Below are positions 1 through 36,494 of a stretch of 36,494 nucleotides of DNA, piece by piece. Location of the stretch: the IMG/VR virus record IMGVR_UViG_3300025030_000281, positions 1 to 36,494 of that record. One strand, given 5' to 3'. The number at the start of each line of letters is the position of its first letter. Within the stretch, counting starts at the first letter, position 1. The notes beneath the pieces are model-generated. The model was not told where the DNA came from. It searched no databases and saw only the letters and a list, made by a program, of their open reading frames with translations. The stretch is from a virus. The translations under genes and the position numbers were made by a program.

Positions 1-2
1 AT

Positions 3-311
3 GCAATTAAGGCAGACAATGCAGTGCCATTGCTTGGGTCGCTGTTGAATGAAAATTCTATATTGTTTGATTTTGTTGTCAACCACGAAAAAGAAGTTTA
101 TTTGGCTTTAGATAAAGATGCGAGAAGTAAACAGAATAAGATTTTAAAGAATATTCTTCAATACAGAGAAGATGTATTTTGCATCGATGTCTTTCCGTGG
201 AAAGATGTTGGGGAGATGAGCAAAGAAGAATTTCAAGATAAGAAGCGAAATGCTGTTAAGGTTGATAACGGGAATATGATAGAATATTTGATGAAAGAGG
301 AGGCTATGTGA
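3..311 (+). CDS. DNA primase (DnaG-like), C-terminal TOPRIM part, 5' truncated by window edge
   Basis: The reading frame is open from base 3 to the TGA at 309-311, so this is the 3' end of a gene that begins outside the window. The visible part starts with NAVPLLGSLL, then a strand followed by YLALDKDA, which carries a DxD acidic pair typical of the TOPRIM fold of bacterial and phage primases. The tail contains FPWKDVGEM and KKRNAV, a pattern I associate with the C-terminus of phage DnaG-like primases. The expected role is RNA primer synthesis at the phage replication fork. It precedes the Mre11-Rad50 fusion gene, consistent with a replication and recombination module. A GTG at 24 lies inside the frame but is unlikely to be the true start. 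The family call rests on motif memory, not on a search. Confidence 0.7.
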   Translation, partial: AIKADNAVPLLGSLLNENSILFDFVVNHEKEVYLALDKDARSKQNKILKNILQYREDVFCIDVFPWKDVGEMSKEEFQDKKRNAVKVDNGNMIEYLMKEEAM

Positions 312-363
312 AGAAATTTGAAAGATAGACGTTCTTAGGTTAAGAAGAAATAGAAAGATTTAA

Positions 364-3300
364 ATGACTAAAATTGCACACTTTGCGGATTTACATATTC
401 GAACTTCTTCTCGCCACGAAGAATATAAAGAAATATTTCAAATAATTTATTCTCGTTTGCGAGAAGAAAAAATTGATTTAATTTTATTTTTAGGCGATTT
501 GTATCATAATAAGTGTAACTTAAGTCCAGAGTATGTAAAAGTTGCATCAGATTTTTTGAAAAATCTTGCTGGTATTGCCCCTGTAAGGATTATTTTAGGA
601 AATCATGATAAAATTTATAGTAACAACAACAGATTGGATGCCGTTTCTCCAATAATCGACGCTATAAATTTGGATAATTTAATACTTTATCTAAAGTCTG
701 GCGAATATTCATTTGATAATAATATTATCTTTAATGTGATGAATGTTTTTGATCGTGAAAATTGGATTTTAGAGCCTACTGATAAAAGCAAAATTAATAT
801 GGCTCTTTATCATGGCGCTATAAGAGGCGCAACCACCGACGTCGAATGGGTTGTTGATAGCGGAGAGGATGAAGTTGAAATATTTAATAATTTTGACTAT
901 GCACTACTTGGCGATATTCATCAAACACAAAGTTTAGATAAAAATGGAAGAATTAGATTTGCTGGTTCCGTTATTCAACAAAATCATGGTGAATCTAACG
1001 ATAAGGGTTTTTTGATTTGGGATATAAAAGACAAAGAAGAGTTTACCGTTAAGCATATTACTATTCCAAATCCAAAACCATTTATTACATTGTCGCTCGA
1101 TATAAATGGAGAAATAGAAAGCGTAACAAACGTTCCAGTCAATGCCAGGCTGAGGTTGATGGCCGATGGCAATCTTTCCTCCAACGTTGTCAAAAAAGCT
1201 ATTGATGTTGCAAAAGTAAAGTTTAAACCTGAAAGTGTTACTTTTTTAAACAACAACAAATCATCAAATAAATCAAATTTATTTATTAGCGGAGAGTACA
1301 GAAAGGAAGACCTTCGAAGTGACGCTGTTCAAGAAAAACTCATCAGAGAGTACTTGAAGGATTATCAAATAAAAGATGAGCTGTATGAAAGAATATTTTC
1401 AATAAACAAAAGATTTAATTCTATTCTGCAATCTCAAGAAACTTCAATAAGAAATGTTTTTTATGAGATTGAAAAGTTAGAATGGGATAATCTTTTTAAT
1501 TATGGCTCTGGTAATGTAATAGATTTCAAAAAACTCAATGGTATTGTTGGTTTATTTGGAAAGAATTTTTCGGGAAAAAGTAATGCAATCGAAAGTTTAT
1601 CTTATACATTGTTTAATTCTACGTCCAAAAATTCCAGAAAGAAAACTAAAATTATCAACAAAGATTGCAATTCTGGTTTTGGAAAATCTGTTTTAAAAGT
1701 TGGAGATAAAAAATACACGATAAAAAGATCTTCTGAAAAATATATTAAAAAACTTCATGGTGAAGAAACAGTTGAAGCGAAAACATCTTTAGATTTTGAA
1801 GTTTATGACGAGACAAACGATGAAACTGTTTCTTTAAATGGTGTCGATAGGATTGAAACAGACAAAAATATAACGAAGTTGTTTGGAACTTTTGATGATT
1901 TCATTTTGACTTCTATGTCTACTCAGCTTGGTTCGCTTTCTTATTTGGAAAAAGGTTCTACTGAAAGAAAAGAAATTTTAGCAAAGTTTTTAGACGTTGA
2001 TATTTTTTCTGAAAAATTTGATATGGCTAATAAAGAGTCGACCGATACGAAATCGATTCTTAAAAAACTAGAAGGAAAACAATTTGATAGCGAACTTATC
2101 AAATCGGAAATTGAACTTATAGAAAATGAAAAAAAGACTGAACATTGTAGAACAATTTGTCAGTCGCAAAAGGAAAAAATTGCTCTTTTGGAACACGATT
2201 GTATTTTGCTAAACGAAGCATTGAAAAATTCAGCAGAAGAAATTATCGATATTGCTGACGTACAATCGAAAATTACTGAGAAGAAAAAAGAAATAGAAAA
2301 TGTAAAAAATATCATAAAAGATATCGAAGATAAAATAATTGATAATACTTCGAAATTGGAAAAGGTTAATAACTTTATAGTTTCATTTGATTTAAAGTCA
2401 TTAAAGGAAAAGAAATTAACTGCTGATGATAAGAAAAGACAACTAGACAATATTTTGCACGATATAAAGGATAAAGAGAAAGAAATAAAATACGGTATAG
2501 AAAAAGTTTCTATTCTAAAAGAAGTTCCATGTGGACCAGAATATTCTCATTGTAAGTTTATTTGTGGAGCGTATGAGGCAAAGTTGCAATTAGTAGAAAT
2601 TGAATCGTTGTTGCTTAAAAAAGTTTCCGAAAGGGACAAAACAAGTGAACATGTTGAATTGTTGGCACCAGAAAAACTAGAAGAACAAATAGAAAAACAT
2701 AGAGTTCTTTTGGAAAAACAAAAATCATTTGAAAAAGATATTAACAATCAAAAATTGAACTTAGAAAACAAAAAGCAATCATTGTCTATATCTGAAATAA
2801 AATTGGATGAATTTTTGGAACGAGAAGAGAAATATAACAGAAACAAAGAAAGGATTTTAGAAGTAGAGAAAAAAAGACAAGAGTTGTCGATAAAAGAAAT
2901 CACTACTGGTGAATTAAATATTGAGAATAGCAAATGTGAAGAAGAGTTAAAAGAGTTGTATAAACAACATGGATGTATAAATCAAAAAATTACAAAATTA
3001 ACAGAAGATAAAAAAGAATTAGAAAAAACGAGAGAAGAATATGAAGCTTACGAATTGTTTATGAAATGCATGCATTCGAATGGAATAGCATATGATATAA
3101 TAAAAAAGAATCTTCCAATAATAAACGAAGAGATAGCAAAGATTTTATCTAGTATTGTAGATTATCAGGTATTTTTTGAAAACGAAGATAATAGGTTGGA
3201 GATTTATATTAAAAAAATTGGCGACATTGAAGTATTGCCAATAGAGGTGAGTTCGGGTTCGCAGAAGAATATTGCCGCGATGGCAATTAGATTAGCGTTT

Positions 3301-3522
3301 ATAAGTATTTCTTCTTTGCCTCGTTCGAATATTTTTATCCTCGATGAGCCAGCTACATCTTTTGATAGCGATTCTATTGATGGTTTTATTAGAATGCTTG
3401 GCGCAATCAAAAATCAATTTAAGTGTGTTTTGTTGATAACACACTTAGAACAGCTCAAAGACGCCGTTGATGTTATTATAAACATTGACAATAACGACAG
3501 CTTTGCTTCTGTTCGGGTTTGA
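364..3522 (+). CDS. Fused Mre11/SbcD nuclease - Rad50/SbcC ATPase (T4 gp47-gp46 type)
   Basis: This 1052-residue protein holds two normally separate recombination subunits. Residues 1-240 are a calcineurin-like phosphoesterase: D9-L-H11, GD45, GNHD at 79-82, YHG at 149-151 and GDIHQ at 183-187 form the expected metal-binding set. From about residue 370 it becomes a Rad50-type ABC ATPase: Walker A GKNFSGKS at 399-406, two long charged coiled-coil arms, an apex with C723, C730 and C734 in place of a simple CxxC hook, an ABC signature SSGSQKN from 963, Walker B with D994-E995 and an H-loop histidine at 1027. All catalytic landmarks are present, so the fusion looks functional. Known family roles are DNA end resection, recombination-dependent replication and host DNA breakdown. 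I see no stop or frameshift between the halves. The ATG at 364 follows a purine-rich stretch. Confidence 0.9.
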   Translation: MTKIAHFADLHIRTSSRHEEYKEIFQIIYSRLREEKIDLILFLGDLYHNKCNLSPEYVKVASDFLKNLAGIAPVRIILGNHDKIYSNNNRLDAVSPIIDAINLDNLILYLKSGEYSFDNNIIFNVMNVFDRENWILEPTDKSKINMALYHGAIRGATTDVEWVVDSGEDEVEIFNNFDYALLGDIHQTQSLDKNGRIRFAGSVIQQNHGESNDKGFLIWDIKDKEEFTVKHITIPNPKPFITLSLDINGEIESVTNVPVNARLRLMADGNLSSNVVKKAIDVAKVKFKPESVTFLNNNKSSNKSNLFISGEYRKEDLRSDAVQEKLIREYLKDYQIKDELYERIFSINKRFNSILQSQETSIRNVFYEIEKLEWDNLFNYGSGNVIDFKKLNGIVGLFGKNFSGKSNAIESLSYTLFNSTSKNSRKKTKIINKDCNSGFGKSVLKVGDKKYTIKRSSEKYIKKLHGEETVEAKTSLDFEVYDETNDETVSLNGVDRIETDKNITKLFGTFDDFILTSMSTQLGSLSYLEKGSTERKEILAKFLDVDIFSEKFDMANKESTDTKSILKKLEGKQFDSELIKSEIELIENEKKTEHCRTICQSQKEKIALLEHDCILLNEALKNSAEEIIDIADVQSKITEKKKEIENVKNIIKDIEDKIIDNTSKLEKVNNFIVSFDLKSLKEKKLTADDKKRQLDNILHDIKDKEKEIKYGIEKVSILKEVPCGPEYSHCKFICGAYEAKLQLVEIESLLLKKVSERDKTSEHVELLAPEKLEEQIEKHRVLLEKQKSFEKDINNQKLNLENKKQSLSISEIKLDEFLEREEKYNRNKERILEVEKKRQELSIKEITTGELNIENSKCEEELKELYKQHGCINQKITKLTEDKKELEKTREEYEAYELFMKCMHSNGIAYDIIKKNLPIINEEIAKILSSIVDYQVFFENEDNRLEIYIKKIGDIEVLPIEVSSGSQKNIAAMAIRLAFISISSLPRSNIFILDEPATSFDSDSIDGFIRMLGAIKNQFKCVLLITHLEQLKDAVDVIINIDNNDSFASVRV

Positions 3523-3547
3523 ACTAATTAATATGTCGGAGGAACAT

Positions 3548-3793
3548 ATGATTATAATGGATGAAGTAAAAAATGTCATAAAGACGGTTTATAAAAGATG
3601 GATGTCAAAAAAGCTATTTCTTATGTTGCTAGCTACGGTTCTTTTGTGGTTTAGTAAGATAAGTGAAGATATTTGGCAAATGATAGCAATTGCTTACCTT
3701 GGAGTACAGGGTGTATACGATACCTTTGTTACGTGGAAAGGAAAGAAAGAAGATGCTGTCGGACAGAAATCTAAAGAAGAAAAAGAAGCGTAA
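3548..3793 (+). CDS. Small two-helix membrane protein, holin-like
   Basis: The protein has about 81 residues: a short charged N-terminus, a hydrophobic helix (LFLMLLATVLLWF), a second helix (IWQMIAIAYLGVQGVY) and a lysine/glutamate-rich tail. This topology is common in phage holins, which make holes in the inner membrane to start lysis. The frame is open further upstream, into the end of the nuclease-ATPase gene. I chose ATG 3548 because GGAGG at 3538-3542 sits 5 bases before it; ATG 3533 and ATG 3557 are alternatives. The next two genes encode coiled-coil membrane-anchored proteins, which supports a lysis cassette. I see no specific holin family motif, so another small membrane protein remains possible. 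Confidence 0.5.
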   Translation: MIIMDEVKNVIKTVYKRWMSKKLFLMLLATVLLWFSKISEDIWQMIAIAYLGVQGVYDTFVTWKGKKEDAVGQKSKEEKEA

Positions 3794-3795
3794 TT

Positions 3796-4209
3796 TTGAA
3801 TATTAATTTTTCAGCAATTTTTACAATTGCGTTATCATTAATAAAGCAATATTGGTGGGTTCTTGCCATCGCTGGCGTTTTAGCCTATATTCATGTCCGT
3901 CTTGATAACGCAGAAGATGTGTTAAATTTAACTGTTAATTCTAGCAAAGAACAATTAAATCAAATACAATCTTTACATAAAGAAGAAACTGAACAAAAAA
4001 ACGAGCTTATAAAGAGTTATGAAGAAAAGATTAAATCATTAGAAGAAGATTATGAAAATAATAAAAATATTCTGGAAGAAGAAAGAAAAAAGAAAATTAA
4101 AATTGTTGTAAAATATTATGACAATCCAGAAAAATTGATAATAAAAATAAAAGAAAAGTATGGTTTTGAATATGTTTCGAATCAAAAAAGTATCGTCTCT
4201 GGTCGTTAG
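3796..4209 (+). CDS. i-spanin-like protein (N-terminal membrane anchor plus coiled coil)
   Basis: About 137 residues with one N-terminal transmembrane segment (YWWVLAIAGVLAYIHV) followed by a long charged coiled coil from about residue 40 to 110. This is the layout of inner-membrane spanins (Rz type), which bridge the periplasm and disrupt the outer membrane at lysis of Gram-negative hosts. The start is TTG at 3796, two bases after the previous stop codon. There is no ATG near the hydrophobic segment, so a TTG start is likely. The 3' end overlaps the next gene by about 50 bases in another frame, reminiscent of nested Rz/Rz1 genes. Spanin families diverge strongly in sequence, so the assignment rests on topology and neighbours. 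Confidence 0.5.
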   Translation: MNINFSAIFTIALSLIKQYWWVLAIAGVLAYIHVRLDNAEDVLNLTVNSSKEQLNQIQSLHKEETEQKNELIKSYEEKIKSLEEDYENNKNILEEERKKKIKIVVKYYDNPEKLIIKIKEKYGFEYVSNQKSIVSGR

Positions 4210-4639
4210 TATTGTTTTTTTTCTTAGTTCAACAAGTTCGTTTGCAGAAACGACTACGTCTACAACTGGCAATTTTTCAATTTTAAAGAATGGCGAGGTC
4301 GCACCGTTTATGGGCGTCTTGTTCGACCCGATGGCTACGGCCATAATTCTTACCGAAGGAGAACATTTGGAAGAACAGTTTAGACTTAAACTAGAATTCG
4401 AGTTGAATAAGGAGTCGACTAGAAATAAATTGATTGTTGAAAATTTAAAAATTGATTTAAAAACCACCGAACAAACGACAAAGATTATTGTTGGGGAAAA
4501 AGAAAAAGAACTAGAGAAACTGAGGAAAATGGCTCTCCAATCAAGTGATTATACTTGGTTTTACGTAGGAAGTGGTTTCTTGGGAGGAGTGTTGGTGACC
4601 ATTCTTGGTGCGTGGGCGATGGGACAAGCATCAAAATGA
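4160..4639 (+). CDS. Secreted/membrane protein with signal peptide, coiled coil and C-terminal TM (lysis-associated?)
   Basis: The N-terminus (RIKKVSSLVVSIVFFLSS, then SSFA-ET) is a classic signal peptide with a probable cleavage after SFA. It is followed by a short conserved-looking patch (GEVAPFMGVLFDP), a charged helix of about 70 residues likely to form a coiled coil, and a C-terminal membrane helix (FYVGSGFLGGVLVTILGAW). Such proteins occur beside spanin and holin genes in other phages, but I know of no proven function. The gene overlaps the preceding i-spanin-like gene by about 50 bases in a different frame. ATG 4160 and ATG 4172 are both possible starts; 4172 would give the cleaner signal peptide. 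It does not look like a classical o-spanin, because I see no lipobox cysteine. Confidence 0.6.
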   Translation: MVLNMFRIKKVSSLVVSIVFFLSSTSSFAETTTSTTGNFSILKNGEVAPFMGVLFDPMATAIILTEGEHLEEQFRLKLEFELNKESTRNKLIVENLKIDLKTTEQTTKIIVGEKEKELEKLRKMALQSSDYTWFYVGSGFLGGVLVTILGAWAMGQASK

Positions 4640-5016
4640 CTGAACCTGATTGGGACAAGATAGCGAAATTAGAAAAGGCCATAATGGAAAAATATGGCGA
4701 GAGAGCGATAATCAATCCAAAATCTTTGTGGAACGAAGAAAAAGAAAAAGAATACCTTAATCAAATAAAAGCTCTATCAAATCAATCTTTTGACGAATAT
4801 AACTTGGTCGAAGGTGGTGGGTTTTTATTATCTAATAAACTATTTACATCAGATATTAACAGGATTTGTGTATCTTGCAATAAATATTGCCTAAACAAAG
4901 GAGACAATCTGTATTTGAACAAGTTTCGATGTTGTTTTAATTGTTATGTGCAATATGTCGAAGATAGAGAACAAAAATGGTTTGAAAAACTGAAACATCT
5001 TGAAGGAAAAGAATAA
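4636..5016 (+). CDS. Conserved unknown protein with zinc-finger-like cysteines
   Basis: About 126 residues. The frame extends upstream, but the sensible start is ATG 4636, which overlaps the preceding stop codon as ATGA. The N-terminal half (EPDWDKIAKLEKAI, then NPKSLWNEEKEKEYL) has the look of a small protein conserved among phages. The C-terminal half contains CVSCNKYC and, about 13 residues later, CCFNC, so two CxxC pairs could bind one zinc ion. Translational coupling to the lysis-like genes is likely from the overlap. I cannot assign a function; DNA, RNA or protein binding through the zinc ribbon is only a guess. Confidence 0.65.
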   Translation: MTEPDWDKIAKLEKAIMEKYGERAIINPKSLWNEEKEKEYLNQIKALSNQSFDEYNLVEGGGFLLSNKLFTSDINRICVSCNKYCLNKGDNLYLNKFRCCFNCYVQYVEDREQKWFEKLKHLEGKE

Positions 5017-5017
5017 A

Positions 5018-5521
5018 GTGGCTGAAAATACAATAGAAATAATCCAAGGTATTTCGCAAGTTATGGCGAACAAGCACGATGGCTGTGTTGATGAATCAGG
5101 CGAGCCTATTTTAATAGGTCTTCGCCGAGAGGAACCTGTTTCCATTCACGACAAACGAATAATGGATGGGTTTGGCGTTAATATCAATGGAAACAAATTA
5201 AAACTTTCTTACCATGGACAAATTTCATTGAAAGAAGTTTATGAAACTAAGTTTGAAGAGAAAATAACTGATATTATAGAGCAGTGTGCCGCTTTTTTAA
5301 AGCGAGAATACAAGAAGGTTACAAAAAAAGCTCTAGGCTTAAAGATGATAGGTGAACCTACTGTCAGAGTGGAGCATATGAACAAAACACGCAGTTGGGT
5401 TCTTGCTAACTGCATTTATGAATTGATTGGTCTTGATGGGATGAGTTCGGTAGATGAAACCGCCAAAGAACGACTTGATGCGGTAACCAAAAATTGGGCT
5501 GCAATGAGGAAGAAACAATGA
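5018..5521 (+). CDS. Conserved unknown protein upstream of packaging genes
   Basis: About 168 residues from GTG 5018, one base after the previous stop and about 9 bases after an AAGGA element. The frame also reaches back to a TTG at 5000, which is less attractive. The protein is mixed alpha/beta without membrane segments. Recognisable stretches are GISQVMANKHDG, GEPILIGLRREE and FLKREYKKVTKKAL. I have seen proteins of this pattern near head genes of uncultured tailed phages, which makes a head or neck protein plausible, but I cannot name a family. Its stop overlaps the next ATG as ATGA, so it is part of the packaging operon. Confidence 0.6.
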   Translation: MAENTIEIIQGISQVMANKHDGCVDESGEPILIGLRREEPVSIHDKRIMDGFGVNINGNKLKLSYHGQISLKEVYETKFEEKITDIIEQCAAFLKREYKKVTKKALGLKMIGEPTVRVEHMNKTRSWVLANCIYELIGLDGMSSVDETAKERLDAVTKNWAAMRKKQ

Positions 5522-6045
5522 TAAATAAAGAACGGTTGAATAAAATTATTCAAGAAGAAGTACAAAAACTTCTAAACGAACAGCCTCACGTTAAAGCAAT
5601 GTTGGTTTATGAACACATCGAAGAAACCTTGGGCGCAGATGCCGTAACAGAACTAGAAGAAATGTCTTTGGAATCTATCGAAGAAATCGACGAAGTTGCG
5701 CCACCAGGCAAAGAAAAAATGGTAAAAAAACTCAAGAAAACTCTTCCAAAAACATATACTGATCCAAAATCTGGCGAAAGAAAACAATCAAATCCTTGGG
5801 CAATTGCGTGGTCACAATATAACAAAAAAAATGAAAATTCTACTATACTTGAAGAACAATTTACATCGGATGATGCCAGAGAAAAGTCTGAATCAGGAAA
5901 TCCAATAATGATACCGTTAAGAGTGGCGGATAGAATAGCTAGGGATAATTCATCTTCATATTCTGAACTTGAACGCGACTCGGAATATAGCGATGTGTTT
6001 AGGCAAGCAAAAAACATTGGGAGTATTATGCTTGGAAGTTGTTAA
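5518..6045 (+). CDS. Unknown phage protein with PPGKEK...NPWAIAW motif
   Basis: About 175 residues from ATG 5518, which overlaps the previous stop as ATGA. The N-terminus (NKERLNKIIQEEVQKLLNE) is a helix of a type shared by several proteins in this window (compare 6121 and 14248). The middle carries APPGKEKMVKKLKK followed by NPWAIAWSQYNKK. This PPG...NPWA.AW signature recurs in proteins of T4-like and marine phages, where it is usually unannotated. No catalytic residues or membrane segments are visible. A 75-base gap without a convincing gene follows. I infer a head or packaging accessory role from position only. Confidence 0.6.
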   Translation: MINKERLNKIIQEEVQKLLNEQPHVKAMLVYEHIEETLGADAVTELEEMSLESIEEIDEVAPPGKEKMVKKLKKTLPKTYTDPKSGERKQSNPWAIAWSQYNKKNENSTILEEQFTSDDAREKSESGNPIMIPLRVADRIARDNSSSYSELERDSEYSDVFRQAKNIGSIMLGSC

Positions 6046-6120
6046 TGGCTTTAGGTTATTGATTTGTGGGTTAAAAATAATTTGAAATATGTAAATATGT
6101 CTTTGAAGGTTGAGAAATAA

Positions 6121-6888
6121 ATGAAACACACATTCAAAAAATCAGAAATAGAGAAAATGATAAAAGAAGAAGTTGAAAGATTTGTTAATAATCTTTCAAA
6201 CAATTCTGAAGAGGAAGTCGGAGAGAGTTTTAAATATAAAGTTTTGATTCTTTCAAAAGAGATTTCTAAGCCGTTTGCTGAGTTTGAAGTAATGAGTTTG
6301 GAAGACGCTGTTGAATGCGCGAAATATTGGGTAGAAAAAGGATATACGCTTGATCAAAAAGAGACCAGTAGAGAAGTATTGAAAGCTTTTTCTGATAATG
6401 AAAAGGATATAAACCAAGAAGGTGGTGGTGTAGACTATTTTTCGTCAATGCTCGATGAGGCTGCCGTTGCCAATATGGATCCTAAAATTACAAGTAAAAT
6501 TAAAATTGTTAAAGCTGCAATTGGCACTAAAGAATTACTTGAAAAAATATTTGAAATGTTAATTGAGTCTTATTCTGAAGCTAATATTAAAAGTGAGTTG
6601 GCTAGCAAATTGATAGCGGCCGCTGAACATTATCGTAAACAAAAAGGCATCGCGCCTGGTTTGTCGGAAGCGCTTGGTGAAATAGAAGCAACCATTCGTC
6701 GTGCTCACAAAGATTTGCTTGGTATGTTAAATCCTGAAGAATATTTGGCTGGGTTGGTTAATTTGGCGTTTGCAAATCAAAATCCTACTATAAGGCAACA
6801 GATGACTGTGTTTCTTGATAAAGAAATTTCTACAATTGAAAAAGTTACCAAAAGTCAGCATTATGGCGCGCCTCCACAACGACGATGA
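6121..6888 (+). CDS. Unknown protein immediately upstream of terminase large subunit
   Basis: A 255-residue, largely helical protein. It starts with a short basic helix (KHTFKKSEIEKMIKEEVERF), contains a region KITSKIKIVKAAIGTKELLEK and a helix-rich C-terminal half (AAAEHYRKQKG, then LGEIEATIRRAHKDLLGML). It ends 6 bases before the large terminase gene. That is the usual position of a small terminase subunit, and the size and helical content are compatible, but I see no clear helix-turn-helix and recognise no gp16-like sequence. The upstream 75 bases hold only a weak purine stretch (AAGGTTGAG) as ribosome binding site. The function therefore stays open. Confidence 0.6.
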   Translation: MKHTFKKSEIEKMIKEEVERFVNNLSNNSEEEVGESFKYKVLILSKEISKPFAEFEVMSLEDAVECAKYWVEKGYTLDQKETSREVLKAFSDNEKDINQEGGGVDYFSSMLDEAAVANMDPKITSKIKIVKAAIGTKELLEKIFEMLIESYSEANIKSELASKLIAAAEHYRKQKGIAPGLSEALGEIEATIRRAHKDLLGMLNPEEYLAGLVNLAFANQNPTIRQQMTVFLDKEISTIEKVTKSQHYGAPPQRR

Positions 6889-6894
6889 TAAACC

Positions 6895-8508
6895 ATGTCT
6901 TCTTCTCAATCGCTTTTGTCCAAAAAAGATATAGCTCGTGAGCTAATTCGTTGCGGGAAAGAACCAGTTTATTTTATCGATACTTATTGTAGAATTTCTC
7001 ATCCAATTCGTGGAATAATATCGTTTAAGACTTGGGATTTTCAAAAAAAGCTTCTTCAAGATTATAAAGATTATCCTTTTAATATAATATTAAAATCAAG
7101 ACAACTTGGTGTGTCGACTTTGACCGCTGCGTATTGTTCTTGGTTGATGTTGTTTCATCGTGAAAAATCCATAATGGTTATAGCGACGAAGTTTAAAGTC
7201 GCAGCAAATCTTGTTCGAAAGGTTAAATCGATAATAAAGAACCTTCCATCATTCTTTGAACAACTAACACAAATCCAAGCCGATAATAAAACATCATTTT
7301 CGCTAACAAATGGTTCTCAAATAGACGCTGGTTCAAAAGCAACTGATGTCGGGCGTTCTGAAGCGTTATCACTTCTTGTTATTGACGAGGCTGCGCATGT
7401 AGAAAACATGAGCGAAGTTTGGACGGCCGCTGGACCAGCTTTGAGTGCTGGTGGAAGATGCATTGCGCTTTCAAGCCCGAAAGGTGTGAATAATTGGTTT
7501 CACGACAAATACACAAAAGCCGAAGCTAGTTTAAATGAATTTCATCCCACAAAACTTTCATGGGAGGTTCATCCAGAACGAACTGGAAATTGGGAACAGG
7601 AAGAAAGAAAGAAATATTCTACAAAACAGTTCTCACAAGAATATGAAGCAAATTTTCTTGCTAGCGGTGATACCCTTGTTGAAACAGTTATGTTAGAAGC
7701 TATAGCAAAATCATTGAAGCATCCTATTGCCAAAGGTGGATTTGATGGCGGCTTATGGATTTGGGAACGTCGAAAGCAATCGTACAATTACATGGCGGTA
7801 GCTGACGTCGCCCGCGGCGACGGTTTAGATTATTCGACGGCACAAATATTAAATATTGAAACCATGGAACAAGTTGCAGAATATAGAGGCAAGGCAGAGA
7901 CGGATGTTTTTGCAAGATTTCTATACGAAGTAGGAATAGAATATGGCAATGCAATGATGATTGTCGAGAACAATTCTCTTGGTTTTGAAGTGTGTAAAAA
8001 ATTGGATGAAATGAAATATCCCAATTTATATTGGTCGGAAAAAGGCTCGCACGATTACGTGCCTCCATACCAAGCAATGAGACTAGAAAATGTTGTACCA
8101 GGATTTACGATGTCAGTCAAGACCAGGCCGTGGGTTATAAATAAATTTGACGAATATATGAGGAATTCTTTAGTGATAATAAACTCTGAGAGAACTTACG
8201 ATGAGTTGACTACTTTCATATGGATGAATGGTAAAGTAGAAGCACAAAAAGGCAGCAATGACGATTTGGTTATGTCTTTAGCTTTGGCATGCTGGGTGCG
8301 AGAAACTGCTTTAAAAGAGATGTCAAGAGGCCTAGAATACAAGAAGACATTTTTAAAGTCAATGATTGTTACCAGGTCTGGCCTCAATACGACGATACCA
8401 GGGCAACAAGAATATGATAGAAAATTGTCCATTTTTAAGTCTAACAGAATGGCAGAAATAGAAGAATTGCAAAGACAGAAAAGGTTATTTGGGATTTACA
8501 AAGGATAA
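6895..8508 (+). CDS. Terminase large subunit (gp17-like)
   Basis: 537 residues. The N-terminal ATPase has a terminase-type Walker A (SRQLGVST at 68-75) preceded by FNIILK, and Walker B LLVIDEA with D164-E165, followed by the usual SSPKG coupling region. The C-terminal RNase H-like nuclease shows the first acidic residue in ADVARGDGLDYS (D304), a second in VENNSLG (E358) and a third in NDDLVMSLALA (D456/D457). It pumps DNA into the prohead through the portal and cuts the concatemer. The length is close to T4 gp17-type enzymes and both active sites look intact. The gene is followed 3 bases later by the portal gene, a usual order in tailed phages. Confidence 0.95.
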   Translation: MSSSQSLLSKKDIARELIRCGKEPVYFIDTYCRISHPIRGIISFKTWDFQKKLLQDYKDYPFNIILKSRQLGVSTLTAAYCSWLMLFHREKSIMVIATKFKVAANLVRKVKSIIKNLPSFFEQLTQIQADNKTSFSLTNGSQIDAGSKATDVGRSEALSLLVIDEAAHVENMSEVWTAAGPALSAGGRCIALSSPKGVNNWFHDKYTKAEASLNEFHPTKLSWEVHPERTGNWEQEERKKYSTKQFSQEYEANFLASGDTLVETVMLEAIAKSLKHPIAKGGFDGGLWIWERRKQSYNYMAVADVARGDGLDYSTAQILNIETMEQVAEYRGKAETDVFARFLYEVGIEYGNAMMIVENNSLGFEVCKKLDEMKYPNLYWSEKGSHDYVPPYQAMRLENVVPGFTMSVKTRPWVINKFDEYMRNSLVIINSERTYDELTTFIWMNGKVEAQKGSNDDLVMSLALACWVRETALKEMSRGLEYKKTFLKSMIVTRSGLNTTIPGQQEYDRKLSIFKSNRMAEIEELQRQKRLFGIYKG

Positions 8509-8511
8509 AAT

Positions 8512-10509
8512 ATGGCAAATCGCAATGGTAAAAATATAAAAAATACTGAATCCTTTTTGTTTAAAGGATTAACCAGAATATTTTCTGGACCAATTTCTAA
8601 TTTTCATCGACAAAATGTAAGAAATTACAAAAGAAATCAATTAGATAAATATCATTTTAAGTCTGCTTCTGGGAAAGAATTTAGAAAATCTTCATCTTCC
8701 CCTTTATCTAATTTGTATGCGATGTCGAAGGCCAATGTCAATAGGGCCGAAAGGTATATGGACTTTGATGCTATGGAGTTCGTAGGTGAGATTAATAGTG
8801 CTCTTGATATATATGCTTCGGAAATGACCATGTCGTCTGCGCTTTCGAAAATGCTTACAATTAATTGTGCCAATGAAGAGATAAAAGGTGTTTTGGAGAA
8901 CTTATATCATAACATTTTGAATGTTGATTTTAATCTTTTCGGGTGGTGTAGATCTTTATGCAAATATGGGGATGCATTCGTCTACCTTGATATTGATGAA
9001 AATATGGGCATAACAAGTTTCATGGGTTTGCCAGCGATGGAAGTCGAGCGCCTTGAGGGAGAAGATAAAACAAATCCAAATTATGTTCAATACCAATGGA
9101 ATTCTGGTGGGCTAACGTTTGAAAATTGGCAAGTTGCGCATTTTAGGATTTTAGGTAATGACAAATTCTCACCCTATGGAACTAGCTGTCTCGATCCAGT
9201 TCGTCGTATTTTCAGACAATTGCAATTACAAGAAGACGCGATGATGGCATATCGCGTCGTACGCTCCCCTGATCGTAGGGTTTTTTATATCGACGTTGGA
9301 GGCATTCCTGAAAAAGATGTCGAACAGTTTATGCAAAAAATTGTGACAGAGTTGAAGAGAAATCAAATAGTCGACCCAGACACTGGTAAGATTGATATGA
9401 GAATGAATGTTGGATCGATTTCAGAAGATTTTTATATTCCTGTCGTCGGCAACACTAGCGCAACACGCATTGAAACATTACCTGGCGGTTCATATGTTGG
9501 CGATATTGATGATGTAAAATATCTCCGCGATAAATTAATGTCAGGGCTAAAAATACCTCACTCCTATTTGATAGGAACAGAAGGGGCGATTGAAGATAAA
9601 ACAACATTATCGCAAAAAGATATCCAATTTGCCAAGACAATTCAGCGGTTGCAAAAAAGCGTTATTTCTGAATTAGAAAAAATAGGTATTATCCATCTTT
9701 ATGTTCTTGGCTATAGAGCCAATGATTTAGTTTCGTTTAGTCTTCGTCTGAACAATCCATCAAAAATAGCTGAATTGCAAGAGCTTGAACATTGGAAAAC
9801 AAAATTTGATGTTGCTTCTGCCGCAACGGAAGGTTTTTTTAGTCGCAGATGGGTTGCAAAAAATATTCTCAATATGACCGATGAAGAGTTCTTGCGCAAT
9901 ACAAGAGAAATGTTTTTTGACGCTCAGTTGTCGGCTGAACTTGAAATGACTTCTACGCCAGAGGAAGATATTGCCGCTGGCGATCTCGGATCAGAGCTTG
10001 GCTCCTCCGAAGGGGAACCTGAACAGTCAGACGACGTTCTTTTGGCAGCGCCTGGAAAAGAACCAGAGGGAATCTTGCCAGAGGGACCAATAACGACAGA
10101 TTTTTCTGCAATGGCTCCCAAAATGGTTCAAAAGGGCCACGTCACGGCTGGTTCGAACGGTAAGGTGTATGTTCCAGCGAAAGTTGACAAAAGAGGCGGC
10201 GGAGCTCGACTTCGACATATGAGAAGTCTTTATTCGGACGAGTCTGGTCGCGCGACCAGTAGAAACGTATTTAAAGGCGGCAATGAGCTGCGCGCTCTTT
10301 CGCGAGGAATATTCGAAAATTACGAAACTAATTATAAAAAAACAATCTTTGAAGAATTAGATGAAAAGAAGAAACTTGAAAGTGGTTTTTCGAATGAAGA
10401 CTTAGATATGGCTGAAAGCACAAAAACTATTGAAAAAATAATAGAAGGATTAGAAGGGACAAGTTGGAAAAATAGTATTAGGAAGAAAGTGAACAGCGAT
10501 GAGCAATAA
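8512..10509 (+). CDS. Portal protein (gp20-like)
   Basis: 665 residues directly downstream of the large terminase. The central part (DFDAMEFVGEINSALDIYA, FGWCRSLCKYGDAFVYLDI, HFRILGNDKFSPYGTSCLDP, RSPDRRVFYIDVGG, KYLRDKLMSGLKIPHSYLIG) matches the conserved core of T4-type portal proteins. Twelve copies are expected to form the ring at the unique vertex that carries the packaging motor and later the neck. The last 150 residues are glycine/charged-rich (for example GHVTAGSNGKVY) and less conserved, as is common for portal crowns. A ribosome binding site (AGGA) lies upstream of ATG 8512. The stop overlaps the next gene by 11 bases. Confidence 0.93.
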   Translation: MANRNGKNIKNTESFLFKGLTRIFSGPISNFHRQNVRNYKRNQLDKYHFKSASGKEFRKSSSSPLSNLYAMSKANVNRAERYMDFDAMEFVGEINSALDIYASEMTMSSALSKMLTINCANEEIKGVLENLYHNILNVDFNLFGWCRSLCKYGDAFVYLDIDENMGITSFMGLPAMEVERLEGEDKTNPNYVQYQWNSGGLTFENWQVAHFRILGNDKFSPYGTSCLDPVRRIFRQLQLQEDAMMAYRVVRSPDRRVFYIDVGGIPEKDVEQFMQKIVTELKRNQIVDPDTGKIDMRMNVGSISEDFYIPVVGNTSATRIETLPGGSYVGDIDDVKYLRDKLMSGLKIPHSYLIGTEGAIEDKTTLSQKDIQFAKTIQRLQKSVISELEKIGIIHLYVLGYRANDLVSFSLRLNNPSKIAELQELEHWKTKFDVASAATEGFFSRRWVAKNILNMTDEEFLRNTREMFFDAQLSAELEMTSTPEEDIAAGDLGSELGSSEGEPEQSDDVLLAAPGKEPEGILPEGPITTDFSAMAPKMVQKGHVTAGSNGKVYVPAKVDKRGGGARLRHMRSLYSDESGRATSRNVFKGGNELRALSRGIFENYETNYKKTIFEELDEKKKLESGFSNEDLDMAESTKTIEKIIEGLEGTSWKNSIRKKVNSDEQ

Positions 10510-11326
10510 GTTTAAACATAAAAAAAACAAGAACACCGCTTTTCTTTACGAAGTGTTGGTTTTGGAACTGACCAAGGCGGTTTTGTCAAAAAACAAAGAG
10601 CTTCAAAATAAAATAATATCCTTATTGAAAGAATCATTTTCTAATAAAACAATTATTGGTAAAGAATTGAAGCTTTATAAAATTTTATGTGAGACTGATG
10701 ATATTGATATCGGTTCTGCTGAAAAAATTCTTTTGGAAGTAAAAAAAGAATATGCTTTTTTAAAGCAGGAAAAGTTAAAAAATGAACAGTCAATTTTATT
10801 TCAAAAAATAAAAGAACTTCTTGGTCCTCAAGTATGTTTAAACTTCGTTCCAAACTATAGAAGTCTTGCATCAATTTCTCAAATCTTTAATCAAGACGTT
10901 TCTCTCAGGACTAGAGTTCTTTTGGAAAAAGAAATAATTGAAAATATGTCTAATAAAAAACTTCTCAAAGAAGAACGACAAATGTTGCCAATTGATAATT
11001 TGGTTTTGAAGACGTTCGTTGGAAAATTTAATGAAAAATATTCTTTATTGCACGAAGAGCAGAAAAAATTGCTTTCGAAATATATCGCTTCGTCCATTAA
11101 CAATGGAGTTGAATTGAAACTCTTCTTAAATGAAGAAATAGGAAGACTTAAAAAAGAAATAAAAGAAGCAGAATTGTTGGAAGAAATAAAACTGGACAAT
11201 GAAATAGTTTTGAAACTTAAAAAAGTTTCTACTATGTTAGAAGGTTTTTATAAAACTATTATTAATGAAGAAATGATTTTAAAAGTTGCAAATATCCAAA
11301 ATCTTATTAGAGAGATTAGACAATAA
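10499..11326 (+). CDS. Conserved unknown head-module protein
   Basis: 275 residues, almost entirely helical and lysine/glutamate-rich, starting within the last 11 bases of the portal gene. The N-terminus (KNKNTAFLYEVLVLELTKAV) resembles a protein conserved next to portal genes in T4-related marine phages. The rest has heptad-like helices (EERQMLPIDNLVLKTFVGKF and LLHEEQKKLLSKYIASS). No enzymatic motif or membrane segment is visible. The position between portal and protease suggests a prohead core or assembly factor, but that is inference from synteny. Its last A is shared with the next ATG, so the genes are translationally coupled. Confidence 0.65.
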   Translation: MSNKFKHKKNKNTAFLYEVLVLELTKAVLSKNKELQNKIISLLKESFSNKTIIGKELKLYKILCETDDIDIGSAEKILLEVKKEYAFLKQEKLKNEQSILFQKIKELLGPQVCLNFVPNYRSLASISQIFNQDVSLRTRVLLEKEIIENMSNKKLLKEERQMLPIDNLVLKTFVGKFNEKYSLLHEEQKKLLSKYIASSINNGVELKLFLNEEIGRLKKEIKEAELLEEIKLDNEIVLKLKKVSTMLEGFYKTIINEEMILKVANIQNLIREIRQ

Positions 11327-11868
11327 TGACTATAAAAATCAGAGTTGGCGATAAGATAGAAGATTCGAAACACGAGCCAACGCGAATGGAACTTGCCATT
11401 CGAAAAACTATCGATGGCAATATAATGTTGTTCGATCACAACGAGATGGATATAGTTATTATTCCTGAAAGTAATAAGGTTATCGCTTTTTCTAAAAACA
11501 ACTTCAATGACAGTGTGTATGCGGCGCAAGATAGGTTTTTTAGATACCTCGCGATGAAAGGTGCATTAAACAGAGAAAGCATCAGGAGTGGTAATGTTTA
11601 TGGTAGTCTTGAAGCGGAATATCCATTATCGGAAGATGTAAATTCGTTACAATTAGTTCTTTTTACAATAGGAAAGTTTATTGAAGAAGAAAAGCCACAC
11701 ATGGAAAAAGAAAAATATTTAGAAGACGAGCATGAAGAGAGACTAACAAACCCAGACGAAGAAGAATCGACGGAGTTGGGGGAGATTCCGCAAAAAGCGA
11801 CTAAAGGCAGTCTGCCAAAAGATGCGAATATGTATAAAACCAGACGTTGGTATGCTCCAGGCGCTTAA
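11326..11868 (+). CDS. Unknown protein of the head module
   Basis: 180 residues, beginning at ATG 11326 that overlaps the previous stop (TAATG). The first 110 residues look like a folded alpha/beta domain (RVGDKIEDSKHEP, MDIVIIPESNKVIAFSKNN, QDRFFRYLAMKGAL). Residues 115-180 are acidic and low in hydrophobics, then end in KTRRWYAPGA, so the tail is probably flexible. I recognise no family. It sits inside the portal-to-protease operon and is probably expressed with it. The 3' end overlaps the open frame of the next membrane protein. Confidence 0.6.
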   Translation: MTIKIRVGDKIEDSKHEPTRMELAIRKTIDGNIMLFDHNEMDIVIIPESNKVIAFSKNNFNDSVYAAQDRFFRYLAMKGALNRESIRSGNVYGSLEAEYPLSEDVNSLQLVLFTIGKFIEEEKPHMEKEKYLEDEHEERLTNPDEEESTELGEIPQKATKGSLPKDANMYKTRRWYAPGA

Positions 11869-11885
11869 GAAGGCACGCTAAGCTT

Positions 11886-12182
11886 TTGTTAGATTTAGTT
11901 TATTTTATTTTAATTTCGTATGGTTTGACTTCCATAATAGTTTACGGAGTCATTTTTAACAAAGTACGACCTAAGTGGAAACCATTTAGTTGCCCCGCAT
12001 GTATGGCTTGGTGGATTGGTTGGCTTCTGTGGTTATTAAAGGATTATACTCAACTATTTACATTTGACAATTCGCTAATAACTGGATTTTTGTTAGCGTG
12101 TTTAAGTTCTGGTACGACATATTTGTTATGTATGGTTGTCGGAGATGAGGGTATAAAACATGAGTTTAAAAAAGTTGAATAA
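11886..12182 (+). CDS. Small membrane protein with CPAC motif
   Basis: About 98 residues with three likely membrane segments: LVYFILISYGLTSIIVYGVIF, a tryptophan-rich segment around AWWIGWLLWLL and GFLLACLSSGTTYLLCMVV. Between the first two is FSCPACMAWW, a CPxC-tryptophan pattern also seen in small phage and bacterial membrane proteins of unknown function. The open frame extends back to TTG 11847, inside the previous gene. I prefer TTG 11886 because AAGAAGG at 11867-11873 precedes it and the hydrophobic segment then starts at once, but the start is uncertain. The CxxC could bind metal or form a disulfide. It overlaps the next gene by 23 bases. Confidence 0.6.
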   Translation: MLDLVYFILISYGLTSIIVYGVIFNKVRPKWKPFSCPACMAWWIGWLLWLLKDYTQLFTFDNSLITGFLLACLSSGTTYLLCMVVGDEGIKHEFKKVE

Positions 12183-12645
12183 TTTGAAATATTTTACAGA
12201 AGAAACGATTTTATATGAAATAGGCGATAAACCTCACGAATCTATTGTGCTCATGCTTGGTAGAATAATATCTTTGTTAAAAAATACACCATTGTCTACG
12301 CAACAAATCGATCAACTTCATTCGGTTGTTGCACAGCATTTATTGCCTGTTTTAGATGCAAAGAAAAATATAAAACAAACAGATTTGCCAATGAAAGAAG
12401 ACGATGAAGCTAGCCTTAGTGATTATGGTGAAGATTTTGATTATATTGATGAAAGATTATATAGAACTAGAGAAATGCTAAATCAGGTTCGTAAAGAAAT
12501 AACTGTACGAGGGTTGCGTTCGGGTTTGAGCTTGACGGAAGTCGGATATAAAGACATAAAACAAACGCTTTCGGCGCATGAAGTTGCGTTAAGAGAAATT
12601 GATAGAACTATAAGTAAATTATTTCGAAATTATCAAGGGAGGTGA
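12160..12645 (+). CDS. Unknown helical protein before the prohead protease
   Basis: 161 residues. ATG 12160 is preceded by GGAG and GAGG elements inside the end of the previous gene. The protein is helical, with an acidic linker (KEDDEASLSDYGEDFDYID) between two helical parts; the C-terminal part (LYRTREMLNQVRKEITVRG, then AHEVALREIDRTISKLF) looks like a coiled coil or helical hairpin. I recognise no family. Position suggests head assembly. Its stop codon lies inside an unusually strong ribosome-binding sequence (GGGAGGTGAT, 12637-12646) that could serve a very short downstream ORF. Confidence 0.6.
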   Translation: MSLKKLNNLKYFTEETILYEIGDKPHESIVLMLGRIISLLKNTPLSTQQIDQLHSVVAQHLLPVLDAKKNIKQTDLPMKEDDEASLSDYGEDFDYIDERLYRTREMLNQVRKEITVRGLRSGLSLTEVGYKDIKQTLSAHEVALREIDRTISKLFRNYQGR

Positions 12646-12651
12646 TTTAAG

Positions 12652-12738
12652 GTGTGTAATCAAGTATTCGAACAAAATATTTTTACAAAAAAGCGAATGC
12701 TACGACCAGTAGCAAGATGTTGTAGAGGTTCGTTATGA
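12652..12738 (+). CDS. Putative 28-residue ORF behind a near-perfect Shine-Dalgarno
   Basis: A GTG at 12652 opens a 28-codon frame ending at TGA 12736-12738. It is preceded by GGGAGGTGAT at 12637-12646, almost a full complement of the 16S rRNA 3' end, with 9 bases from GGAGG to the GTG. This is the best ribosome-binding site I noticed in the window. The peptide would be basic, with KKRM, RPVARCC and a final RGSL. A hairpin lies inside it (12698-12714). The stop overlaps the ATG of a second, 14-codon frame (12735-12779). The ORF is too short for coding statistics; it could be a leader peptide for the protease gene or a chance ORF. Confidence 0.3.
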   Translation: MCNQVFEQNIFTKKRMLRPVARCCRGSL

Positions 12739-12764
12739 AGGCCCGCGCTCATAGAAGTGCGGGC
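12698..12764 (+). other. Two hairpins in the 158-bp gap before the protease gene
   Basis: The first hairpin is TGCTAC at 12698-12703 paired with GTAGCA at 12709-12714, with a five-base loop. The second pairs GCCCGC at 12741-12746 with GCGGGC at 12759-12764. Neither is followed directly by a T-run (the nearest is TTTTTT at 12784-12789), so they are poor rho-independent terminators. They may be attenuator-like, RNA-stabilising or processing structures upstream of the protease. Confidence 0.4.
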
Positions 12765-12770
12765 ATGTTA

Positions 12771-12778
12771 TATAATTA
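12771..12778 (+). promoter_or_regulatory. Possible promoter -10 / T4-late-like box upstream of protease
   Basis: TATAATTA lies 25 bases before the protease ATG at 12804. It matches seven of eight positions of the T4 late promoter TATAAATA and also equals a sigma70 -10 box. I find no good -35 at 16-18 bases upstream, which fits a late-type promoter better. One short AT-rich match in an AT-rich genome is weak evidence. Confidence 0.25.
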
Positions 12779-12803
12779 AAGAGATTTTTTAGAGAGAAAA
12801 AAG

Positions 12804-13412
12804 ATGTCTGAAAAAAAATACATTTTAAGAGAGTTTTATAAACTGTGCGATGGTGGATTTTGCTCTGACCTATTGAATGAGTCCGACAAACAACATATCA
12901 AACAAGGCGGAATGATATTAACAGGAATTGCACAGCGTGCTGATGCTCGAAACGGAAATGGAAGAATCTATCCACGTCGGGTTCTTGAGAGAGAAGTTGA
13001 AAATTATAAGAAATTAGTTAGAGAAAACAGAGCCCTAGGGGAAATAGACCATCCAGACTCGGTAGTCGTTAATCTTAAAAACTCTTCTCACATGATTACT
13101 GAAATATGGTGGAATGGTGATGACGTGATGGTAAAATTGAAAGTTCTTTCTGGAACACCTGGCCAACAATTGCGTTCACTTGTAAATGACGGTGTTGCGA
13201 TTGGTTTATCTTCAAGGGGATTAGGATCTGTCAGGGAAACGCGAGAGGGAACGATTGTAGAAGATGATTTTGTTTTGGCATGCGTGGATGTAGTTTCTGA
13301 GCCGTCGACACAAGGCGCATTTGTCAATTTAATGGAATCTAAAGCAAATTTAGAATTAACCAAACCTGATAGAATATTTCGCTGCTTAAATGAGATATTA
13401 TTGAAAGAATAG
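12804..13412 (+). CDS. Prohead maturation protease (gp21-like, S78-type serine protease)
   Basis: 202 residues. The order of motifs follows T4-type prohead proteases: GIAQRADARNGNGRIYP (about 41-57), GEIDHPDS with the probable catalytic H83, GLSSRG with the probable nucleophile S136 or S137, and DVVSEPSTQGAF (162-173). The enzyme cleaves scaffold and capsid proteins inside the prohead before DNA packaging. Length agrees with gp21-type enzymes. In many T4-type phages scaffold and capsid genes follow within one or two genes; here they are about 15 kb away, separated by endonuclease and fibre genes. Only a weak AGAGAG precedes the ATG. Confidence 0.92.
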   Translation: MSEKKYILREFYKLCDGGFCSDLLNESDKQHIKQGGMILTGIAQRADARNGNGRIYPRRVLEREVENYKKLVRENRALGEIDHPDSVVVNLKNSSHMITEIWWNGDDVMVKLKVLSGTPGQQLRSLVNDGVAIGLSSRGLGSVRETREGTIVEDDFVLACVDVVSEPSTQGAFVNLMESKANLELTKPDRIFRCLNEILLKE

Positions 13413-13418
13413 TATTCT

Positions 13419-14225
13419 ATGTCTTTTCCGTTTTTTAAACAATCAGATTGTAAAAATTTTGGAATTTATGTAATAACAAACTCAATCGACGGCAAAGTTT
13501 ACATTGGTAGTACAATAAGAAATTTTCGTAAGCGTTGGCGAGAACATAGAAACTTATTGAAGGATGGGAATCACGGCAACGTTCATCTTCAGCGCGCATG
13601 GAACAAATATGGAGAAGAAAATTTTCAATTTGAAATTCTAGAAAAATTAGAAGACAAAAAAGACCTATCGTTGGTCTCCAAAAGAGAAGAATATTGGATC
13701 AGTAGCTTCGGCAGCTTCAAACCAGAGAGCGGATATAACATTGAAATTATTATTGGAGAAAGAAAAGTAGTCTCGGAAGAAACCAGGAATAAAATTAGCG
13801 ATGCCAATTCTGGTCGAAAATGTAGTCCCGAAGCAAAAGAAAAAATAGTAAAAACTTTAAAGAGCTTATATCAAAACGGTGTCGAAAGGCCATGGAATAA
13901 AGGTTTATTAATGTCGCTTGAGTTCCGAGAAAGAGTGAGTTCCTCTCATATTGGCCTAAAGCACAAACCAGAAACTATTGAAAAGATAAGAAGTTGGAAT
14001 ATTGGAAAAGTTGTTTCGGACGAAACAAAACAGAAAATTAGTAGTTCTAAAAAAGGAATTATTTCAAAATCTAGAAAATTTAAACCAGACGAAGTGTTGA
14101 GTATTTTAAATGAAAGAAAAAGTGGCTTAGGTTGTATTGCGATTTCGAAAAAATATAATGTTTCTGTTGCTACAATCAAGAGAATTTGCAACAGAACTTA
14201 CTATAAAGAAATAAGTGATGTTTAA
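13419..14225 (+). CDS. GIY-YIG homing endonuclease with NUMOD3-like repeats (copy 1)
   Basis: 268 residues. The N-terminal GIY-YIG nuclease shows GIY at 15-17, YIG at 28-30, arginines in the FRKRWREH helix and a glutamate in KREEYWIS (about 90-91), the expected catalytic set. Then follow about five degenerate NUMOD3-type DNA-binding units (ETRNKISDANSG, EAKEKIV, ETIEKIR, ETKQKISSSKKG) and a C-terminal helix-turn-helix-like part (GCIAISKKYNVSVATIKRI). The gene is free-standing, 6 bases after the protease, with no sign of a host intron or intein. Such enzymes cut unmarked alleles and spread by copying themselves. I cannot see its target site; the neighbouring protease gene or the 14248 gene are candidates. 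Confidence 0.9.
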   Translation: MSFPFFKQSDCKNFGIYVITNSIDGKVYIGSTIRNFRKRWREHRNLLKDGNHGNVHLQRAWNKYGEENFQFEILEKLEDKKDLSLVSKREEYWISSFGSFKPESGYNIEIIIGERKVVSEETRNKISDANSGRKCSPEAKEKIVKTLKSLYQNGVERPWNKGLLMSLEFRERVSSSHIGLKHKPETIEKIRSWNIGKVVSDETKQKISSSKKGIISKSRKFKPDEVLSILNERKSGLGCIAISKKYNVSVATIKRICNRTYYKEISDV

Positions 14226-14247
14226 AACTAATTAAGCGAGAGCAGTA

Positions 14248-14718
14248 ATGAATAAGCAGGAATTAAAAGATATTCTAAAGCCTTTAATTAAAGAAGCTGT
14301 CAAGGAAGTTATTTTAGAAACTGGTGTTTTGTCAAAGATTATCACAGAAGTTGTGACTGGATTAAACACCTCTAATCTTCATCAGTATTCCACAAAGACA
14401 GTTGCTCCGCAACGAGAAAGTGAAATGATGTCTAAAAAAGTAATTGAATCACGTGCTGCGTTCAAAGAGGCGGCTGGTGAACGCAATAGATTGCTCGAAG
14501 AGAATCTTAAAAAGATGGTTGGGAAGTCTGGCTTTGAAAAAGCATTTGAAGGAGTTACGCCATTGACCGAAGGTGGTCCCCCAGAACAAAAGCATTCAGC
14601 GTTAAGAGAAATGGATCCAGGCGATAAAGGTATTGACGTGAGCAAAATTGTTAACCTTGTAGGTGGGAAACAAACTTGGACAAAACAATTGAATAACAAT
14701 AAAAAGAAAGAAGAATAA
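14248..14718 (+). CDS. Unknown protein, helical
   Basis: 156 residues. ATG 14248 follows GCGAGAG. The N-terminus (NKQELKDILKPLIKEAVKEVI) is an amphipathic helix similar in style to the starts of 5518 and 6121. The middle is charged and helical (RAAFKEAAGERNRLLEENLKKM) and the C-terminus polar (GGPPEQKHSALREMD). It lies between the first GIY-YIG gene and the bS21 homologue, one base before the latter. Its place after the protease would suit a small scaffold or core protein, but the better scaffold candidate is at 28210. The function is unknown. Confidence 0.6.
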   Translation: MNKQELKDILKPLIKEAVKEVILETGVLSKIITEVVTGLNTSNLHQYSTKTVAPQRESEMMSKKVIESRAAFKEAAGERNRLLEENLKKMVGKSGFEKAFEGVTPLTEGGPPEQKHSALREMDPGDKGIDVSKIVNLVGGKQTWTKQLNNNKKKEE

Positions 14719-14719
14719 A

Positions 14720-14980
14720 GTGTACAACAATAGAAAAGAAGAAGTTAGTTTTGATAATGGTAACTTTACAGTAAGATTACGAAAAGAAGAATCTTGTGAA
14801 ACATTGATAAAGCGTTTTCTCAAAAAGACAAAGAAAGAAGGCGTTATTGATGAAGTTTTGGAAAGAAAGCATTTTAAAAAACATTCAGCCAAAAAGAGAG
14901 AAAAAGCTTTAAAGCGTGAAATGCTATTCAAGCTGCTGAACAAGAAAGAAAGATTGGAACAAGAGAGAGATGACGGTTAA
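14720..14980 (+). CDS. rpsU-like: Ribosomal protein bS21 homologue (phage-encoded)
   Basis: 86 residues from GTG 14720. The stretch from residue 17 to 65 follows the bS21 pattern: FTVRLRKEESCETLIKRFLK corresponds to the bS21 start with its RF pair, KKEGVIDEVLERKHF to the conserved helix linker, and KKHSAKKREKALKREM to the basic C-terminal part. Bacterial bS21 has about 70 residues and sits near the mRNA exit and anti-Shine-Dalgarno region of the 30S subunit. Phage and large-virus bS21 genes are known and are thought to replace host S21 to favour phage messages. Here it is only one base from the previous gene and lies among virion genes. The short N-terminal extension and the acidic tail are unusual for bS21. 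Confidence 0.8.
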   Translation: MYNNRKEEVSFDNGNFTVRLRKEESCETLIKRFLKKTKKEGVIDEVLERKHFKKHSAKKREKALKREMLFKLLNKKERLEQERDDG

Positions 14981-15006
14981 CTATTTAACTTAAAGCGAGA
15001 AAAATT

Positions 15007-15429
15007 ATGACAAGAACAACTAATGCGTGGTATACGCCGCCTGGAATTTGGAATACGAACTCATATTTGAGCTCGGGGATACCGTACGTTACGGGGGCGG
15101 TTTTATTGTCGTCTAGCTTTTCAACACTAAATGCACAAGTCAAAATCGAATTTCCTTACGTCTCACGTTCAATAACGGTTATTAATAGGTCAAGTACAGA
15201 TATTAGAATTCACTTTAACTCACTCTCTGACGGCAACGTTGAGGCAAACCATCATTACGTTACACTTAGCGAGTCAAAGGATTCCATAACTTTGTCGACA
15301 AAGACAAAAGAACTTTATATTTCGTTAGCAACTGGTTCGGCTAATGGCGAATTTGAGTTGTTTTCGGAGCTCACAAATATCGACGCAAAAGAAATGTTCC
15401 CACTCACGGGTTCGGGATTAACCCTATAG
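15007..15429 (+). CDS. Small virion-like structural protein
   Basis: 140 residues, rich in beta-prone, serine and threonine residues and without charged helices: TRTTNAWYTPPGIWNTNSYL, GIPYVTGAVLL, EFPYVSRSITVINRS, ITLSTKTKELYISLATG. It looks like a compact beta-sandwich and resembles small proteins found next to capsid or fibre genes in T4-like marine phages. Base composition is visibly less AT-rich than in the neighbouring endonuclease genes, as is usual for well-expressed virion genes. The exact role (head decoration, neck or fibre) cannot be told. A CTATTTAA motif and a purine stretch precede the ATG. Confidence 0.6.
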   Translation: MTRTTNAWYTPPGIWNTNSYLSSGIPYVTGAVLLSSSFSTLNAQVKIEFPYVSRSITVINRSSTDIRIHFNSLSDGNVEANHHYVTLSESKDSITLSTKTKELYISLATGSANGEFELFSELTNIDAKEMFPLTGSGLTL

Positions 15430-15438
15430 AAAGTTACA

Positions 15439-16158
15439 ATGGCCAAATCTGGAATATATCAAATTCGCAACTTGATTAATGGGAAGGCTTACATTGGCAG
15501 TACAATTAATTTTAATAATAGAAAATGCAGTCATTTTAATCTTTTAAAAGCAAACAAGCATCCAAATTGCAAATTACAAAATGCTTGGAATAAATATGGT
15601 GAACAAAATTTCATTTTTGAAGGTGTAGAAGAAGTGCCTGAAAAAGAAAAACTTATTGAACGTGAACAATACTACCTTGATGAAACAAGTCCAGAATATA
15701 ATATATGTAGAATTGCAGGAAGTCAATTGGGCTTTCGACATTCAGAAGAAAGCAAACGAAAGATATCTGAATTAAAAAATGGACTACGACCTTCGCAGGA
15801 AACTAAACGCAAAATGTCTAAATCTCAATCAGGCAGAAAGCATTCTGAAGAATCTAAACAAAAAATATCTCAAGCTAACAAAAAGACAAAAATTATCAAA
15901 GAAACTTATCGAGATGAAAGTAATCCAATGTTCGGAAAACGCCATTCTGAAGAGGCAAGACGAAAGATGTCGGGATCTCACATCGGAATTCAGTCTGGAG
16001 AAAAACATCCAAATTGCAAATTAAGTCTTGAGCAAGTAAAAATTATAAGAGAAAAATATAAAGCTGGCGTTTGCACTCAAAAGGAACTAGCTGAAGAGTT
16101 TAATACAACTTTTGGAAATATTTTTAAAATTATCAGCCATAGAACCTGGAAAGAATAG
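15439..16158 (+). CDS. GIY-YIG homing endonuclease with NUMOD3 repeats (copy 2)
   Basis: 239 residues. GIY at 5-7, YIG at 18-20, the conserved HLQNAW-like segment (KLQNAWNKYGEQNF), the catalytic-type glutamate in IEREQYYL (E76) and YNIC at 87-90 are all present. Four NUMOD3-like units follow (ESKRKISELKNG, ETKRKMSKSQSG, ESKQKISQ, EARRKMSG) and a C-terminal recognition helix ending in SHRTWKE. The first 30 codons resemble those of the copy at 25080 at DNA level, so the two are related paralogues. It stands between two virion genes with no intron signs and is followed by 142 bases without a supported gene. Confidence 0.9.
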   Translation: MAKSGIYQIRNLINGKAYIGSTINFNNRKCSHFNLLKANKHPNCKLQNAWNKYGEQNFIFEGVEEVPEKEKLIEREQYYLDETSPEYNICRIAGSQLGFRHSEESKRKISELKNGLRPSQETKRKMSKSQSGRKHSEESKQKISQANKKTKIIKETYRDESNPMFGKRHSEEARRKMSGSHIGIQSGEKHPNCKLSLEQVKIIREKYKAGVCTQKELAEEFNTTFGNIFKIISHRTWKE

Positions 16159-16300
16159 CTTTCTCCTCCCACTTCTCCGTCATCAAATTAAAAATTCTTA
16201 CCTTATTTCAAACAACTAATTATTGTTGTTGATGCATAGGTGTATTTGTTTGGATTATTTGTTTTCGAAAGAGCAATTCTCTACAAGAGGTAAATAGTGG

Positions 16301-18145
16301 ATGTCGTTTGCTAGTAGTCGCTTTCGGCCGTCGCCAAATTTTATTGCTGGTACAGCGTCTATTGATGGCGACCTAATAGTCTCTGGATCGATAACAGTCC
16401 TTGGCTCCTCCAGTTTTTCTGGTTCTTCCGAAACCGCTTCTAACCTCGGTTCTGGCGAAGGAACTTTTGCACAAAAAGTTGGCATCGATTTACAATTCAA
16501 AAGCCTTGTTGGACAAGGAAGCATTGCAATTTCTTCTGATGCCACTCAAATATATATTTCTTCTTCCGCAAGTGGTTCTGGTGGTGGCGGTTCTGGTGAT
16601 GTAACAAATGCGGTTAACGTTGGTGCTGGTCAAGGTATTTTTGCAAACAAATCTGGTTCAGTTTTGCAGTTCAGAAGTATTGTCGCTTCGGGAAGCATTG
16701 GAATAACGTCAGGTTCTGATTCTATTACAATTTTTAGCACTGGTGGTGGCACGACATTTGAAGAATATGAGCAAATACAAACCGCTTCCAGCGGACAAAC
16801 ATCATTTCCATTAACAAATACGCCAGTTGACGTCAATGATATTGTTTTTTATGTAAATGGATTAGCTTATCAGAATGGAATTGATTTTACTTCCACAACT
16901 TCTGCTATAACTTGGTTGAATTCTCCGTTTTTAATGGAAGACGGAGATGACATAATCATAACTTATAGTATTTCTGGTTCTGGTGGCGCTGGAGAAGCCA
17001 ATACAGCATCAAATATTGGCATTGGACAAGGTGTTTTTGCAAACAAATCTGGCGTTGATTTGCGTTTCAGAAGTTTACTGGCAACGGGTTTTGTTTCTAT
17101 ATTGTCTGGTTCTAACGAAATAACTATTTCTGGTTCTGGCGCGGCATTAAGTCATTCGGCGCAACATCAAGACGGCGGCTTCGACGAAATGGTGGTTAGT
17201 AATTTGCTTGGCGAATTATCTGACCCACAAAAAGTAAGAATTCGAAAGAATAGTGGTACTAATATCGGCGATAGGCCAAGATTAAACTTTCTAGAAGGCC
17301 CAGGAATCGTTTTAAATGTTTCTGACGACATTGTAAATGACGAAATAGACATTGAAATAAGTTCTTCTGTAACAGCTTCTGGCGAAGCTAATACGGCATC
17401 AAATATTGGTTCTGGCGAAGGCGTTTTTGCAAACAAGGCGGGCGTTGATTTACGTTTCCGAAGCTTATTAGCCACTGGTTCTGTTTCGTTAATATCTGGT
17501 TCTAATGCTATCACAATTTCTGGAACAGTAGGTGGAGATGTTTTTGGACCTTCATCAGTAACCGATAGGGTGGTAACAATTTATGATGGTACGTCTGGAA
17601 AATTAATACAAGATTCTTTGGTTACAATTGATATTTCAGGTGCCATTGATAATAATCAAGAAAAATATAATGGAATAAGATTTTACAATAAATCTGGAGT
17701 TGATCCATCTTCTCCAACACCTTCTGATGGTGATAGATATTACAATACTGATATGCATTTGGAAATGGTTTACGATGGATATAGGAGCAAATGGCTTTCT
17801 AACGAATCCATTATGATGCCTTTTGGTAGAGCTGGAACTACGGCGCAAGGGGTGTTCTTTAAGGGATCTGACGTAATTTTTACTTCCACAAATGGCTATA
17901 CTATGCCATTTAGTGGCACCATTGTTGCGGTCGGATACGCAAGAGATGATTCAGATGCGGCCGTATTTGAATTTTTATCAAGCGGAACGCAAATTGCTTT
18001 TATATCTTCCAGCGCAACGTCTGGAACAGATTACACAATTAATACTAACTTTAGCACTAGTCAGACTATTTCCGTAAGAAATCAATCAGGCGGCAATACC
18101 GTGACTGACGCGCAGGGCTGGTTCAGAGTTCGATGGAGAAGATAA
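16301..18145 (+). CDS. Fibre/appendage protein with repeated beta modules
   Basis: 614 residues, rich in G, S, T and N. A module of about 45 residues (core GSGEGVFANK...DLRFRSL...SGSNEITIS) occurs four times, near residues 45-88, 107-147, 235-280 and 365-408. Between copies two and three lies a different module (QTSFPLTNTP, FYVNGL, AITWLNSPF; residues 157-225) that also occurs at 21396 and 26268. The C-terminus (GRAGTTAQGVFFKGSD, TMPFSGTIVAVGYARDDSD) is a separate domain, possibly the tip. Such proteins form trimeric fibres that bind the host. The start ATG 16301 has AGAGG about 10 bases upstream. Which tail position it occupies cannot be told. Confidence 0.75.
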   Translation: MSFASSRFRPSPNFIAGTASIDGDLIVSGSITVLGSSSFSGSSETASNLGSGEGTFAQKVGIDLQFKSLVGQGSIAISSDATQIYISSSASGSGGGGSGDVTNAVNVGAGQGIFANKSGSVLQFRSIVASGSIGITSGSDSITIFSTGGGTTFEEYEQIQTASSGQTSFPLTNTPVDVNDIVFYVNGLAYQNGIDFTSTTSAITWLNSPFLMEDGDDIIITYSISGSGGAGEANTASNIGIGQGVFANKSGVDLRFRSLLATGFVSILSGSNEITISGSGAALSHSAQHQDGGFDEMVVSNLLGELSDPQKVRIRKNSGTNIGDRPRLNFLEGPGIVLNVSDDIVNDEIDIEISSSVTASGEANTASNIGSGEGVFANKAGVDLRFRSLLATGSVSLISGSNAITISGTVGGDVFGPSSVTDRVVTIYDGTSGKLIQDSLVTIDISGAIDNNQEKYNGIRFYNKSGVDPSSPTPSDGDRYYNTDMHLEMVYDGYRSKWLSNESIMMPFGRAGTTAQGVFFKGSDVIFTSTNGYTMPFSGTIVAVGYARDDSDAAVFEFLSSGTQIAFISSSATSGTDYTINTNFSTSQTISVRNQSGGNTVTDAQGWFRVRWRR

Positions 18146-18151
18146 TATATT

Positions 18152-19603
18152 ATGGGAATAACGGCATACAATCAAACTACTGGTTCTTTACTTCTTGATG
18201 ATTTATCTGTTCCGAACAGAATATTGCCAGCTTCTGGAAGCGGTAGTGTAATTTTAACAGACTATAATAAGGTTTATCAAATACAGTCTGACGGACAACT
18301 TTTGACATACGTTCAAAGCGGTTCTGTTGTGTTTGACATTGGTACAGGAATATTAAACACTTCGTCTTCTTTGGCACTACTGAACAATGTTTCTAGTTCT
18401 GCTATTTTGTCTGCTTCAAATACAGGTTCTGGGATTGGAACATTCTCGGAAAAGCAAGGGACAACTTTTATTTTTAAGAGTATTTCTGGTAGTGGTGGTG
18501 TCGTTGTTTCCAGTTCAAACGGAACGATAATAATTTCCAGTTCGATTACTTCTGGTTCTGGAACTGGAGAAACAAACACGGCGTCAAATACTGGCTCTGG
18601 TGAAGGCGTTTTTGCTAATAAAGTTGGTGTTGATTTGCGTTTTAGAAGTTTATCTGGAAGTGGAGCCGTGTCGATATTGAGCTCGAGCCAATCAATTACT
18701 ATTTCAAGCTCGTTAGTGCCAGAATCGCTTTTAAAAAGTACCGTTAAATATGCCACGACGTCATCAATCGCATTAACGGGATTGGTTTCAGTCGACAACA
18801 ATACAGTACTATTACCAGCATCTTCTGGAGATAGAATTCTTGTGAAACATCAAACAAATAGTGTAGATAATGGAATTTATATTGCTTCGACAGGTTCATG
18901 GCAAAGAGCACCAGATTATACAAGTGGTTCGAGAGTAATGCACGGTGAAATGACTCACGTTTTTGATGGGCATTCGCACAAACATTCGATTTTTGTGTTG
19001 CATTCAAGTGATATTAATGCCAATATTGGCACGTCGACGCTCGATTATGATAGACTATATGGATATGGTATTGGAAGTTATATTATAATACCAGAGGCGT
19101 GTGTAGCAGGAAATTCTACAAGAATAGCACAAACGGTTTTAGAAGGCGGAAGTTATTTAATAACAAATCCCGTTAGATTTAATAGGATTATTGCTAAATT
19201 TACAGCCGTTACATCAAATCCAACCATAACAATCCAATTATTTCAGGGCGACGGAGGCATTGATTCAAATGTTGTTTATCGTGTTGCAACTGTTTTTTCT
19301 GCCAGTTTATCGTCTGGGTCAGCGACATATTCGTTCCCAATGGCTGAAGGTATGGTTGAACTTGATCAAGGCATTGTTTATTGTTTGTTTGGAAGAAATT
19401 CTATAACTGGGTCGGCGACATTTAGAACATACGTTGTACAAACATTAGATTTGATAAATTCAGATGTACCTGCTGGATCATATCCAGCATCCTTTGTTAC
19501 TTTGATTTCTGCTGCGACAACAAGCAGTGTTTTTTTTCCAGCAGTTCAAGCAACTAGCTCTGTTGCAGACGTTCTTCCAATATTGAGATTAGCGTATGTC
19601 TAA
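18152..19603 (+). CDS. Fibre/appendage protein sharing modules with its neighbour
   Basis: 483 residues starting 6 bases after the previous fibre gene. Two copies of the FANK...FRSL module occur near residues 89-131 and 143-187. They are followed by a second module known from phage fibres (KYATTSSIALTGL, GDRILVKHQTNSVDNGIYIA, WQRAPDYTSG; about 193-270), which is also found in the 21396 protein. The C-terminal 180 residues (YIIIPEACVAGNSTRIAQTV through YCLFGRNSITG) form a different beta-rich domain, a candidate receptor-binding or carbohydrate-contacting tip. No catalytic motif is visible. The gene probably arose by module exchange with 16301. Confidence 0.72.
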   Translation: MGITAYNQTTGSLLLDDLSVPNRILPASGSGSVILTDYNKVYQIQSDGQLLTYVQSGSVVFDIGTGILNTSSSLALLNNVSSSAILSASNTGSGIGTFSEKQGTTFIFKSISGSGGVVVSSSNGTIIISSSITSGSGTGETNTASNTGSGEGVFANKVGVDLRFRSLSGSGAVSILSSSQSITISSSLVPESLLKSTVKYATTSSIALTGLVSVDNNTVLLPASSGDRILVKHQTNSVDNGIYIASTGSWQRAPDYTSGSRVMHGEMTHVFDGHSHKHSIFVLHSSDINANIGTSTLDYDRLYGYGIGSYIIIPEACVAGNSTRIAQTVLEGGSYLITNPVRFNRIIAKFTAVTSNPTITIQLFQGDGGIDSNVVYRVATVFSASLSSGSATYSFPMAEGMVELDQGIVYCLFGRNSITGSATFRTYVVQTLDLINSDVPAGSYPASFVTLISAATTSSVFFPAVQATSSVADVLPILRLAYV

Positions 19604-19620
19604 ACTAATTATTAATTAAC

Positions 19621-20127
19621 ATGTGGTCGTTTATCTATAGAAGTGAATTTCAGGATATAGAAACAAAAATATCAAGTTCCACTGGTCTATTGCCAAGTTT
19701 TATAAAAACCGCATGGGTGCCTGAAGTGGCTGTTGTATTTAATGATGATTTGACTTTAGTTGAAAAACAATCTTTGGATGAGTTCATGAACACTAGAAGG
19801 CTTTCTTTTCATAGAAAAGATGAATATACAACTCAAACTACTGGTAGTTCTGGTGTAATGTTCGAGCCGAAATATGCGGAAGAAGAATATAACTCTCAAG
19901 GAAGATTGTTATCGGAGAAGGAATATGCGTCAAAAGATAACAATGGAAATTATACAAACATGAGAAAGTCTACGGAATATGTCTACAACAATGGTGGAAT
20001 TCTTTTGAAAAAAATTGTTAATTCTTATAATGGTAATAATACAATTGAAGACTCAATAACATACAATTATTCGACTCAAAAAACAGCAAATAATGTAAGA
20101 ATTAAAATAAGAAGAGAGGGAACTTAA
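19621..20127 (+). CDS. Unknown protein in the fibre block
   Basis: 168 residues. The N-terminal half is compact (WSFIYRSEFQDIETKI, TAWVPEVAVVFNDDLTLVEK). The C-terminal half contains short repeated Tyr/Asn/Gly-rich strands (EEYNSQGRLLSEKEYAS, STEYVYNNGGILLKKIVN, SITYNYSTQ) resembling RHS/YD-like beta strands, but too few to call. It follows an AT-rich gap with ACTAATTATTAATTAAC and precedes a gene at one-base distance. It is probably virion-associated from its place between fibre genes; the function is unknown. Confidence 0.55.
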   Translation: MWSFIYRSEFQDIETKISSSTGLLPSFIKTAWVPEVAVVFNDDLTLVEKQSLDEFMNTRRLSFHRKDEYTTQTTGSSGVMFEPKYAEEEYNSQGRLLSEKEYASKDNNGNYTNMRKSTEYVYNNGGILLKKIVNSYNGNNTIEDSITYNYSTQKTANNVRIKIRREGT

Positions 20128-20128
20128 T

Positions 20129-20854
20129 ATGACTTCGATAATGCCAGGAATTTTGCTGCCCGCTCTTGAAGAGGATGGCAAACAACTTGTTGTCACTTCT
20201 CCTTCTACGGATGGGTTTAAAACTTGGTTCACTGGTGTTGGAGATTCTGGTTCTGTAAAAGGCGCTGGAAGTAAGTTTCATTTATCCTGGTCAGTTGGTG
20301 ATGGAAGAGGAGAAAAAACCGTAGAATTTTCTTTTAATTCGCCAATAGAAGTTCATGACGGGCAAGTGATTTTCAAGCCAGTTGATAATTGGAGTTTTGA
20401 TGATTCTGTTACTTTTTATGCTGTTTTACCATCTACAAACGTGAGTGTAAATGATTCAGGTGAGGGTAATTGCAATTCAATTGATACAGGACAAGGGTTT
20501 AACATAATAATTCCAGCAATTTCTGGAGCGCACGACGTAGATTTGGCGAAAGCCGTCCCAGTTCCATCTGACGATTCGACTGGCTATTGGGATGTAAATC
20601 ACAATACTGGAGTTGTTTCCATGTCCACTTCTCCAGGTTCGGCTAGATGGAATTTAATCACTGCTGAAATAAAAGTTGTTTTTATTATGAAAGTTCCTCT
20701 TGGACACCATACAGGAGTGTTGGATGTTGATGTGTACAAAGTTGAATGGATACATCCAAATTGGAAAATGGTTATGAAGATTGATAAACAAAGCGCTGGG
20801 GCTGGAGATGTAGCTGCGTGGTTGCTTTGTTTTAGGAGAGATACGGCAATATGA
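20129..20854 (+). CDS. Unknown beta-rich virion-like protein
   Basis: 241 residues with GAGAGGG as ribosome binding site. The sequence is beta-rich and aromatic (FKTWFTGVGDSG, FHLSWSVGDGRG, FSFNSPIEVHDGQVIFKP, WNLITAEIKVVFIMKVP), compatible with a jelly-roll or carbohydrate-binding-like fold. The mid region has clustered glycines and asparagines (NDSGEGNCNSIDTGQGFN). I recognise no family. The stop overlaps the next ATG as ATGA, so it is translated together with the NlpC/P60-like hydrolase. A tail appendage or adaptor protein is the most likely role, from context only. Confidence 0.55.
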   Translation: MTSIMPGILLPALEEDGKQLVVTSPSTDGFKTWFTGVGDSGSVKGAGSKFHLSWSVGDGRGEKTVEFSFNSPIEVHDGQVIFKPVDNWSFDDSVTFYAVLPSTNVSVNDSGEGNCNSIDTGQGFNIIIPAISGAHDVDLAKAVPVPSDDSTGYWDVNHNTGVVSMSTSPGSARWNLITAEIKVVFIMKVPLGHHTGVLDVDVYKVEWIHPNWKMVMKIDKQSAGAGDVAAWLLCFRRDTAI

Positions 20855-21357
20855 TTACGATAATTTTTACAAGACCTAAAAAATGGTCTTTATTGTCTTG
20901 GTTGATAAAGAAGTTCACAAAAAGTCAAGCTAGTCATATGATGATAGGTCTTGAAATGTACGGCGTACCAGTCGTAATTCATTCTACAATGGGTGGAGTG
21001 CAAATTACTCCTAGAAAAAAGCAAATGGTGAACAATGAAATTCTAGAGGAATATAAATTTATTCCTGATGTCACAAATGGATTAAAACATTCTTTTGATC
21101 ATTTAGGCGAAAGATATGATTATGTTGGATTACTTGGTTACGCAATAATACTTATTATGTGGAGGTGGTTTAGAAGGAAAATGAAAAATCCTCTAGCATC
21201 TCCAACTGCTCTGGTGTGTAGTGAATTTGTTCTTCATGTAAATCATGATGGACAAATAAAAGAATGGGAAGGATTGGATCCAGAGAGAACTACACCGCAG
21301 GATTTGATAGAAATCTGCCGCTTAAATGGCAGTTTTGTTCGTGTTAATAACAATTAA
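20851..21357 (+). CDS. Permuted NlpC/P60-like (YiiX-type) cysteine hydrolase
   Basis: 168 residues. The order of motifs is that of circularly permuted papain-like hydrolases: a histidine in QASHMMIGLE (H29) near the N-terminus and the probable nucleophile in PTALVCSEFV (C123) near the C-terminus, with RYDYVGLLGYA between. Members of this fold cleave amide or thioester bonds, including peptidoglycan peptides or lipid-linked substrates; the substrate cannot be read from the sequence. A hydrophobic stretch (YVGLLGYAIILIMWRWF) may bind membrane or simply be core. The gene overlaps the previous one (ATGA) and is followed by a fibre gene. A virion-borne cell-wall hydrolase or a post-entry host-modifying enzyme are both possible. 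Confidence 0.65.
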   Translation: MITIIFTRPKKWSLLSWLIKKFTKSQASHMMIGLEMYGVPVVIHSTMGGVQITPRKKQMVNNEILEEYKFIPDVTNGLKHSFDHLGERYDYVGLLGYAIILIMWRWFRRKMKNPLASPTALVCSEFVLHVNHDGQIKEWEGLDPERTTPQDLIEICRLNGSFVRVNNN

Positions 21358-21395
21358 CACAACTAGTTAAACTATTTTGAAAGAGAGGTGAATAT

Positions 21396-22670
21396 ATGAG
21401 TTTCTTAAAAGGAAAACAAATAGCCACTGGATCTGACGGTATAGCAACTGCCAATTTAAATGATGGTATTTTGTCGGCAGACGCAGCGGGTCGGCTCAAG
21501 GTGGCTTCTAATTTTTTTGATACAACGACAACGGTTTCGGCAAAGTTTCAAACTGCGTCAATTCCGCTTAATCGTCTCGAAGAAGCAGTTCTTCAGGCGG
21601 ATGGTGGGCAAGCGCTCACGGCCGATTGGAACGTTGGCGGAGTGTTTAAGGTTACAGGGTTGCCAACGCCAACTGACGCGTCTGACGCTGTTCCAAAAAG
21701 CTATGTTGATGCTACGGCAAATGGCTTAGACTGGAAAGCTAGCGTTCGAATGGCGACAACTGGTACATTGTCAAGCCATAACTTTGTTACGGCGGCTGGT
21801 GGTTTTGCATCAATGACTTCGTCTGTAAATCAGACGTTGCCGCCACTTGACTCAGGTTCAATTACGTGGGCGGTTAATGACCGTATTTTAGTTAAGAACG
21901 AAGCGAGTGGTTCTCAAAATGGTTTGTATTATGTCGTACAAACTGGTTCGGCGGCATTGCCATGGATTATTGCTCGTACAACCGACGCTGACGCCGATGC
22001 GGAAGTTTCTGCTGGTTTAGCAATCTTCGTTGAAGAAGGTACAACTTACAGCGACAGTGGTTGGGTGTTGGCGACAGATAATCCAATTTCTCTAAACACT
22101 ACGTCACTATTGTTTACACAATTCAATGGCGCTGGTGCAATTACGGCTGGCGATGGCCTTACAAAAACAGGCAATACACTGAATGTTATTGGCGGTCCTG
22201 GCATTATCGTTTTGTCAGACAATATCGAAGCTTCTTTCTATAGTGGCTCTACAACGACAGTTAGCGCTGGCGTCGCAGCTTCACTTGGAACGTCTGTTTC
22301 GATGTCGCGCGGCGATCACGTTCACGCAATTTACACAGCAACACCAACGGGGTTCGGTAGCTCGAACACCGAAGGAACGTCAAATGCTCTTGCGAGAGCA
22401 GACCACGTTCACCAAAGAGATATAGCAAGACAAGTAAACGTTGCTATAACGGCTGCTGTGTCGACGGATCAACCATTGCCAGGTATGGGCATTACTCCGA
22501 TAACAAGTTCGGGTGTTGTTGTATATCTCAACGGTTTAATGCAACGTCAAGGTTCTGGTTTCGATTACACAATTTCTGGCGCCACAATCACATGGTTGGC
22601 TGGAACAGGAACTGGTGTCGACCTAGCTACGAATGATGAATTGCAAGTTACATTTGATAGTGCCTCTTAA
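21396..22670 (+). CDS. Fibre protein with HxH motifs
   Basis: 424 residues with GAGAGGTGA as ribosome binding site. The N-terminus (KGKQIATGSDGIATANLNDG, ADGGQALTADWNVGG, LPTPTDASDAVPKSYVDA) is typical of phage fibre proteins, as is the next module (GLDWKASVRMATTGTL, NDRILVKNEASGSQNGLYYV). Two DHVH sequences (GDHVHAI and RADHVHQ) give HxH pairs that in trimeric fibres such as T4 gp37 bind metal ions along the axis. The C-terminus repeats the VNG/ITW module also found at 16301 and 26268. The gene is visibly less AT-rich than most of its neighbours. It probably belongs to the host-recognition apparatus. Confidence 0.78.
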   Translation: MSFLKGKQIATGSDGIATANLNDGILSADAAGRLKVASNFFDTTTTVSAKFQTASIPLNRLEEAVLQADGGQALTADWNVGGVFKVTGLPTPTDASDAVPKSYVDATANGLDWKASVRMATTGTLSSHNFVTAAGGFASMTSSVNQTLPPLDSGSITWAVNDRILVKNEASGSQNGLYYVVQTGSAALPWIIARTTDADADAEVSAGLAIFVEEGTTYSDSGWVLATDNPISLNTTSLLFTQFNGAGAITAGDGLTKTGNTLNVIGGPGIIVLSDNIEASFYSGSTTTVSAGVAASLGTSVSMSRGDHVHAIYTATPTGFGSSNTEGTSNALARADHVHQRDIARQVNVAITAAVSTDQPLPGMGITPITSSGVVVYLNGLMQRQGSGFDYTISGATITWLAGTGTGVDLATNDELQVTFDSAS

Positions 22671-22692
22671 TATAACCATCTATTTAGTGTAG

Positions 22693-23250
22693 ATGGACAA
22701 AACTGCTAATTATGGTGTTGATGGGGGAGGTTCTCTCCCCCAAGCACTTCCAAAACAAAAAACTCAAATTGCTGCTAAACAAGTTCGCGGTGTCGAAGAC
22801 CCTGCAACGGTTATATGTGTCCCAGTGCATTTGGGCGACGGTATCAAATGGTGGAGCTATGATGATATTTTGATTGGAGGTATAAAAGTTAATGGAACTC
22901 CTGTCAAAGAAAAAGATGGCCTAGGTCATTCTGTTCTCGGCTATCTTCCAATACCAATTCCTCGTTCGTGGGGAGAGAGAGAGTTTAACGTTGTTGTTGA
23001 ATATGAAGCGGAAGATGGAGAAGCAAAATTTAAATTTAAGTTATTTTATGGATGCGGTGACCCATCCGAACTTCATTTAGGTGAGTCTCAAGTTTTAACG
23101 GGAAAAGCTGGAAAGAAAGAAAGAATTTATTTCAAACTAAATCCAGAATGTCTTGTTAGAAATGAATTGATTAGAGTTTCCTTAGATATTGCTAGAGAAA
23201 CACCTCATCCAATTTTAATCTACGGAGTTTGGCTTGAATTAAAGTCTTAG
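22693..23250 (+). CDS. Unknown virion-like protein
   Basis: 185 residues. It has a flexible start (GVDGGGSLPQALPKQKTQ) and then a beta-rich domain: ATVICVPVHLGDGIKWWSYD, LGYLPIPIPRSW, EFNVVVEYEAEDG, KFKFKLFYGCGD, HPILIYGVWLEL. The pattern of alternating hydrophobic strands suggests a beta sandwich. It sits between two fibre genes with short gaps, and CTATTTA lies just before the start. I recognise no family; a fibre adaptor, chaperone or baseplate-peripheral protein is possible. Confidence 0.55.
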   Translation: MDKTANYGVDGGGSLPQALPKQKTQIAAKQVRGVEDPATVICVPVHLGDGIKWWSYDDILIGGIKVNGTPVKEKDGLGHSVLGYLPIPIPRSWGEREFNVVVEYEAEDGEAKFKFKLFYGCGDPSELHLGESQVLTGKAGKKERIYFKLNPECLVRNELIRVSLDIARETPHPILIYGVWLELKS

Positions 23251-23264
23251 TCAAATAGATAACC

Positions 23265-25013
23265 ATGACTGGCAAGACAAAATTAAAACAATTATCTATT
23301 GAGTCTGGCTCTCATGGGTATATGGCCATTATTAATAGTTCTTCTTCGGAACCTCATTGGGAGACATCCGACAGAATTATCATAAGTGGTTCAAATATTC
23401 GATTATCTGGCAATGTTGCTTTTACAGGAAATGTAATTGCAAGAGACGGATTAACAGGTTCCCTTCAGAAAGTATTTGATGGCTCTGATTATCTTGTTGC
23501 AGGAACAAATATAACTCTTGCTACAGGTTCTAATGGAACCGTAACTATTACTTCAGCAACTGGCAGCGGTGGTCCTCCATCTGGACCAGCGGGAGGAGAT
23601 TTGTCTGGAACCTATCCCGACCCAGTTGTTGTAAAATTGCAACCAATTGTAACGATTTCTAATTCTGGTTCGATTACATTTTCTGGCTCCGACGGGAGTA
23701 TAATCTTAAAAGCAGATGAAACTTCGACATTATTAGGTTCTGGTTCGCACGGAACTATCGGCGTTGGTTCGGTTTGTATTGGAAGGAATTCTCTCGCGTC
23801 TGGCATTGATAGCACGGTTGTTGGTAAATTGGCGACTGGTTCAGCGACAAATACCGTTGCTATAGGAGAGTCTTCAGAGGCAACTTCTCTTGGAAATATT
23901 GCCGTTGGTGAAGGTGCACGTGCTGTTGCGACATCCTGCATTGCGATGGGAGATTTTGCTCAGGCGCAAGGAATTACGTGTATTTCTATTGGAAATTCAT
24001 CTGCTACAGTTCGAACGGGTGATATTGCCATAGGACATTCTGCTACAACAACAGTTGGAGGTGGAGGCACTAATATAGTTTTTGGGAATTCTGCGTTATG
24101 TATTGGTGGATTAGCGGGAATTACAATTGGATCCAATGCCCTAACTAAAGGTGGTGGAAGTGGTTCCATCACAATTGGTACAAATTCTACCATAGAAGGA
24201 GACAGAGCTATCTTGATTGGCAGAACGTCTCAATTGTCTGGCTCCAATAGTATTGCTATTGGAGCATTTTCAAGCGTCTCAGCTTCGAATTCAATTGCTT
24301 TAGGAAACCAAGTATCGTCTGTCTCTTCTTCTCAATTTATTGTCGGGAGTACAACATCACCAATAACAGATGTTTATATTGGACAGGGAGAAATTGCATC
24401 TTCTCCAGGAGCGATAACATACCACGCCGCTGATGCTTCTGGTTCAAACATTAGCGGTGGAAAAATGATTATTGCTTCAGGAAAATCAACTGGTACTGGG
24501 CGCGGAGATGTATATTTGTACGTGTCACCATCGGGTTCTTCAGGCGCTTCGTCAAATACATTGACGAGTGCGCTCGAGCTTGCTGCTAGTGGAAGTATGT
24601 TCAGAACTAATTTACATGTTTCGGGTTCTCTAAGTAAAACTGCTGGTTCTTTTTTAATAAACAATCCAACCCCAGGAAAGAACGAGGCAAAACTTCGTCA
24701 TAGTTTTGTCGAGTCTCCAACAAGAGGAGATAATCTTTATAGATTTTCAGTTATAATAAAAGAGAATTTTATGGCAGTCATCGAATTGCCAGATTATTTT
24801 AAGTATTTAAATGAAAATGTTCAAGTTTGGGTTAGTGCTGATGAACATTTTGGTCGTGCGTTTGGAAGAATAGACGATGAGTGTATAAATCTAGTTATAC
24901 AAGCGGATGCTATTGGAAAATATAATGTTTTGGTTATAGGGACCAGAAAAGATCCAGATGCAATATTTCATTGGGAAAACCAAGGTGGACTAGATTGGAA
25001 TGGCGCCAGGTAA
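23265..25013 (+). CDS. Fibre/adhesin with YadA-head-like repeats
   Basis: 582 residues. After an N-terminal region with the fibre motif GGDLSGTYPDP (about 109-119), residues about 163-360 hold roughly a dozen units of the type NSIAIGxxSxVSASNSIALG (for example NTVAIGESSEA, GNIAVGEGARA, TCIAMGDFAQAQG, GSITIGTNS, NSIAIGAFSSVSA). These are the short repeats that form the left-handed beta-roll head of trimeric autotransporter adhesins such as YadA. The last 110 residues (KLRHSFVESPTRGDNLYRF, FMAVIELPDYFKYLN, ECINLVIQADAIGKYN, IGTRKDPDAIFHWE) form a conserved-looking C-terminal fibre domain. The protein is probably trimeric and host-binding. Its 3' end is partly repeated after the downstream endonuclease. 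Confidence 0.8.
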   Translation: MTGKTKLKQLSIESGSHGYMAIINSSSSEPHWETSDRIIISGSNIRLSGNVAFTGNVIARDGLTGSLQKVFDGSDYLVAGTNITLATGSNGTVTITSATGSGGPPSGPAGGDLSGTYPDPVVVKLQPIVTISNSGSITFSGSDGSIILKADETSTLLGSGSHGTIGVGSVCIGRNSLASGIDSTVVGKLATGSATNTVAIGESSEATSLGNIAVGEGARAVATSCIAMGDFAQAQGITCISIGNSSATVRTGDIAIGHSATTTVGGGGTNIVFGNSALCIGGLAGITIGSNALTKGGGSGSITIGTNSTIEGDRAILIGRTSQLSGSNSIAIGAFSSVSASNSIALGNQVSSVSSSQFIVGSTTSPITDVYIGQGEIASSPGAITYHAADASGSNISGGKMIIASGKSTGTGRGDVYLYVSPSGSSGASSNTLTSALELAASGSMFRTNLHVSGSLSKTAGSFLINNPTPGKNEAKLRHSFVESPTRGDNLYRFSVIIKENFMAVIELPDYFKYLNENVQVWVSADEHFGRAFGRIDDECINLVIQADAIGKYNVLVIGTRKDPDAIFHWENQGGLDWNGAR

Positions 25014-25050
25014 ATAGGAAAAGCGGCGTGTCGATTTCAAAACAATTACA
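24995..25050 (+). repeat. Left copy of imperfect direct repeat flanking the third GIY-YIG gene
   Basis: It starts at TTGGAATGG near the end of the fibre gene, continues through TAAATAGGAAAA and ends in CAAAACAATTACA. The right copy at 25967-26029 runs TTGGAATGG, TAAAATAGGAAAA, CAAAACAAATTATA in the same order with small gaps and substitutions. The two copies bracket the endonuclease gene. Confidence 0.55.
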
Positions 25051-25087
25051 CCAGACAGCGATATTCGAGGAAGTGTTAAGTGAGTGA
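25028..25087 (+). pseudogene. Possible 5' remnant/duplicate of the 26006 gene, cut off by GIY-YIG insertion
   Basis: A GTG at 25028 opens a 19-codon frame beginning VSISKQ, nearly the same as the MAITKQ start of the 78-residue gene at 26006. Upstream, TAAATAGGAAAA at 25011-25022 parallels TAAAATAGGAAAA at 25988-26000, which is the ribosome binding site of the 26006 gene. The frame ends inside the start of the endonuclease gene. The simplest reading is that this is a leftover or duplicated 5' end of the downstream gene created when the endonuclease inserted. Confidence 0.45.
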
Positions 25088-26033
25088 TGAAGAAATAAAT
25101 TCTGGAATATATAAAATTCGCAATTTGACTAATGGTAAGTTTTATATTGGAAGTACCATTGATTTTGATAAAAGAAAATATGATCATTTTAGAGATTTAA
25201 AGAACAACAATCATCATTCTTATCATTTACAAAATGCTTTTAATAAACATGGCGAACAAAGTTTTATATTTGAAGCTATAGAAAAGCTCGAGCCGAACAA
25301 AGGAAAATTGCTTGAAAGAGAACAGTGTTGGATTGACTCGCTAACCCCAGAATATAATATTTGTAAAATTGCAGGAAGTTGTTTGGGAATAAAGCTTTCT
25401 GACGAAACTAAACAAAAAATGTCTGAGGCGCAAAAAGGTAAATTTCATTCTGAAGAAACTAAACTAAAGATGTCAGAAGCGCGAAAAGGCAAACATCTTT
25501 CAGAGGATCATAAGCGAAAAATGTCTGAATCTAAAAAAGGTGAAAAAAATCATAATTTTGGCAAACACCTTTCCGAAGAAATTAGACAAAAATTGTCTGA
25601 AGTTCAAAAGGGGACTCACATCGGAGAAAAAAATTCTTTTTACGGAAAAAAGCATTCTGATGAAACTAAACAAAAAATGTCTGAGGCGCAAAAAGGTAAA
25701 CACCTTTCCGAAGAAACAAAAAGAAAAATGTCTGAATCTAAAAAAGGCGAAAAACATCCTTTTTATGGTAAACACCTTTCTGAAGAAGCTAAACAGAAAT
25801 TGTCAGAAGCGCGAAAAGGCGAAAACAGCCCTAGCGCAAAACTTACGTGGGAAAAAGTTAACGAAATGAGAGAAAAGTATAAAACTGGCTCTTATACATT
25901 AAAACAATTAGCAAAAGAATATGAAGTGTCGCAGTCGACCATTCAGCAAGTAATGGAAAATAGAACTTGGAATGGAGCGGAACTAGTTAAAATAGGAAAA
26001 ATTGTATGGCAATTACAAAACAAATTATATTAG
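25080..26033 (+). CDS. GIY-YIG homing endonuclease with seven NUMOD3 repeats (copy 3)
   Basis: 317 residues from GTG 25080. GIY at 9-11, YIG at 22-24, HLQNAFNKHGEQSF, the catalytic-type glutamate in LEREQCWID (E81) and EYNICKIAGS are present. The middle carries seven NUMOD3-type units of the form SEETKxKMSEAxKGKH, some nearly identical at DNA level, so the array has recently grown. A C-terminal helix-turn-helix (LKQLAKEYEVSQSTIQQVM) follows. The 3' end runs 28 bases into the next gene, so the last residues (from about ELVKIGK) are encoded by that gene's leader and start. The insertion lies exactly between a fibre gene and a small gene and is flanked by an imperfect duplication. Confidence 0.9.
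   Translation: MSDEEINSGIYKIRNLTNGKFYIGSTIDFDKRKYDHFRDLKNNNHHSYHLQNAFNKHGEQSFIFEAIEKLEPNKGKLLEREQCWIDSLTPEYNICKIAGSCLGIKLSDETKQKMSEAQKGKFHSEETKLKMSEARKGKHLSEDHKRKMSESKKGEKNHNFGKHLSEEIRQKLSEVQKGTHIGEKNSFYGKKHSDETKQKMSEAQKGKHLSEETKRKMSESKKGEKHPFYGKHLSEEAKQKLSEARKGENSPSAKLTWEKVNEMREKYKTGSYTLKQLAKEYEVSQSTIQQVMENRTWNGAELVKIGKIVWQLQNKLY
25391..25830 (+). repeat. Tandem coding repeats (NUMOD3 units)
   Basis: Seven units of about 17-28 codons encode the NUMOD3 repeats of the third GIY-YIG enzyme. Segments such as AAACAAAAAATGTCTGAGG occur unchanged in units one and five, and TCAGAAGCGCGAAAAGGC in units two and seven. The near identity indicates recent duplication or slippage within the gene. Confidence 0.8.
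25967..26029 (+). repeat. Right copy of imperfect direct repeat flanking the third GIY-YIG gene
   Basis: This copy spans the 3' end of the endonuclease gene, the ribosome binding site (ATAGGAAAA) and the first codons of the 26006 gene. See the left copy at 24995-25050 for the matching blocks. The arrangement looks like a duplicated or recombined junction rather than a clean cut-and-paste footprint. Confidence 0.55.
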
Positions 26034-26242
26034 GTTCTATCACGGTTAGCATGAGTCTGATAGAATCTCTTCCTTTGGATTTTCCTGCTATCGTAGATGT
26101 TTCATATGGAGTTTCATCGATTGAAGAGCCATCGTTTGTAAAGTATGGTGTTTTACGAACGACCGTTCAAGCGTCTACCACTATAGAACAAATGTGGGAA
26201 GCAGTTGAAGCAGCAATTAACGCGCAAGAAGGCATTGTTTAA
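26006..26242 (+). CDS. Small unknown protein
   Basis: 78 residues, ATG 26006 with ATAGGAAAA 5-6 bases upstream. It is a short alpha/beta protein (MAITKQIILGSITVSMSL, then EQMWEAVEAAINAQEG at the end). It overlaps the end of the endonuclease gene by 28 bases. A truncated start of very similar sequence lies before the endonuclease at 25028, so this gene probably once followed the fibre gene directly. I recognise no family; a virion-related role is inferred from its neighbours. Confidence 0.55.
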   Translation: MAITKQIILGSITVSMSLIESLPLDFPAIVDVSYGVSSIEEPSFVKYGVLRTTVQASTTIEQMWEAVEAAINAQEGIV

Positions 26243-26267
26243 AAATCACGCATAGAGAGGGCAGAAA

Positions 26268-26669
26268 ATGAGTTTGCTTAAGTTAAAACAACTACATCAA
26301 GACGGTGCAACTCATAATGAAATTGTCACATACAACACCTCTTCGGCTATGTGGGAGCCGCAAACTCTTTCAATGCCGTCAGAACAGATTGATGTTTTTT
26401 CTGTTACATCAAGTGGTCAAGCGTCTTTTACACTTACGCAAACTCCACAAGATGATTTGGATGTAAGATTAAACGTTAATGGTGCGTTATATAATTTAAC
26501 GACAGATTATACAGTCACTGGTTCGTCAGTTACATGGTTGAATACGCCTTTTTCTATGAGTGTTGGCGATAAAGTAACGGCCATTTATGAATATGGTGGA
26601 ACAATTGGCGATGCTACTGGGCAAGTGAATAAAGAAGATTTTATAATTGCAGTTAGGACATTTTCATAA
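26268..26669 (+). CDS. Small fibre-module protein
   Basis: 133 residues with GAGAGGG as ribosome binding site. The N-terminus (SLLKLKQLHQDGATHNEIV, then YNTSSAMWEPQ) has the pattern of the first residues of the large fibre proteins (compare the start of 23265). Residues about 40-110 are the shared module SGQASFTLTQTP, LNVNGALYNLTTDYTVTG, VTWLNTPF, VGDKVTAIYEY, present also in 16301 and 21396. It is therefore a minimal fibre unit, either a short structural protein or a cut-down fibre. No membrane segment or catalytic motif is visible. Confidence 0.65.
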   Translation: MSLLKLKQLHQDGATHNEIVTYNTSSAMWEPQTLSMPSEQIDVFSVTSSGQASFTLTQTPQDDLDVRLNVNGALYNLTTDYTVTGSSVTWLNTPFSMSVGDKVTAIYEYGGTIGDATGQVNKEDFIIAVRTFS

Positions 26670-26684
26670 TCAAGGAGATACATA

Positions 26685-27041
26685 ATGGCAACTTTTACAA
26701 AAAGACTACTTTCTGGAAGTACGGATGGGCGACCAATACTTGTTGCCGCTACGGGTTCTCCTGGAACTGCAATTCATACTGCTGTTGCTGGTACGACTAG
26801 TTTTGATGAAGTTTGGTTATACGCAGCTTGTGCAACAACTGGCTCAAATGCAATTCTCACCGTAGAATACGGCGGAACCACAAGTCCAAACGACAATATA
26901 AAACTTGCCTTAACGGGTACACAAGGTTTGTCGTTGATGGTACCAGGCGCTGTTTTGAATAATTCATCCATAGTTCGTGCATATGCAAATACAGGCAGTA
27001 TAGTAAACGTTGTTGGGTGGGTGCATAGGATAGCTCAATAA
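26685..27041 (+). CDS. Small conserved virion-like protein
   Basis: 118 residues behind a good ribosome binding site (AAGGAGAT). The sequence (TFTKRLLSGSTDGRPILV, GTAIHTAVAGTTSFDEVWLY, LTVEYGGTTSPNDNI, NNSSIVRAYANTG, VVGWVHRI) matches a type of small beta-sandwich protein that I know to be widespread next to structural genes of tailed phages. The exact position in the virion is not established to my knowledge. Its last base is shared with the ATG of the LamG gene, so both are coupled. Confidence 0.7.
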   Translation: MATFTKRLLSGSTDGRPILVAATGSPGTAIHTAVAGTTSFDEVWLYAACATTGSNAILTVEYGGTTSPNDNIKLALTGTQGLSLMVPGAVLNNSSIVRAYANTGSIVNVVGWVHRIAQ

Positions 27042-27877
27042 TGACAACGTTGAGATACAAACAAGACGGTTACCATCGAGCCAACAGAAGAGACAATTTA
27101 GGTAAAAATTATATTACAAATAATTTGGGACGTCTTACGGGGATAGCTTTACCTCCTGTAGTTGTCGTGGCGGCATTTGCAAACGCAAAATCTATAACAT
27201 TTGATGGAGTAAATGAAAGGCTCACTAGCAATAGCACTTCACCTTTTAATTTCGAAAGAACAGATACATTTAGTTTTTCTTTTTGGATAAAACTTGGTGC
27301 TACGTCAGGAACAGATCAGATGTTGATGGCTAGAAATAATGGTTCGAACATAGGATGGAGAGTTGGTATAAATCCCGACAGGACAATTCAATTTCTTTTT
27401 TTGGGAGGTGGCGGAAATACTTTATATCGAAATTCTACAAGCACCGTAAGTGTTGGAGTTTGGAAAAATGTGATTGTTACTTATTCTGGTTCATCTAGCA
27501 TTACAGGAGCAAAAATGTATTTCGATGGAACAGAAAGTGGGTATACTAATGTCGTAGACACACTAGCGGCGTCGACAGTCCTTGCGGGAGTTTCTACGAA
27601 AATTGGAGTTAATAGCGATTCGGCTAATTATTTCAATGGAAAGTTAGATGAAATCTCTATATGGAACAAAAATCTTGACGCATCAGATATTAGTTCCATA
27701 TATAATTCTGGCGCGCCTACCGATTTATCTTCTCACGTTTCAGCAGCAAATTTAATCGGTTGGTATAGATTCGACGACGACACAATTCCAGACATTATTG
27801 ACAATTCTACTGTTGGTAATGATTTTACTTCGAACAATATGGAAGCGGGAGATATTGGAACAGATGTTCCATCATAA
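27041..27877 (+). CDS. LamG/concanavalin A-like lectin-domain protein
   Basis: 278 residues. After a basic start (TTLRYKQDGYHRANRRDN), residues about 48-225 show the LamG-like pattern of alternating strands: KSITFDGVNERLTS, TFSFSFWIKLGATSG, GWRVGINPDRTIQFLF, GVWKNVIVTYSGSS, KMYFDGTESGYTN, YFNGKLDEISIWNKNLDASD, ISSIYNSGAPTDL, then LIGWYRFDDDT. This is the laminin-G/concanavalin fold common in phage appendage proteins, where it is thought to bind glycans or stabilise the shell. No glycosidase motif is visible. It lies at the end of the fibre block and is coupled to the gene before it. Confidence 0.78.
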   Translation: MTTLRYKQDGYHRANRRDNLGKNYITNNLGRLTGIALPPVVVVAAFANAKSITFDGVNERLTSNSTSPFNFERTDTFSFSFWIKLGATSGTDQMLMARNNGSNIGWRVGINPDRTIQFLFLGGGGNTLYRNSTSTVSVGVWKNVIVTYSGSSSITGAKMYFDGTESGYTNVVDTLAASTVLAGVSTKIGVNSDSANYFNGKLDEISIWNKNLDASDISSIYNSGAPTDLSSHVSAANLIGWYRFDDDTIPDIIDNSTVGNDFTSNNMEAGDIGTDVPS

Positions 27878-27882
27878 ACAGT

Positions 27883-28116
27883 ATGCCCAATCGATATACA
27901 TATGTAATAATGAATACTTCTGACGTAACAGATCAACAAATTGCAGAATGTGTGCAAACTTCTAGAGACACAATGGCTTTATCTAATGACGGTTCGCAGG
28001 CAATTTTAAAATTTGTAACAACTAACGGTGTGCCGCCCAGTCTTCAAGGTCTTGGTTTGTCTGCTTATACACATGATGAAATTATAGCAATAAAAATTGC
28101 ATCTGGAATGCAATAA
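27883..28116 (+). CDS. Small unknown protein at end of appendage block
   Basis: 77 residues: PNRYTYVIMNTSDVTDQQIA, MALSNDGSQAILKFVTTNG, AYTHDEIIAIKIASGMQ. It looks like a compact alpha/beta domain without membrane segments. It begins 5 bases after the LamG gene stop and is followed by a terminator-like hairpin that starts within its last codons, so it closes the transcription unit. The family is unknown; an assembly chaperone for the LamG protein or a minor virion protein is possible. Confidence 0.6.
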   Translation: MPNRYTYVIMNTSDVTDQQIAECVQTSRDTMALSNDGSQAILKFVTTNGVPPSLQGLGLSAYTHDEIIAIKIASGMQ

Positions 28117-28148
28117 TTGTTTCCATTTCGATGGAATTATTGATTTTT
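28111..28148 (+). terminator. Bulged hairpin plus T-run ending the appendage operon
   Basis: CAATAA (28111-28116) pairs with TTATTG (28137-28142), and TTCCAT (28121-28126) with ATGGAA (28131-28136) around a TTCG tetraloop; four bases bulge on the left. TTTTT follows at 28144-28148. The structure separates the fibre block from the scaffold and capsid genes. Confidence 0.6.
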
Positions 28149-28165
28149 CGCATTCTTGTGCGAAA
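28146..28165 (+). other. Second short hairpin in the scaffold leader
   Basis: TTTCGCA at 28146-28152 pairs with TGCGAAA at 28159-28165 with a six-base loop. It overlaps the T-run of the terminator and lies about 45 bases before the scaffold start. It may stabilise the 5' end of the scaffold and capsid message or help termination. Confidence 0.35.
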
Positions 28166-28209
28166 GAAACTATTTAATTTTGGATAATACTATTTTTAGG
28201 GAGAACAAC

Positions 28210-29511
28210 ATGCCATCAACGATGTTAGAACAAGCTATTGTAGACGCAAATCAACTTAAAGAAGCTGCGATGAAGTCGGCTGAAGCGGAAGTTCTAAAAA
28301 GATATTCCAATGAAATCAAAGAAGCTGTTGGAAAACTTTTGGAACAGCCACTTGATGATATGGAAGACTCTATGTCAATTGGTGGTATGGATATGCAAAA
28401 TACTTCTTCGTCTGAAGATGTTCTTTCTCAAATACCAATGGCTGCGACAGACGGCGAAAAACTTTGCCAATGTCCCGAAGAAGATGAAGAAATAGAAATA
28501 GATTTTGATCAGTTGGCGCAGATGAGTGCAATGGATAATGCATCGGACGATTTGCCAGGACAAATGAACACTCCTTCCCCAGAAGGAATGTATATGGAAG
28601 AAGGTTCACCTGGAATTGTAATTCCAGCCAGCATTGGACCAGATTTACATTCTTTTTCAAATGATCCCGAAAGTCCAATTCGCAAACTTGGCGAAGCTGC
28701 TCTATCGGCTCAATCAGTTTCTCGAGAGCTTGTTGAAATGGCAATTGGAAATTTAATGACCATTGGAGAATCTTTGTTAGAAGAAAATGACAAACTGAAA
28801 ATAAATGAAATTGTTGAAATTCTAAAAAACACACTTAATCCAATATCACATATGCCAACAGTCGACGCTGGTCTTCAACAAGAATCTCTTTTAGATAAAG
28901 AAGAATTGAGCATTTCAGAAGAAATGATTCAAAACATTTTAGAAACACTTGAAGTAGATATTGAAAATGTTCCCGTTGGTCATCCTGGGCGTGCCACAAC
29001 GCCAGAGCGAGAAATGGCAAATCAAATCGAACTTGCAAGTCTTGAGGATGACAAAAGAAAAGAAGAACATGAAGCCACAAAAAAGGCAATGGCAAAATTT
29101 CAAGCAGAAAACCAATCTTTGAAAGTGCAATTGAGAAATCAAATTGACGAAAACAAAAAGATAAAATCAATTGCACTTAAAGCCTCAAATAAACTTGAGG
29201 AATTAAACGTTCAAAATGTGAAACTCACATTTAAAAATAGAGCTTTGGAAAGCGTCTCCCTGAATGAGCGACAACGAACAAAAATTGTCGAAGCTGTTTC
29301 TAAAGTAAGTTCGGTTAATGAAGCAAAAGTTATTTTTGAAACATTATATGACTCTTTTACGACAAAAGACAAGAGCTCGAATGCTCCCCAAAATCTAAAC
29401 GAGGCAATAAACAAAAATACATCAAACTTTATTAAGCCGAAGGAAACAACAGAAAACAACATCGATCCGATAAGGGAAAGGATGTTGAGGTTAGCGGGAA
29501 TCAAAAAATAA
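28210..29511 (+). CDS. Prohead core/scaffold-like protein
   Basis: About 433 residues from ATG 28210, preceded by AGGGAG; the frame is open further upstream to 28156, but the ribosome binding site fixes this start. The protein is acidic, rich in E, K, Q and M, without a compact hydrophobic core, and has long helices (QAIVDANQLKEAAMKSAEAE, then DKRKEEHEATKKAMAKFQAE). It ends in IRERMLRLAGIKK. Glutamate-rich helical proteins directly before a gp23-like capsid gene are typical scaffolds (gp22 role), which fill the prohead and are removed by the prohead protease. Sequence identity to T4 gp22 is not obvious, so the call rests on composition and position. Confidence 0.7.
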   Translation: MPSTMLEQAIVDANQLKEAAMKSAEAEVLKRYSNEIKEAVGKLLEQPLDDMEDSMSIGGMDMQNTSSSEDVLSQIPMAATDGEKLCQCPEEDEEIEIDFDQLAQMSAMDNASDDLPGQMNTPSPEGMYMEEGSPGIVIPASIGPDLHSFSNDPESPIRKLGEAALSAQSVSRELVEMAIGNLMTIGESLLEENDKLKINEIVEILKNTLNPISHMPTVDAGLQQESLLDKEELSISEEMIQNILETLEVDIENVPVGHPGRATTPEREMANQIELASLEDDKRKEEHEATKKAMAKFQAENQSLKVQLRNQIDENKKIKSIALKASNKLEELNVQNVKLTFKNRALESVSLNERQRTKIVEAVSKVSSVNEAKVIFETLYDSFTTKDKSSNAPQNLNEAINKNTSNFIKPKETTENNIDPIRERMLRLAGIKK

Positions 29512-29535
29512 AAAACATTAGGGAGATAACAGTAT

Positions 29536-31239
29536 ATGAGTATCATACAAAAATTAACAGAAGGAGTCCAGAGCGTTGATAAGCAAAAGGAAGGTCACGC
29601 TCTCGTTGCCAAATGGCGCGAGCTAGGGCTTCTAGAAGGTCTAAAAGATGAGCGAACAGTGAATAATATTGCACTTTTGCTCGAAAATCAAGCAAAAGAA
29701 CTTTTGCGTGAAGCTAGCACAATGTCTGGCGGTGACGTAGAAGGCTTTGCGGCAGTGGCATTCCCACTTGTTCGCAGGGTGTTCGGTGGGCTAATTGCCA
29801 ATGAACTGGTTTCGGTTCAACCAATGAGTCTTCCAACAGGTCTAATTTTCTTCCTCGATTTCCAACATGACCGTACTCGCCTCGGTGCAACCGCTGGCGA
29901 CTCAGTCTATGGTGGTGGACGAGTGGCAAATGAGATTACAGGTGGTGTAATTCTCACAGGTGCAAATATCGAAAAAAGCTTCTACAACATGAACAATGGT
30001 TATTCGTCCCCAACAGGGTCGGCGAGTGCCACGTATACCGTTGTAGCGTCAGGTACGGTAGGTTCTGGCGATGGCTTGAATACGTGGACGGGCACAGCGG
30101 CATACACGGCTCTACGTGACAGGCTGGTTCGTTTTGATCCAGATATCGCGTCTGGGACTATTGTAGCGGTTGCTACGTCGCCTCTGACATCCTTTTCGCA
30201 ACTGGATGTCAAGAACCTTGTAGCGATGGTGCCGACGCCTGGCCCTGGTCGCATGCAACGACGTTTGACGGTCGTAGATCCAACTGACAGCACTAAACTT
30301 ATGTTCGTGTTGGCAGCTACGGCGTCTGAAACGGCGAACGTATTGAAGGCGGCATGGGATGCTGGAGCTGTTGCAACTACATATCCGATTACAGATAATC
30401 GAGTTGCTGGTGGTGCGCTTGGGTCAGTACTCGGGACAACCATTTGGGGTCTTGAGAACGAACCACACATTCCAGAAATTGACATCAAAGTCAACTCCAT
30501 TAGCATTGAGGCAGAAACAAAGAAACTCAAAGCAAAATGGACACCTGAGCTTCAACAGGACATTCAAGCTTATCAGAACCTAGACGCAGAAGTTGAATTG
30601 ACAAGTCTATTGTCAGAGCATGTTGCGCTAGAAATTGATCAGGAAATTCTTGAAGACCTAGTGAAAGGTGCAACTGGTCAAGTTGCTTATTGGTCACGAC
30701 GACCAGGTAAGTTCCTCGATCGTTACGCGGGTGCAGGCATTGTCAATAGTGCGAATGAAAGCATTATGGGTGCAGATTTCACAGGAAATGTGTCGGAGTG
30801 GTACGAGACATTGCTCGAAACCATTAATGACGTTTCTGCTCAAATTCACAGGAAGACACTTCGCGGCGGCGCAACCTATATGGTTGTGAGCCCTGAAGTT
30901 GCCAGTATTCTGGAAATGACAGCAGGTTTCCGTGCAAGTGTAACCCATGACGAAGACAAGGGCGAGGCTGGTACAGTGAAGTTGGGAACAATCAATAAGA
31001 AATGGGAAATCTATGTGGATCCCTACTTTTTGAGAAATATAATATTGGTTGGTAGAAAGGGCAATAGTTTCTTGGAAAGCGGGTATGTGTATGCACCGTA
31101 TGTGCCACTTCAGGTGACACCTACCATTTTTGATCCTGAAACATTTACCCCCCGAAAAGCCATCATGACAAGGTTTGGTCGCAAAATGATAAGGCCAGAC
31201 ATGTTTGGTCTTATTGTGATTGAAGACATGGTTGGTTAA
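29536..31239 (+). CDS. Major capsid protein (gp23-like)
   Basis: 567 residues behind a strong ribosome binding site (AGGGAGATAAC). The N-terminal delta-like part (to about residue 60) is charged and helical; the fold then begins with FAAVAFPLVRRVFGGLIANE and LVSVQPMSLPTGLIFFLDF, the signature start of T4-type capsid proteins. Further on WTPELQQDIQAYQNLDAEVE and VALEIDQEILEDL match the family, as do YMVVSPEVASILEMT and the end region TRFGRKMIRPDMFG. It builds the HK97-fold shell. Cleavage by the gp21-like protease probably occurs near residues 55-70. The gene is clearly richer in G and C than its surroundings, as expected for a very highly expressed gene. Confidence 0.93.
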   Translation: MSIIQKLTEGVQSVDKQKEGHALVAKWRELGLLEGLKDERTVNNIALLLENQAKELLREASTMSGGDVEGFAAVAFPLVRRVFGGLIANELVSVQPMSLPTGLIFFLDFQHDRTRLGATAGDSVYGGGRVANEITGGVILTGANIEKSFYNMNNGYSSPTGSASATYTVVASGTVGSGDGLNTWTGTAAYTALRDRLVRFDPDIASGTIVAVATSPLTSFSQLDVKNLVAMVPTPGPGRMQRRLTVVDPTDSTKLMFVLAATASETANVLKAAWDAGAVATTYPITDNRVAGGALGSVLGTTIWGLENEPHIPEIDIKVNSISIEAETKKLKAKWTPELQQDIQAYQNLDAEVELTSLLSEHVALEIDQEILEDLVKGATGQVAYWSRRPGKFLDRYAGAGIVNSANESIMGADFTGNVSEWYETLLETINDVSAQIHRKTLRGGATYMVVSPEVASILEMTAGFRASVTHDEDKGEAGTVKLGTINKKWEIYVDPYFLRNIILVGRKGNSFLESGYVYAPYVPLQVTPTIFDPETFTPRKAIMTRFGRKMIRPDMFGLIVIEDMVG

Positions 31240-31257
31240 TAGTTAATTAAAACAAAT

Positions 31258-31301
31258 AAGGGGCGGGGCTTCTTGGTAAAACAAGGTGTCTCGCCCCTTT
31301 T
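31258..31301 (+). terminator. Strong rho-independent terminator after the capsid gene
   Basis: AAGGGGCG (31258-31265) pairs with CGCCCCTT (31292-31299), with additional pairing inside (CTTG with CAAG), followed by TTTT and a second T-run at 31305-31310. It insulates the capsid unit from the nuclease genes downstream. Confidence 0.85.
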
Positions 31302-31323
31302 GTATTTTTTCTCACTTTTTCAT

Positions 31324-31352
31324 TTGAAAGTCAATGCATATTATGATAAAAT
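31324..31352 (+). promoter_or_regulatory. sigma70-like promoter for the nuclease array
   Basis: TTGAAA at 31324-31329, a 17-base spacer and TAAAAT at 31347-31352, each one base off consensus, with TGA just before the -10 (extended -10 type). It lies directly after the capsid terminator and just before the first HNH gene at 31363. Host RNA polymerase recognition is inferred. Confidence 0.6.
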
Positions 31353-31362
31353 GAATTAAATT

Positions 31363-32265
31363 ATGAAGACGTGCATAAAGTGTGGAAATGAAAAAGAATT
31401 GGAAGAATTCGGTAAAAGAAAAAATGGAGACAAAATTACTTTTCGAAAGGAATGTAAAAAATGTTTGTCTTTATATCAAGCAAAAATAAGGCACGTTCGG
31501 CGCCTGAAAAATTCAGAAGAAAAAATTTGTAAAATTTCTGAAAAACGTTGTTCTAAGTGCAAGGAAGTCAAGGAAGTTGATTGTTTTATAAAAAATACTA
31601 ACAATTATGATGGATTTAATCATTATTGCAAAGAATGTGCAGCGGAAGAACAAAAAGAAATAAGAAAAAGACGAAAAGAAATTAATATTCTTTATACAAA
31701 AGAAGATTTTAATAAAATTTGCTCCAACTGTAGGGAAACAAAAAATTCGAATTTGTTTTCGAAAAACATACACAATGTCGATGGTTATTGTCATTCTTGC
31801 AAAGAGTGTGTAAGTAAAAAGAGACGCACACCAGAAGAAAAAGCAAAAAATGCTTTATATACCAGAGAGAGACGGAGTGGCGACGTTACTCTCAATTTGA
31901 AAAGCAAAATTTCTTGTTCCATCAACAAAGCTCTCAAGAAATTAAATCTTTCGAAAGATTCTCCAACCTGGTCTAAACTTCCTTACACTCCTTTGCAACT
32001 CAAAGAACATCTTGAAAGCTTATGGGATTCGTGGATGAATTGGGACAATTATGGAAAATACGACTTAAACATTCGAACTTGGCACATCGACCATATAATT
32101 CCACAATCAAAATTACTCTATGACTCAATGGAGCATCCAAATTTTAAGAAATGTTGGTCGTTGAGTAACTTGCAACCGCTCGATGCGAAAGAAAATATCA
32201 AAAAATCTAACAAACTCGTTGACAACAACATCAAACCGCTTCAACATACAAAAAAGGAAAAATAA
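31363..32265 (+). CDS. HNH homing-type endonuclease with three zinc-ribbon units
   Basis: 300 residues. Three repeated treble-clef-like units precede the nuclease, each opening with CxxC and closing with CKxC (CIKCGNEKELEEF...CKKC; CSKCKEVKEVDCF...CKEC; CSNCRETKNSNLF...CKEC). The C-terminal HNH domain has WHIDHIIPQS with H241, D243 and H244 and NLQPLDAKENIKKSNK, the metal-binding and closing residues. A segment around SPTWSKLPYTPLQLKEHLE is identical in protein and DNA to the HNH gene at 33221. The gene is free-standing between capsid and early-like genes, has its own promoter, and its last base is shared with the next ATG. Confidence 0.88.
   Translation: MKTCIKCGNEKELEEFGKRKNGDKITFRKECKKCLSLYQAKIRHVRRLKNSEEKICKISEKRCSKCKEVKEVDCFIKNTNNYDGFNHYCKECAAEEQKEIRKRRKEINILYTKEDFNKICSNCRETKNSNLFSKNIHNVDGYCHSCKECVSKKRRTPEEKAKNALYTRERRSGDVTLNLKSKISCSINKALKKLNLSKDSPTWSKLPYTPLQLKEHLESLWDSWMNWDNYGKYDLNIRTWHIDHIIPQSKLLYDSMEHPNFKKCWSLSNLQPLDAKENIKKSNKLVDNNIKPLQHTKKEK
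31959..32017 (+). repeat. 59-bp segment identical to one in the second HNH gene (copy A)
   Basis: The segment begins TTCTCCAACCTGGTCTAAAC and ends CATCTTGAAA. I read it as base-for-base the same as 33601-33659. It encodes the part just upstream of the HNH motif. Identity including third codon positions points to recent gene conversion or duplication. Confidence 0.85.
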
Positions 32266-33224
32266 TGACAACTGTTCAAGAAATGACACAAACAATTATG
32301 GCCGTAAAAAAGCCAATTACAGCAAAGCTTTGCGACAACCTTATTGAAGTTGTAAGGTACACTCCCGAAGAACTTGCGCAAAAGAAAATTGAAGAAAGAG
32401 AAGCCGTAAAGGAAATTCATGATTTTGTTTCTTCCTTTTATGCTGGTAAAATTACCGTAAATGATGAGACGACAATTCCATCGCTAATTCTGGATATTTC
32501 TCTTCCAGAGAAAATGTTCGCAATTGAATTTAATGGCTTGTTTGATGTGAAACCAAAAGATTTTAATGCCAAAAAGACAAAGCTTTGCTTGGATAATGGT
32601 ATTCATTTGTTTAATATTTTTGCTGACGAATGGAAGAACAAGAAAGACATTGTCAAGTCAATGTTAAAGCATCGTTTGAACGTTTCTGAACGAAAAATTC
32701 ACGCAAGAGATTGTGAAATTAGGCCTGTTGAAAAAAGTTTGGAAAGAGAATTTTTGAACAATTCACACATTTCTGGAACTGCTCAATCAAAGGGCGCTTT
32801 TGGTTTGTTTTATGAAAATGAACTTGTAATGATTATTTCATTGAAGGTCCCGATACAAAAGAAATATCTTTTCACTGTAGAATTACTTCGTCTGGCTTCT
32901 GCGCAAAACACAAGTGTAACTGGCGGATTTTCAAAGCTCTTTAAGCACGTAAAAGAATGGTGTGCTGCCAATGGTTTTGAAAAAATGATTGCATATTCAG
33001 ACAAACGTTTTGGCCAAGGTAAGGTTTATTCAGAAAATGGTTTTGAACATAAGGGAACAACTAGCTCGGTAGATTATTGGTACACGAACGGTGGAAAAAG
33101 ACATTTCAGGTTTAAGTTTAGGGCGCAACCAGGAAAACCAGAAAAGCAAGTTGCTGAAGAGAATGGGGTCTGGAAGACTTACGGGTGTGCTCACAATATT
33201 TTTCATTATGATTTGAAGAAATGA
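32265..33224 (+). CDS. Vsr/EDxHD-like endonuclease fused to acetyltransferase-like domain (homing-type)
   Basis: 319 residues. Residues about 75-130 show the Vsr-like nuclease pattern IEFNG (E88) ... LCLDNGIHLFNIFADEW (E122) followed by KKDIVKSML, as in phage homing-type enzymes of this family. The C-terminal half (CEIRPVEKSLEREFLNNSHI, GAFGLFYENELVMIISLKVP, ELLRLASAQNTSVTGGFSKL, YSDKRFGQGKVYSENGFEHK, YWYTNGGKRHFRFKFR) is a GNAT-like domain that usually accompanies it. The usual WHSD-like part after IEFNG is not recognisable (here LFDVKPKDF), so nuclease activity may be altered. The start abuts the HNH gene before it and the stop overlaps the HNH gene after it. Confidence 0.72.
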   Translation: MTTVQEMTQTIMAVKKPITAKLCDNLIEVVRYTPEELAQKKIEEREAVKEIHDFVSSFYAGKITVNDETTIPSLILDISLPEKMFAIEFNGLFDVKPKDFNAKKTKLCLDNGIHLFNIFADEWKNKKDIVKSMLKHRLNVSERKIHARDCEIRPVEKSLEREFLNNSHISGTAQSKGAFGLFYENELVMIISLKVPIQKKYLFTVELLRLASAQNTSVTGGFSKLFKHVKEWCAANGFEKMIAYSDKRFGQGKVYSENGFEHKGTTSSVDYWYTNGGKRHFRFKFRAQPGKPEKQVAEENGVWKTYGCAHNIFHYDLKK

Positions 33225-33847
33225 ATTTTCGCACGTGCACAAAATGTAAAAAAGAAAAACTTCTTTCAGAAGAAAATTTTGCTTTTTACAGCGGAAAGTA
33301 TGAAGCGCGTTGCAAAGAATGTAGAAAAGAATATCACAAAGAACATTATCAAAAAGTTAAGCATAAAATATCTAAAAGAAGAAGTGAGCATCATAAAAAG
33401 TATTGGCTGGAAAATAAAGAAACATTATCAGAACAATATAAAATATATTGGAAAAGTTATTATGAAAAAAACAAAGAAAAGAAAATTCAATACCAAGTTG
33501 ATTACAAAAGAGAGCAAAGAAAAGACCCCGCCGTAAGAATGAGGAATAATGTTTCAGGTCAGATCAGAAATGCATTAAAAAAGAATAAAACTTCAAAAAA
33601 TTCTCCAACCTGGTCTAAACTTCCTTACACTCCTTTGCAACTCAAAGAACATCTTGAAAAACAATTTGACAGCAACATGACATGGGGCAACTACGGCTCA
33701 TATTGGCACATCGATCACGTTATCCCGCAATCTTTATTGCTTTACGACTCAATGGAGCATCCAAACTTTATCAAATGCTGGTCGTTGAGCAATTTGCAAC
33801 CACTTGAAGCGAAAGAAAATATGAGCAAAGGCAATAAGACGTCTTGA
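33221..33847 (+). CDS. HNH homing-type endonuclease with one zinc-ribbon unit
   Basis: 208 residues; ATG 33221 overlaps the stop of the Vsr-like gene (ATGA). One N-terminal zinc unit (CTKCKKEKLLSEENF...CKEC), a long basic linker rich in K, Y and E, then SPTWSKLPYTPLQLKEHLE, HNH WHIDHVIPQS (H163, D165, H166) and NLQPLEAKENMSKGNK. It is a paralogue of the gene at 31363 with one instead of three zinc units, and the C-terminal thirds are nearly identical. The enzyme probably nicks or cuts DNA at a phage allele lacking the gene. The target is not visible. Confidence 0.87.
   Translation: MNFRTCTKCKKEKLLSEENFAFYSGKYEARCKECRKEYHKEHYQKVKHKISKRRSEHHKKYWLENKETLSEQYKIYWKSYYEKNKEKKIQYQVDYKREQRKDPAVRMRNNVSGQIRNALKKNKTSKNSPTWSKLPYTPLQLKEHLEKQFDSNMTWGNYGSYWHIDHVIPQSLLLYDSMEHPNFIKCWSLSNLQPLEAKENMSKGNKTS
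33601..33659 (+). repeat. 59-bp segment identical to one in the first HNH gene (copy B)
   Basis: This is the partner of 31959-32017. Similarity continues downstream at a lower level (for example CTCAATGGAGCATCCAAA and TGGTCGTTGAG in both), ending with the genes. Upstream of the segment the two genes quickly diverge. Confidence 0.85.
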
Positions 33848-33878
33848 ACGATTTTTTTAAACATGTTACCATTAAACA

Positions 33879-34238
33879 ATGACAACAAAGTGTAATATTT
33901 TTGATTGCGAGTCTTTTGTTGCTTGTTATTTTTATCATTTAATAGAAATAAAAGACGATGTAAAACTATTGACAGAATGGGAAGTTCTTTGCTCTAGGTG
34001 GATTTTATATGGACCGACAGACGTGGTATATAATAAAATGTATGCAGCCGCGCATATGGTTGCAAAAGATGAAATGTTGAAGATATATAAAAAACTTGAT
34101 GAGTCTGGATATAAAGAAACAAATCCAGATATTGAAAAATTCAGAAGAATAGCAAAAAATAGTATTGACAGTTTTGATAAAATGGTTAATGATATGAAAG
34201 GAGTTGTTGAAACTGGAACGGCAAAAAAGAAGAAATAA
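33879..34238 (+). CDS. Small unknown protein
   Basis: 119 residues, helical: CNIFDCESFVACYFYHLIE, WEVLCSRWILYGPTDVVYN, DEMLKIYKKLDESGY, ending in a lysine run. It is the first gene after the nuclease array. TTGAAC at 33844-33849 and TGTTACCAT at 33864-33872 could be a promoter but would start the message at or next to the ATG. I recognise no family. The six small genes that follow (34573-36187) are similar in having no known relatives that I can name, which is typical of phage host-takeover regions. Confidence 0.6.
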   Translation: MTTKCNIFDCESFVACYFYHLIEIKDDVKLLTEWEVLCSRWILYGPTDVVYNKMYAAAHMVAKDEMLKIYKKLDESGYKETNPDIEKFRRIAKNSIDSFDKMVNDMKGVVETGTAKKKK

Positions 34239-34240
34239 TT

Positions 34241-34576
34241 ATGACTTCAACAATGACAATTGAAAGCGGACACAAGGTCTGGCGCAACAAACAAGGCCAA
34301 TTGCACCGTCTCGACGGGCCAGCAATTGAAAGTGCCGATGGCACAAAAGAATGGTATCAAAAAGGCCAACGGCACCGCCTCGACGGGCCAGCAATTGAAT
34401 ATGCCGATGGCACAAAAGAATGGTGGATTGAAGGAAAGCGATGTTGCGCTGCTGTTTGCTTCCGCGAAGGACAAACGACGAAGAAGCAATATGTCGAAAC
34501 ATACGCGCAAGCATATGAAATGATGTGCGAGAACTTGAGAAATGAAATTTGTTCGTGGGCGGAGGAATTGAAGTGA
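34241..34576 (+). CDS. Repeat protein with HRLDGPA motifs
   Basis: 111 residues beginning 2 bases after the previous gene. Two tandem 23-residue units each contain HRLDGPAIExADGTKEW (near residues 22-38 and 45-61), preceded by a partial unit (HKVWRNKQGQ). This resembles the short MORN/YwqK-like beta-hairpin repeats (W...G..HR.DGPA) found in phages, giant viruses and some bacterial proteins. The C-terminal 45 residues (CCAAVCFREGQTTKKQYVET) form a helical tail. The repeat is also clear at DNA level (69 bp). The function is unknown; protein binding is likely. Confidence 0.65.
   Translation: MTSTMTIESGHKVWRNKQGQLHRLDGPAIESADGTKEWYQKGQRHRLDGPAIEYADGTKEWWIEGKRCCAAVCFREGQTTKKQYVETYAQAYEMMCENLRNEICSWAEELK
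34293..34430 (+). repeat. Two tandem 69-bp units
   Basis: Unit one is 34293-34361 and unit two 34362-34430. They are nearly identical over CTCGACGGGCCAGCAATTGA and GCCGATGGCACAAAAGAATG. They encode the HRLDGPA repeats and are richer in G and C than the surrounding sequence. Confidence 0.8.
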
Positions 34577-34833
34577 ATAATATTATAAATTGGTTTATAA
34601 ATGGTGATATGTTTTATACATTCGCTAGCACCGCTATTATTGTTTTTGTTGTGTTGGTACTTTTTATTAAACCATTGTTTAATTTATTTGTTTTCTTACT
34701 GTGCGCAAGAAACAATATTTATGAAAGTGATGTATGTCTTGATGCAATTGACGTAGGAGACCCTCAGTTTTCGACAAAAGTAATGAAAATGAATGGTAGA
34801 TATGTTACTTTTTTTATTTCAACAAAAGACTGA
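34573..34833 (+). CDS. Small membrane protein
   Basis: About 86 residues from GTG 34573, which overlaps the previous stop as GTGA and has GGAGGA at 34561-34566. One strong transmembrane region (FYTFASTAIIVFVVLVLFIK, continued by PLFNLFVFLL) is followed by a soluble tail (YESDVCLDAIDVGDPQF). The N-terminus is short, so the tail could face either side. The frame extends upstream, but the ribosome binding site supports this start. The function is unknown; an inner-membrane protein acting on the host early in infection is a guess. Confidence 0.6.
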   Translation: MNNIINWFINGDMFYTFASTAIIVFVVLVLFIKPLFNLFVFLLCARNNIYESDVCLDAIDVGDPQFSTKVMKMNGRYVTFFISTKD

Positions 34834-34838
34834 CAAAA

Positions 34839-35048
34839 ATGAGTGAAAACGGGCCGAAATATGGTGTTAATGATATTTGCCACGTTGAAGGTTATCATGG
34901 ACTGACATTCGTGATTTCACATGTTGCCAAATTAGATACTGGAAGTTATATTTATTGGTGTGATGTAAATGGGAAAGACAATTCTGTTGCTTGGATGCCA
35001 GAAGCAAAATTGTTTGCTGTTTCTTCAACTGGAAAAAAGAAAGATTAA
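34839..35048 (+). CDS. Small unknown protein
   Basis: 69 residues: a beta-rich small domain (GVNDICHVEGYHGLTFVISH, SYIYWCDVNGKDNSVAWMPE, KLFAVSSTGKKKD). The pattern of a short barrel with a conserved-looking WMPEAKL end resembles small SH3-like or KOW-like domains, but I cannot assign it. It follows the membrane protein after 5 bases and is probably co-transcribed. Confidence 0.55.
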   Translation: MSENGPKYGVNDICHVEGYHGLTFVISHVAKLDTGSYIYWCDVNGKDNSVAWMPEAKLFAVSSTGKKKD

Positions 35049-35075
35049 AAATGCAAGATACTATCTACGTTCAAG

Positions 35076-35315
35076 ATGATTAAGAAGTTTCGCAGAGAAT
35101 TCTATCTCAATGACGGTGATAAAGAATATCCCCCAGTTTTAGAACGTTCTGTTGAGGACGCCAAAGTGACAGTAGAAATAGATGGCGATGGTAATTTGGT
35201 TTTTGACACAGAAGTTGGTAGTTCAATTGTAATTTATTACATTCCTACGGAAGCGATGGTTGAATTGATAAATATTCATGCAAAGTTTGTGAACGAGAAG
35301 AAAAACAAGAAATAA
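35076..35315 (+). CDS. Small unknown protein
   Basis: 79 residues, alpha/beta: FRREFYLNDGDKEYPPVL, DAKVTVEIDGDGNLVFDTE, YYIPTEAMVELINIHAKFV and a lysine-rich end. There are no membrane segments or cysteine clusters. It lies in the same close-packed run of small genes. I recognise no family. Confidence 0.55.
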   Translation: MIKKFRREFYLNDGDKEYPPVLERSVEDAKVTVEIDGDGNLVFDTEVGSSIVIYYIPTEAMVELINIHAKFVNEKKNKK

Positions 35316-35329
35316 TATTTGGTGATAAA

Positions 35330-35641
35330 ATGTTTGGAAAGCCCGAGACAATAAAAGAACAAATAAAATTAGAAATAAAAAAGCGCGAAGAACAACTTGT
35401 TGGGTCAGTTGATATTAAATCAGGAGAGATTTTCATTGACACCGAAAGACAAGAAGTTATGATAATGATCGATTGTGAAACTCTTATTGATGTTTGCAAC
35501 ATACGCGAAGAGTCGTCAAGTAATTGCTATGCCGTCTCCCTCACACGTGGAGGAGAGCCAGTTCGATATAGCAACATCGATGAAAATAAGAAGTTGTTTA
35601 AAAAAGTTAGACATGCAAATATAGTAATCGAAGAAGAATAA
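35330..35641 (+). CDS. Small unknown protein
   Basis: 103 residues: a charged N-terminal helix (PETIKEQIKLEIKKREEQLV) followed by a short beta region (IKSGEIFIDTERQEVMIMID) and a C-terminal part with CNIREESSSNCYAVSLTRGG. No known motif is visible. It is located 14 bases after the previous gene and belongs to the same run of small genes. Confidence 0.55.
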   Translation: MFGKPETIKEQIKLEIKKREEQLVGSVDIKSGEIFIDTERQEVMIMIDCETLIDVCNIREESSSNCYAVSLTRGGEPVRYSNIDENKKLFKKVRHANIVIEEE

Positions 35642-35663
35642 ATTAAATAGGAATTGTTTTGTC

Positions 35664-35972
35664 ATGGCATTGTTTTATAAAGATAATAAAGGAAATTATT
35701 ATGAAGAGTTGGACCCAAGCAATACTCTTCCAATAGAATGTTATGTATGGCTTTTTCGTGGAAATCAAAAAATGAACGACACTCCATTGCTTTTTAGTGA
35801 AAAATCAAAAGAAGAAATGAACAAACTTGTTGATTCTTACCACGTTCAAGGACTTTATAATATTCAAACAAAGTTTTTTATTAAAAAATCAAAAGAAGAA
35901 GAATGTAAATCTCCTGGCTGCAAAAGAAGAATGAAAAACACTGGAGAAATGTGCTATTGGTGTGGTAAGTGA
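35664..35972 (+). CDS. Small protein with C-terminal zinc-ribbon-like cysteines
   Basis: 102 residues. The N-terminal domain is soluble (YKDNKGNYYEELDPSNTL, CYVWLFRGNQKMNDTPLLF). The last 25 residues carry CKSPGC and, about 13 residues later, CYWC, a spacing suited to one zinc ion. The final bases overlap the next gene (GTGA). The function is unknown; nucleic-acid or protein binding is possible. Confidence 0.55.
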   Translation: MALFYKDNKGNYYEELDPSNTLPIECYVWLFRGNQKMNDTPLLFSEKSKEEMNKLVDSYHVQGLYNIQTKFFIKKSKEEECKSPGCKRRMKNTGEMCYWCGK

Positions 35973-36187
35973 CACAACAATTGTGGAAATATGATTTTGA
36001 CATCGACGTTGCAATTAAATGCCATGTTGTTGTGCGGGAATATGTAAAAAACAACAATTCATATATTGAAATTGATTACTCTTTTGGAAACATCAATTCG
36101 TTAGATGTTTCTTTGCGGGATAAAATAAAAAACAACGTTTTAAACGATGCAATAGAAAATATATTCAAACAATTAGCAAATGTTTAA
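35969..36187 (+). CDS. Small unknown protein
   Basis: 72 residues from GTG 35969, overlapping the previous stop (GTGA). Beta-rich in the first half (WKYDFDIDVAIKCHVVVREY, SYIEIDYSFGN) and helical at the end (DKIKNNVLNDAIENIFKQLA). It is the last gene of the small-gene run. I recognise no family. Confidence 0.5.
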   Translation: MTQQLWKYDFDIDVAIKCHVVVREYVKNNNSYIEIDYSFGNINSLDVSLRDKIKNNVLNDAIENIFKQLANV

Positions 36188-36194
36188 TTTACAT

Positions 36195-36231
36195 TTGACA
36201 TAAGTCATAAAACTATTTAAGTTTATGACTT
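36195..36231 (+). promoter_or_regulatory. -35-like box and 10-bp inverted repeat around the start codon
   Basis: TTGACA at 36195-36200 matches the sigma70 -35 box, although no good -10 follows at the right distance. AAGTCATAAA (36202-36211) is a perfect inverted repeat of TTTATGACTT (36222-36231), and the second arm contains the ATG at 36225. In RNA this stem would hide the start codon; in DNA it could be an operator. A CTATTTAA motif lies in the loop. Confidence 0.4.
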
Positions 36232-36494
36232 GCAACACTCCACCAGATTTAATACCACTTTCGCAAACTAGTAGAGTTACACTTCCAAGAACTGGAAGTT
36301 ATGCCAATGTAGCTTCGTCTTTGCCAATTGGCGTTTATGCTGCTTCGCCAGAGTTTATAACTGGCGCCGTCGACCAAGTTTCATATACATTTAAGATGCT
36401 TGGTGGAGATGTAGTTGATATTGAGTTAACCGATTGTAATGTTTACGCCGCGTACGAGAGTGCCGTACTTGAGTATTCATATATTGTAAATCTT
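36225..36494 (+). CDS. Virion structural-type protein, 3' truncated by window edge
   Basis: At least 90 residues, still open at the end of the window. The start reads MTCNTPPDLIPLSQTS, followed by SLPIGVYAASPEFITGAVDQ, KMLGGDVVDIELTDCNVY and AVLEYSYIVNL. This stretch (GAVDQVSYTFK, LGGDVVDIEL, NVYAAYE.A.LEYS) resembles a conserved protein of neck or tail regions in T4-like marine phages. It marks the return to morphogenesis genes after the small-gene run. The ATG at 36225 sits inside an inverted repeat and has no clear ribosome binding site. Confidence 0.6.
   Translation, partial: MTCNTPPDLIPLSQTSRVTLPRTGSYANVASSLPIGVYAASPEFITGAVDQVSYTFKMLGGDVVDIELTDCNVYAAYESAVLEYSYIVNL

Follow-up and report, generated by a model that had tools for sequence, protein, structure and literature searches.

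A conserved head-operon gene of T4-like phages encodes a bS21 homologue that is a candidate late modifier of the host ribosome

The DNA analysed here is an IMG/VR virus record of 36,494 nucleotides (the window) from a T4-like phage in which the genes for the terminase, T4-type portal, prohead protease and gp23-like major capsid protein (MCP) are all clear. On the plus strand lie, in order, the large terminase subunit TerL (6895..8508; Terminase_6N E = 1.7e-10, PHROG 2 E = 1.5e-40), the gp20-like portal (8512..10509; Portal_T4 E = 2.3e-73), the gp21-like prohead core protease (12804..13412; Peptidase_S77 E = 2.9e-32), a conserved open reading frame o156 (14248..14718), the bS21 (rpsU-like) gene that is the subject of this work (14720..14980), a second conserved frame o140 (15007..15429), a probable scaffold gene (28156..29511) and the MCP (29536..31239; PHROG 138 E = 5.5e-66), which has the Shine–Dalgarno (SD) leader GGGAGA (-8.9 kcal/mol). 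The scaffold candidate is assigned from its conserved position directly upstream of the MCP, the gp22 position, and a Pfam search with it gave no match. The first-pass annotation had placed a bS21 homologue among virion genes, and this is indeed its setting.

The bS21 frame encodes 86 amino acids from a GTG start codon one base past the TAA of o156. It passes the curated cut-offs of both Pfam Ribosomal_S21 (PF01165; 30.9 bits against 27, E = 2.3e-7), the search that the first-pass annotation had proposed as a check, and NCBIfam TIGR00030 (S21p; 36.0 bits against 28.95, E = 4.4e-9), and it matches PHROG 21469, 'ribosomal protein S21', with E = 3.4e-5. In a phmmer search of the PDB all matches up to E = 1 are bS21 chains, the best at 7e-5, and a profile built from the phage bS21 relatives finds bacterial, plastid and mitochondrial bS21 chains in the PDB at E values from 2e-13 to 1e-6. 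The 'RF pair' and basic helix by which the protein had been recognized are both present. Of the core motif (F19, Y38, K40, P41 and S42 in E. coli numbering), F33, K54 and S56 are kept, an aromatic Phe occupies the Y38 position and His replaces P41, so that the KPS motif reads KHS. The frame at 14720-14980 is thus a genuine bS21.

An AlphaFold2 model of the protein (mean pLDDT 87) contains helices at residues 26-40, 42-50 and 55-85, the last being a long C-terminal helix. The top structural matches are mitochondrial bS21 (bS21m) chains and a chain of a 30S subunit, 9fib_U, which is probably bS21; the latter superimposes on the model over 63 residues at 1.9 Å, with modest scores (Z only 5.3, Foldseek E > 1). 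The predicted helix arrangement is the one expected for bS21, and we take the fold evidence as supportive only.

Several other features of the window were recorded. Three GIY-YIG/NUMOD3 homing-type endonuclease genes are present (13419-14225, 15439-16158 and 25080-26033), two of which flank the o156-bS21-o140 group. The frame at 31363-32265 has an HNH match below the cut-off and resembles by eye that at 33221-33847. A single gene of 1052 codons (364-3522) combines metallophosphoesterase and SMC domains and looks like a fused gp47/gp46 of the SbcD-SbcC type; the corresponding region is split into separate frames in the nearest relative described below. By eye, a similar amphipathic N-terminal helix is found in the products of the frames at 5518-6045, 6121-6888 and 14248-14718 and of one in a related contig (L215:424-906), examples being KIIQEEVQKLL, IKEEVERFV, LIKEAVKEVI and IIKEELQAVL. 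Such N-termini might serve to target prohead core proteins to the capsid.

We compared the window with related phage loci, in which the gene order TerL-portal-o275-o180-o111-protease-o156-bS21-o140-scaffold-MCP recurs. bS21 lies between the protease and the MCP in 50 of the 55 distinct related loci that span both genes, and all 88 copies examined are on the head-gene strand (88/88). The flanking frames are similarly stable, with o140 the next recognized gene in 61 loci and o156 directly preceding bS21 in 64. In those 64 loci the commonest o156-bS21 gap is 0-15 bp, a spacing that suggests translational coupling of the two genes. The nearest relative, a 201-kb contig (G008) whose MCP is 77% identical to that of the window, has its own bS21 and an o140 that is 84.5% identical. 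The huge phage LR756508 also encodes bS21 upstream of its MCP; Flavobacterium phage immuto, which is more distantly related, has no bS21 in that place.

The slot is also occupied in a cultivated phage. Microcystis phage Mel-JY01 (PP395634) has an annotated RpsU between protease and MCP; we found it through synteny, a tblastn search of phage records with the window bS21 having returned one weak match only. Mel-JY01 resembles the window in the succession of protease, one frame, bS21 and further frames leading to the MCP, in the Lys24 residue discussed below and in its use of SD leaders, but its MCP is only 35% identical and the frame upstream of its bS21 encodes, by eye, a different protein.

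Some of these loci differ from the window in other ways. In the nearest relative a stretch of about 11 kb within G008:180001-200000 (L199) holds 27 tRNA genes, and none was found in the window. Its portal (L193/L194, G008:79599-83213, minus strand) has 1205 residues against 665 in the window and appears to hold two inteins, judged by eye from the ends ...IVSN and ...IVHN, that are absent from the window portal. In one bS21 (L120:8922-9254) an insertion precedes the KPS-like motif and the tail is long and basic; this copy is perhaps degraded or altered.

Mapped on an MCP tree of 173 representative lineages, the presence of bS21 changes only three times. The median dN/dS is 0.10 for bS21, 0.14 for the MCP and 0.38 for o140 (the pairs are not independent), and bS21 is under purifying selection; its value is near the pN/pS of 0.10 given for viral ribosomal protein genes by Mizuno et al. 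(PMC6375957). With a fixed slot, just three changes of presence and purifying selection on its sequence, bS21 is therefore a core, vertically inherited gene of the head operon.

Across 116 phage bS21 sequences K40 is kept in 114, and F19, Y38, P41 and S42 are mostly kept. At the position equivalent to E. coli residue 24 (K38 in the window protein) 114 of them have Lys and the other two Arg, and cellular bS21, in a set made up mostly of Clostridia, has Ala, Ser, Glu or Gln there. The sole 'cellular' sequence with Lys24 (L215) belongs to a contig that is itself phage, inside a gammaproteobacterial metagenome-assembled genome (MAG). Lys24 is shared with Mel-JY01 and a Vibrio phage. We rejected it as a general mark of phage bS21, because it is missing from HTVC008M, Mosig, PA5oct and Melnitz; on the sequences compared it is a clade signature. 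A column-by-column comparison of conservation between phage bS21 and the Clostridia-heavy cellular set gave rho = 0.24 (p = 0.07) and was set aside. Lys24 lies in the helix that, according to Chen et al. (PMC9723584), covers the path of the mRNA and anti-SD sequence, and is a candidate for what distinguishes the phage protein from host bS21; Chen et al. also describe divergence in this helix.

As to the host, a genome scan for similarity to the window bS21 was uninformative, with mainly Clostridia at about 40% identity among the matches listed. The phage contig with Lys24 (L215, PBOB01000007.1), which has the same head block and bS21, was binned in an Acidiferrobacteraceae MAG, pointing weakly to a host among the Gammaproteobacteria.

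We scored SD strength as the energy of the duplex with ACCUCCUUA, taking gene starts as predicted by a simple gene caller. The first-pass annotation had observed that some leaders are strong and others almost missing. This unevenness is real: SD strength in the window and the 201-kb relative agrees gene by gene across 23 orthologues with matching starts (Spearman rho = 0.89), part of the agreement coming from leaders that are nearly identical by descent. Throughout the clade MCP leaders are strong (mean -7.9 kcal/mol, against -2.2 for shuffled sequence) and TerL leaders are weak. The further argument that such leaders make specialized initiation plausible is weakened by this pattern, which looks like ordinary gene-by-gene tuning of SD strength. 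A comparison of early and late ribosome binding sites, also proposed in that annotation, gave little: in the 201-kb relative the structural block has only marginally stronger SD leaders than the rest (p = 0.07), and a second long genome (G042) has no clear pattern by block. We therefore set aside an early/late leader contrast as a sign of specialized initiation.

Between phages, bS21 and SD usage go together. Among 233 loci with an SD index, 103 have both bS21 and SD leaders and 121 have neither; the nine that disagree comprise seven with SD leaders and no bS21 and two, at the chosen threshold, with bS21 and no SD, namely the window, with a weak overall signal and a strong MCP leader, and the huge phage LR756508. 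Phage immuto served as a control and, in keeping with its host group, has no SD signal (7%, against 6% in shuffled sequence). On the MCP tree there are three changes of bS21 and seven of SD class, an independent-pairs test is powerless, and the association is largely one phylogenetic split with very few tree events; we do not count it as independent evidence. One hypothesis is that bS21 of the Lys24 class acts specifically on SD/anti-SD initiation, being kept as a core gene of the head operon with SD-using hosts and absent from SD-less lineages; we regard this as doubtful. If it were true, the presence or absence of bS21 would mark the initiation mode of the host.

Phage bS21 near head genes, its late transcription and the idea that it could take over ribosomes are already published (PMC6375957, PMC9723584). 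The gene is frequently found near prohead protease and MCP: in 388 of 900 published bS21 phages a core structural gene lies no further than ten genes away, and in lake phages bS21 is transcribed late with the head genes (Chen et al. 2022, PMC9723584). The freshwater Bacteroidetes phages described there resemble the window in that TerL, portal, prohead protease and MCP all lie near bS21. They differ in that their bS21 runs opposite to the head genes, whereas it is co-directional in the window clade; in having SD-less Bacteroidetes hosts, where the window clade has SD leaders; and in an aromatic residue at the position of F. johnsoniae Tyr54, which is Met in the window by an ungapped count from the KPS motif. 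Tyr54 does not serve as a marker of SD-less hosts, as four SD-using loci (L365, L367, L368 and L450) carry Tyr there. Pelagibacter phage HTVC008M also encodes a bS21, and Mizuno et al. (2019, PMC6375957) showed that pelagiphage bS21 is incorporated into E. coli 70S ribosomes, but in HTVC008M the gene lies beside replication and CobS genes and position 24 is Met. Further isolates likewise have bS21 outside the head genes, beside replication genes (Mosig, as in HTVC008M), ClpX (PA5oct) or IF3 (a Vibrio phage). In Vibrio phage 2.275.O (L529) it adjoins a phage IF-3 gene and an L7/L12-ClpS-like gene in a small translation cassette. The co-directional slot, the Lys24 signature and the SD pattern were not found in the accessible parts of PMC6375957 or PMC9723584, and the first two are apparently new.

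We propose, with a probability of roughly 0.5, that the vertically inherited head-operon bS21 is made late and replaces host bS21 so that ribosomes serve late phage messages. The gene would be transcribed together with the capsid genes late in infection, and its translation would directly follow that of o156; its product would then take the place of host bS21, a protein that is easily lost or exchanged (PMC9976891), on the 30S platform, and the re-equipped ribosomes may serve the late messages at the time when structural proteins are needed. The first-pass annotation had taken the position in the structural block to imply late action. What stands of this is that late expression is likely, because bS21 sits in a conserved head-gene operon, and late transcription is reported for other bS21 phages (PMC9723584); the action itself, and the bias of initiation toward phage messages that was also suggested there, we keep as conditional parts of the proposal. 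The lack of a clear early/late leader split and the location of bS21 outside the head genes in other isolates count against re-tooling.

The phage protein might instead be an extra supply of bS21 that prevents a shortage in 30S subunits when late translation is intense, without favouring phage messages. The ready loss and exchange of host bS21 would favour such a role too, as would the conserved core residues, the purifying selection and leaders that resemble ordinary gene-by-gene SD variation. Yet the consistent difference from cellular bS21 at position 24 in the sampled sets, together with long divergent tails, argues that the phage protein is not just a duplicate of the host's, and we consider a pure dosage effect possible but tentative.

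A takeover mainly by inhibition, in which phage bS21 blocks initiation on host messages in part of the ribosome pool, is suggested by the finding that E. coli ribosomes with pelagiphage bS21 retain only about 5% of their translation activity on a GFP template (PMC6375957), a result that fits poisoning as well as re-tooling. However, E. coli is a mismatched host for that protein, placement in the head operon is late for shut-off and the phage would depend on these ribosomes for its own SD-led genes, which makes this explanation unlikely. That the basic protein is made with the prohead core proteins and carried in the capsid, for injection into the next cell and immediate action there or as a DNA-binding internal protein, is very improbable: packaging is raised as a possibility by Chen et al. 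(PMC9723584) and would suit a gene whose place between prohead protease and scaffold is fixed, but the bS21 core residues are conserved and the capsid-targeting-like N-terminus of neighbouring frames is not seen, by eye, in bS21.

In this broad and mostly uncultured group of T4-like phages, bS21 is a stable core gene of the head operon and not a sporadic extra. It offers a genetically simple candidate for a modifier of ribosomes late in infection, whose signature residue, Lys24, is open to mutation, and Mel-JY01 provides a cultivated relative in which to ask whether ribosomes are re-tooled by viruses to make late proteins.
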